NCBI GenBank assembly: GCA_950295325.1
Contig: OX485805.1
Coordinates: 37,683,501 to 37,747,500 of the forward strand
DNA from: Polytrichum commune
Lineage: Eukaryota > Streptophyta > Polytrichopsida > Polytrichales > Polytrichaceae
Reading direction: 5' to 3'
DNA: 64,000 nt
Below are positions 1-64,000 of this stretch, piece by piece. Each line of letters starts with the position of its first letter. Position 1 is the stretch's first letter. The notes beneath the pieces are model-generated. The model worked only from the letters and a program-made list of their open reading frames with translations, made no database searches and was not told where the DNA came from. Position numbers and translations under genes: made by a program.

Positions 1-2990
1 GAAATATATACATAAACATATACACATATAATACATATTTAAGTATCACTTGACTAAGTCCAAGTCCAAACTTATAGCATGTTGAATTTTTTCATAGGAT
101 CCTATGATAGGATTGAATGTTGTCATCCTTCAATAGAGTATTATGCCTAGTTGATTTTGCTAATATATAGCATTTGGGTGGAGAGGGAATTATCTATACG
201 TGTGTATCTCTCATATCATCCAATATAAAAAGCTTTGAAATAGTATGCAGCCATGAGGTTACTTTTTTCAGTTGATTTAATATCAGAATTAGTTTTAAAG
301 ATTTCAAATTAGTTTACTTGAGGTTATTTAAAATGAATCGGCAACAAACTTATAGGGGGTCGAGTTTTGTATGTTGGATGGAGGAGAGGAACGCTTGCAT
401 ATCATAATTTCCGCTCTCCAATTTTATAAATTGTTAAATGTCTAAGAAGTCAAAAAATGATGCGAGCATTTTTCAAACATATTGAAAGAAAAACTCAAGA
501 GTTGTCTTAGCACAACTCACCATAAACTAGTGGGTCCCATGGAGAGCTTTTGGCACGTGCTTGATAATGCTATGTTTTTGGCTTTTGAAAAGGGATCGAA
601 GCTTCATGAATGTCATTATTTTACTACCATCACATGAGTCCTAAGCTATTGTCGTGCACCGGTGAAAGAAATATGCAAATCTACCACTTTGGTAGATTCA
701 TATATCCTTGTGGCACATGACAATCACCGAGACGTCATGGCCACTTTACACTAGAGCTTGAAGGCCCCTTGACCCATGATATACAAATCATGTGAATGGT
801 CAAGAAGTTGGAGACGGCCCAAGTTCACTTTACACTAGACCTAGACGGTACAAGGAAATTCTAATTGATGAAAGATCTACGTGACATCCTACATGACAAC
901 AAGTGGATATCGTTTCATGACCTACCAGATATTGCATTGGACCCATCAAAATGAAATGGGTTGAACACAAAACTAAGAAATGTGACAATGAAGTAAACTG
1001 TCATTAGTTGCAATAAATATTATTATATTATATTACCGTGGTGGGAACCCGGATGCAAACATATGATGCAATCCCTCAACACGATCCACGTTCACTTCAC
1101 TGAGGGCCCATTAATTGCCAAATTGGATTTATAATCATCACAGGGTTTGGCCTCTGGATGATTTTGAAGGGCCCTTACATTTTCGTGGTCACGGCTCTTG
1201 GTCTGTGAGTAAAGTGACCCTAGACACAAGCTTGCAGTGATTGTATGTGCCAGCGAGGCTTCTGACTCCCATCATCTGGAGCACCATGAATTCAAATTGA
1301 TTGAATCGAGGCAAGATCAATCCATGTTATTTTTATTTTTCAGTCGAATTTGTTGAAGAAGCTTATTTATTATGACGTATCACTTCTTAGACTTCTTCAA
1401 ACCATGAATCTGGAGAGACAGTGAATTCACAGCCTGTGACAGCTCGACTTGAAGCGGCTCGCGCTCCCACCAATCCCTTATTCCAACTCTCAGTTCAAAT
1501 AAAGGCCATGTCACACAGGCTCCCAAGTCCTAACCCTAAGTCCCAGTTCACTGGAGGTCAATCCGTGCAATCTCGGCCGTCGAGGGCAAGGAAGTTAGGA
1601 CATATCACTTCACATGGGTCCCAAGTCTGACATGGATGCCTACATGGCAACACTTTTTGGATGTGAGATTTGAAACTTGTGTTGAGAAGAAAATCTAAAC
1701 CCAACTTTGACCACAAGTCCCCTAGAATATTTTTACATAAAACAATCAAGACCTTAAAGGATGAATGCCACACTTTAATGGTTTGTTGAGGCTCAAAAGT
1801 TGAGACTTTGCCTCCATGTCCGGACTTGCTGACATGGCTGAGATTTGGGACTTGGAACCCCATGTGAACCGGCCCTAAGAGTTGAATGAAAAGTTCAAAA
1901 GTAGCAAAGGAAGGTTAACATCTTCATGACGGAATTGATCAAAGTTGATTTCTCAATTTCTTCAATGCTTCAACTCTCTCAAGTCTCCCCACGGTGTGTA
2001 ACTTCATCACTCATTACAAAATCAATCCACCTCGTTTCTTGAATGCCCCACAGCTTTTTGCAGGTCAAGGTCGCAGCTCTCAAACTTTTGCACAAATTAA
2101 TGACTGATTGAACTTGATTGAGCTTCAGATTATTGAGTTCGAACTTTTTGCATCACATTTGCTTTGAACTTGGAAGATGCGAAGTGTAAGTATCAGCCTT
2201 TTCATGGTACCCGAAGGAATGCTACATTGAAGTCATATTGGGAGTTATTAACAATTACCTTACAGAGGAAATATTGACATAATGATTCAAATAAAGATTT
2301 GAGGAACAGCTATCGGTTGGATGTGAAGAATGAATGACAACACTCACACTTATATCAAGGATTATATGATCGAGAATCTCTTCACCATTAAATGGTATTG
2401 CTATTTTTCGGTTGATGAATCTCAAAGCAAATTGACCTTGCTTCACCACTAGGTAGCATACGAGTGTCATAGCACATGTCTGTTCACATTTGCTTGGCCA
2501 AACCCTAAACCCTACAGAGATGATTATAACAATGAAAAACGTCTCACATATCGTAACAGTCAGGAGCGGTTACTTGTGCAAGCCAAGGTTAAAGTGCTGA
2601 TGTCTTATGTGACCAAGAGCCCTCCTGTGATGCGACCCACAGCAGCCACTGAAATAGAGTTAATTGAGGTTAAGTTGCTAGGGTAAGCCAGACCTTGACT
2701 CCTTTGGGGAGCTTCCTAACTTGGTACATCATAAGTAGTCTACGTAGGTACATACATATAAGCCCCATGCATGCACATAAAAGTCAGCGTTCGCCAAACT
2801 GCAAGTGGCCATGCAGGCAGCTCCAGATGACCCTAAAGTGAGCCTAAAGTGCACCGGAAGAAGCTTAACCCAATCCAAGGAACATCGCGGCACGACTCAT
2901 GAAGGATTATCAGTTGGCAGTTGGCACGTCGACAACACTTTTATGGGGTGGAATCACGCGGCGACGTCGACGTTGCTAGAGGTGTCAAGA
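1..2990. other. intergenic sequence, no supported gene
   Basis: AT-rich non-coding sequence. Open frames are short and have no recognisable motif, codon bias or splice structure. Apart from the weak inverted-repeat element at 1609-1868 I see nothing of note. Confidence 0.6.
1609..1868. mobile_element. possible MITE-like inverted-repeat element
   Basis: The left end reads TTCACATGGGTCCCAAGTC and the complement of the right end reads TTCACATGGGGTTCCAAGTC. The arms agree closely over about 20 bp and continue imperfectly inward (TGACATGG on both sides). The size of about 260 bp suits a non-autonomous DNA element. No clear target-site duplication is visible, so this is tentative. Confidence 0.3.
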
Positions 2991-3011
2991 TCCTGTATGA
3001 GGGAGGCGATG

Positions 3012-3020
3012 AGCTATATA
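3012..3020 (+). promoter_or_regulatory. TATA box of the small secreted-protein gene
   Basis: GCTATATAATC lies about 145 bp upstream of the ATG at 3161, which would leave a leader of about 115 bases. It sits inside the upstream extension of the open frame, which argues that translation starts at 3161 rather than at the earlier in-frame ATG at 2921. Confidence 0.5.
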
Positions 3021-3160
3021 ATCTGCACACCATCCTCGGAGTTCACCATCATCTTTCATTGCAGCTGCATCTACCGGATCCATCCTCCTCATACTTCTCC
3101 TCCAGCTTTCTACAACTGCAGCACTTGACGAGGATCCAGGAAGTTGGATCGAGCGATCAA

Positions 3161-3541
3161 ATGGCGTCCGCCGTGAAGAGCGCTCTCATCTGCATGGTCC
3201 TGTTGGCCGCCGTCATGGCGGTGCATGGGGTCAGCGTGAGTGTTAAGAACCAGACTCCTGTGAGCATCAACGTGAACGGCATCGACATCGCGGCGGGTGT
3301 CACAGCCGTCGTCACCGTCACCCAAGAGGCGTTGGGCCTGGTCCTGAGCTTGGTGAACAGCCTGGGGAACGAGATCACAAGCTCCATCGACCTCCCCCTG
3401 GGTGTCACGGAGGTGATCCTCACCCAGGTCGTGGGTGGCATTCAGGTGACGGTGGGCGCGGTCACCACGACCGTCCTCAGCCTCCTGGGCGGGTTGGTGA
3501 ACTCGCTTCTGGGCCTCGTTCTCGCCATCATCGCCGTGTAG
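3161..3541 (+). CDS. small secreted hydrophobic protein, function unknown
   Basis: An intronless 126-residue frame. Residues 1-23 look like a classical signal peptide: a basic start (MASAVKSA), a hydrophobic core (LICMVLLAAVMAV) and a small-residue cleavage region (VHG). The mature part of about 103 residues is rich in Val, Gly, Leu, Thr and Ser, has no cysteine and ends in a hydrophobic stretch (LLGLVLAIIAV) that could insert in or associate with a membrane. The frame is clearly more GC-rich than its flanks, with strong G/C use at third positions, which supports real coding. A TATA box at 3012-3020 precedes it. I recognise no family; a plant cell-wall or surface protein is only a guess. An in-frame upstream ATG at 2921 would add 80 residues but would place the signal peptide internally, so I chose 3161. 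Confidence 0.65.
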   Translation: MASAVKSALICMVLLAAVMAVHGVSVSVKNQTPVSINVNGIDIAAGVTAVVTVTQEALGLVLSLVNSLGNEITSSIDLPLGVTEVILTQVVGGIQVTVGAVTTTVLSLLGGLVNSLLGLVLAIIAV

Positions 3542-4752
3542 AACAAACTTCACTTGCGTTCGTCTCCATCATGTCAGGTACGGCACATGTACATTGCAAA
3601 TAATTCTCTGCAGGCCAAAGCGGCACAGCTTGAGTTCTTTCGTGCACAATTGATCATCATTCAAGATCAAGCCGGGAATTAGAGCGGCATCAGTCGTACG
3701 TCGTGAAAGTCGTGTACTTTGCTCTGATCATGGAACTTTGTGCTTTGCAGTATACTTTCTCTACTTCCAGAACGCATGGAGACTGGTGACGTGGCTGGAT
3801 TTTGTAAGCATCTGTCACCAATAATTTAACATTTCTGTTTTGTTTCTGGTATTCACAGATCACCTGACGACTTGCTGGGGCGCTTGATCGATGGTCGGAG
3901 ATGGGTATAAATCCATTTGCTGGTGGGGCTGGGCGATTGAGGATCATGGCGTTCGGCAGAGAGCTGAAGAATGATGTGTTCAATAAGTCATATAAGCAAT
4001 ATAATATATATACTTAGTGGATATTGAGGAACCCGACGACAAGAAGCTATGGGCAGAAATTCCGAGATAGTGGTTGCATCTCAAGATGCCTATTCAATGC
4101 TGGGAAACTCTTCTTTGTGAAATTCCTGGTCCTGATCATTAAGGTTGCAAATAAAGATTCTGCCACCATTCTTTGGAAAATCGTTGCAGAGTCCAGAGCT
4201 GATAACATTTGCGCTCTTGATTGTTATACTGAGATTTTGCATACTGGCAGGGAAGTCGTGACATTGTGTTCACGTTTTCGTGTTTCCGACGCCTGTGCGG
4301 TGATAATGAACTTAAAGCTCCCGCAATGTTGTTGGCTATGTTGTAAACAACACTATTTCAGAACACCTTGAGACATTCACTCAACAGTGAAACACATTAC
4401 TCACGAGCACAATATGACTGACAATCACACACAATATTCACATGATGATACTTGCATTGCTCAGGCGTAGTCACACTTCATCTAAACATTCTTTATTGAC
4501 ATTCTTTCTACAGCTCGCATACACACTCACATGTTTCTTGCACACTTATACACAAAACTTCATGTTCCTCTTATACTATGCCGCTCACTTGCGGGGAGGA
4601 GAGTGAGGAACCTTCTATCACTATTCATTCTAACTGATGCGATCAATCATGTGACTAATCTAAGATACATTGAGTAACCCTATCAACAGTCATCAATGCA
4701 AAACAGATTGAGTGACTCCAATACTCCCACTCGTTGAGCATTGGAAGAGATA
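3542..4752. other. intergenic sequence downstream of the secreted-protein gene
   Basis: Presumably holds the 3' UTR of the gene ending at 3541, then AT-rich sequence. On the minus strand, copies of GAGTGGGAG at about 4720-4770 resemble the polypurine tract expected just after a copia pol, so part of a 3' LTR may lie below 4750. I could not define its ends. Confidence 0.4.
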
Positions 4753-5986
4753 TCAGGTCTCCCACTCAATGCTCAACCAGATACATTCCCATCTGATGTC
4801 GTAGGCGTTGAAAAGTTTCTTTAGGAAGAGCCTTGGTAAAAATGTCAGCCAATTGATCATGGATGGAACTATAGGAGGGCAAAATAAAATTAGCAGAGTA
4901 AGCTTCACGAATGACATGGTACTAGATATTGATGTGTTTAATCCAGCGATGGAATTCAAAATTCTTGATAAGACGCAAGGCACTTGGTTGTCAATGAATA
5001 AAAGGGTAGGAGAAGTGGGGGTTTTGCCGAGACTGGAGAGCAATCTTCTTTGCCAGATGATCTCTTTGGTAGTCGAGGATGCAGCAAGATATTCGCCTCA
5101 GTGGTGTTGCTAGCACAACTAGCTTGTTTGCGGGAGCCCAAAGAACAGGACCGTAATTAACAAAAAGGATAAATCCTGAGCAGGTTCGACAATCATCCAA
5201 ATCCATGGCAAAGTAGGCATAACTATAGGCAGTGAGGGAAAGAGGATGATCAATCCCTGAGAAGGAAATGCCAAATTGCAAAGTCCCAACAAGATATATT
5301 ATTTGAGAACTATAGTCTGATAAGGGAAAATGGGATCATAAGAGCAATCCTAAGACGACAGAAATCTCAAATGGGTGTGTGGATCACCTGGGACAGAGAG
5401 AGGGACAGAACCTTTAAACCCAAATTTGCGAACCAACTTTTTAAGATAAAGTGTCTTATCCAAGAAGAGCTCGTGAGTCGCTCGGTGACGAGTAATTTTG
5501 AGCCCAACATAACAACTGGCGGGCCCTCGAGTATTAGGGAGAGCTTCATCCATGGAATTCAAAATATGATCGATGTTGTTGCCGTGAGTGAAACAAGCAA
5601 GCCCATCATCAACATAGATTAGAAGAATCACCATCTATCCACCTTGAAAAGAGTAGTAGGCACACGGATCAACATCACTAACTTGAGAACCAAATTTGAT
5701 AAGAAACTGATGAAATTTGTGATGGCAGCTACGGGAAACCTATCTAAGCCCATAAAGGGTTTTCTAAAGGAGACAAACATATTGAGGGTGATCAGAGTCA
5801 ATAAATCCTTCAGGTTGCTCCATGTAGAGAATTTCAGCAATGTCTCCGTACAAGAATGCCATCTTAATATCAAATTGAATGATCTCCAGATCATCTTCGG
5901 CTGTGATAGCCATGACTAGGTGAACAATTCACACTTAACATATGGCAAGAAAGTTTCAGTGTAGTCAATCCCAGCTTTCTGGGTGA
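4753..5986 (-). mobile_element. Ty1-copia pol remnant, part 2: reverse transcriptase C-terminus and RNase H
   Basis: Read on the minus strand, broken frames give the copia reverse-transcriptase core. It begins with a GVTQKAGIDYTETF-like stretch at ~5950-5990, passes the catalytic box LLIYVDDGLACF at ~5600-5634, then the YVGLKI / LYLKKLVRKFGF segment, then an RNase H stretch with DLDDCRTCSGFILF near 5190. The tail near 4800-4960 matches, across a frameshift, the copia motif that precedes the polypurine tract. Several frameshifts and stops show it is dead. This half is separated from its 5' half (8228-9960) by the insertion at 5992-8222; removing that insertion and one CACCC copy restores the AKG-VTQKAG reading frame. 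Confidence 0.85.
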
Positions 5987-6579
5987 CACCCTATCAGCCC
6001 AAAACCATCACCCTTAATTGCATCCTAGTCCAGGTGAGAACCCAAGGCCAATATGTGGTTGCTTGTAGTTGTGACTCACCATCAAGCCTTGGTCACTCCA
6101 ATAATGTTCCATGAAATGCTAATTCTTTATTAAAGTAACACAAGGTAATCAGTGTTTAAGAACACTCCACACCTTCTGGTAATAAGCCTATTCATCCACT
6201 CCACCAACACACTACTCTAGCCCTAATGGCCTCTAATTAATGCCTAACACTGAAATTACCACCAACTTTCCTCAACTTCACTAATCCCTACGTCCTACTT
6301 GTTAATGTCCTATCTTTTGTGTAATTCTACTTACTTCAGCTCCTATCCAGTGGCCTAGTTTCTCCTTTGCCCGGGTATCTTGCACCTGTCACGACTGTCA
6401 CACTGTCATGCTCTTCAACCAGTCAACCATTAGCTAACCAGCCGAGCTTCGAAGGACTCTGGGTCCAGCTCAACCTAGACGGCTAGTATTGAGATTTCTG
6501 CCACGAGAGTCGAGCTGCTTCAGACCCTCTCCTTGCCCATCTAAATCCGCCTTTGACCACCTGGTTACCACCTTTCGGC

Positions 6580-7314
6580 CTCGGGGGGTGCACTGTACTA
6601 AACATGTACGAGTATACGTGAGTGCACAGGAGGGGTATTGATTTGGACCTTGCCGTATTACGTATACATATGGTATACAATGCATGTTATAATTTATAAT
6701 TACGTACATATATGGAAGGCCTTTAAAAAGTATAATACAATAATTGTACTTGTATGGTACTGTTACTATACTACATATCATAAGTTTTCATATTGGATGA
6801 AATCGTTTGGAAATCGTTTGGTAATCATTGGGTGGAGTATAGGGATCCAATTGACTTGATGGACCGTCCATCAAACGTGGAGATTGGTTTATGTTGGTAT
6901 CAAAAAAGGGCTAACAACAAGTGGACATATGATCTTACTGATCATTTGATGGTAGACTTAGAGAAAATAATTGCATTGGCTACAATGACATATATTGGTG
7001 AATCAAATGTTTATGAGTTACATCCGGGAGATGAAAAAGTTTTCAACGATTTTGCTGATGAAATCTAGGATATTTTGTTATACATATTATAGGGGTTGAT
7101 TATTGTTCAAAAGTATATTTGTATACTTATGTTAATGACTATAATATATGAATGGATGTTTTTTTGTGTATACATATTGTCACTTGTATATTTATTGTTG
7201 TAATTGTATGTGTATTACTTCATTTCACAAAAAATAACTTGTATATAGGGGGTTTTTAGAGTATGCAGTGAACGCACGTGATTCTAGGTTTTAATGAAAG
7301 GTGCACCTCCCGAG
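6580..7314. mobile_element. 735-bp TIR element nested in the 2.2-kb insertion
   Basis: The termini are CTCGGGGGGTGCAC on the left and GTGCACCTCCCGAG on the right, a 14-bp inverted repeat with one mismatch. Perfect 8-bp direct repeats CTTTCGGC flank it at 6572-6579 and 7315-7322. The 8-bp duplication fits hAT, P-like or Zisupton-type cut-and-paste elements, but the ends do not start with the usual hAT CAG. The interior is AT-rich and holds one open frame (6793-7068). Confidence 0.75.
6793..7068 (+). CDS. 91-residue open frame inside the nested TIR element, unknown
   Basis: The frame encodes a mixed-composition, protein-like sequence (WKSFGNHWVEYRDP near the start, LCWYQKRANNKWTYDL in the middle) with no repeats. 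It lies wholly within the 735-bp element and could be a captured host-gene fragment or a relic of the element's own protein. I recognise no domain. Its start may be artificial because no promoter or splice context is obvious. Confidence 0.3.
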   Translation: MDEIVWKSFGNHWVEYRDPIDLMDRPSNVEIGLCWYQKRANNKWTYDLTDHLMVDLEKIIALATMTYIGESNVYELHPGDEKVFNDFADEI

Positions 7315-8227
7315 CTTTCGGCTAGAAATACAAACCTGGATCACCTTCCAGCTGCCTACCCTCAAACTAGCATTAACCACTCCTTGTACCAGTTGTGGTT
7401 GGATTATTCTCAACAAAATCACCAAACTGCCAATGCCAAACCCCACTGCACTCTAGTGTGGTACCTAGGCCAATTGGGTTCAGCAACCACAAGTTCCTGA
7501 TCCTGCTCCTCCAAATCCACTTCTTTACTGTAGTGATGTGGGTGACACAACTGTGTCCTAATACCACTGTTCCTCCATAGTGCCCATAGCTCAACCCAAC
7601 ATTGCTGAGGGTCACAATGAGACCACTCAAGCACCTCCTTACCCATATGATTCTTTACTAGTTGAGATTCCACACATCTACCTTCCCATTGTGGCCATCT
7701 AGCCCTATACTCGGATTCTCACCAGATCCTCCCACTTACATTAATCCACCACTAATCAACCCCCACATACAAAGTTCTTATCTTGGCTGTAGTATCATCC
7801 CAGCTCCTCAGCCTCTCAGCTCCCAGCTACAGTTGCCGCTACTGTTGAGAGAGAGAGCTCCAAGAAGGAGCAGCCGACTCCTAACCTCCAACCGCCGAAC
7901 AGTAGGCTTCCCACGTCCCTGAAATTTCTAGGGATGCCTTGCCCATATCCCAAAATGAATAGCGACTTATCCTCTCAAAGTTAATTAAATCCCAGCTCCC
8001 CCTAAGGCTAAGGTTCAAGCCCTCATAACTTAATTTTAATTAATTCTCACTCATTCCTTTTAACACTAAGCGCTAACTAACCCTCTTAAACCTAATTCCA
8101 ATCACAGCTTAAAGCTAACACTCTTTTTATGTTTTCAAAGTCTTTACAAGAAACCAAATCCTAATGCTTATAACTTCTAGTAAACTCTAAGGCACCTATG
8201 AGCACCTGACTTTGGGCTCATACACCC

Positions 8228-9960
8228 TTGGCAACAAAACGGGCTATAAATTTGTCGACATTCCCGTTGGGTAGATACTTGGTTTGGAAGACCCATTTAC
8301 ATTTAATGGCTTTGCTACCATCAGGGAGGCGAATCAGCTCCCAAGTCTTGTTTTCTTTCAAAGAACCAATCTCTTCGGTCATGGCATGCAGCCATTGAGT
8401 TGCATCAAGACTTTTCAAAGCTTCATGAAATGTAAAGGGATCATTGGGAGAAACATCAGCAATGACAAGGTTTGGTAGGGGCGGAGAAGAAACTACTGAG
8501 TTTGAGATTAACCAGTTTGAAAGGAGATGCAGAAAGAGTTGGAGTGCTATTGACCATGTGCGCATGAGCCAATGAAAGGGAAGCGGTTGAAGATGACGAG
8601 GTGGGGATAACATCGCCGAGCTCAGATAAGGGCCGTAGCCAAACAAGTGTTTGTGCTTGGTAGTTCGGATGATCTGCAACAATCCCTAGGGTGATAAGAA
8701 GTGTTGCGACAAGGACTTCAGGAATAATCATGGCAAGGATGGGAACACTAGCAAATGTGACTTCTTGGGAGGAAGAAGAAGAAGAAGAAGGTTCAGTAGG
8801 AAGAAGGGGAACAAGAGTGGAGGGAGTAACAGGATCATCAAGAAAAATGGCTGGAGAAGGTGAATCAGAAAGCATCATAGCCAAGGTGCCATAAGAAATT
8901 TGCTCATTGAAAATGACATCATGGCAAATCAAGACTTTAGAAGTCACAGGATCCCATAGGCGATACCCTTTAGTGTGATTACAGTAGCCCAGAAAGAAAC
9001 AAAAATGGCTCTTGAGATCTAACTTGTTGCGATGCCGCTTATCAATGAATGCGTAAGCTTGGCACCGAAAAACCCTTAGATGCTCAAGAAAGGGCTTAGA
9101 GCCATACCACAATGTGAAGGGTGCACGGAAGGGTGTGTTACCAAGAATTAAACGAGAGCCAATTCGATTCAATGTGTAAATGGCGGTGTGGCAGGCTTCG
9201 CCCAAAAACTTAAGGGATACCCTCTAGAGTGAAGTAAAGAGCCAACACCTTCCATGATTGTTTGGTTGTCCCGTTCGCCTAATCCGTTCTGCTCCAATGA
9301 ATAAGGTACAATCACTTCATGTCGGACTATTTTTTGAGAAAGATACTCACAAAATTGCTTGCTAGTAAATTCACCACCACCGTCTGTCCGAAGAATCTGC
9401 ATGTAGTCTCCAAGGTCTCGAAATGCAGCACATGTATCTGAAGCCGGAGTGATCATCTTTGAACAACATGTAGTAGAATGCTCCTCCTGGAGACGCATAT
9501 GCCATGGGTCTACAGATGTCTGCATGGACAAGGTAGTCAGGAATTGGAGAGGAAATTCTTGGTGACTGCGATAAGAAGCTATGTTGATAATTTTTATCGA
9601 GGTCGACACAACCTTCACAGAATTCAGGGGTGTGCCTATTTTGGAGAATCATATCAATAACTGCCTCAATTTGGTCCATAGCCAGGATAGTTTGATAGTT
9701 AAAATGGCACAACCTTTAATGCCAGATCTCCAAGCTAGGGGTACCATCAACAACTGAACTAGTACCTAGGGATTGGATCAAGTTGGCATGAGTGGATGAA
9801 GGAACTGCTATGATATGGAGTTTATAGAACACCCCTCTAAGGAGCCTTCCATGAGCACAATCCCATCGGCAAGCATTTGCAAGGCGTTCAAAGAAAGGCA
9901 AGGGAGAATTATGACGAGGAGAAAATGAAACTCAAAAATAATTAGTGTTGAATGTCGAAG
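8228..9960 (-). mobile_element. Ty1-copia pol remnant, part 1: GAG-pre-integrase, integrase, start of RT
   Basis: Reading from 9960 downward on the minus strand: a GAG-pre-integrase segment (GRLLRGVFYKLHI, then CHFNYQTI and a CxxC-type stretch), the integrase core (VHADICRPM, FKDDHSGFRY, RTDGGGEFTSKQF, EQNGLGERDNQTIMEG), the integrase C-terminus (LRVFRCQAYAFI, FLGYCNHTKGYRLWDP), then the start of reverse transcriptase (ENKTWELIRLPDG, KCKWVFQTKY, RFVAKGV). At least three frameshifts make it non-functional. No protease or gag is recognisable beyond 9960, so the 5' end is truncated. Confidence 0.85.
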
Positions 9961-10590
9961 TAACGGCAACCCAATATGAAGAGGGTGGTCTGAGTAAGAA
10001 GACGCAAGAAAAAAAAATTGGTCAAAACAAGAAAATGACAAATGAACTCCGAAAAGAATTGAACTTGGAGGCGATTCACACGAAGTTTAACACCAAACCG
10101 AATGTAGTAAATCAAGTTGTGAATAAGCCAAAGAAACCTAAAAAATCGTTTGGACTAAACGGTGATGTTAATTCTAACGAATCCAAAAACGATTCAGATC
10201 GAGATGGGCCGTGACGGCGAGAGACGACCATTTCTAGACTCAAGGATGAGGTTAGCAATAGCCAGCCCTCGGAGTCCAAAAATAAATGTTATTAGAGACC
10301 ATCAAGAATAGAATAAGTTCATCGTTGGAGACAACTAAACCCATCTACATGATATTCCAAAGCCGACACCGTAGATTACTAAGGATAAACAGATTATTGA
10401 AGCTTTCATCACTGAATACGAAACATATTGTAATGCTTTGGGTTATAACAGTGATGAAGTATAAATGTGGAAATTCAAATATTTTTTCAAGGGGGGCCAT
10501 CCACCACCTTTGTGGTTTGGAAAGGTTTACGGGGCGAGACCTTGCCATAGAAGGAGTTGAAGGAGTCGGTGGTCAAAATGTGATATAAGC
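9945..10590 (+). other. decayed plus-strand coding, possibly gag-like
   Basis: A lysine- and asparagine-rich frame runs from 9945 to 10214 (KPKKPKKSFGLNGD near its end). A second piece around 10370-10520 reads IIEAFITEYETYCNALGYN then a tryptophan/phenylalanine cluster, reminiscent of LTR-retrotransposon gag helices. The frames are broken by stops. Assignment to a retrotransposon is an inference from composition only. Confidence 0.3.
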
Positions 10591-11134
10591 CGCATCAATA
10601 TTTAATACTATATTCGTTAAATTGAGACTTTCTCTAGTCTCAAATTAATATATGGATCAAACAACATTCCGTGTTCCGAAACTATATTGCGAACAATCTC
10701 AAATATATTATATGTTCTAATATCCCAAATCTATTATGTGTGGACATAAGCACATATGGTAGAGCACTCAACACCAACCTCATCAACAAAAACACTTTGG
10801 GTAGAGCACTCCAAACTAGTTTCACCCAAGAAACATATAAAATGATTTCTATTATTAGCATGGTCAATAAAATATAGACATTGCAACATACAAAGTGCAT
10901 GCAATAAATGCATATTTCTTCAATGGAAAATTTAGTCCCAAATTTAATAAAAAAATGAACTTCACAATTGTATTGAAATATAGTAAATGGATATTCATCC
11001 AACCCCAAACAATATAGCATTCGCAAGTTCTACCCAAAATCTGCCCCAAGTTTGAGGAGCACACATATGAGTAATATATATTCGTCGAATTACTGTTTAC
11101 ACTATAATCATGCTAACACAATCCTACCAACTTC
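10591..11134. other. AT-rich spacer downstream of the DUF7869-type gene
   Basis: Contains an imperfect direct repeat of about 40 bp (GGTAGAGCACTC at ~10758 and ~10800). Presumably it also contains the 3' end of the minus-strand transcript that stops at 11135. No other gene signal. Confidence 0.4.
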
Positions 11135-13999
11135 TCATTCAACGTGGGTTGCTTCTTCTGCGATCCGAGCAAGGTTGTCTTTTGTAAAAGTTATGTACTT
11201 TTGAGGGATGGACACTGATCCACTATGATTTTTCCGTGGTTTCCATGCTATGAATATGGAATCTGTATCTACCCAAGATGGACCGTGCTCAGAATCCACC
11301 TTCCACCAAAAGTGTTGGTTTGTATCCCAGCCTGTATAATGCCGAACAACATCTTCATTCCGTGCTGTCGGTCGGTAGTACTCTACTTGTATTTGTCGAA
11401 AATGAGGGCTGGAAGATACAAAATTTGGATTGGACAAAGCTCTTGCCACCCACACTGGCTTTGCATATGTCTCATCTCCAGGACGCAAAATGAGCATATA
11501 ACCTTCATGACAATCCACTGCAATGCGGAAAGATGGTGGGGGACGTTGACTAGCAGGCCCAACGTAATGGTCGTCCATATCAAACTCCTCACGAACCTCT
11601 CCATTACTCAAAAGACTAGCCTCCGAAGCTTGTACATCGATACGAGTTTGTGGCCAAAATCTGTGCCTCAAAGTATGAGGGCTATCTTGGTGGAGGTCTG
11701 CCAAGGCCGCACGAACACGTGTCCAATAATGTATCCAACTCCCATAACGATGCCAACATGATCCGCCAACATCCGCTATCTTCAAACTCTCCCAATATTG
11801 AATGAAGCCTGATATACCTTTCAAAATATCCTCCAAATTCTTCATGGCTATTGGCTTGCAAGGCCTAGGCTCTCCATCTGGTAACATGGTCTTCCCATCC
11901 GCATCCACGCACCACACAAGGAGACCCTCTGGCGGGCTCCAGTCTTGTGTCGTGCACAACAACTTGTATTGCATGGTCGGGACACCATCGTCACGCATGT
12001 AGAACCGGAATTGTTGTGCCTTCGTATAGCCAATCAATCGATGAGCTCCGCTTCGAATATACGGTTCTATAAATGCCTTGAAGTCGGGAACCTCCTCGAT
12101 CATATGGGGGATGACGGGAACGTTCTCCAAATCCATGTACGACTTCATCAATAACGGGATTGTAGGAAAATCCTCCTCCCGCAACTTCATGCTCCACCGT
12201 CCAAAAGATGCATCAATATCGTCGTGCGTGTGGCCTACCAATAGGAAGGACACAAAAACCTCCTTGAAAATGCCTTTTGCAACCAACAACGACCAATATG
12301 CAAATACATATCTACTTTTATTGTCCTTGGCACAATTGTCCAATTGGACACGCAAAGTGGGGGACAACTTCTTGGCTATCACGGGTTCACTGGGTGGTTC
12401 GGGCAACGAATGCAAGCATACATCTTTTCCATCCATCACTGCTTCATATAAAGGTGTTGAACCCGTATTTTCAAATAACAATCCTGAAGAATAGGCTGGC
12501 AGTTTCTCTAAATCACGCAAAAGCCTTGCAAATGACCCTATCGTGTGGTTTGAATCTGCTGGATACAAATCAAGAGCATAATGGGCAAACTTGACATCAC
12601 CGTGTCCATGTGCAATCATTCCTACAATGCCAACCCAAAGTGATTAGTATCTATGTATGTCTAAATCGTTTTGAGTGAATCAATGTTCTCAAGTACATCA
12701 CATAATAAAATACAACAATATTTAGGGTATGTCAACATTGTTTCGAAGATCACCTGTAACCGATACAGGCAACTTAAAAAACCCATCCGTGGCCTTGATT
12801 CGTTTTGCAAAACATGGGGAGGCTGTCTTGGCATGGTCCATTTTGTCATGGATGACCGTAAGAACTTCCAAGGGCCTGGAGATGGACAACGCTCTATTTG
12901 TGTAGTAATCATTATGGTGTGCCTCTTGCATGTTTACGTGCTTGAAATAGTTCAATTGATGCACCGCAAACGACTCGGTACCCATCGTGTGTGCATCCCG
13001 AAGGCGCTTCAACTTCTCGCAATTAGAGCACCTTGCAAATTTGTCCCCTCGTCTTTTTGTAATGTATTCGCTGAAGTTTGCTTTCTTGATTGCACTCAAT
13101 TTTGACGATGAAATTGGCTCCAACCCAATCTTCTCCCCAACTGCATTTACATCCAACAATATGTCTTTCCATTTTGTGCCTGTGGGAAGAACTTTCTCCA
13201 CAACCTTTTCACCAGTTGTGAGTGTGCGTGTTTTGTGCGGCATTGCATCGGCAAGTGGGACAATTATGGTTGCTAGAGTGGCCGTTGCTTGCCTTGTTGC
13301 TTCCCTAGGTTTCTTTAAACCCACGTTCCCATGGTGACGGGACCAGCGGCCTTCCTTGGCATAAGCAGCTTGTCTATAAAAGTCCGCTTTCGACACACCA
13401 TGAATGGTGTACCATGCCTTGCAACACACGTCTATGCTCTCAATGGTGATGACCTTGCGACCCGCCCCATTCACATGTATCGCCCTATGCACATCAAGTT
13501 TTTTGGTGGATCTTAGACGGAAATCACCAAGCCACATTTCTTCGCGGATGGCCAACAATTTATCCCGGGGAAACAATTGGCAACAACGATGCACACAACA
13601 ATCCTTTGTGGCAACTTCTCTAATGGACTCCTCCCCGAGCAACCTTTGACGTTTACAATCAGTTGCAGACGGAGTAGGACGTGCCAATGTATCGTATTTT
13701 CTTTGACCCTTGGGTGGCCGCATGTTTGATTGCTGCTCTTTTTGGATTTGCAAGTGTCGTTGCTCATGTTCACACAAGGAAACACCATCAATCGTGACAT
13801 TCCTCAATGGCCACCTCCGGAGGGAGAACCTATGAGTGGGATCCACCTCGGAATGAACGAGCGACTCCAATATGACAACCCCAACGTCCTCGGTGCCAAG
13901 CGGGTTTTCATCAATGCAATCTTGTGGATGGGTGTTGCGACAAATCCCCTCCGCCACAACAACTCCACTGTCATTAAGAAGTACCACCTCCAAATTCAC
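11135..13999 (-). CDS. DUF7869/HTHDDID-type protein, probably transposon-derived
   Basis: Two minus-strand exons: 13999-12754 and 12621-11135, joined by a GT-AG intron of 132 bp (donor at GTTACAG|GTGATC, acceptor TTGTAG|GAATG). The junction gives VTG-MIAHGHGD in frame. The product is about 910 residues. Visible blocks include a Cys/His-rich stretch (TKDCCVHRCCQLFPR), LADAMPHKTRTL, a CxxC (ARCSNCEKL), HDKMDHAKTASPCF, GHGDVKFAHYALDL, then LDNCAKDNKSRYVFAYWSLL and VGHTHDDIDASFGRW. The last two resemble the acidic motifs of RNase H-like transposases. From memory this matches proteins annotated DUF7869, abundant in several plant genomes and usually flanked by repeats. The true start is uncertain: a 73-residue acidic frame just upstream (14217-13996) appears joined by a 1-nt frameshift. 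No TIRs were found. Confidence 0.7.
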
Positions 14000-14217
14000 C
14001 CATGAAGCCCTTGAGAGTCCCGTACATTCAGCAATGGGACATTGTGGTACGAAGGCGAAGGTAAATCCAAATGATCTTCATCTGCACTGTCAGCCAAAGT
14101 ATCCTCCCCGACAATGTCTATCTCATCCTCAGATGCAGATGGCCAAGTGGCCATATCTTCAAATGACCAATCCCCTCTTTCACTAAACCCATTCATTCTG
14201 CCTACACACATGAACAT
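13996..14217 (-). pseudogene. probable N-terminus of the DUF7869-type gene, out of frame
   Basis: A 73-residue acidic frame beginning MFMCVGRMNGFSERGDW and rich in Asp/Glu ends exactly where the large downstream frame begins (LHG-stop against VNLEVVLLNDSG). One inserted base would fuse them. No GT-AG intron fits the short overlap. Either this allele carries a frameshift or the downstream ORF starts elsewhere. Confidence 0.45.
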
Positions 14218-14409
14218 TGAACCTTATCAAGAAACCACAAAATTGTAGATTCCAATCGAATAATACAAAAACCATCTTATATAAACAATATTGCAAATAC
14301 ACAGTGTTCATACATGTTCATATGAATGCTATGCCATTGGCTTTGTAAAGGTTTGGGTTGGCCAGTGGACACACTATCATTTAGAGCCCATCCACACGGT
14401 GGGTTTGGG

Positions 14410-15471
14410 TTTGGGTCGACCTACCCAAACCTTGTGGCACGATGGGATCATGGTCATCCAGACTCCATCCAAACAGTGGGGATAAATTGGGTCGAGCGAC
14501 CCAAACCTTTTCGCAAGATGGGTTCAGGCTCATAACAAAGAGCACCCACACAGTGGGGATGGATTGGGTAGACCGTCCCAAATTATGTAAGGGCAATGGG
14601 ATGTGTCAAACCTAGTACATGCCCACTGTGGGATAAGGTTTGGGTCGACCGACCCAAACCTTATAGGGCAGGATGGGCTCAAAGTCCACCCTAGTACATG
14701 CCTCACGTGGGGGTGGGTTTGGGTCGACCGACCCAAACCTTGAGGGGTAAGATGGACTCCGTGTCCACCCTAGTACCTGCCTCATGAGGGTATAGGTTTG
14801 GGTCGACCGACCCAAACCTTGAGGGGCAGGATGGACTCCGTGTCCACCCTAGTACCTGCCTCATGAGCGTATAGGTTTGGGTCGACCGACCCAAACCTTG
14901 AGGGCCTGGATGGGCTCCTTGTCCACTCTAGACCCTGCCTCACGAGGGGATAGGTTTGGGTCGACCGACCCAAACCTTGAGGGCCAGGATGGGTTCCTTG
15001 TCCACTCTAGACCCTGCCTCACGAGGGGATAGGTTTGGGTCGACCGACCCAAACCTTGAGGGCCAGGATGGGCTCCTTGTCCACTCTAGACCCTGCCTCA
15101 CGAGGGGATAGGTTTGGGTCGACCGACCCAAACTTTGAGGGGCAGGATGGACTCCGTGTCCACCCTAGTACCTGCCTCATGAGAGTAAAGGTTTGGGTCG
15201 ACCGACCCAAACCTTGAGGGGCAAGATGGACTCCGTGTCCACCATAGTACCTGCCTCAGGAGGGTATAGGTTTGGGTCGACCGACCCAAACCTTGAGGGC
15301 CAGGATGGGTTCCTTGTCCACTCTAGTACCTGCCTTACGAGGGGATAGGTTTGGATCAGGCTGAAATCGCCCACACTAGTGGAGGGGTTTGGGTCGACCG
15401 ACCCAAACCTGATCAGGGTCAGGCTGAAACCCGCCCACAGTAGCGGAGGGGTTTGGGTCGACCGACCCAAA
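14410..15471. repeat. tandem array of a 79-bp unit with a 20-bp palindrome core
   Basis: Each unit carries TTTGGGTCGACCGACCCAAA. Exact copies start at 14639, 14718, 14797, 14876, 14955, 15034, 15113, 15192, 15271, 15388 and 15452. The spacing is exactly 79 bp from 14639 to 15271, and the inter-palindrome sequence (CTTGAGGGGCAGGATGG.., CCTGCCTCATGAGGG) is also conserved. Degenerate copies lie at 14410, 14486 and 14563, and a broken one near 15350. All exact copies share the centre AC. The array begins about 190 bp beyond the 5' end of the DUF7869-type gene. Small open frames over it only reflect the period. Confidence 0.95.
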
Positions 15472-15474
15472 CCT

Positions 15475-16150
15475 GATAAGAGTCACGCTAAAACCCTCAA
15501 AATCCGGCGGATAATGCGGCGGATAATCCGTAATGTGTTGTTTTTAAGCTCATTGCAAAGTTCACGGTGGGCTTCCATGCTGTGGGTAGGTGCTCATGAA
15601 CTTGCATGCTGTGGATAAGTGCTAATGAACGGCAGCATGCACGAACCTTGAAGTATAGCTCCGACTAAGAGTTCTCTCTACGAATTCAAGAGTGGGAGAA
15701 GAGCAAAAAAGGACAGACTTTTGGGGGGTGCGTCCCTTTATACTATCCACCTCCGTTTCTCGGACTTCCTCATTGGATGCCTTTCCCGCCTTGTTCTCCT
15801 GCAGAGGTTATTTCAAACCTCCTGACATAATTCCCCGTTTTTTTTTTATAGTAGAAAATGCGCATCTTTCAATGCCCCTCTGATACCCCAGCCGTCATAT
15901 GACTTAGTCTATGATATTTTTTTATTTTTTTTTGTCTTGTGTGGATATGACATACGCCGTTGGGAGGAAGGGTGGCGGCCACATTAATTTTTTCAAGTGT
16001 CATGACGGTATATTTTAACAAATATTTTAACTCCATTCAATGCTTTCAAGTGTAAACCTATTTAGGTGGGGTTTGGGCCATTTGGAGGCTGCAATTATGA
16101 AAGGGTTTCCAAGGCTTGAGGCCATTGTCGTGATGAATAAAATTATTTAT
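15475..16150. other. spacer between the palindrome array and the telomere-like block
   Basis: Mixed-composition sequence containing GGCGGATAAT direct repeats at about 15504-15530 and homopolymer T tracts. No gene signal. Confidence 0.4.
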
Positions 16151-16156
16151 TTGTCT

Positions 16157-16177
16157 CCCCTAAACCCTAAACCCTAG
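16157..16177 (-). repeat. interstitial telomere-like repeat, CCCTAAA orientation
   Basis: About three units of the plant telomere repeat, reading CCCTAAACCCTAAACCCTA on the plus strand. Confidence 0.85.
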
Positions 16178-16197
16178 AACATTGCTCTATTATCTCG

Positions 16198-16325
16198 CAT
16201 GCAAGTGTGGCAATGAGGAACGTATGTGGACGTTGTTAAAGGGATACTAACTACCAATGTCGTTTTTTAGTTCAATCTGTTAATGATATTTGAATCCATC
16301 TTGAAGTTCACTTCAAGTTTACTAA
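16198..16325 (+). repeat. diverged direct repeat, copy 1
   Basis: Starts GCAAGTGTGGCAATGAGGAA and shares with 17407-17540 the ordered blocks TGTGGCAATG, CTATGTG-like, TTTTTAGTTCA and CATCTTGAAGT-like. Flanking position around the foldback suggests an old duplication or decayed terminal repeats. Confidence 0.5.
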
Positions 16326-16429
16326 TGTGTGGCCTTCGTGGCTCTTCGTGGCGCCAACCATCAAATGACATTGCTAATTCCGTGATGAAATAACTACACA
16401 AAATATGGGGTGTGTGTTTCATTATATTT

Positions 16430-16995
16430 AGTGTTGTTACCACCCTACTATGCTCAACATTAATTTTTAAATCTTTGACAATTACTGTTACACATAAATG
16501 TGTCGCTTACCTTCTACTTTCACGTATATTTTTTCTTTTCACATCCTTCCTAACACTAATTGCAAACATGTAAATTCCACATATTACCATAGATGATACT
16601 TATTGTGAGAGTTTACATTTTATGTCACTGACTTTCATATGGTTATTGATATTTAGTGCATGCGCTTGTATATAGGGTATCAAACACTAGATATCATATT
16701 TTGTGTAGTTGGGTTTAGGAGTTTAGTTCATAACATATTTAGAGTTTGATACACTAAATACGAACGCATCTACTCAATACTAATACCACTATGAAAGTAA
16801 GTAACATCAAACATTGTAAATTCAAACACTCAATATTATCTATGGTAATATGTTGAAGTTACATGTTTGAATATAGTGTTAGTAAGGATATGGAAAAAAA
16901 ATGATAAAGAAAGATCTCCAATATATCTTCCAATATCCTATAACAATATTTGTCAAAAAAATTAAAATTATTGTTGATGGGGGTAGACTGTCTCA
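16430..16995. repeat. ~560-bp foldback (long imperfect inverted repeat)
   Basis: The left arm from about 16435 to 16700 is repeated in inverse complement from about 16995 back to 16725. Matching landmarks include AACATGTAA, CATATTACCATAGAT, GACTTTCATA/TACTTTCATA, TTTAGTG and GTATCAAAC. The central loop lies near 16710. The arms have diverged but pair through most of their length. It looks like a foldback transposon or MITE; no coding content. Confidence 0.75.
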
Positions 16996-17406
16996 TTTTA
17001 TGTGCCTATGACATGCACCATTGGGAAGAAAATGATATTTGATAACTGATTTTGAGAACCCATCCTCCACAACTTCACATTGATGCATTGCATACAAATC
17101 AAATTATGTACTTCCAGGATATTACTCTACTTGGACTCAAATATTATGGTTTATTTCAAATAATATCTTGACAATATATGTGGCAACATTATGAAACTTC
17201 ATATAGCTGAAGCCACCAAATACAATTACAGTTTATGTCGTTATGAAGACTTTCACATGAGGACTTATACATTGAAAACAAGGAATTGATCTCATGACAA
17301 ATTTGAATAAATTGGCCAACTTTCAATTTGCAACAATAAAATGAGAAAAGCTTTAAAAGAACATGTGACGTTTGTAATGTGTGCACACAACGTTGATCCA
17401 TTGTCC

Positions 17407-17540
17407 AACATACAAGTGTGGCAATGGATAACCTATGTGAAAGGCATTAATGGGAATTCCATCACGAATAGGACTTTTTAGTTCACTCTTTCAAGGATGT
17501 TTGAAACTATCATGAAGTCCATTTGAAATCTAGTATGAAG
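17407..17540 (+). repeat. diverged direct repeat, copy 2
   Basis: Partner of 16198-16325 in the same orientation, beginning ATACAAGTGTGGCAATGGAT and continuing through CTTTTTAGTTCACTCTTTCA and ATCATGAAGTCCA. Confidence 0.5.
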
Positions 17541-17733
17541 ATCATATATACTATAATCAAGTTATTATACTCTTCTTTTTAGACAGACATTGTTATAACT
17601 TAATATTGGTTGACATGATCGTGAGCACATATGATTAGGATGTTGTCAAGACAATATACATTTGTATTGGAAACTACAAGCACTAAGGCCCTGTCATTTA
17701 ACCTTATGTGCCATTCATTTAAGGCTTGCGGTG

Positions 17734-17760
17734 TTTAGGGTTTAGGGTTTAGGGTTTAGG
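17734..17760 (+). repeat. interstitial telomere-like repeat, TTTAGGG orientation
   Basis: Nearly four perfect TTTAGGG units on the plus strand, opposite in orientation to the block at 16157-16177. Confidence 0.9.
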
Positions 17761-18290
17761 TTGGAGGGATCATCGAACATCAAGCTTAATGCTTACATGG
17801 CTTCATATGATGTTGAACTCCATGGGGTTGCAGTAGATAAATTTGTAATCTTTGTGTATCTCCCATGTACTTCAAATGTCAACTTCTATGTACTGATATA
17901 AATGTTGAATTTAATGCTACTTGGGTGGGTAATATCCATTGTAGGCTAGAGCCTTATCTTCTACGAACTTGGGTTATAGAAATTACAATAGAGAGCACTT
18001 AGTCTAAACCCTTGACCATGTAAATTGTCACCATATTTTAATTGTTGCACCGTGCAATTGCATTTGAGGATTGCAATATACTTATGAAATACTCCTCTTA
18101 GACTTTGTATCGCTCTCATCTTACTCCATATGACTACAATATTCAAATACTAAAACAAATAATGGATTCATTCTATGATGTAAGCAATTCCAACGCGGGA
18201 CCATTGAATTGAACACCATTAAAATCAGAGTTGGTGATGGTGTTAATTTTGTGCAATACCTTAGGCTATGTTGCTTTTCGATTTTTGGGC

Positions 18291-18314
18291 TAAGCCGCTA
18301 TAGATAGCGGCTTA
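18291..18314. repeat. perfect hairpin with 11-bp arms at the edge of a GC-rich block
   Basis: TAAGCCGCTAT, then AG, then ATAGCGGCTTA. It begins a GC-rich stretch (18290-18500) that lies about 1 kb upstream of the first inferred splice donor of the ParB/methylase-like locus and could be part of its promoter. Confidence 0.6.
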
Positions 18315-18660
18315 GAAGGCCGGGGCCGGGCTTCGGCGGGCAGGAGGCCGGGTGGCCGCTAGGCGCCAAGTGTGCACCCCAGAAGCCTCAGGTAGCCACC
18401 ATCACCAATAAGGTGTTGACACATGGCAGGGTGGTTGCCCGCGAGGCTTGTGAGCCGTAGATGGGCTCGGGGCGCTCCCATGGCCCAGATTGGGTCCCAT
18501 GGCGACCCTTCGCTTTGTCTATTTAACTCCCTCCGTGCCAAGCTCCCTCCTTTCTCTCCCTCATTTCTCACCTTGTCGTGAAGCGGCGCCTCCGCCTAAC
18601 GCCGCTTCCCACATTCTCTCTCTCATTCCTTTCCACCTCTCTGATTCTTGTAACCCTCTT

Positions 18661-19108
18661 CTCTCATTCTCTCTTCTTCTTGTAAGGGTTTAGGAGTGAT
18701 TGTAGAGTGTGTTTACGGGTTGGGGAAGTGTTTTTGTGTAGAAATATGCGCATTGAGTGATTTCAGGGTGTGTATGTTGTTTAGGAGTGTTGTTTTGTTT
18801 AAAAATACAAGCATTGAGTGATTTCAGAGTGTGTTTGTTGGTTAGGACTGGAAGCGGCGCCTTTCGACTTACACTCATTCTCTCATTCTCTCATTCTCTC
18901 ATACTCTCATTCTCTCATTCTTCTCGCCGTCTCTCATTCTCTCTTCTTCTTGTAAGGGTTTAGGAGTGATTGTAGTAGGGTAGTGTTTTTGTGTAAAAGC
19001 ATCCGCATTGAATGATTTCATAGTGTGTTTGTTGTTTAGGAGTGTTGTTTTGTTTAAAAATACGAGCATTGAGTGATTTCAGAGTGTGTTTGTTGGTTAG
19101 GAGTGTGT
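18661..19108 (+). repeat. duplicated ~185-bp leader segment
   Basis: The segment beginning CTCTCATTCTCTCTTCTTCT at 18661 is repeated at 18931. Both copies continue through TTGTAAGGGTTTAGGAGTGA, GCATTGAGTGATTTCA and GTTTGTTGGTTAGGA. The CT-rich start suggests 5' UTR or promoter sequence of the gene whose 5' splice site is inferred at 19311. Confidence 0.7.
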
Positions 19109-19311
19109 TTTTGTTTTAAAGTGCGCCCTTGTAGTGATTTCAGAGTGTTTTTGTTGTTTTGAAGTGTGTGTGAGTTGTTTGTGAAATCTAGTGAGTGGAA
19201 TTTTAGTGAATGTTAGTGATATCTGAGTGTTCAGGTGTAATCTGATTCTAAGAATCAGATTCGCAAAACCTATTCGCAAAACAGCATCAGATTGGCAGAG
19301 CTTGCATCAAG

Positions 19312-19940
19312 GTAACTTATCTCACTCAACATAACCTGCTTCTTAGCCTTTAGGGTCTTCATGCATATACAATGCATAAGCATTGTATATGCAGCGTAAA
19401 ACATTATGGGTGAATATTGAAACACTACGGTTTTGGTAGACGCCCGAAACCTCTATATAAAACCCCAAACCCATAAAGAATTAACTGGGCAGCTAGTTTG
19501 GGTCGCTCGACCGAAACTCTGCAGCTGGTTTGGGTCGAACGACCCAAACTCTGCAACCTATAAATCCAATATCCCAAAATAAACATCCTTCCCACCATCA
19601 ACAAGAAATTATATTCAAATGGCTATAATTTGAAATCGTCTGATATTTGTTGGCATGTCCACATACGTCCAGCGCGGCCCTAGAATGTCACCAAAAATTG
19701 CTCTCCTGTTGGATAATTTGACCACTACACAATATTCAATATATTCATATTCTTAAGACCCGAACTCTACCAATAATTCTTATACGATTAGGCTATTCGA
19801 GGCTTGGGTTTGGGTCGGTCGACCCAAACCTATTCATGATGGCCAGTAGAGCACCCTTCAATTTGCACTGATGTTCAATCCAAGTTGAAAAACTTTGGGT
19901 CGATCGACCTAAACTAACAATTTTGTTTCTGGACTTACAG
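19312..19940 (+). other. inferred 5'-UTR intron with four palindromes
   Basis: The donor is CATCAAG|GTAACTTA and the acceptor CTGGACTTACAG|ATG, so the coding start coincides with the first base of the next exon. Palindromes lie at 19497 (centre CT, one arm mismatch), 19529 (AA), 19809 (GT) and 19894 (AT, one mismatch). The splice sites are read by eye and not confirmed by transcripts. Confidence 0.55.
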
Positions 19941-21071
19941 ATGGCCACTAAAAAGAGACCTGGAGAGAGGTGGTTCATGCTCGCCCCAGACCACCTTTGG
20001 GAGGAGTACGAAACTCCACAGGACGACTCATACGTCCCAAAGGACGGGATCGTTCTTACGTGGTCCGTTCAGGTTGTGAAAGCCTCCCAGTACAAGCTCT
20101 TGTTCGTGGTGAAAGTGGGGACCCACGAGCAACACACCTGGGCAACGCTGACGGGATGGGAGGTTGCTTCCGTCCAAACTCTCGGGGAGCACGTTGACGT
20201 TATTCTAGAGAACTCTGCAGTGCAGAACGTGCATATGTTCATGCACCAATTCTCCGAGGCTTTCGACCCCCTATACGCCAAGGAGACGTGCGTTGACCCG
20301 GAGATAATAAAACCGGAGACCATCTTCATAGATGGCACTGTATCGAACACCAAGGTCGCTAGCAGGTTTACAAAACTGAAACAAGCGATCACGGTTTTGA
20401 ATAAAGCATTGCAAAGCAAACCAAAAACGCAACAGCCTGTCAGGCGGAAGGCCAAGACAGAAGAAAGAGCAGGTTCCTCCAGACCCCAATCTGTAAGGAT
20501 TCCGCTGGCGGTTCCGGCAGATTCTAGAAGACTGAGCACTACCTCGACTCCGGCTGACAGCGAGACGCCAACTCCTTCAGGAAGCCGGTGGACGACCCCG
20601 TCCGGAAGCCGGCAGACGACCCCGTCGAAAAGGGCAAGGGAGTCATCAGTCATGACCACCGAGCCAGTTTTGCCAGAGTTGCGGATGCCCAAGCCTGGTC
20701 AAGAGGTTGATGCTGGGGAAATTCAGAAAATCAACGACAATTTTGAGACGAAATGCCTCCATTGCTTCTTCATGGGCAGGGACTTCAAGTTCGAGGTGAA
20801 CATTGCACAATGTCACCTTGCGCCACCTGAAAAGTGTGTCCGAGCCAAGGAGGATGCCTATGTCGACTGGATGGTCGCTCAAATCTTGGGCGGGCAGTTC
20901 AAGGACGACAAGCAGACAATTGTCGTGATGCCCCAGGGGCTAAAAATAATGCCTACGGCTGATATGTGGCCGGCGATTTCTAAAGGAGATTTCTGGCTGA
21001 TTGACGGCCAGCACAGTGTCGAGGCCTCCAAAAAAATCCAGCTGATGACTGAATGGGACGACCCCAACAAC

Positions 21072-21074
21072 TAG
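21072..21074 (+). other. in-frame TAG in the ParB-like region
   Basis: The frame reads WDDPNN-stop-KEKLKVWKALVVW and stays open afterwards to the splice donor at 21290. A TGG to TAG change is the simplest origin. Confidence 0.8.
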
Positions 21075-21290
21075 AAGGAGAAGCTGAAGGTATGGAAGGC
21101 ACTGGTGGTTTGGTCGGACAACGAGACCGTCCTCAGTGACATCTCCAGGTTTTTCAACATGGGAAATAAAAAGAGGGCGTATCAGGCATCCTGGATTAGG
21201 AATATAATGGCCTCGAGGGATGTGTGGGAGTTCTATGGCAGGCCTCCCAAGGAAAGGGAGAATGCAAAAGACAAGAACCCAAAATGGGAG

Positions 21291-21606
21291 GTGAGTAAGT
21301 TTGGGTCGATCGACCCATACTCTTGTATTGTTTTATTTTCTTCGCAAGTTTTGTAGTTTGGGTCGATCGACCCAAACTCTTGGATTGTCTTATAGTCTTC
21401 ATCAGTTTTAAAGTTTGGGTCGATCGACCCAAACTCTTAGATTGTCTTATAGTCTTCATCAGATTTAAAGTTTGGGTCGATCGACCCAAACTCTTAGATT
21501 GTCTTATAGTCTTCATCAGATTTAAAGTTTGGGTCGATCGACCCAAACTGCTGTTCCATTTTTTCATGATGTGTTCTCTAACATATGTTCTTGACTTCAT
21601 GTACAG
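21291..21606 (+). repeat. intron made largely of five 57-bp palindrome units
   Basis: Palindromes TTTGGGTCGATCGACCCAAA start at 21300 (one mismatch), 21357, 21414, 21471 and 21528, exactly 57 bp apart. The donor GGGAG|GTGAGT and acceptor TGTACAG|GACTTC flank them in phase 0. The first palindrome begins 10 bases into the intron. Confidence 0.9.
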
Positions 21607-22617
21607 GACTTCAAATACCAGATGATCAATAAATTCTCCTCTATTGACAACGCTAGCCACAAGCAAAAAAAATATAACGAGCTAAGAGGAGAAATCTATT
21701 TGATCACAGCGTCCGACTCCGTGTGGACAAAATGGAAGACTGTCTTCGAAAAACACGAGACGGGAGACTTCATCGATTCCGACACCGGCATTTTGTACAA
21801 CCAGACTACGCGCTTCAAGCAAATGAAGCCACTGGTGAGGGAGTTCTTCAGAGTTCTTCAAGATCTCTCGGAGACAGAGGTGGGAAAGGCGGCGTCCCAC
21901 ATCCTCCACATGCAGCCGACGGCGAAGAGATGCTGGGTTCACCCGAAGATCGTCTTCACGAAGCCTAAGATGTTCGTCCCTTCATGCTACACCTTGAAGG
22001 AATGGACGAAGAACAGGAAGAAAAAGACGACCATCGTCCAAGAGCTGCACAAGCTGGTGCCCGAGAAGAAGCTCATCGTGGACGGAGAGGTTGACGAGGC
22101 GCACTGGAGGGTATTCAAAGCCGAGAACAAGTTCACCAGTGCGTCCATGGCGGCACTCATGAGGGAGGCGGGAGACGACTTCCTCAGGTCCAAGTTCGTG
22201 AAGGGTGGGAGGAACCGGGCGCTTCCCGAACACTCCGCGCGTGCCTTCTCCAACTTTATAAAGGAGAAGAAGATCGTCAGGTTCGAGGGCGAAGCTCACT
22301 TCAACTTGGTCTCCCTCGAGCCTTTAAAGATCCAAGGTTGGCCGGGCTCTGATGCTAGGAAGGCGATCATGACTGCAGCCGGGGACCGCTTCCCCTTCGG
22401 AATGATAGACTTCAGGAACATTCCTGGAGCGTCATTCGAGGGGACAATGAGCACCCCGTTTTACGAGCCGTTCTTCACCAAGTTCGTGGACTACGCCAGC
22501 CCCAAATTCAGGGAGGTCGACGTCTGGTTTTGGATTGTCGAGGACAGGAGGGCGGAGCAGGTGTACGAGATCGTGCGTAAATTGCAACCAGAGTACGCCG
22601 TCTCAAAATCTCATTAC

Positions 22618-24021
22618 CAGGGTTGTCTATTGTGTCGTGACGGAGGGTAATCCCGGCATAATGTCGTGCTGTCACGACACGTATCCGTCACGACATTATG
22701 CCGGATGCTGTCTTTATCCTGACGGACTTGAATTTTACCGATTTTTTTGTGTAATTACATTAACCCAATTCAGACACGTAGGATTTACAATGTCCACGTG
22801 TGATGACATGTCAGCAAAGTAAAGGTAAAGTGGGGAAAAATTTACTAGAGCCCGTCCGCCCCCCCGTCCACCCCTCCGTCCGCTCCCCCGTCCGCCCCAG
22901 TTTTTTTCTTTTTCTTTCCCCCCCCCCTTCCCCGTCCGCCCCATTTTTTTAAAAAAAATTCCCCCCCCTCCGTCCGCTCCCGTTCCCCCCCGTCCGCCCC
23001 TCCGTCCGCTCCCCCGTCCGCCCCAGTTTTTTTTTTTTTTTAATTTTTTTAATAAATTTATTTTCCCTTCCCCGTCCGCCCCATTTTTTTTAAAAAAAAT
23101 TTCCCCCCCCTCCGTCCGCTCCCGTTCCCCCCCGTCCGCCCCGTTCCCAACCCCGTCCGCCCCGTTCCCCCCCGTCCGCACCCCGTTCCCCCCCCCGTCC
23201 GCGCCCCGTTCCCCCCCGTCCGCCCCAGTTTTTTTTTTTTTCCCCCCCCCCCCCCCTTTTCCCGTCCGCCCCATTTTTTTAAAAAAAAATTCCCCCCCCC
23301 TCCGTCCGCTCCCGTTCCCCCCCGTCCGCCCCCTTCTCGACCCCGTCCGCCCCGTTCCCGACCCCATCCGCCCCGTTCCCGACCGTTCCCGACCGTTCCC
23401 GACCCCGTCCGCCCCGTTCCCCCCCCGTCCGCGCCCCGTTCCCCCCCCCCGTCTGCGCCCCGTTCCCCCCCGTCCGCCCCTCCGTCCGCCCCATTTTTTT
23501 TAAAAAAATTCCCCCCCCCCTCCGTCCGCTCCCGTTCCCCCCCGTCCGCCCCGTTCCCAACCCCGTCCGCCCCGTTCCCCCCCGTCCGCGCCCCGTTCCC
23601 CCCCCCGTCCGCCCCCATTCCCGACTCCGTCCGCTCCGTTCCCCCCCCCCCGTCCGCTCCGTTCCCGCCCCCGTTCCCGACCCCGTCCGCTCCGTTCCCC
23701 CCCCCACCCCCGTCCGCCCCACCCTCGTCCCCCGTCCGCCCCACACCCTCCTTAGTCGTTTTTTACTACTTTGATTTTAACAAAATGGTAAACAAAATGG
23801 CAAAATGATTTACCTGGCGCTAGGCATATCCACGACCACGTCGGCGTTTTCTGCCACATAGGACGCCACCTTGGCAAGAAGGTAAGTATTTTACCCACCC
23901 TAGTCCGTTCCCCCTATGTTGACCCTACGTGGACCCTATTGTGTCGTGACGGAGGGGTCCGTCACGACACGACACGACATGACGGCACGACACCGTCATG
24001 ACGTCGCGATAGACAACCCTG
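22618..24021. mobile_element. hAT-type non-autonomous transposon, 1.4 kb
   Basis: The ends are CAGGGTTGTCTAT on the left and ATAGACAACCCTG on the right, a perfect 13-bp inverted repeat starting CAGGG as in hAT elements. Perfect 8-bp target duplications CTCATTAC lie at 22610-22617 and 24022-24029. Removing the element and one CTCATTAC restores the host frame (SKSHY-VAAPAEGAYSS). Subterminal CGTGACGG / CCGTCACG repeats occur on both sides, including a hairpin at about 22650-22705, as expected for transposase-binding motifs. No transposase is encoded; the interior is a GC-rich minisatellite. Confidence 0.92.
22845..23750. repeat. C-rich minisatellite inside the hAT element
   Basis: Nearly a kilobase of variants of CCCCGTCCGCCCCGTTCCC, broken by units of T(7-9)A(7-9)TTCCCCCCC. 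The plus strand is extremely C-rich. Long Gly/Arg/Asp frames on the minus strand are a by-product. Length variation and assembly error are likely here. Confidence 0.9.
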
Positions 24022-24350
24022 CTCATTACGTTGCTGCACCGGCGGAGGGGGCGTACAGCTCATTGAAAGACAAGAAGACGAAGATAGTCTGTGTGCTGTG
24101 CTTGTACTTCGTGTACAAAGCTGAGCTGCTGAAGGTGCCAAACCATCCTATAGCCCGGATGGAAAAGCTTTTCCAAGTCCCAGAAGGGTTGGGCACCAGC
24201 AGAAGCTTGTACGACGAGGCGAAGTACGCCAACTACCCCGCGGATGAGCTGCGGATGGATTTTTACCTGCGGATGATGAGGACCCTCACGAAGAGGGGGG
24301 ACTTCATCTTCAACGTCTTCGGGGGCTCCAAACCGGTTTTTGCAGCAATG

Positions 24351-24520
24351 GTAAGAAACTAACCTCGTGGATGTATATGCCTGGTTTGGGTCGAGCGACC
24401 CAAACTAGGGCATGCACAGTTTGGGTCGAGCGACCCAAACTAACTATTATTATTTTTTTGGGTGTCATTTTTCCTTATTCTTCATTGGTGATACTAATAC
24501 TATTGATTTGGATTGTGTAG
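24351..24520 (+). repeat. intron with two palindromes
   Basis: Donor GCAATG|GTAAGA, acceptor TTGTGTAG|ATGTCT, phase 0. TTTGGGTCGAGCGACCCAAA occurs at 24385 and 24420, both with centre AG and 35 bp apart. Confidence 0.85.
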
Positions 24521-25642
24521 ATGTCTGGGTTGAACATCTACTCCTATGTGGAGGATACCGATGTTCAATTCTACAGGACCCAGAAGGCGCTGGCGAAGAG
24601 AATGGACATCCTCGACTGGATACCCGGATCCTACGTCGAAGAGATCGTCGAGGGGGGCGAGAATCCTTTGGATATGGCGAGGCGAATCAACCCGGGTGAA
24701 TTCGCCATGCGCGCCCCCGTTCAATTGCCAGAACCGCTCATCGGGTTGCATCCGGGCAATCCGTCTATGGGAGCAGGTGGTGAGGTTGCGGAGGAGGGGG
24801 AGGAAGAGGAGGATGAGGAGGAAGCAGAGAAAGTGGAGGGGGAGGTCGAGGAAGGGGCAACAGGATTCACTCAAGAATCCGAGGCCCCTCAGCGGAAGAA
24901 GGCCATGCGAGCTGCCACGCCGCAGAGCAAGCTAGTGCCCGTCCTCACGGTGGCCGACGCGAAGGACATGTATTCGAGGGATGCGACGGCCACCTTCAGG
25001 GAGCGGCGAATGTTGAAGGGGAAGAAATTATACAGCGATTATGTGGTGGAGGAGACGATCGCCATAAGCTCCGAGGACGAGGACGACATGGAGCTCGCGA
25101 AGAGGCTGAGGTCGGATCCTGCCTCCCCCACAGCGTTCGCCGGGATGGTGAGGGTGAAACCCGAGGTCCTCACCGTGGAGGAGGCCAATGCGAAGATGCT
25201 CCGGGACGAGGAGCAACGCGTCCGATTGCAAAAGGCCGCCGCCGAGGAGCCCTCGGTCCGCAACGAAGTCGCGGAGTTGAGGGCTCTCCTGTTGGAGCAG
25301 GAGCGGCAAAGGGCGATGGCCCCACCTCCGTCCCAAGCGGACCTGATCACGCAAGTGATCCAGGGCATGCTGGCGCAGGGATTGGTGATGGCTCCCTCGA
25401 GTTCATTCCCTCACTTGCCCGCAGGCTTCCCTCCACAGGATATCCGCCCGCGGCCGGCGCCGCAGCAGTCCTTCAGTTTCGCGCACTTGCTGCAGCCGCA
25501 CGCCCGCCCTTACGCGCCCGTCCAGCAGGTGGACGACCCCAACCTTTGGCGCGTCCCCGGAGCTTCCAGCTCGTTGGCACCCCCGCCGCTCCGGCCTCCC
25601 ATCCTCTCGCCCCCACAACACCAGCGGGACGACCCCCACATG

Positions 25643-25731
25643 TTTGGGTCGTCCGACCCAAACAGTGCCCACGTTGCAGCGTCCCAGAGCGACGCTCGCC
25701 AAGCAGCAGGGTTTGGGTCGGCCGACCCAAA
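25643..25731 (+). repeat. two palindromes within coding exon, translated as FGS[SA]DPN
   Basis: Copies at 25643-25662 (centre TC) and 25712-25731 (centre GC) lie 69 bp apart and in the same codon phase, giving MFGSSDPNS and GFGSADPNP within the disordered Pro-rich region. Confidence 0.9.
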
Positions 25732-25987
25732 CCCCGTCCCCGACCAGACCCCGGTGGACGAGCCCATGTTAGATGTTGAAGGCCCGCAAGGGCCTGGTGA
25801 TACCTCTACTCCTAACCCAGTCGATGAACCAATGCATGATGCGCATGCGGAGGTTGGGTTGGGACAAAGGCCTGACAGTCAGCCTTTGCAGGAGCAGGTT
25901 GCGGCTGACGTCGGAGGCGGCGGTGACAGAGGTGGGGCAACGCACGCGATGCCGGCATCAACGTCGTCGAGGCACGACCAAGGCGAG

Positions 25988-26505
25988 GTAATGCACTGAC
26001 CCCACTCAGTTTGGGTCGGTCGACCCAAACTCCCTGGGTCTTTGTCTTCTTGCCTTGGTCGTGTCCCCTACCTACCCTAAACTCACGCACACGTCTCCCC
26101 CCCCCCCCGGCACTCGCGCCCTTCGCCACATCCCCCCGACCATTCGTTCGTCCACATACCCCCCGGCTTGCGACGAAGTCTTCATCACGGCGGCCCGTCT
26201 CTTCAAATTTTGATAGATGTAGATTTAGGCTAGTTTGAACGCATCGTTCAACGCGGCTCCCCCCAATCAAGATGTACATAGAGCATTGTATACAATATAA
26301 TCACCATTTTTTACTCCTATATACTCGTATCCTGTGTTTGAATGTATGTTGTATGCTCTTGCCTCTCTTGTGTCCCTTGTTGCACCCCCTCCAAAATGAA
26401 TCAAATGGTTTTGTGTTTGCACCGAGGACACTCGTTTCTTTAATGCTTCGTTTGGACATAGCATGACATAAGTCGCCCACCGTTTTCTCTCGATCGTATC
26501 CGCAG
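25988..26505 (+). other. intron before the HAD domain, one palindrome
   Basis: Donor AAGGCGAG|GTAATG, acceptor GTATCCGCAG|GGCTCG, phase 0. One palindrome at 26010-26029 (centre GT), 22 bases into the intron. The remainder includes a C10-type tract near 26098 and AT-rich sequence. Confidence 0.7.
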
Positions 26506-27183
26506 GGCTCGGAGCATAGCGTAGCGGCTCCCCGACGCTCTTCTCCAAGGAGCAGAGAGGGCAGCGCGGCGGCGCCCCTGATTTTACCCGCCCCGCCCCC
26601 GCGGCCGAAGAAACGATTCCTGGTGTTAGACCTGAACGGGGTCCTCGTCCAATGCGTTCATTGCCCGAGGACCCCCACGGTGCCTTTTTGCAAGCCCGAG
26701 GACGCGAATTACGACGGCCCGCCCACGTTCATAAAGAGCAAGCTAGTTCACCTCCGCCCGTGGCTTCGGACCTTCCTCCAGATGGCCCAACAACGATGGT
26801 GGGTGGTCGTTTGGAGCTCCATGACGGCCGAGAACACCAATGCCGTCGTGGAGTTCATCTTCAAGGGCATCGAGCCCCCCTGCATGGTCCTAGCACAGGA
26901 AGCCTGTAGAATATTGTACACACCGGACGGCAAAGTCGTCAAAAAACCAAACAACCCCGCTTCCCCCCAATACCTCAAGGTCTTGAAGCCCATTTTTTGG
27001 GACCAACGGCCGTCCTTGATAGGCGTCCCCTACGACGTCCGTCCCACCCGCGAGAACACGCTCATGGTGGACGACAGCGCCGCAAAGAACATGTTGAACC
27101 CGACGGCCAACCTCATAGTTTGCCCTACCTGGACGGTCGAGAAGGTCCGGGACCGATTTTTGTTAGACCTTGGTAAATACCTC

Positions 27184-27186
27184 TAG
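27184..27186 (+). other. in-frame TAG near the end of the HAD domain
   Basis: After LDLGKYL the frame meets TAG and then continues ALCGSGLPVNNFVRNNPIG, which resembles the usual C-terminus of plant FCP1-like proteins. CAG to TAG or GAG to TAG would explain it. Confidence 0.65.
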
Positions 27187-27329
27187 GCGCTCTGCGGAAG
27201 CGGACTGCCCGTAAACAATTTTGTTAGGAACAATCCGATAGGCGAGAGATACTTGGATCCACGAGACCATTTGTACAGAGAGTTGTTATCTCACGCGAAA
27301 TTTAACAAGCTCATTTGAGACACTACGTG

Positions 27330-27392
27330 TGTTTGTATGTGTATGTATGTATGTGTGTGTGTGTGTGTGTGTGTGTGGGCGCGCGCGCGCCC
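27330..27392. repeat. TG/GC microsatellite
   Basis: TGTATG units merge into (GT)n and then GCGCGCGCGC, in the presumed intron after the HAD exon. Confidence 0.9.
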
Positions 27393-27493
27393 TTTCATTT
27401 TGTGTAGTATATGCTTCATATGTATCTTGATTTTCACGCGCTCTATCAAACCCTCCTCCCTTGGGTTTTGTTTCGTTTCCTTTTTTACGCCAG

Positions 27494-28282
27494 CGTTTGG
27501 AGCCCTCGATTGACATCGTCAGCGAGTCGGACTTGGGGAGCTTCTTCTACGAGACCGTCTACGACGCCGCGTCGACCATTGACTACTCCAAGGAGCCTCT
27601 TGACGCCGGCGTCGTCGATAGCCCCCCACCCAAGCAAATCTTCCGGCGATCTGCGTCCCCGTCGCCGCTCAAGGGCATAAATCGCAAATGCGTCCGGACA
27701 TCCCCCTCTCGGCCTGGCGGCAGTAGTACACCTCAACGGCGGCTGCGGATGGACGCTCGGCCAACGAAGAGTGGAACCCTTCCTATTCCTTTGCGGGACG
27801 CATTGCCCCTCCTCGCCGACTCCAACGGGAACGCCCCCGGTGACAAGGTGAACCCCCCCCCCCCCTAAACATGGTTATCCGCGCATTACAATCATCCAGC
27901 ACTTAAAAAATGAACGTGTGACACGTTTGGGTCTTCCTCCCTAAACTAACACGTGTGCTCTTGCATTCACGCGTTGCAAGTTGCTCCCACCCGTAGACCA
28001 ATGCGGGCTAGTGCGTCCGTCGAGTTGGAGCGTTTCTACTCCATGACCAGAAATGCAAGACAGTCCACTTCATCGTATTCGAATTCTTCGTCGTATAATT
28101 CGGGCGGCCGACGGAATCCAAAATGTGTTATAGAGGGCGGTCAACCCAAAAATGGCTATAGTCGCGGGGCGGAGATTTTCAGGAATGTTGAAGCAATGCG
28201 AGCAAAAGAAGCCGCAGCAAAAGAAAAAAAAGCAAAAGAAAAAAAAGCAAATGAGATAGAGGCAGTCTCCGAGGCTAGATAG
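27494..28282 (+). CDS. probable 3'-terminal exons of the palindrome-bearing locus
   Basis: One open frame starts after TTTTTTACGCCAG at 27494 (LEPSIDIVSESDLGSFFYE..) and can splice at CCCCCG|GTGACA (27839) to an acceptor at 27980, giving NAP-VAPTRRPM. It then runs to a stop at 28282 through a Ser-rich stretch and an Ala/Lys/Glu coiled-coil-like tail. The intron 27840-27980 contains a degenerate palindrome (TTTGGGTCTTCCTCCCTAAA, 27926). I could not join these exons in phase to the HAD exon without ignoring a TGA at 27316-27318, so they may be the end of the same gene with a further mutation or a separate small gene. No domain is recognised. Confidence 0.4.
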
Positions 28283-28469
28283 GCCATAGTAGGCGTAGGG
28301 TTTTGGACCATAGGCAATATGATTTTGGGTCGCACTATCCAATGGATGTGTGGTGTTAGCATGCTATGCATTTTACGTGCCATACTTTGTTTTTTTTTTG
28401 TTTTTTTTGCAATAATATAAGTGTCACATGATTTTGCCTTCAATATGGTCTAAGGTTTGGAGTGCCTTA

Positions 28470-28745
28470 TTGTGTGCATTAATATGAATGTTTTAAGATT
28501 TCCCCTTCAATAAGATCTATGGTTTGGAGTGCCCTACCTAAACCATACATTACAAGCTCTCATATTTTGTGTGCATTAATATGAATGTTTCAAGATTTTC
28601 CCTTCAATAAGATCTATGGTTTGGATTGCCCTACCTAAACCATATTCATACAAGCTCTCATATTTTGTGTGCATTAATATGAATGTTTTAAGATGTCCCC
28701 TTCAATTTGGTCTAAGGTTTCGATTGCCCACCCTAAACCATCACA
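28470..28745 (+). repeat. tandem repeat of a ~108-bp unit, about 2.5 copies
   Basis: Units share TGTGTGCATTAATATGAATG, CCCCTTCAATAAGATCTATG and GGTTTGGATTGCCCTACCTA, starting near 28470, 28572 and 28667. The unit's inner GGTTTGG..CCTAAACC is itself weakly palindromic. Confidence 0.8.
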
Positions 28746-29529
28746 AATATGAGTTATTAATGGGGTTCTTGGTCTAAACACCTGCTTCAAAGTGTTCGCA
28801 TCTTACAACTTTCACCAATATGTGTTCCATTTATCCTTGTTCTTATTTCTATGAATGTCTCAAAATGCCCAAAAAGTCTCAATTTAACGAATATAGTGTT
28901 ATTTGCTCGACGTCACATCCTTAGGCGTAAAATAACGAGCAAATCAAAACCTCTCATGCTACGCCGAAAAGTATAAATAAAAATACCTTCAATACAATTA
29001 TAAAAGGTGTCCATAATTAGATATAATAGGCGCATTTTTTGCAAGTTTGAACGAGTTCATTCGGCTCAAAGTGTAAGAGAGAAAAAATCTCCCCACAACA
29101 ATGATGAAATTATTTGACTTCGTAATCCGTTTGGAGAATGCGAGGAAGTTAGGAAGCTGATCACGCCAAAAAATCAAATCAAACGGCCAGAAATAGTCGA
29201 CATGAAAGATGTGAATAAAAAATAATTATGCTTCAAGTGAGGCAAGGCCGGCAATATTATATGAGAATATCGCAAAAATGCGAATAGAGGTGGGAAGACA
29301 AAATTGATATTTATCATGATTGTACCATCGAAAATACAAATTGAAAAGTATAACGTCACTTTGGTCAAAAAAAATATTTAACTATAAGCGGTGGTACTAA
29401 GTGTTTGAAAACTTAAGTCTAAGATTACATGTAGTTGAAGGTGGCTTTGACTCTATGTTCTCTTTGATAAACCTAAGCAGAAAGTGATCGATTCTTAAAA
29501 AAAAGTCAAGTAATGAAACTAACGTAACT

Positions 29530-30018
29530 ATGTTGCTTGATACAAGAGTCATAATTTTTTTCATGATATTGGCATACGCAAAAAGGTTGAAGGCGGAGGT
29601 GGTATACACAACCTTGCCGGTGAAGGTGAACTTTGTACAAAGATATTATCAAGCGGTGCAAGTTGCTCTAGACGTGCGGTACAAAATGAATACGGTGAAA
29701 TTCAAAGAAGATTTGATGATTTGCATGTTAGGTAGCGTTAATGTGATATTAAATATATTCTTGCACTATTATGGAATAGAAGTTAGGCAAAGGCCTAACA
29801 TTCATGTTGTGATGGTCGGTTTAGATGGAAAACCGAGGCCGTTGCCATTCACTAGAATAGTGAGACTACATGGATTACGATTCAATTTATTATCGTTGCG
29901 AGACCTCTATGAGGAGCAACACCAACTCCAGCACAAGAACATCAGTAGAAACAGAGTCGGAACAGCACCAGCACCAAAACCAATAACAGAACACCAACAC
30001 CAGCACCAGCACCAGTAA
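29530..30018 (+). CDS. 162-residue ORF, possibly mobile-element-derived
   Basis: The first ~135 residues look like an ordinary folded protein (YYQAVQVALDVRYKMNTVKF.., PNIHVVMVGLDGKPRPLPF.., RLHGLRFNLLSLRDLY). The tail turns into His/Gln repeats where the frame enters a CAN-repeat tract, so the real end is probably upstream of about 29935. Upstream sequence from ~29040 also looks like decayed coding. I recognise no family. Confidence 0.3.
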   Translation: MLLDTRVIIFFMILAYAKRLKAEVVYTTLPVKVNFVQRYYQAVQVALDVRYKMNTVKFKEDLMICMLGSVNVILNIFLHYYGIEVRQRPNIHVVMVGLDGKPRPLPFTRIVRLHGLRFNLLSLRDLYEEQHQLQHKNISRNRVGTAPAPKPITEHQHQHQHQ

Positions 30019-30300
30019 CAAAACATCAACACCAGAAGAAGAAGAAGAATAATAATAATACCAATAAGAAAATAAATAAGTAATTGAACACAATAATACC
30101 AACACTAGTAATAGTAGCACTACTAGTAGTAGCAACACCACTAGCAACAACAACAACAAAATATTAGTAACTAGATCTAGTAACACCAACACTAGCAAGA
30201 CTAGTAGTATCAACATCAATAGCAACACATGAGCAAGAACAATACAAGAGAATCAACAATAGTAACAACAACAACAACAATACACAACCACCAACAAAAG
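29985..30300. repeat. low-complexity ACC/AAC/AAT trinucleotide tract
   Basis: Runs of CACCAG, AACACC, AATAATAAT and CAACAACAA. The hydrophobic minus-strand frame over it (Leu/Val/Ser runs) is an artefact. Confidence 0.9.
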
Positions 30301-30391
30301 AAAGAAGGGGAAAAAAAATCCTAATGTGTGACTTTGGTAGCTTAAGTATTGTATAATTAGGATGGTGGCTCACCTTAAATAACTAGGGCAG

Positions 30392-31306
30392 ACCCTGTGC
30401 GTTAACGCACGAGGTCTATGTGCCCAGTTGGAGGCCTAGCAAAGTTGCGCGCATAGACCTTGTACGCTAATGCACAGGGTTTGTTCGTCTGGCTACATGT
30501 GGTTTGAAAGTTTCCAGCGCCGACCCTATGCGTTAACTTACAGGATTAATATCATTTTTTTATTTTTTTTAAATCTGGATTTAGTAGATTTGCCAAAACT
30601 TGTAAAATCTATAAATAATACAAATCATGTCCATATATATATATATTTGTATATTATCTAAATTTCCATAGCTACAATATTTTCTTTGAAATCATTTCTC
30701 TTATTCATTCTTCTATGTATTTCATTGTTTTTGGCCACCTCGTATATTTTAAGTTTGCGGGCACAAAAAAATTTCCTACTGTTTCTTATGATTTTCTAGC
30801 CCTGTCACGTATTGTATCAATATTTTAGCACACACATTCCTCATTTTCTGCATTCTAACCTCATTTTCGCCAAATTTCTTGCTCCAACCTTCCATACGTC
30901 GTTTCAAATTCATACAATAGGTATTTTTTTTACTTCTCGGCTCTTCAAGTCGTTGGCACATACCCTGTGTGTTAACGCACAGGGTTTTCCCTCCTAACTT
31001 TCAAGCTCACTTACTTGCCACCACATACATTATACATCAATGTACAGGGTTCTCACCTAATTTATAAGCTTTCGAAGTCGTTGTCATATACATTGTGCGT
31101 CAACGCAAAAGGTTTTTTATTTTAATTTATAACTCTCCAAGTCGTTGTCATATACCATGTATGTTAACGCACAGGGCATGTGGTAGCGACTTAGAGAAGT
31201 TATAAGTTAGAATGAAAAACCCTGTGCGTTGACGTATAGGGTTTTCCCTCCTAACTTTTAAGCTCTTTTATCCGTCCCATTTACCATGTGCGTTAACGCA
31301 CATGGT
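30392..31306. repeat. second palindromic repeat family, core TGTGCGTTAACGCACA
   Basis: Nine copies of a 24-bp near-palindrome centred on GTTAAC start at 30392, 30457, 30523, 30962, 31027, 31090, 31154, 31219 and 31283. The last six are spaced 63-65 bp apart. The best copies read CCTGTGYGTTAACGCACAGG. The spacers share TTTTCCCTCCTAACTTTYAA, present inverted beside the copies at 31154-31219. The arms vary (CATGTG, CATTAT), so copies range from perfect to weak hairpins. Confidence 0.9.
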
Positions 31307-31309
31307 TCA

Positions 31310-34300
31310 CTTCAGTAACATTTTCATTTTAAACCGTTCAACAATTTGTACTTAAACGTAAATGTTATATTCTACCTCATCTTCATTCAATGTACTATCA
31401 AATTATATGATAGTGAAGCTAACTTACTTTTTTGTTTGTTCTGTTTTTTTAACTCGTCTTCATTTCCGACTCTGATATACGATCATCTGCATGCTCTTTG
31501 CTCTTTGCACCTTCATCATCCTCCATCGCCAATATCGATATTGTATCAAAATCCAGTGTCTTCACAATTTCTTCTATTATATTCAAAATGATATTTTTCC
31601 CTTCCCTACTTGCATTCTTCTTTCCTACACTCAGTCTGAACCTCTCTTTCTTAGAAGTAAAATACAAAGCTTTCCTACGTCTTCTCTTCCGCCTCACTAG
31701 TGTTCTCTCTACATTCTCCACCATCATTGGTATTTATGATATGTCCTCTACCACTTCACTTTCATACATTCTTCTAGTGTTTATATTTCACATAAACTTG
31801 GCGCATATTACGATCATCCGTGTTATAATTGGCATCTAATGACCAAGTTATTTCAATGCATCTTTCATTCTACTTCTATTTTATTATATCCACCAAATTT
31901 TCTCTGATATCCCAACCTTCCACATCCACTTCTTTCTATTCATAATGGCCAATTATTTACTTTCCCGGCCAAATTTAATTGTTCATGCATCTACATCCAG
32001 CCTACATAGTCACATTTTAAAAGTTAAAACTCTGCCAACTTATTTACAATTGGACGTCGTTTTTTCTATGATATCCGTACCCGCATTTTTCCCATGTGGT
32101 AATCTTATATTACACAACTCCTTTATGGGTTCGAATTTCCTATGGCTTAGTTTCTAAAGGAGGTATTTTTTCGAATCTAGTTTAGGATTCTATGCTTACT
32201 TGCAAATATTCCCTTACTACTATTATGATTTGTCTCCTTCTGTATTATTAGATACTATGGTATTACATGTTTTCATTTCCATTCATTATTATATTATACA
32301 TCACCCAATACAAAAGCAACATTGATCCAATATTATTGTGATGTGTTGTTCATCTATTTCTTGTTCTCCATGGCTATCATTAGAACTCATTGATCTTTTG
32401 TTCCTTTCATTTTGCCACTTCAAGATGATGGTCATGTGGATGTCTCGGAGGATTTGCTTAGTTTGAGATTCAACCTCTAGATAGGAATCATGTATTTAGA
32501 ACAGAAGATGTACTATGCAGATGGAGAGGTGTATGAAATGATTTTGGTTTAGAAAAACAAAACTGAAGTTGATTTTATGTGGATCTTAGAACCTGGTTCA
32601 TTTAGGATGATAGGTCGTTATGAGTCTCAGATGCAAGCTTCAACTGTCAATTGTCATAGTATACCGATTGAATAAGTGGACAGCGTTCGAATTTTGTGCA
32701 AAGCAAGCTACGGTAGAAGAGGTGGAACAATTATTCTTTAACAATAGGATGCGGCATAAAGGATTCTTGTGGGACATAGCGAGCGATCACTGTTATTATT
32801 TCAAATGCAATTTAGACAATACATAATGCGATGTACGGGGCGCGACTCTCAATGACAACAGCTAGGCATCTGCAAGGGATCGGCTTAACCGAAAGAAATA
32901 ATTTTATCTTTAATATGTATGTGAAAGTATTTTGTAAAAATGATCAACAAGAGTGGTCCACATTAATACATCCTACCAAACTTTATTACAACACAACAAT
33001 GTCTAAGACAACCAAGATTACACTATATTTTTGTGTTGTAAACAAGAGACTGTGTTGGCTAGCAACTTATTTGTTGGTCAAAGCGAATTAACGTGTAATG
33101 AAAAAAAGTTGTCGGGATATTACACACTAGATACGGTACAATAAGTTGCGCAGTGGTAAATGATCCTCTAGAACGCTAAGACACTGATGACAAAGGCTTA
33201 AAACTGTTACACTCACGCGGTTATTAAAAAACGGCGTAAAAAAACATTTCAAATGGGAGAGAAAGTTTAGTTGGACTTAAGGAACTTAGAGATACCCATG
33301 AAGTTATCCATTAAGTGGTCCGCAAGGTAAATTGGACCGTTGCCGGTGAAAAAAAATTCTTCATCTAGACCTATACGGAATTGATTTGGACAAGAAAGTT
33401 GGTAGAATTGGCATCCGGTGTTCTTCATCTCTGTATTCATGAAGTATCACCACAACGAGAAGGATTTGCATTTGTGGCAAAAGAACTCGTGGCCACCATT
33501 CGAGTACGACTTGTGGGATGGCGCGGAGGATAAAATCACAGCGATTCACGACAAATACATGGACGAGGTAAACAATATAAATGTATGATGTGCGAATATT
33601 TGCCATATGAGTATGAGTGGATTAATGGAGTAAACATACCGCATGCTTGAACTCTTATGAAGACCTTTGAAACTAGAAAGATGGTCGTAGCATACGCTAC
33701 AGCGCATGCTAAAACAAACAAACATGTACGAAAACATATCACCACTAGCAAGAAGTTCTCACCCTTTATTAACAACAATGATATCGAGGTGGATGAGGTA
33801 ATAGTGACGAAAATGGAAGAATAATCAAATGACCCATTGGATACACCGAGGTATTCTGAACCGACAAAAAATAAGCGTAGGATGACGGGACCCATTCATG
33901 TGAGGCGTTGAAAAGTTAGCATGTTTATGAATTCCTCTAAGTGTGGGAGGATGAGCATTGCGGTTACCGAGATGAGTTACATGGGGGTGTAAATCAAGTA
34001 CAAATAGAAATTTAAGGGTTGAGAACATAAGTACGTAAAATAAAGACTTAGTCGAACTCGGAGAATGAGTGCCGCTAAAGGGATCTATCGGAGGAAAGTA
34101 TGATGGATTTGGTTGTAACGAGACCAAGGTGCGGGTGTCAAACATAAAGAGAATCTTCCACAAGACACATTTCGGAGCGAAAGCGCATAAATGGCACCTC
34201 ATGTCCCGATGGGTAAACGAGAGAAATGCTTAGCTAACCTTGAACGCATTCTATTACCAACCGGCAATAAATATTCACCACTCACTGCGGCCAGGTGAGA

Positions 34301-36756
34301 TCCAAAGAATGTGTGACTTGAGTAGTATCCGTAGAATTGGTGAACCGTGGCATATGAGGAAGTTCACTAAAAGACTGGTGCAAAAGCAAGAAAATGTATG
34401 CGCATTAACCTTTGTCTTAGAGGTCGATGCAAGCCAGAATTGGTCCATTCCGAAGGCATTAAGACTTCACCTTATCGGGGATGAGGTGAGCCGTGCTAAA
34501 AACTTGATGAGGACATCAAGAACTCTAAGTATGACATGAGGTAAGGCCCTCTTAAAGAAATTTAATAATGGACGAACACCTAAAGAATTAGGTGCGGGGT
34601 GAACCGCATCCCTTAAAGTGTAATGCATTGAATCCGGTTGGGAACCACACTTAAGTGGGAGGACCAAGTATGCGGTTGGATGATCCGTACAAAGGGTGCA
34701 CAAAGGGCTTAAATACGTAACTCAAAGGGTAAGGACTTAGGTGGACTCAGAACACACGCAGGGTGTGTGGGAAAGCCCAAGCCTTGGTGCTAGCGGTTAG
34801 CACCTAGATGGCCCATGGGTTGACTACGTGAGACCCCACGAGTATTGGGATCGAAAACGGTCTAGGGTATTGAGATTGTAGGCTCACCTTAACAATGTAG
34901 GTTTGTGTAGGTGAGCTAAGGACTTAGCTACGTGTGGGCGTATGGGACGTAACGTAAAGTGGCGTTACACTAGGAAGATTGGGGTAGAGACCTATTAGGT
35001 CATGTGCGCATTCCTTGCACATTGTTGAGATTAAATCAAAATGAGTGACGCAATGGACAATGAAGGTTGTCAAAGTAATAATTTTTGTGTTTACCGGTCG
35101 TTGCGTGTCATTTAAGCAAGCCAATATAGTTTCATGTCACAATGTATATGAGAGCAAAGGAAGACCCAAGGAATGCACAAGAGAGGAAGGATAGGAGAGA
35201 AAGGAGAGAATTCCTAGGAAAGAACAGAGGAGGAAGGATGCAAGGGAAGGCAGAGATTACTTGTTTCTGGTAGACTACACGGAGTCATCTTTCCGATGAT
35301 GTGGCACCTCTACAGAACTTTCTTTCTCCGAGTATTGAAGAGATAATGGTAACCCCAGTTGGAGGCAAAGGTGGATAAGCCATAGCCTTAGGTGAAATGA
35401 CAGATTGATCTAAAATTCAAAGCATGTATTGGGATGGGCATCATGGGGACAAACTCTCACCTGCGATGGAGGGGAGCGCCTACATCGGAAGCCCAGCTGC
35501 GTCAGGCCCCGAAAACTTACAAATTTGATATCTTTTAGGAGCAGTTCTGCAGTGAGCGTCCTGCAATCGTAATGCAACTAGAGAGCTAGTCCTATCAAAG
35601 ATTGACTTTGCTGTTATAGACAGGATCCCACGAGTTGAATTCTTAAGTCATGTAGGCGAAATTGGGCAAGCCCATCCGGGGTCTGGAATTTTTGCCTTCA
35701 TTGCAAATACAGAATCCCAAGTACCTATATCTGTTGCCCTGAATTCCGCTGAGAGCATCGACTATTGCTCCTCCGAAGCTCACACAACAGTCCGAATAGC
35801 ACTGAATTAAGAAATGCAATAAGCGTATCTATCACCACTTTTGCAATCAAAACAATCTTCAACATACCTTCCACTGCTCCTCCCAGCTACGTTACAAGTA
35901 GAGAGAACTGGGTCTCATTATAGATGGAGACTGTCTTTCTCAGTTTGTGCCCACGTATAGCTAGAAACAGTAGGCACCGGAAGAATATTTGAATCTCACT
36001 TTGCGACGTGTATCCATCTTTCAGAGGTCTACTAGCTAGGGATGCCAGTCTTACCATTTAAAGGAGAGAACCAAGAGTATATTAAAATTTAGCATGATCT
36101 GCAGCGGCTTACATTATTTACCAAGTTGAACTTTGCAAGAACCTGAGATCAAGCACTCACAGTGTGCAGGAAACACAAATGTCTCCGGTCAGCACCAGGA
36201 GGCAATTTGTGGTTGTTAGTTTCTCAAGACCGTTATTTCAATTGATAATCAGTTGCATAATCACCATGGGAACTGGTGAAGACACCATTCCTTCTACTAC
36301 AAAGCTAAAGGATCGTTTTTTCCGTAAATAGATGTATACACCCTGTATTTGTTTCCCTTTCACTCTCGTAGTATTCCTGGGAGAAGTTAGTTACAGTGTG
36401 CGCAGCAGGATGTGCTCACTCTCTACCACTTAAATTCAGGCACCCTGGAAGATATGCATGAAATTACATGTATCACTAATCCTCAAACCTTGCCTCCAAG
36501 AAATCACACCTTAAAAAAATAGAGCTGCCAACTACCACATCTTACTGCTGCTCCTCACGCACCTGCCTTTCATTGTGTTGGTAGACAGTTTCGCCCTTGA
36601 CTCCACCCTGCAACATGGAGGCAAAGTCATAAAATGGATTTCTCCGAGTGGGTTTCAGGTTCACTTTCCATGCAACTGCAAACTTATAGGCGTTGCTGTA
36701 GTGACTACCCGCCAACTCCAAATTTTCTGTAAGATGTGTTGTGTGCAGACTGGTAG
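31310..36756. other. gene-poor region with decayed coding, and clathrin 3' flank
   Basis: Between 32390 and 33100, and again at 33360-33850 and 34220-34540, short plus-strand stretches look like eroded protein coding (for example VDVSEDLLSLRFNL, then DFMWILEPGSFRMIG near 32580; FEYDLWDGAEDKITAIHDKY near 33510). No frame is continuous and I recognise no domain; decayed transposons are likely. A purine-rich stretch lies at 35160-35250. The end nearest 36756 should include the clathrin 3' UTR (minus strand). Confidence 0.4.
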
Positions 36757-39700
36757 TTAGTATGTTGCCGGCATGCTGCCCACCGGCAAGATTCCATAGG
36801 TCGGCAACCCCTGCATATATCCGTCATAAATCCCACCTGCTCCAGGATTTGGTGGAACTGGTACTGCCAATGGCAAAAGTTGTGGATACATATTCTGCAG
36901 GGAATGGAATTGGATGAGCAACTTTATCGCATTCGTAGGAAATTATATAACCAATCAAAATATAAATGACAGGCATGTAGAATTAGTCCTCTCCTTGTTT
37001 AGTAAAATATAGCCAATGAACTGAACAAGGTTCGTCATACTGCTTCTCCAGCCAGGTGATGTTCTTCCTGTCTTGTTTTGGTGTGTGTATTATCCTCTTT
37101 TTTATGACTCAGGAGCTCAGCGACCTTCACAGAGTACTCCCGAAGAAACTGGTCAAAGTCCAGGGAGAAGTTAGTTGTGTCACCTGCATAATGTTCTAGA
37201 ACCATTTAAGGAATTTTCTAATTCCTCTATCAAAAAGAATGTCACATGAATGCACCGGAAAAAACACGTAAAATTAATCTATAGACTTGTACCTGCAGGA
37301 TGTAAGGATAAGCAAAGTCCATCATGTTGTTCATCCAAGCTAGCTCCAAGGCCACATCCGCACGTATGAGGTCATAGCAGATGTATAAACATGCTGCAAA
37401 ACACTCCTTCTTTCCCTGTGAAACAACACAATACAGTCCAATTAGTTGTGATGTACATAAATTAGAAAAATTCTACAAAGATCCATGTACACTTTAAAGT
37501 TCTAAGTCTCCAGGAGAACAAAGTGTACTAACCAAAATGCGGGAATAAACACGTAAATTACATAAAGTTGAAACAACCTTGGTGTTATTAGTTCTGAGAG
37601 AATTGAAGATGCACCAAATGATGGTAGGATAGGAGACTGTTGTACCTCTAGGAGAAATTGAGATTTCTTACACATTGTTTTCAAACCCACACTAAATACC
37701 AAACATGGTGTAGCTGCCAAGGTGTTTATTGTTCAACAGGGCCTCCATTATATGGACATTACTCTACCAACTAAACAAGGTCTTTTTACAATGGAGTCAA
37801 TGGACTGATGCAATTACGGACTTTAAATCCTGGATCGTCATGTCAATTTCAAAGATCGTTATGTCAACTCTTTGTGTTGCTTCAGTGAATCTACTTCTCT
37901 ACATAGGCTATGATAGTGCCCATAATCTACCAACTTGGGAGGCTGGCATAGCACAATGATAAACTGATCCCTCATATGTTGGTCAAAAAAAACTAGGGCA
38001 AAAGAATTTCCTGACTGCAGACATTAGGCTCCCACATGCTCAGTTTGTTTGAGGATTTGTTTGTGTTAATCTCACCTGAAGGTAGCAGATTAGATACAAA
38101 TTGATGTCGTGTGATCTTGACGGCTTGCATCAAGGCACTTGAGAGGCCTAAGCATTGTGTCCTTGGCTTGTTCACTAACTTCTTTAAAAAATCTGTCGGG
38201 TGGGACAAGTTCGACCTTGAACGTCTTTCCCAACTGACAGGGTGCCCAAGCATGAATCTGGAGTACCATGAACACGTTCTTTTGTTTCAGAGTGAGGATT
38301 GAATTTAGGATCTAGATACAGGTGGAGAAATTACTTCTTTAACAAAGAAATTGAGCAATTCCTCTGCAAACTCGCTGTCCCCAGATTGTGAAGTGGTCTC
38401 CATGGCGTCTTGGTAAAGTTTATCCTTCTTGGAGAGGGCAACAGATTGCTGCCACCTTCCAGCCTTCTTGTAGATGTAAGCAGCGATTCTTCGCATTTCC
38501 AAAAGCTCGTGTGTCTCAATCTGACACCATGGATAAAATAAATATTGCAACAAAACAAAGACATTACAAGTGCTCAAAATGATTCAAATCAGGTCAAAAC
38601 ACTCACCTAAAGCCCCTGATACAATCCCCACAGTTAAGGATTCCACTTGTGTGACTAGTTCATGTTTTGAATTACTGAATCTGCATATTCAGGATTGGCT
38701 ACAAAGAACATCAAACGAGGACTACCCGTTGTGCCATGGTGACCTGGTCGAAATTCTCATACGTATCTATTGACTCCCGCAGTCTCTCATAGTCCTCTTC
38801 TTCAATGTACAGCTCATTCAGTGCCTCGTTTATAGCATGCAAATTGCTACTTTGAACAGACTCCAAATAGGACTTCACCAGCGGCAAATGTCCTGCCTGC
38901 AGAAATCATGTGTAGGGATTACAGTTGATGAAACATGTTCAGGAAATATTTTCAGTATCTTGACACCTCATAAGCTCCACCATTTTGGCGTTGCAACAGG
39001 GCTAATCATCATGGTGCATTGGTATGAAATTTACTAGGTTAGAGGTATTACAGACAAATTTAACCTTCTCTTCCGTACATGGTCACTTTCTTTTACTAAT
39101 TCTAATTTTCAAGGAAACAAAGAGGGCTTACCTTTCGCATGATATCCACTACACGACTGTGATCAACACGAGTTGCCAGAATTGTAAGAAGATCATTGAG
39201 AAGATCTGGATGCTCATTCAGGTAGAAGTAAATTGCCTTGTAATAAATATCCACGGCAGCCACCTTGCTAGCCACATTCTTGAATTGCAAGTGCTCCCAA
39301 GCATCAGGAGAGTGATTCATTATGTTTGCTGCTGCATTGTCATATTCTTCGTACTGAATATACAGGTATGTCAGCTCCTTCCATTGCTGCTGGTCAGCAC
39401 AGATGCGAATAAGCTTTGGAATGTTAATACGTGTACTGAAGAGGTTAAGGTGCTCCATGAGCTTCTCTGGACGATACTTGGCATACAGAATTCCTAGCTC
39501 TGTGAAGATTCCCATGTGTGCGCACTCCAGTCCTATTCCACTTTCCATTAGAGATATGAGCTCGTCAAAGTAACCTTTGTTTTGGTAATACTCGCTGACT
39601 TCTTCCAGGAGGTCCACCTTCGAACCACACAGCAATGATGCATGAATTAGAAATAAACAGCAATTATTTAGAAAGGCATTGGTCCATGAAGTCAGCTAGA

Positions 39701-42700
39701 ACCTGACATCCTCTTCATTAGATTTGCAGAGTAAGGTCGTGTTTGTCACAACCCAATGATTATTAGAAGTGTTCGGTGGCTCCAATTTGATTCTCCAGAT
39801 ACAAACACGCTGTGGATGAGTCACATTTAGGTCATCACTAGCATTAGATGTAAAGACCTTCCAGAGCCTCTCAGACGGTCATGAATATTTACACAGGCCG
39901 TTCGTACCTGCACTATGATTTTCAGGCCACAAATTTGAGCCAGTCGAAACTCCTCAGCATCTACACAAGCAAAACAAAGTTCCCTCCAAGTATTTGAGCT
40001 GTTTGCCTTCTGAGCGGCTTCGACTGCTGCTTGAAATTGGTAAAGTTTGATAAGTGTGCTGGCGAGACGAGCCCAGTTGCAGATGTGAGAAAATACTAGT
40101 TTGACGGAATCATAAAGCTCTTCGCTAAAAAGTCGGTCTCCAACTGCAAGCAGATTTGCCACGTTTGGCTGAGCGAGAATTTCTGCAATGTCCTCAAGCC
40201 TGTCCATTTTAGCGTAGGCGTAGAGAAGTTCTGAGTCCACCTGTGGCTCTTTTACCTTCTGCCTCACCATGTGCAAGTATCTTGCAAGATCGTTGTATGC
40301 TTTCAGCTTTCCAGCTTCTCTAATGACCTCCGGGAACTGGGAAGCATCAGTCGCACGAATGAAAGAGACGATAGCGTCAACAACCAGACCCTCTCTAAGC
40401 TGCGCTTTACCAAGCTGACTCCACACCTCATCCTCTTCCAAGCGCTCGGCAAACTCCATTGCATGCTCAATGCTGTGAAGATTGTCCAAGAGGACGTTAA
40501 TTGCTTGAACATTCAAGTGTAATTTCTTGAAAATTGTGAATGCTTCCTCATACAGCTCTGCTCCTACTGCAATCTCTCCTACAGCCGGACCATCAAAGTT
40601 GTCCAGCCGATTGATATACTCCATGACTCGTGTTTTATCAGCTTTTATGGCTGTTAAAATCAAAAGATTTTGTAAATTAGGATTGCTGCTAAATGCCGTG
40701 TTGTGCAGCACAATTTTCTCAAGAAGTTCAATCAGCTCGTTCGGCAGGTTAGCAGACATGAATGCTTTTACAGTGGCTGAAACTTGCTCGGGACTCTTGC
40801 TCTCTGGAAGAGCTGTGGACACAACCTGATCTATCAACTGCCGCCTGCAACTATTCTCCGGGTCTAGAACCTTGAGCCACAATCCTCCATCCATGCGCTC
40901 CACAACATACCTATCCATGATAACCATGAGAAACATACGAAGATTTAGGAGGTGGGAAGGAGAAAGACGCATCACAGTGGTGTGTGACCTATTTTAGTTT
41001 CCAAACCATAATTGGGATACTGAGGTCAGGAGTGAAGTGCACCTAGCTTGAAGCTTGAAAAGAGAGTTTTTCCTTGTAATGTTCACCAACTCATCGTCGC
41101 ATTGGCCACGCCGATATGCCACCACCGCAAGTGTGGAGTCCCGCTTCTCACAATACTTGCCCACAACCCGAGAGTCATAGTATGGATTCGTGGAGAGGAA
41201 ATGCTCTGGATTATTGTTTGTGTCGACGGCAATTTTCCCCAAAGCATTATGAACGTGAACATCCTGGCTCCCTTCGCTCACAAGATGCTCAAGAAAGGGG
41301 GTCAGCAGTTTCAGCCGATTCCTGAAATAGGTCACGTATTCATTTTAAGACTTTCTAAGGTATCCCAAGAGATAGGAAACCCTCATCAAAGTAGGTGACT
41401 TAAACCATGCAACAGGCGGAGAATATACCTTTTTTCGCACTCCTCCACAAGTGGCTCCACTGGCAATAATGACCGTACCGACAGAATCAATCCCCTGATA
41501 AAATCCTCTGGGCAATCGTCATCCAGTAATTGCCCTACAACTTGCGGGGCTTTGCTTGGGTTTACCTGCGTGTTTAGCAGTTGCAACAAGTACTTTATGA
41601 TCTTTTCCCAGGTTACTTGCAATGTCAGAGGAAGAGATTTCATTTGTAAAAGGCCACAATCTCGATTTATATTACTCAAGAGTTGCGAAGGTATATAGTT
41701 ATATACACCCATTGCTTATTTACCTTCTGGACATAGCCTTCAATGAAACGGAGCATATTGTTAACATAAAGAAAATGCGTGAGATCAGCTACAAAATCAT
41801 GGCGATCACAGACGTTGATAAGAGGGCGAGCATCTTGCAGCTTTGCATCCATCAGGAAATTTTTGGTTTGCTCTGGTGGATAGAAATTGGACTCTCGAGT
41901 AACACGCTCAACTTCCTTGAATTGACCAGTCTTTGCTGCAGCTTCGATATACTTGAAGTGAACCCCTGGATTCTCACTGATTCACCCAAGCACATGTAAG
42001 TTTCAAGAGTTAACAAGGTAGGCCGACAGAAAAGTGGAAACTTCAAAACTTCATCAAAACCGTGGGCACAAAAGTCACGACATGAATACTCTAAGGAGAT
42101 ACAATGGAGCTCCTTGTCACACTGATCTTAAACATTTGGAGTTTTTCAAAATAGAAATGCCAATGTGCTCATCAGAAAAGACTGTACCTACATTATTTTC
42201 CTTCTTGGTAGGTTCCAAAGAAATATTCCACTTACATCCGAGACCGGAAGGAAAAGGTATTCGATATTGAAAGTCAAGATATTAGAAATCGATTGTACCT
42301 GGAGCTCACGCAGGTGCTCAAGAAGAAAAAGAGTCCCTCGTAGGATTTGAACTGATCAAAGAGTTTGATACACGCGTCCATTCCAAGTTGTTCAGTGTAC
42401 TCTTTGGCAACCTTTAGCAATCACGATATGCAGGTTATTTCCTTTACCTTTCAAGTAAAATTTAGGAAAGAAACCAAATATGCGTGTCACGGAAGAAAAG
42501 TGATGAGGTTCAGATTGTACGGAAAATGGCCTAAAAGAGAAGAGAAGAGAGAGAAAAAAAGGGCTCTTATTATTCCTTCGCTTAGTGTGAGATGTGCTAA
42601 ATATCCAGAGAGGAAAAACTACGTCTGCTGGCAACTCTTGAAATACACCAACCTCACACCAACTAATAATATGTGAACAAGACATTGGAGACACTAAGTG

Positions 42701-45700
42701 TACCTGAACGACAATCTGCAGATTACCATGCAGGTTCACCGTTAGGAGCTCCTTCATACAATCTAATGCCCATTCTTTGGAAAGTGTCCCAAAAAAGTCC
42801 ACCAAGGCCTGGGAAAAACAAAATCGTGAAGGTTATCATCGTTTGTACTCGTCTACCCATGTTAAATAATATTTCCGGTCACAGAAACACGGCTGTTTAA
42901 TACTTTACAGTACGCCAATATGATCACAGTCTGTAATCATCAGACAGTGTGGTGATAAGCGTCTATAATCAATAAATAGGCAAGAAGAAAGAGGGATTCT
43001 CCTTACTTGAAGGAGAATGAGGAGCATTATCTCTTCAAGCTCTATGAAGACATGTGAAAACATAATTTGGAATCGGTTGCAAGTGGACTTGAATTCTCAG
43101 TGTTCATGCAACACACCTGAGGCTCAATAGCATGAGTGTTTATGATGACACGTTTGATGTCGCTGAGCTCCGTATAGTGCTGAAAGACCACTCAATAAAT
43201 GAGTGGAATAACTAGGAAATGTCACTGCCTACATCCAGACTGTCGTACTTAGTACTGACTATAAAACAATGCTCAAAAGAGCTGTTTTTATCAAGACTGT
43301 TGACAAACACTTAATGGCATTACTATCTTCAGTAGTCAAACTATTCATGCATTATGCTTTACTGGTGATGACAGAAAGACGGGGAATATTCATCATCTGC
43401 ATAAAGCATAGGTAAACTTTGAACCTGTAGTGCACGGATGTAAACACCAGCCTTCTCACAAAGCTGTGCAATTCGAGGGCGGTCATGATGATGAAAGATA
43501 TCACTTGCCAAGATAGCGTCTGCAACATTGGGGAAGGTAACGAGATTGATCTCCAAAGCCTGAGAAAATAATTATTTCGACGCTGTTAGTTACTCCTGAA
43601 AGTTTTTTGAGGTGATATGCCTCTGAATTTTCATTTGAAGTGATGTCAATCGAACTTCACCTTTGTTTGAAGCGCCCCATGCTCGGGCAAATCGGGCTTG
43701 AGGACTTCAAGTAGGAATGCAGTAGCCTCTCTGATCATATTGCGCTGCGTATAAGACATGCAAAGCAATCGCTAATTCAATACTCAATGAGAGGTGCTGT
43801 ATTCACGCCACATATCTTCCACATGGTCCAGCCGATTCTATACATCCTTTTAAGTAATAGCAATACATGCTATGTGAAAGTCAGGAAAAATTCGTGGTTT
43901 GTACTCTAAGAGGGTTCAATGACTTTACCTCTACCAGTAGAACAAATGAATCAAGCTGCACCATAGCGTTTTTGAATGAAACAGAAACTAAAGAAGGAAA
44001 TACCTGGAGAAAGAGATCTGTAATGGTGTTGTAGTCAACTGGACTACCACCCTCTAGTTGCGCCAACTTCAGTGCAAAGTTAACTGCTCCCTGAGGCATA
44101 GCATTGGCAACGTATATATAAGGCTGTCATGTCAAAATTTAATAGCATTGTACATCAGTATTTTACCACAATTCGAACAAACATTTGAAATTTTGCTAAC
44201 AAAATGGATCGCTTACCTGAGGATCTGTTCGAATGACCGTTTGTAGCAAGGATAAGTAGTCTGGATTGTAACCAACCTGAAGCAAAGATGCTGTGACAAA
44301 AAATTAGCAGACAACACCTTTTGTTTTCAGACATAAATCCGGTAGTAAGCTACTTTCCTTGTCAATGAAATTTGATGAATTTTGGAATCAACCTAGGTAA
44401 ATCCAGAAATTCCATTAATGTGACTATTAGCAAGAAAAATTCAAGGTCTCCTACTTTGTCCATGTTGGCTAAAATGTAACGCTCTCATACTCCTCCACTG
44501 CTGGAAACAGTTTGACTCCACAGATGTGTCGCCTAGCCCTTTACTTATTACCTTTTGTTGGGCAACATGTATCTTAGAATGTGATTTAGAGCAGGCATAC
44601 CTATCATGACTCATGAAGAATCCCTGCACACGGGAAAATGGGTAGCAATCCTAACCATGATGACGTTCAAGTCCAGGTATATCATGCCAAATGCTAAAGA
44701 CTCGTATTGTACCTGTTTGGAGTAAATAAGAATTTTATCAAAATCTCGGCGTTGTGCGAAGGCTGCAACCACCTTTGGAGAAGCCCTAGCCTTGATGAAT
44801 ATCTTTAACGCCAAATCTTTATCTACAGTCTGGGGAAAAGCATGTATGCAGTTAGATATGTGGAGAAAGGAACATAACTCTCTAGCTGTTAAGCACAAAT
44901 TCAGGGCCACAGTTTTCTAGACGAGATGCAATGTGATAGTCTCACAAAACTATTGCATGGCATCCTTGCACTATTGGCTCTTCAGAAATAACATTCTCTT
45001 TTTCCGGGAATATTTTACAGGTAATTGAAGTCTTATGCTGGAATATTGGGTATAAAAACTGTCTCCTTTACCTTGACGAGGTCTCCGAGGTCCTCACTGC
45101 ACTCCAGTTTGTCTTCTGCCAACCAGTTTTCTAGAAGGTGGTTTTTGTTTTGGGCAACAACCAGTTGCGTAAGCTCCAACGACTCAAAAGCGTTAAGCTT
45201 CCCTTTATTTAGCAAAGTTCCGAAGTATCGCAATAGCGGGGAGGTTTGTCCAGCTTGCACTTGCACACTCTGTCAAAATCAAATGATGAGTACGGTGAGG
45301 GTCACAAGGCCGATTCCAAGGCAGCACTCAGAAGCGTGATACAAAAGAAAGACTTCGCCTCAATTAAGACGCAAATTTATGATAAAGCTTATGTAAAGCT
45401 TGAACGCTCAGCTGGAAACTATTCAAATGTCCTCTAGACAGAAAGTGAGGATACCCGAAACTTGGCTATTGTTTCTGGAGTACGAAGAATGCCTTGAGGT
45501 GACTCTGCCGCAAGCTCTGCTGCCTCACTATATTTTAGTTCAGAGAACAGCTCTTGAAACCGTTGCACAATCTGTGTCACCTTATAAGATCAGAAATTAT
45601 TTTTTGGAAATTATGAGAGCATGAAAGGCAGTATAAAAATTAGGTCACAAGCGTCTCGAAACAAGAACATTAGCATTCGTACCAATTTGTGACATTGTCA

Positions 45701-48700
45701 TATTGGGATACATAATGGATGCCTGTTCGTTTTACCAGATTTTCACCTCCTGGTAAATTTCCACGCTTGGCAAGAGCGACAGCAAGTTCCAGATTGTTCA
45801 GCTGCCATGCTCGACCAGAGTAGTATGCCAACATGAGAAATTCGGAAAAATGAACCAGCTAATTTACGATGCAAACTAATATCACGGATGGATTACAAAG
45901 TTCAGTTACTCAAAGTAGTATACACATGAAATGACATACCATAGCATTAGATCAAAACAGCACCTGTACGCTCACGAAGGGAACGATAGTTGCTTCGTTC
46001 ACCGTAGCAAGTAAAACCTGTCCACGTCGATTGATTGCAAAGAACCCTCCAAGTCGAGAAGACTCTGCTGTCAAAAAAATAGGATCCGCACTAATTCGAT
46101 TTCTATACACAGCTGTTGCAGTTTCCAAGTCGTATACGAATAACAATCCAAGCTTGGTTATAACGTGTATCAAACCATATTTGGATGAGATCTGCACATG
46201 ATTCATTTGCTCAAATTAGTGTTGAAACCTGTTGGTCGATTCAGAGGACTGAAGCGTATGAATGGTGCCAATACTCGGTATGGTCTTAAAGACATTGGGA
46301 AAAAGGATCCACCTGCATTGCCACAGGAAAGTCGTCTGCAAAATCTGGCGGGAAAAAAAGATCTGCTTGCTTCTTCGCAAAACCAGGCATACCTGTATGG
46401 CCCAGCTCAAAAAACTGAGTCCACAACAGTTGCATGAGATGGACAGCATTTATACTGTAATATATTTATTACTAAGGACCTCTCTCTCGAGCAGAAATGC
46501 TTCAAGGTAGATGAAATAAGACCTGATTTCGCCCTGGATTACTCGTACATAAATTTCGAGATTCTCTTATCGACCTACTCAATCAATGTGGACCAGATTG
46601 TCATGTTGCATGTCACCATTGTCACCCATTCTTTAGCCCACTTTATTGGAAGGTGTGCCCACTTAATTTCGTCGACAGTGTAAATTAAGTTTCTACTGCT
46701 TCTAATTGCACATGATAGGGTTCCGTGTCGACAGCATACATCACTTCAATTTCAGAGATTGGTCATGGAACTTGTGCTGAACTCCAAACCCCTAGGTAAT
46801 CTTCAATAGACAAGTAAGTGGCACAGGTCTACAGTTGGAATCGAAGTACTCACTAAAAAGCATCGTCTTACCTACATGCTGTGCTTTTGTCGCTCAGCAA
46901 TGCCACAATTTCTGGAGAAGGGAATGGATGATCTTACATTTGGTGGCGGGAGGAAGACTGGAAATTTTAGCAGACCTGGCTGAGCACCCAGCTCAATAAT
47001 GTGGAGCTTGGAAGTCAATTGCCCTGCTTTTAATGTTTTCGTTGCGAAGGTTATGAGTGTGGAAGGTTGATCAGTCCCTGGCACCTGCACAGGAACCCGT
47101 TTCAAGTCGGCATACCAACTCGACACAGAGGATCTTTGCAGAGAAATTCCGTTCGCAGATAGAAACAGGTTGTAATTTCTTAACCAACTCTCAGCCACCT
47201 CCCAGCATCATTTTCAACTATATCAGAGTACAGATGTAGATACCTCAACGACTGCAAAGGCTGCGGCATGTGCTTCTAATGCCTGACTCCGTTGCTGGTC
47301 TACTGAAAACAGCTGCATGTTGCCCTTCACTAATTGAGGATGCTATCAGACAACAACAGAAGTTCGGTCAGACTTTCTACATAACCACAAAGACAATTAT
47401 TAGACTAAACAAATTACACCGATTCTTGGGTTTAGTGCGGACCTGTCAATTATTGAGAGAGGAGAAATATGGGGTGCCATAATTCGATTGTATAATGTAC
47501 CACGTGTCACAAATATCACAACAGCAAGAGATTCATTAGCAATATTTATAAACACCTCAGGGGCACCAGGGGCTATGCCAATTAGCACGAGCCACTTCTC
47601 GGAGGCATCACATCGGTAGTTGATAATCTGGTTGGCAATTAGATTTGCAGTTCTCTCGAACATCTTCTGAGGTTCGGAGTCGCCTGTTTCAACAACCATG
47701 ATAATCAATTACTCACAGGTTTTTTACGTACCTAGGCAAGTGTGAAGATAACCACTCAGGAGGCCTGTGACTTGGAATACATCATGGAGACCGATGTCTT
47801 CGAAGATCTGAAGATATAAATCTCTACATCCGTAACTTATTCCAAAAACACCGTCTTGGAGGCTGTACCTACTGTTGCAACCTAGTTTTGGATTCCCTTC
47901 CACAACATGTTCTCCCACATGCAGATAAACCGATTTCAAAAGTAGACCAGATACTCAAGCAGAGAGTCTACTGTATGGTTTTCTTCACCTTCTATCGACC
48001 AATGGTAAACTGCTGTCTGAGTCACAAGTCCGAGCGTATTTGGGGTGATCCATTTCCAGAATACGACCTGAGGAAGATAACGTTGTACATGGATCAAAAA
48101 GTGGTGAAGTAATATCCACATATGTGAAGATTTATTGTGATTTCGGTTTGCTTAACAGGATTTTGTTCACCATTTTTTGTCAAGGCACTTTTGGACATTA
48201 TAGGTCAAATATTGGCATTCGTCGAAGGGTTTCATGTGAAGAAGGTAAATCCAGGCAGACCTGCTCTGGCATCTGATGAGTCTTCACTTTGGACTTCAAC
48301 TCGATGTTGAAGATTTGCAGATGATCTTGAGTTGTCTCAGGGATTGCAGCTGCCTCCAAGCAAACAAGAGATGGTAATGTATTCTTACATAATATTGTGA
48401 TTCGAGGACTTCCGTAGATCTTGCTATATATCTTTTCATTTTACAGATATTGAAGACAAAGAAATTTAAGTGTGCATTATCATCTGTATCGGATTATAAC
48501 GAATGAAGTGATTAGTAGGCACGTATTCGATTTTCAACAGTTACAGGCGATATTTGCTCTCATTTCTACCTACGATTGCTGAAATTCAATTAGTCTACTC
48601 CCCATCGGGTGATACTGAAGGATCACTACATTGATCAATAAATATTTGATAACTCTTTCTCAGATTCTGAATGCATTGCACTCTCAAGAGCTGCTATTGT

Positions 48701-49209
48701 TTTCTATTATTGACCGTGAACATAACATAACAAGCAGAAGTAGAGTAATGAATCTATGTTGTTCCATTCTATGGATTGGTATTCTAATAAGGTACCTTTG
48801 AGGGCGAGCACTCTACTCGATGGATTCATAAGAGCAGAATCAGCCGTGATAGGCCTGCGTATGGGCTGCAGAGGCGCAGCCATGTCAATAATGACAACAT
48901 TGTTTTGCGGTGATGTTTCGCGGACACATATATACTTGTCGGAGTCCATAGTCACATGTGTAAATGTGATGAACTGCTGGCTGATTCCAATGCTTGTAAG
49001 CTGCAAGACACAAAGTCACGGGAGTTCGTTTGGTAACATGGCAATATGCAGATAAATTCAAAATCCTTCCTCTGTAAAAGGTCACATCATTATCAAGCTT
49101 TAAACCAAAAATTACGGTGCAAGCCGATTTTCATCGACGTAAGCATGTATGACACAGCTAAACGTACCGTTAGAGCTTCTTTGACGGTGATCGGAGCATT
49201 GGCCGCCAT
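36757..49209 (-). CDS. CHC: clathrin heavy chain, 30 coding exons, intact
   Basis: Exons (minus): 49209-49168, 49000-48796, 48349-48261, 48067-47989, 47683-47556, 47342-47244, 47084-46976, 46392-46313, 46191-45964, 45801-45736, 45571-45455, 45269-45072, 44829-44713, 44276-44217, 44090-44004, 43744-43661, 43559-43425, 43179-43117, 42808-42704, 42411-42299, 41976-41724, 41565-41429, 41321-41043, 40910-39908, 39617-39132, 38896-38744, 38520-38335, 37415-37293, 37148-37041, 36894-36757. Together they make 5070 nt, 1689 residues, with no stop or frameshift; all introns are GT-AG. The order is an N-terminal propeller ([54 protein letters not shown]), linker and long alpha-solenoid ([47 protein letters not shown]), then a C-terminus with [11 protein letters not shown]. 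The protein forms the legs of the clathrin triskelion that coats vesicles at the plasma membrane and trans-Golgi/endosomes. Plant homologues are about 1700 residues. Oddity: about six residues (the ISLAQ segment) are absent between exons 26 and 27, after residue 1505. The 37041 donor is the least certain junction. Confidence 0.95.
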
Positions 49210-50308
49210 GGTGGAACCCCTGTTATACAGAAACTCCTCAGGAACGTTTCCAATTAAGACGTTTAGGTTCTTCACAATTAAGAGTCTGTGTGCAAATTCT
49301 CTATGGATAACGCTTGCGAAGGTAAGGTATTGAAGACAAATTTGTAAAACCGTTACTCAAACGCCTCCGTCATATTCCATCACCAAAGATATTATTCAAT
49401 CGAAGTTTCAGTTCATAGAACCAACTGATCCTCTGCTCAACAAATAAAACAACGCATATTAACCTCCGTGCAATTTACGAGACAATGAGCTCGTCCGTGA
49501 GACGGCCTGATTGAGGAGAAACACAAAATAGGGGGAATTGGTAGCCGAATGAAATTGGAATAATGCAAAGAAGATACGTATTTAAGCAACAGAATTCTCG
49601 ATAGCTATATGGTGCTTCTGCTGAGATTCAATCATGCGACTACTAATTTAAACATTCCGTTGCAAACCAAGTCTTCTGACCGTCTTCAGAGTTCCTCTTC
49701 TCGGGCCGTCACGCGGGTGCAATTTCAAGAGCCAGTTGCCCAACAACCTAGATCTCACTAATTTGATCTAACGTATACATAGATCTTTAAAATTCAAGGA
49801 TTAAGTGCATGCACCTACGATATTGGCAGGTTCGACATAGTGGCAACCATGTAAGGTAATAAACATGTCTTAAATTTGCCATGATTCTCAACTTGGATTT
49901 TAGAGTTGGGATTGTCTTGGATCCAAAGAATGTGATATGAGATGTTAGCAACAATCTATGAAGTTTTTTGATCTCTCATGTTTTTTCTATGTCAAAAGTG
50001 TCACAGTTATAAAATTTCCATGTACTTCCCCTCTGTCGCGCACCTCTCCATGAGGAGTGCCCGAAACACCATGGGCACAAGGGGGACCCCGGAGTGACAC
50101 CCGGGACTTGTGGCGCCGTTGGTGAGAGGGCCCAAGTGATCCTAGTGTGGGTGAGGGCCCCGGGCGTTGGGAACGCCTCCCACCCACGAAGACTAGAAGG
50201 CACAAGGGTAAGGCCATGAGTTATGCGTAGCTCATGGTGTGGTGATTCTAGAAAGCTCAAGAACACCTCAATCGGAGGTGTGAGCTAGGAGTTATGGCCA
50301 TTTGAGTG

Positions 50309-50332
50309 GGGCGCTGTCCCGGGACAGCGCCC
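50309..50332. repeat. perfect 24-bp palindrome
   Basis: GGGCGCTGTCCC is followed directly by its exact complement. It sits in the LTR-like region and can form a 12-bp cruciform or hairpin. Confidence 0.9.
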
Positions 50333-51961
50333 TGGTACAGCAGTGCCTGGGAGTGATTCCCGGGACTGCCAAGGTTCAAACAGGCATAACTTCCTCAATA
50401 CTTGCCCGAATGGGGCAAGTGAGGAGTCCATCGACATCTACGTGAAGCGTAGATGAAGATGGAGTGGTTGGTTGTTATGATCAGACATCATACAAGGAAG
50501 TTATGATGGTCTGAAGCTGCTGGGGGGGTTCTAGGCCCAGCAGCTAAAGGAAAATGTCCACTTGGCCCCAACTCTTGGTAGAGAGACAAGAGGTTGGTTG
50601 ATGGTGGGGTAGGGGCCCCGCGTGAAGTCCTAGAGGCTTATATGGGTGAGGTGGTGTGGCCTCACCCACCCGAGGCCGAACGGCACGGCCTCCATGGGCA
50701 TTGGCCCAATGTGAGGCCATAGTTGCCTAGTATGCTTCGGGTTGTTGTAGTGTTGCTCCGGCAACGCGATGATCAACATGGGATTACCGATTAAGGGGTG
50801 AGTCCACATGGGATAAGTCCACATCTAGGAATGGGTTACCGATTAAGGGGTGAGTCCCGAAAGTAAAGTAGGAGGGTTGGTTCCCTCCTATGAACTATAT
50901 GGTCCGGGGTAGGAGGAGCTAACCATTAGCATGGCGGAATGCGAAGGGTTAGCCACTCGTAACCTTTGCTAGAATTGAAAATTGGCAAGATGGTCAAGGG
51001 GGGGCTAGCAAGGGTTGCGACACCCTCAATCGTGTGTGACTATATTAACCTGCAATGGTTAACATATTTTGAGCATGTGCAAATAGCACCTATATGGATG
51101 TGAACTAGAATATCATATATATTATTTTTTTGAAAATTTGAAGTCAATCGGACCACATTTGCTAGGTTAGATTAACATATGAACATGACCTTCATTGGGG
51201 GGGCAACTCGTGGGAATACTTCCCAAGACAAACAATTCCAAACCAATAAAATTCCTACATGCTTGGAGTATGAGTTTTTATATGTTATTTTGGCCCACAT
51301 GGTAGTGGTACCACCCTACACTAGTACATGCCCTCTATCCATCTAGATTGCCGCCTAGCTAGTGGGTCACAAACCCCATCAAAATATTAGGTGGCAACCC
51401 ATTTTGAGTTGCATGAGCATTGGAGGGTTACATTTTAGTTTTTTCTTCTCAACCCCTTCCTATAAATAAGGAGACTCCAATTTATATATAAGTGTAAAAG
51501 GGGCCTTAAGACATGGAAGAGAGAAGATTTAGCTACACTAAATATTTCTATTAGTGTTGGGCCACAGTATTTCTCCAAACCCCACATTAATCTCCAATCC
51601 ACGTTCAATCTCTAGCCTAAATTTATTGTGGGCACAAAATTTATTTTTCTAGGAAATTGATGTGGGTGAATATTTTATTTTATACCACATTTGGTGCAAG
51701 GAGACTATATTATTTTATTTAAGTCATTGATTGGAAGTCTCAAGGAAAATTAAGTGGAAGACCATGGGTCTTGGACCCATGTTATTTCCACCCTGACTAT
51801 GGCCCACACCAATTATTTCCACACTAATAAGACTATTTCGTGTACTATTGGGGGGGGGGGGTAAAAGATATTGATGACTAGATGGGCAATGGAGGCACAA
51901 CATGTGGCGCCACATTTACTCAAGTAAAGATATCATTATTATCTCATGATAGCATTGCATA

Positions 51962-52101
51962 ACATTATTTAGATCCATAACAATGTTCAGTGGAACTGAC
52001 AATATACCAAGAAACATTTTCGGATATTTTCCACATTTAGACTAAATATTCCCTAAAATACTGCTAGTCCCACATAATACTATTATGGATCTGAATAATG
52101 T
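51962..52101. mobile_element. 140-bp Tc1/mariner (Stowaway)-like MITE
   Basis: Terminal inverted repeats ACATTATTYAGATCCATAA match at 18 of 19 positions and are flanked by TA at 51960-51961 and 52102-52103. Size, AT-richness and TA target fit a Stowaway-type element. It lies about 0.8 kb upstream of the BRCT gene's ATG. Confidence 0.7.
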
Positions 52102-52249
52102 TAAGTGACGGGAAGTGAAGAAACTTACCACTAATGTTAAAAGTTAGCAATCAAAATGGTAAGTTACATAGTAAGTGTACATTTACCGTTCGAATCCTTC
52201 CTTATCCTAAGCCGAAGCGGGGCTCAGAAGAGTAATTTCTGGACTCTTG

Positions 52250-52890
52250 GAGTTCCGTTATTGAACTCGGACGCGCGGCAGCGGCAGGGCGCGGCGAGGC
52301 TCCAGATGGCGGGAGCCGCCTCCGTCGCGCAGCCATGGCGGGAGCTCACCAGATCCAAATAGCCCCGTGTAAGCCAACACTCCGACTCTCTCTCTCCCCT
52401 CCGCCACGCACCTCTGACACCTCTCGCCCTCGCTGCTTTTTCATCCGCCGCTCGTTTCACACAACTTTGGCGGGTGAGCACACAGCACATCGAACCGTAG
52501 GAGTCGTTGGCCACTCTTCCCGCCTTTCTACCTATATTTTCCTCGTTCCGATCCGCCGTGCACTCCTTCCTTCGCACTGCATCATCGTAGTTCTTCTGTG
52601 TTCCTTCCAGAAGCTTCGCTTGCGAAATAGTTTGCACCTTTGTTCTCAGAAAGTGCCGGTCACTCAGCCATTGCTTTGCAGGAGAGTGTTCGAGACCATT
52701 TTTGTTTTTTTGGGAGGAGTAGCCGTTGAGAGATTAGATAAGCAGTAAAGTCTTCTTGTGTCTTCACATTCAAGTGTGCTGTGAGTTTGTATTCGTTTCT
52801 TTTAAGCCTACATTTTCATAATCTGTTACTTGGATACTCGCCTTGGAGACTCCACCGCAATTGGCGACCTGATATGTATTCACCGGACAA
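52250..52890 (+). promoter_or_regulatory. probable promoter and leader of the BRCT gene
   Basis: A locally GC- and CpG-rich stretch (GGACGCGCGGCAGCGGC.. at 52269) in an AT-rich neighbourhood is followed by pyrimidine-rich sequence (CTCTCTCTCCCCTCCG) and then the ATG at 52896. No clear TATA box. The exact start site is not visible. Confidence 0.4.
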
Positions 52891-52895
52891 ACGTT

Positions 52896-55800
52896 ATGGA
52901 AGATTCCTCAGTTAAGCCAATTGCTGGAACGCCGAGTTTTTCCAAGCTTGTTTCGGAATGCAGCGGTGCCCTTGTTAGAGAGGAAGGTGAGAATAAAAGA
53001 ACCCCATACCTCTCATTGCCAGCCACTCTTTATCATACTGTCCTCGTGAATCTGTGCGTTAGGTCGAGCGTCTAAAACCTTGTCTAAACCCCTGAAGTAG
53101 ATCTGAGTGTGGCAACATTTTCTTTGGGCTAGGAAATGCTTGTGAGTGCAATTTACTTTCGTTTAGATACTCTATACGGTTGCATGTCAAGATTAGCGAA
53201 TTTCTAATTCAGTCACTCGCTGCTCAATTTGTATCAGAATCTTTGTCATTGACATGCCATGACATGACATGCTTCTTTCGTGGTGTACATAAGGAGACAA
53301 GGAGTTGAGTCATGGCAAATGCCAAAAGTTTTATCCTCCTGGAAATCTTCATATCTGCAATATTACACACATGCATTGAATCATTGTGAATTCTTCCTGC
53401 TACTGGCCCACTTGTTTAGTTTTAACGTCGTTCATTACTACTTCCAACCGTCTCTAATTAGCATTCCTTGGTGCAACTATTGTTTGTGTTTTCTATACCT
53501 GTCAATGTTTTGCAATCTCCTGTTTTATTTGTCTTTCAACACCCAGGACTAGTTGATGGATACTATGGTAAAGGTGAGAAAATATTGACAAAGGCTCTTT
53601 TCTGAAAATCTGTACAATTGCAGGGGGTTATCTACAAGAGGTTAGAGACCAAGAGTCAACACAATTACTAGAGGATAATGAAAGACAAGAAATGAATCTT
53701 TGTCAAGAAGAATGTCTTGACGATTTTGTTCAAAACTTCGACGAAACGCAGTTGCTTGAAGATTACGATGATAGCGGTGGCCGTTCCACACATTCTCCCA
53801 TAAAAAGTGAATACTTCTGGTCAATTCGTTGCTTTATCCGGCTTCTGCCTTCCAATATGATTTGACTTTCATGTTTTCGTTTTGTACGCTAAGTAGTTAC
53901 CGGTTTTATAACAATAATGTACTTGTTACTGGACAGTATCTCATGTTGATTGATCTGTGCACACTCCATTTAAATTCGTGTAGGAGTGCTATTATAGAGG
54001 AATTTCCATTTCTACTAGTGAGGTTTGTAATTGTATGCTCCATGTTGAGTGTCACGTAGAGGCTTCTATGCCAAACGAATAGATGCAAACTGTTGAGGTC
54101 GTACTTGTATTGTGTAGTGAAAGGATCCCAGACATTTGATGATCCGCTCATAGAGAGGTTACTGGTGATGTGATAGGAGATTTGCAGGTTCAGAAATTGG
54201 AGGTTGTGGATTCAGATGCCGAAACAGAAGATGGCGAGGAGGATCAACCAAATGTGATGTCGATAACTAAGGAAGAGCAGCAGGCGAATGTTAATCACCT
54301 GTCCTCAACACATACACTACACACTTGTACAAATGGACTTTCTGCAACTGGTGTCGTGGTAGAAAATGAGACCGTTGCAGCGGCTCTACCGTCCAGCTTT
54401 AAAAGCATTGGATCATTTCGTGCTGATTCTATGCGATTGACTGCTTCACTTCCATTGACGTGGAAACCTTCAATTATATTAGATTTCGTGAGCTCCACAG
54501 ACAAAGATACCAGCGAAATTTTAGAACCTGGACCTTTGATTTTAGGAGATCATAAGCAGGGGGCACTGCAACAGGAAGCAATATGTGGAATATCAAATCA
54601 AACCCAGAAGAGGGATGAAATGTCTCACAAATTTCGTGGGTTTAAAGATGCAAACCTGGAACTAGTAGTTCCCACTGTTTTATCCTTCTCTGCAGAGAAT
54701 TCCAGAGACCAAATAGGATCAGAAGGTCTTACAACTGAGCCATTTAGTGTCATGGACGATCAAATGGTGCAAATGGAGGAATCACCAGAACCTGAATGGA
54801 TGGTAAGGAAAGCTGCAGTGGATGCTAACTCTGCTGTCTGTGCTTTCCAGCGAAGAAAGATTGCCACAGGTAATTCTTGTCTCAGCAAGGAGTACACAAA
54901 TGGAGTTGAAAATGGAAACGAGGAAAAGAGCAATGCAGGGGAAGAAAGCAATAAGCTAGGAACAGAGCTTAGGCGTCGGAGTTTGTTTCCAGAGGCCAAA
55001 GCCTTAGAAGATGAATCCCAAATTCCTGATCATGTTTCTTCTATGGCAATCACCACGTTGGGCCCCCAGCCACATTTGAGAAGGAATGTGGATACTCCTC
55101 CCTCAAAATCAGAGGCCAATGTAAACGAGGCTGCGTCAAAGTTGTCATGTCCAACAGGAAGTATGAGCTACTTGGACTCACAGGTAGGTATTGGGATCCG
55201 CTTATCAGTTTCATGATTTGATATTAATGCACCTCCAGTCCACACACTTCTCTAATTGATTCAAAACTAATATTTACATTCCACAAGAGTTTAGTTTCTC
55301 CTTCTGTACATGGAAATAGGTTTGTAGTTGTAATTATAAAATTTAACATGTACACCATGCTTTTAATTTCACGTCTGTGGTGTTTTTACTTAGGTTTTTT
55401 TTTCCTGAGCTGAAGTAGATATCACTCCACCATGTGGATTGTCAGAGGTTGGTGCCCCCCATGCGACTGCTCACTTGTGACAGTCCATAGCAACCTAGGC
55501 CAACCTTTTCAAGTGACTGAAGTAGGACTTAATTATATTTCTACAGGATGATTTCTCAGATGTGCAATAATGTCCCTAGAGGCTGCAGTTATGGTGTAGA
55601 TGTGAAAAAGGAAGGTGTGGTGTCCAGCAATTTCTCTTAGTATGTACAATGCGAGGACTTTTCTAGAGTTACAAGGGGACTCTTGGGTTTGTTTTGAACT
55701 ACAGGAACCAGGAGATGATCGACAAGCACGAGCCCTTAGTATAGTTGACAAATTGGTCTGGCTAAACAATTCAGAAATGTCACAGGGGCCAGTGCTTCCC

Positions 55801-58800
55801 GGTTCACATGAAGTGAATTCACCACATCCACCTTCAACCACTCCAGCACATCCTACTCAAGCTTATGTCCCTAGGAATTCTCTAGGTGTCTATGAGTGGG
55901 TGGATAGCCAACATGATGAAGTTGGTCCAGCCTCTGTTGTTGGAAAGGGGAATGCAACTTTGATTGCACCTTCTGCCAAATCAGGCCACTGTAGATTGAG
56001 TTCAGGACCAAGTGCTGGAAGGGGCAGGATAGAAATTAGCCGAGGTAGTGAACAAGGTCAACAGGAGCGGGTGGGGTTGGCAGGGAGACTTAAGAATGCC
56101 AAGAAGAAGGATCGGCCTAAACAGATGGTCAAGTCACAACAGAAGGAATACCTTGAGGCGAAGCTCTCTGAGTCAATGAGAAGGAGAAAATCATCAGATG
56201 GGTTTCTTCAAGCTGAGGCTGTTCAAGGTCATGTGATGGATGAGGATACGAATCAAAAAAGTATGCAGCACCTGATGCCTGCAGACTCCAGCACACCAAG
56301 GGATGGTGTCTATTTGAAGGTACACACATATGTGTATACACATCATTAACCTCTATGTGTATACATGTATTTTTCACAATGATCTTATGCAACCCAATCT
56401 GATCGAAAAGGGAATGTTGGTGACAGAGTCTTGGTGCTGGGACTTTTGGTGAAAAGATCCCTCATCCATCCACACACATAGTGGCCAGGAGGGTGAAGCA
56501 GAGTGTGCCAGAATTGTCAACCGATTCAGGTGTGTTAATATAGTGAGGCGCTTAATGAAAACAGTTCATTATAATAATAATTGATCATGCTTGCATGACT
56601 TTGCCTTGTTGAGCAACTACCCAAGTTTATTTGCAAGTAGTTATTTCATAGTCCGACTTGGTTGCAGATGATATGCTCACAAATTTCAGGAGGCCTACGA
56701 GTGCTAAAAAGATGGTCTTGCTTGCGGAGCTGTTGAAGAACCAGCCATCTTCAGAGCCGAAGTCATTTGTGAATGGGGAGGGGGAAGATGGTGATGAGAC
56801 TCTCCTTGAATTTGTTGCAAGACGACATGTTTTGAAGGTGTGATTTCAACTTAATCCTAGTCATGTGAGATTCATTGAGCTGATATGATCAGCATGGATG
56901 TGCAACATTTTTGTTGTTTGATGTTACCTGTTAAAATATGCCAGGTTACCAATGGCAAGTATCCCATGTCTGTGGAGGAAGCTGTTCTGGATATACGACT
57001 CTCTGCCCTTTTGTTCTATTTTTGTGATTGGTATGTACTTTGATAATAACATCTATGTTCATAGTTTTGACCGCCAGGGTGAATGTCACCTAGTATCTAT
57101 GAAAGGCTTGAGAAGAATTAAGTTTCTCATCTTTTCTGCCTGAAGTAAACTGTTGGACATGTGAGGCCTCCTTTACCTACAGTGATGGTGTTGTATTGTC
57201 TGTTGTACTCCAGAGAAAAGAGCAGAATGGATTAGATAAAAAGCGCAAGGCCACTAGTACTAAAGCAGGATTAGTGGAGCAAGTGAAGAAACGCTTGAAG
57301 TCTCCAAAGCAATCAGGTCTAAGGGTGATCAGATCTAAACATGTTGATCGCCAGTCTACTGGATACAAAAAGTTCCCTTTGCCAAGGGGTCTTTCAGAGC
57401 AGCCGAATTGTGAAGTTGACAGTCCTGCAGGAAGTGGTAATGCAAAGGAACAGGACTTGGAGGAACAGCATGAAGCCCACACATCGATGAAGAGGGTTGG
57501 TGAAGGATCTGTACAAATCAGGTCTAGAAAGAAAGCCAGAAGCTCCCCAATGTCAGGCCACGTTCAGACAGACGAAAGGGATGGAGATTTGGCAGAAAGT
57601 GCTTGTTCCCCTCGGCCAGAAAGTCCAAATGGAAGAGAGATCGAGTCACAGCCAGTGATCACAACAACAAAGATTATATCTGACAAACCTGTTACATATG
57701 TAACTGATAACTGTCATGGAGAGGAGGGACAAGGAATTGAGAAAAGACATAGTGAAATGGAGGGGTTGGGAAACAATCATGAGAATGGGGCAAGCACATT
57801 TGATAGTAGACCTGTACCAGTTACATGTTTTAAGAAGACGGTAAAAACCCCTTCTGTCATGACACGCACCAAAGCAAGAGAGATGCAGAAAACAAATGAA
57901 TTTGCAATACCTCCAGCAACACCTCCTGCATGTACTCTGATTTCTTTGCCGTTGGGCAAACACCTTACTAAATCAGGAGAAATGTGTGCTCCTGAATTGG
58001 AAAAGCCTGTGGCATTATCCTCTGTTGAGTGTACACCTCAAAAATCACGAAGTGCGAGTGATCACTGTACAACTCCACTGACTCCTGCACCTGGTTCACA
58101 CACACAACTGTCTCATATTGAGAAACATTCGCCTGTGGTCAGAACAAGGAGGAGAACCGCTGAGAGATATGGGGACTCTACCACTTTGAAGTCTAGCACA
58201 AAGGAACAAGAGATGGACGTGGAGCCAAAGGTGCGCAGCGTTACAATGAGTGACACTCCTAATACGCCTCCAAATGGAAGTCCTTTCAGCATCAGCATTG
58301 AAGGGAAACGGAAGAGAAGGGAGGCAAATCCTGTTCTTGTGTTGTTCAGTCATGGCTTGGATAAAAGGACAATCAAGCGCCAGTGCAAGGTGAGTTCAAG
58401 ATTCAATTGTCTATACAAGAGATTCTCTTGCTGCTCTATAAACGGCTACTTTTGACTGTATTTGCTAACAATGGCACAAAGAAAATGACATCCATCTCTG
58501 AATTTTTTCCTGGAACAGATTGTTTGTAAGCTTGGAGGAAAAGTTGTCAAGGCTTCAGCACAGTCCACGCACTTCATCACAGACAGTTTTCAACGAACTG
58601 GCAATATGCTAGAGGCCATGGCAACAGGAAAGCCTGTGTTGACTCCAGCCTGGCTTGATAGTTGTTCTCAAGCCCGTTGTTTCTTAGATGAGCGCAAATA
58701 TTATCTGGAAGATGAGAAAAAGGAAAAAGAATTAGGGTTTTCCATGTGCACAACAATTTCTGCAGCCCAACAGAAGCGTATATTCCAGGGAGTAGAAGTC

Positions 58801-59729
58801 TACATTACTCCAAATACAACCCCCACACCCCAAGCACTTGGATCTCTCATAAGTTCTGCTGGTGGACTGGTAAACTCTGATCCTTTTGGAGCCTTTGCCA
58901 TATGATTACATGTTAGATAACCACGAACATAAGAATCTATTGATGATATATACCTTCAACCTAGGCAAGGAGATCAACATAAGTACACTCACTGTGCCCC
59001 TCCACACCCCCCCCCCCCCCCCCCTCCTTTTCACTTATTTCTCAGGCATGCACGGTTCATGTTAAAACCCATTCATCAGTCACGGTATATGTAATCTTCT
59101 TTTCATGAATCTACAAAACGACTGATTGTGAAGATGGTTTTGATGCAGGCTCTCTACAGCCATGGAGGTTCAATTGCTGAGGATCTTTTGGAGAAGGACT
59201 TTGTGGTTATATCTAATGAAATGGATTATGCTGCCTGCAAACCTTTTCTGCAGAGAGGTGTTGTTCTGACTACAAACACTAAGTGCCTATCTTGGTCAGA
59301 CTTTTCTGTGACTGTTGGTTAAGTTATTTAATCGCAAAAATGATATATAGATACCTCAGGCATGATTATTATACATCAATTCAGTGCTATACAATGAAGT
59401 GCCATCAATTATTGCTACTAATCTCTCAATCAACCTTAACAGATTAAATGATATTTTTTTGGAATCTGATTTTTGTTGTTGACTACACTTAATTCATAGT
59501 TTTGTGGTGGCTTATGGCTACAGGTGCAAAAGTGTGTAGCCCGGAGCTAATTTACGAGGGAATTATAACACATCATCTCGACTTCACAAAGTATCCTCCT
59601 CTTTGGTTTTAATAGTAGATTCAATTCTAGTTATTTTTGCAGTAAGTTGCTTGTGGTGCCTATAAGAATGTGGTTCTTGACTACACATGCAGACACAATC
59701 TTTTTGACAGCTATCAACATGGAAAGTGA
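52896..59729 (+). CDS. tandem-BRCT DNA-damage-response protein (MDC1/PTIP-like plant family)
   Basis: Inferred exons: 52896-52986, 53624-53806, ~54156-55183, 55705-56319, 56427-56529, 56668-56837, 57214-58389, 58519-58869, 59149-59257, 59524-59590, 59693-59729; about 1309 residues. Phases agree at every junction; the start of exon 3 is the weakest call. The N-terminus (MEDSSVKPIAGTPSFSKL) is followed by an acidic FDETQLLEDYDD element and a long disordered, Ser/Thr-Pro and basic region. The C-terminal ~205 residues are two BRCT domains: LVLFSHGLDKRTIKRQ, KLGGKVVKASAQSTHFITD, GKPVLTPAWLDSC (conserved Trp) and GFSM in the first; GVEVYITPNTTPTP, ALYSHGGSIAEDLLEKDF and VCSPELIYEGIITHHLDF in the second. 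It resembles the plant 'BRCT domain-containing DNA repair protein' family typified by Arabidopsis At3g21480/At4g03130. Such domain pairs bind phosphoserine peptides at DNA damage; a nuclear scaffold role is inferred. Confidence 0.85.
58999..59026. repeat. C homopolymer tract in intron 8
   Basis: A run of about 18-20 C within the BRCT gene's intron between 58869 and 59149; its length is likely to vary or be mis-called. Confidence 0.9.
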
Positions 59730-59737
59730 AGATTTCA

Positions 59738-59960
59738 GGAGTTTGGCACCCAATGTGGAGTTCGGCCATCTGCATGCTCTATCCTTTAGTTAATTTTGGA
59801 CTGTAAATTACGACTAGGGAAGTCCAGACATCTGGGTCTCTCTTTCTGTGCCATTTCAAACTGTAAATCAAGGCACAGGAAGCGACTGTGTGTGGAGTCC
59901 GGCCCATCTGCACCCGTCCTTTTCTGCATTTGTGGACCTGTAAATCAGGCCTCGAGGGGC
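59738..59960 (+). repeat. diverged direct repeats in the BRCT 3' UTR/flank
   Basis: TGTGGAGTTCGGCCATCTGC with a following GGACTGTAAAT (from ~59753) recurs as TGTGGAGTCCGGCCCATCTG with GGACCTGTAAAT (from ~59890). CTGTAAAT appears a third time near 59860. Confidence 0.6.
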
Positions 59961-62900
59961 TACTGTTTCTAGAGTAGGAGATCATTTTTTTGTAACATAG
60001 TGTTGTCATGTAGAAGATTCATTCCAGCAACATGAATGTGATCTTCACTTGGTTTGTTTCGACAGATGTTGCTCAAGGGTTCATCACAACGTGATGTTCA
60101 AAGTTTGTTGATAAAGAATCTTTTGCTTCCTCAAATCACTTACTCCACAATACTGGGGCTTTGATTGACGTTGGTGTTTTAACGAGTTCTGTCTCTTCAG
60201 TTGTCAAAGATTGAACAGACATGAGAGGCTACTCAATTGATCAAGGATCTCTTCAAATTTTATAGCTTCGCAGATGACTCTGATTCAAAATGAACTTCGC
60301 AGCTTGAATGGTTTTTTATCTTCTCTCGGTACAGATGAAGATGATCATCTGATACTTATCCTAAATTTCATCATTCCAAAGATTCATATCATGTTTCAAG
60401 CTCGAACCCGACTTTCAAGCAGACTCGAGGATCTAAGCACAAGTTATGCTGGAATGCATCGTTGTATTTACATTTGAAACGAAAACTTCAAACGCTTTGA
60501 CCTTTACAATAACAACTCTTACAACGAGAAAAAGGGAAGCTGCTTGGAGAAAGATTTGACTTCAAGAGAGTTCTAAACTTGAGAACATGGTAGAGGAATG
60601 CAGTTGTGTGGAGAATTGCCACCATCTGATGCAGTTCTGGGAGGTCCCACAGTTTCGATTTCGATTGGAGGTAGGTATCCCATCCTAACGAGTTCAACTA
60701 AGAGTCTTCATTCGCTTGGATATTAATCTCGGTAAGAAGGAAGGTATTCGAGTCTGTATGCAGAGTAATTCGCCATATAATCTCTTGCACAAACGGTTGA
60801 ATCTTTATCGCATAGGCTCGTCTCTAATGAGGATCTCGCAGCAAATTCCGCCCTCAGAAACATGCTACGAGATTCTCACAGGAGAAGAACCGGCTTGCAA
60901 CAGAGCAGATTGAGAGCCATTGAAAGCTTCCTTCATTGTAAGACGCAACTTGTAGAGTCATAAGCCATCTCCGTCCTCAAAATTACTCTCCCAAACACAT
61001 TTACCAAGTAATGTAATCATATAACTCCTCACCATCCTCTCAAGAGACAAGCTCCGCCAGCAATCTCGTAGCAAATTTGCTCAGGATGTGAGAGAGAGTG
61101 CTAGAATTTAGGAATTTATGCACAGCCTGCAAAGAGTTACAAGTCTCATTACACAGGGAACCTCCTTCACCAGGTGACCCTTCTGAAACAGTAGAGAGAA
61201 TCTTTCTGTTTAATCAAACATCCTCGCAACCTCCACTAAGTTACAGTAGTTCATGCTACAAACGGCCTCAACAGTGATGATGGGGTTCGCCGTCAGAAGA
61301 GATGGAATTATTTTAATCTGAAGCGCAAAAAGAACAACAAACGTTAGTGAAATTAGCAGAACGAGACACATGTAGAAAGAAAGAAAGAAACTGAGAGTCA
61401 GCTTTCAGAAGTTTAGGACGTTAACAATGACAAGGAAAACATGATCAAGACCATCGTCGCCATAGCCACAAATGTATCCGCCTCTTTCGACAAGAGAGGG
61501 TCACATTCCGGAAGTTATAGACTGCGAGGCTCCGATCCACATCCCAAAATTTGGATATGGCGATGATGGCCTTGATCATGCTTCTCTTATCGCCCGACCC
61601 ACCAACCCATCTTGATAGAAAGAACAACCGATCCTGCAAGCTCGATCACGGTGCTGAAAGGAAAGGCTTGAGAGAGAAAGAGGGAGGAGCCTTGGGGCAA
61701 GTTGAAGTAAGTAGACATAAGGAGTCTTCTTCCCTATTCCTTTGACTCTTTTTCCTTTGCTTTGCTGCTTTTATAATAACACTGCGGAATTGCAGTCTCC
61801 CAGGCTGAGGTCAGGAGGTGGTACCCGGAGGCCCATGTGCCTTCCCCTTGTTTTGGGCGTATCTTTTGTCCTCTAGAGAATTTCAAGGGTTAACTTACCT
61901 CTTACCATCGAAAGTAGCAAAATTAACTGCATAAGTTGGGAATTACTATCATCGGCACAGGGCTAGTAAGTCAAGTCAAAGCACGTCCATGAACTCGGTG
62001 GTATGTGTAGCATTCATTTCAGGATTGAATGTCTTGGAATCGTTCCTCCCTATCGGCTATGTCCAATATACGTGCAGGAAGGTGGCTGAAGGTGTCTTTT
62101 TTGAGCCTTAAGCTCAACTTTAACCTCTTCGCTCCCTTGTTCTACTCTTCAGATAATTTTTAATGGTGGCTTTTGTATTTTACCTAAGTTATCGGTTTTC
62201 TGAATAAGGAATCAGCATATTTTGATGTGATCAATGTCTTGTCCCGAATTGTAGCCCGGTGGGGTCGTCTAATTATGTACTGTATTTTGATTCCACACAA
62301 TCTAATTATGAAAGCCTGCAGGACTGAGTGTGTACAGAGATGCTCTTGTGTGGGGCCTCACTTAATGGAACGGTACTTCCTTCCTTCTGCTCTAACACCG
62401 GTGGGCCAGGAGATTCAATGATCCGGATTCGGGGCCCCTGGGCCCCATAACGTGATGGATAGACAGGAGTGCAATTGACATTGCATAACTAAGCCTTCAC
62501 CTTGGTGCAGTGGTTTGAGCTTGATCGCTCTACGGATGTGCAGTTTTCACGATCGATCAAATTTTACGTGAACATTGTTGAAGTTACCGCTCTGCGTACT
62601 AACCGTTGAGAAATCCGAGGCCTTTGTATGTGTATAGAGCACATTCACAGAACATCAACAAGGTGGATGCTGGTATTTGCCCGGGGTAGATCAGCTGTTT
62701 CTAAATCTCTTCTAATGCTTCTAATGAATTGATGATTTGTTACAACGCAAAGAGGAGGACCAACATGCTTGGAAAGAGTGTGGCATTGAGAGGAATCCGT
62801 TGACAACATTTCCGTCTGAGCTAAAATAGGTAATTCTACACTATTAGATATCATCTTTAGAGCTAATTAGAAGCAACTTTCCTAAAGCAGGGGTCACCAT

Positions 62901-64000
62901 CCAGACATTCTGGGTATTTCTTTTCACTTCTAAGAATTTAGAGTCTTGAAAGTGCTTATAATGCAAAAGCAGCTCCAAAACAATGCTTAGGCTTTCAGAT
63001 TATCTCCAAACCAGGTTCTAAAGATACAAATCCCTGCAGTTGCTACATATACTGTAGTTGCCACCCCGATGCAGATGTGGGGTTCGATATCGCAAAGAGA
63101 TGAAGATAAAGAAGCAACATAGTGGTAGATTCAGGAACCATGTTCCTCCTGCTTCTCCATGAAGCTCATCATCAATCGTCCAGAAATGCCGACTTCTTCA
63201 GCCATCAGTAATTGCAACATTATCATGTTACATGAGGTCAGTGCTTTCCTAATTGATAGCCTACCACATGAGCTCAACGAAATGTCTGAGAACATCGACA
63301 AGCAACTGTGCTGAATTAACCTATGTTAGCTGTTGAGCATTTACTTCCATCAAGTCACCTCTTGTACTGTCCTTAAAGGAATCCTTAATATGCTCAATAT
63401 GATTACTACATGCAGAGGAAACAGAGTGATACAGAGAAAACAGTGTGTTAGCTTGTCGGGCATGTGAAATGACTGCCAGCTCTTTGTGATGAATCAACGT
63501 TGATTGAACTGGATCGGCCACATATTTAGTGGAATAATCTACAACCACAATTTTTGGGCCACATGCGGATTTGCTAGGACAACCTTTATGAATGTTCTGT
63601 ATTTCCAGATGCTGATGAGCTTCATAGATAATCATTTTGGCAGGAGTAAATCCCATCTCGTGACATCATGTGCAGAGTGTTTGGACATGCAGGCAGGAAT
63701 TTGTAGACATCCCCTGTTCAAAATTGTTTTCAATCACGGGGCTAACATTCAAAATGTGAAGACATGTTCAATAATTGTGCATGAGATACTCTTGGCAGAT
63801 GGAATTTCTTGACAATCATTAACAGGCTAGTCAAAATGCATGAATGGGCCGTTTCAAATTAACAGGCTTGTCAAAAGGAGGTAACGGTGGGCACTACGCA
63901 TTTTACAGAGATGTTGAATCAAAAAGTTATGGTGAATTATACATGTCGAACCCTTTACGTTGTGGAAATACCACTATCTTATTCGTGAGGTCTTACAATC
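59961..64000. other. no supported gene
   Basis: Frames are short and scattered. The longest, on the minus strand at 63321-63656 (containing KIVVVDYSTKYVADP and LVIHHKEL-like text), reads like eroded retroelement coding, but no diagnostic motif is present. Nothing else is recognisable. Confidence 0.4.

Follow-up and report, generated by a model that had tools for sequence, protein, structure and literature searches.

A 22-bp palindrome in large DNA transposons of the moss Polytrichum commune: a candidate recognition site for an element-encoded DNA-binding protein

Where the genome of Polytrichum commune was sampled, a 22-bp palindrome marks large DNA transposons, not the introns of one gene. 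We consider it probable that this palindrome serves as the recognition site of a transposon-encoded DNA-binding protein, sequence-specific and probably dimeric, for which a protein with ParB and methyltransferase folds is the most likely candidate. In the part sampled, its sites occur in two transposon families, within introns as well as in arrays that lie upstream of genes, and they are constrained in sequence and variable in copy number.

Results

The conserved unit is 22 bp long and reads GTTTGGGTCG-NN-CGACCCAAAC, with a purine favoured before and a pyrimidine after. Its arms are near-invariant and have sharp edges, and its two-base centre is free, varying as a preliminary description of this locus had reported. 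The window (the whole 64-kb stretch analysed) holds 29 sites at up to 3 mismatches, against 0.04 expected by chance. Twenty-two of them are exact. The genome-wide search proposed in the preliminary description returned 9,731 exact matches in 408 Mb and none for the reversed pattern; placement is available for the 100 matches listed, all of which fall within five elements of two transposon families. Contigs of GTDB genomes and of viruses, scanned for the exact pattern, contained no palindrome, and one protein-to-locus scan of viral contigs gave no relative.

The sites previously listed for a ParB/methylase-like gene were all recovered. Four lie in its predicted 5'-UTR intron (19496-19915; starts 19497, 19529, 19809 and 19894), two of them exact and two with 1 mismatch. 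Five are carried by 57-bp repeats at 21299-21548 in intron 2 (21291-21606; starts 21300 to 21528), one with 1 mismatch; two stand at 24384-24441 in intron 3 (24351-24520; starts 24385 and 24420), and a single one at 26009-26030 in intron 4 (25988-26505; start 26010). Two more, at 25642-25733 (starts 25643 and 25712), are in coding sequence and encode FGSSDPN and FGSADPN. A degenerate 22-mer with mismatches at 4 of 20 positions (27925-27946, last predicted intron) and a half-site at 28324 were also confirmed. That census had overlooked 14 further sites, 11 of them exact, in tandem arrays of 79-bp and then 64-bp units at 14409-15473, with one palindrome per unit. These arrays lie outside the ParB-like gene, upstream of a second, minus-strand gene. 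The palindrome has no exclusive link with a single gene's introns: half of the exact sites (11/22) are in this separate array and, with the coding exon counted as well, 13 of 22 lie outside the introns of the ParB-like gene. Palindrome-bearing repeats in the window are tandem units of 32-79 bp.

All 22 exact sites are inside a single DNA transposon of about 18.3 kb (10604-28900), bounded by terminal inverted repeats (TIRs; ends AATACTATATTCGTTAAATTGAGACTTT / AAAGTCTCAATTTAACGAATATAGTGTT, pair of 29 nt, 97%) and flanked by the target duplication ATTT at 10600-10603 and 28901-28904. Three paralogues carry the same TIR with 0-3 mismatches of 26 and have the duplications AAGT, CCTT and ATAA. All four copies of this family (family 1) thus have a TIR and a 4-bp target duplication, which identifies them as TIR DNA transposons. 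A 4-bp target duplication is the rule in the Sola1 superfamily, and family 1 agrees with it in a comparison of duplication length only. The mobile unit is a transposon of 17-19 kb. Neighbouring clathrin and BRCT introns are free of palindromes, as had been stated, because the exact sites are confined within the borders of one element.

The element carries two divergent genes, one encoding a DUF7869 transposase-like protein and the other a protein with ParB-N and methyltransferase folds and a NIF-phosphatase match. The DUF7869 gene (11138-14190, minus strand; PF25273, Pfam E 1.8e-41) has coding parts at 12621-11138 and about 14000-12754, its start being approximate and its splice join placed by eye. 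Several Asp residues are invariant among 43 homologues, and a profile search of their alignment against PDB sequences gave nothing useful. Degenerate relatives of the palindrome were found near both ends of the element. One, at 10795-10816 (plus strand), lies some 192 bp inside the left end, and all four family-1 copies have it at that same distance. Towards the right end, a 98-bp repeat holds three others, of the GTTTAGGTAGGGCACTCCAAAC type (28522-28738, minus strand); the outermost and innermost of these are matched in four of four copies and the middle one in three. Compared with the palindrome itself, this subterminal motif is diverged.

The opposite gene is on the plus strand. By translation and the modelled fold of homologue P0121, exon 1 (19941-21290) comprises a PH-like fold, a disordered linker and a ParB-N domain with a DGQHSVEA box; exon 2 (21607-24350) combines a helical region with a DNA amino-methyltransferase fold, judged likewise from homologue P0169. 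The next coding exon (24521-25987) translates as low-complexity, acidic and proline-rich sequence and has a length divisible by 3, and a further exon (26506-27318) has a NIF/CTD-phosphatase-like domain (PF03031, Pfam E 4.9e-14). In-frame stops at 21072 in exon 1 and 27184 in the NIF exon, together with a nested insertion that splits exon 2 (22618-24021), are present in the window copy, and under the gene models used each of the four family-1 copies that were read has a broken version of this gene.

The description of this gene as ParB/methylase-like was borne out at the level of fold. A fold search with the P0121 model placed ParB-like structures first, followed by kinase, sulfiredoxin and PH-like ones, with bacterial ParB, Noc and KorB among the matches, in agreement with a ParB-N (ParB/sulfiredoxin) fold; confidence in the model itself is intermediate (mean pLDDT 68.5, pTM 0.39). 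Methyltransferases head the corresponding results for P0169. Other folds are conceivable for both models: no Foldseek match for either of them reached E <=0.001. A profile search of the exon-1 alignment against PDB sequences gave nothing useful. ParB proteins possess a GERRxR-type nucleotide-binding box with an Arg, and DNA N6A/N4C methyltransferases a motif IV of the form (D/N/S)PP(Y/F/W). The family-1 box, DGQHSVEA, is near-invariant in 34 homologues and lacks the Arg. No DPPY-type motif IV was found, the strand with the invariant Asp reading IDFRNIPG (consensus of 36 homologues, placed by eye). Because both the Arg and a DPPY-type motif are absent, classic enzyme activity of this protein appears doubtful. 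A parS-reading helix-turn-helix was not identified in the P0121 and P0169 models.

Family-2 elements have other ends than family 1 and carry the same exact palindrome. Copy A occupies C1:434-483 kb and is interrupted by nested insertions; its extent was set from its similarity to copy B instead of from its own left end, with 444-456 kb left out. No family-1 protein was matched inside the two family-2 copies by tblastn at 1e-8. One family-2 gene has a ParB-like box, DGNHRFFAW, with the Arg kept (read by eye), and its likeness to ParB and methyltransferases is limited to motifs. It had no Pfam match, its best NCBIfam values (E 0.033-0.035) were far below the cut-off, and when the exons of family 2 were compared with family 1 by profile, no significant similarity emerged. 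A test for MULE affinity found only SWIM, below the cut-off (E 0.059), with the motif FKGFMADSAQANWNAV recognized by eye. The target duplication, read in one copy, is 7-8 bp long, GTTGGCA(T). About 6 kb beyond copy B there is a weak DUF7869 match (35%, C1:2170561-2170923).

Between copies, the arms are mostly fixed, with flanks diverged by 33-53% in the deepest comparison. The arms of the two coding-sequence palindromes are kept in all four family-1 copies while their flanks diverge. In intron 2, 9 of 70 arm positions are changed relative to the copy at C1:1.18 Mb, some of which may reflect repeats that are misaligned. With the copy at C1:0.61 Mb, which is closer, arms and flanks do not differ significantly in intron 4 or the coding stretch. 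Palindrome number varies among the four copies in introns 2 and 3. Mismatches between paired arm positions are one-sided in 62 of 63 cases and never compensatory.

Homologues retain the palindrome at matching intron positions or appear to have symmetric variants of its arms (CGGGCG, CGGTCG and GGGCCG), which were read back from peptides rather than DNA. These putative variants form clades on protein trees, a clustering also compatible with plain descent. No palindrome was found in 21 of 57 homologue tails, a count from which tails of fewer than 7 residues and those missed by the parser (P0141 and P0198 among them) were dropped. Each homologue stands for a 90% cluster, and since one contig can supply a row for exon 1 as well as one for exon 2, the rows are not independent. 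Arm labels on the trees were assigned partly by hand: that of P0198 comes from its parser-missed tail, and that of P0199 from an N-terminal extension, which corresponds to intron 2 and not to intron 3. The label GGGCCG was given to P0192, for which 16 arms are compatible; P0189 was labelled CGGTCG, one of its three sites fitting the common form. These trees exclude short rows, P0166 for instance.

Discussion

The preliminary description had offered a dimeric protein's binding site as one explanation of the palindrome, and the sequence evidence favours it: the arms hardly vary and end sharply, the 2-bp centre is free, mismatches fall on one side, the site is constrained even within coding sequence, and related lineages have apparent symmetric variants. 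That the binder is encoded by the element itself seems likely, and we lean slightly towards the ParB-like protein in this role. It would bind the palindromes, and the bound protein would load the whole element and keep it transcribed or mark it for transposition, a self-recognition or anti-silencing function resembling that of VANC. By analogy, an anti-silencing effect is conceivable, and we put it forward tentatively. Elements with broken genes, including the window copy, could be served in trans.

The other explanation on offer was an introner-like or miniature mobile palindrome that made or invaded introns. Introner elements are repeated sequences in introns, and the likeness is real in that most introns of the ParB-like gene contain the palindrome. 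However, the GT/AG places of introns 2, 3 and 4 are common to the four copies, whereas introns 2 and 3 vary in how many sites they hold (for the 5'-UTR intron and the final intron there is a prediction only). Comparison of these paralogous loci thus gave no intron gain by insertion, and no mobile unit bearing splice sites was seen. The repeats are short tandem units, most exact sites are in the array or coding exon, and what moves is the transposon. We therefore reject both the introner origin and the tiny mobile palindrome, and regard this reading as highly improbable. Maintenance as an RNA or DNA hairpin or cruciform, with a part in processes such as splicing, the production of small RNAs or slippage, would suit perfect inverted repeats in predicted introns and variable copy number in tandem repeats. 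It is quite improbable when compensatory changes are absent, the sequence itself rather than pairing alone is near-invariant, and sites also occur in the array and coding sequence.

Two further rivals concern the identity of the binder. The DUF7869 protein might bind the sites for synapsis or strand transfer, the palindromes being internal relatives of the subterminal repeats; the fixed distances of the latter from both ends in four copies and the array upstream of the DUF7869 gene point this way. Yet the subterminal motif has drifted, no exact site in the window comes closer than about 4 kb to the left end or 2.9 kb to the right one, and family 2 combines the exact site with other ends and no family-1 protein match at the tblastn threshold used, making this possibility rather unlikely. 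Slightly less unlikely is a transcription factor or chromatin protein of the host whose site was captured by transposons for expression, as sharing between families with different ends and placement upstream of genes and in 5' introns might suggest. Against it, none of the 100 sites listed from the 9,731 lies outside elements, and the clades that the putative arm variants form on protein trees may also weigh against a host factor.

Recognition of the palindrome by an element-encoded protein has a parallel in the VANC/VANDAL system of Arabidopsis, in which, according to the excerpted report, a transposon-encoded DNA-binding protein has an anti-silencing role, the VANC6 motif also occurs in the unrelated element AT9TSD1, and motifs differ between families (PMC5735166). 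The moss candidate motif is similarly shared with an unrelated element family and appears to change between lineages, and it stands in tandem repeats within non-coding parts of the element that encodes the candidate protein. The VANC motifs quoted in that excerpt are 8-9 bases long and not given as palindromes (PMC5735166), whereas the moss site is a 22-bp palindrome also present in coding sequence; the likeness drawn here is one of site layout. In the Ectocarpus element Sola1-1_Ec32, a 21.5-kb DNA transposon, an opposite-strand gene joins ParB-like and N4/N6 DNA methyltransferase domains; its authors suggest that proteins of this kind may bind the transposon that encodes them and modify it, and they point to relatives in green and red algae (PMC12477816). 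Both are giant DNA transposons with an opposite-strand ParB-like/methyltransferase gene, but the moss gene adds a NIF-phosphatase match and its methyltransferase motif looks degenerate, and the excerpt names no binding site for the Ectocarpus element.

Bacterial ParB-parS systems use palindromic sites, and sopC of the F plasmid has one inverted repeat per tandem unit. The moss element resembles these and Noc and KorB in its ParB-N fold, palindromic sites and one inverted repeat per unit; it differs in that family 1 is without the Arg of the nucleotide-binding box and no helix-turn-helix was identified. A speculative extension, which we hold to be doubtful, is that ParB-parS-like self-recognition operates in eukaryotic transposons: a ParB-fold pseudo-methyltransferase would dock on thousands of its own 22-bp palindromes, coat the element and shield it from silencing, the site would co-evolve through symmetric arm changes, and an unrelated family sharing the address would create a trans-acting network.

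Accessory proteins of giant transposons that combine ParB and methyltransferase domains have been noted before, without a named target in the excerpts concerned. The shared, mutation-resistant palindrome provides a concrete candidate target for them. Sequence-specific self-recognition by transposons, of which VANC is reportedly a case, would, if our reading is true, extend to mosses, to palindromic sites and across transposon families.

Results

The palindrome lies inside a transposon

Across the window, 29 palindrome sites with at most 3 mismatches were found against 0.04 expected, and copies are present where the preliminary description had placed them. That description placed the palindrome (an inverted repeat, here delimited as 22 bp, with two arms around a free 2-bp centre) in one ParB/methylase-like gene, mainly its introns. 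Tandem arrays at 14410-15471, which it had overlooked, hold 14 further sites (11 exact), and the palindrome therefore extends beyond a single gene and its introns. All 22 exact palindromes of the window fall inside the borders of a DNA transposon (family 1). An inverted-repeat search gave a 29-nt pair (97%) at 10603-10631 and 28873-28901, and the flanks read set the borders at 10604 and 28900 with the target duplication ATTT. Three further full copies on contig C1 of this genome share the terminal inverted repeat (0-3 mismatches of 26), have their own 4-bp duplications (AAGT, CCTT and ATAA) and measure 17.0, 18.1 and 18.6 kb.

The element contains a minus-strand DUF7869 gene (Pfam E 1.8e-41) and a plus-strand gene whose model has five coding pieces, all with lengths that are multiples of three. 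Two of these pieces together make up a single exon that an insertion has divided, and the last matches NIF (Pfam E 4.9e-14). The NIF/HAD motif is expected to read DxDx(T/V); at 26620-26660 it reads DLNGV, so this phosphatase-like domain may be inactive. Among the 120 matches listed for the DUF7869 protein, those with a named source belong to two mosses, Ceratodon purpureus and Physcomitrium patens (identity 43-48%); a JGI protein reaches 98% identity across 60% of the query. The host is probably a moss or a near relation of mosses. A 1.4-kb insertion nested at 22618-24021 is rich in CCCGTCC repeats, has an 8-bp duplication CTCATTAC and ends CAGGGTTGTC...GACAACCCTG, looks hAT-like by eye and is absent from the three paralogues. 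Subterminal repeats GTTTAGGTAGGGCACTCCAAAC (10795-10816 and 28522-28738) stand at set distances from both ends and resemble degenerate palindromes. Also within the element are a 94-nt inverted repeat (80% complementary) at 16531-16901, between the two genes, and four plant telomere-like TTTAGGG-type repeats at 17733-17760. Copia-like polyprotein fragments were recognized by eye in minus-strand translations of 8221-9648.

A second transposon family shares the palindrome

Genome-wide, 9,731 exact copies were found in 407.8 Mb, where a reversed control pattern gave none. When the first 100 places were examined (about 1% of the total, all at one end of a single contig), all 100 fell in five elements: 81 in three family-1 elements and 19 in two elements of another family (family 2). 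Family 2 has terminal repeats (61 bp, 87%) that differ from those of family 1, and its duplication is 7-8 bp in the one copy read; the borders of copy A (C1:434-483 kb) were set through similarity to copy B. By eye, one reading frame of family 2 looks MULE-like, and others carry a DGNHR box and resemble a methyltransferase over part of their length; Pfam, NCBIfam and profile comparison confirmed none of these. At tblastn 1e-8, neither family-2 copy contained a match to a family-1 protein. A 64-bp tandem array of family 2 at C1:2157575-2158867 carries another palindrome, AAACCCTGTGCGTTAACGCACAGGGTTT. A diverged family-2 relic (66-80%) lacking the palindrome array lies shortly beyond the right end of the window element, at 30211-32652. 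About 6 kb from copy B, a DUF7869-like stretch (C1:2170561-2170923; 35% identity to the window protein) possibly represents another family.

The arms are constrained

The window and six C1 regions together gave 171 sites with at most 3 mismatches. Of these, 123 match the whole 22-mer exactly; arm positions are 91-100% conserved, and 12 of the 16 possible centres occur. Outside the arms there is no conservation except a purine/pyrimidine preference at the edges. Mismatched pairs were one-sided in 62 cases, two-sided in 1 and compensatory in 0. As these sites were picked by similarity, orthologous places provide a fairer test. Between the window and the copy at C1:1.18 Mb, arms changed less than flanks in intron 2 (9/70 against 59/139; Fisher p 9.9e-6), intron 3 (1/20 against 54/102; p 4.1e-5), intron 4 (0/20 against 150/454; p 7.8e-4) and coding sequence (1/40 against 54/137; p 1.2e-6). 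For the closer copy at C1:0.61 Mb the counts were 1/80 against 62/175 in intron 2 and 0/40 against 30/126 in intron 3; differences in intron 4 (0/20, 41/480; p 0.39) and coding sequence (0/40, 10/137; p 0.12) were not significant. The GT/AG places of introns 2, 3 and 4 are unchanged in all four family-1 copies, which contain 5, 4, 3 and 3 palindromes in intron 2 and 2, 3, 2 and 3 in intron 3.

Homologues of the ParB-like gene suggest arm variants

Homologue frames running beyond exon 1 (ParB-N) or exon 2 (methyltransferase fold) encode the start of introns 2 or 3. We counted 57 such tails of at least 7 residues and asked which had a window encodable by a perfect GTTT-N6-NN-N6-AAAC palindrome. 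This held for 36 of the 57, the common arm fitting 26 and other arms alone fitting 10, whereas 300 shuffles of the tails averaged 0.16 and never exceeded 2. Variants were read back from peptides, and codon degeneracy leaves the variant DNA inferred rather than proved. With labels partly set by hand, the arm types fit each protein tree with the fewest changes possible (3 in one tree, 4 in the other), a minimum reached in 0 of 200 shuffles. In each tree the inferred CGGGCG arm marks a single fully supported clade; one of these clades refers to intron 2 and the other to intron 3. In the homologue P0192 GGGCCG-compatible windows flank exon 2 on both sides (by eye). The site was found in none of the five most distant homologues with tails of at least 7 residues (P0209, P0213, P0214, P0215 and P0217).

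Discussion

Four features together point to a putative dimeric-protein site whose reader would be encoded by the element: constraint without structural compensation, the free centre, symmetric change between lineages, and the restriction of sampled sites to elements with a ParB-like box. Within the element, the ParB-like protein would be the better candidate binder, ahead of the transposase, because two families with different ends have the palindrome in common. A host protein is a possible alternative reader.

Giant transposons with ParB plus methyltransferase genes have already been reported: one is Sola1-1_Ec32 of Ectocarpus, for which self-binding is suggested (PMC12477816). In searches of open-licence literature we found no named binding site for such proteins. 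The palindrome is a real and interesting finding, although the earlier suggestion of an intron-making element was misplaced; judged from sequence, it is a putative self-address of the transposon.
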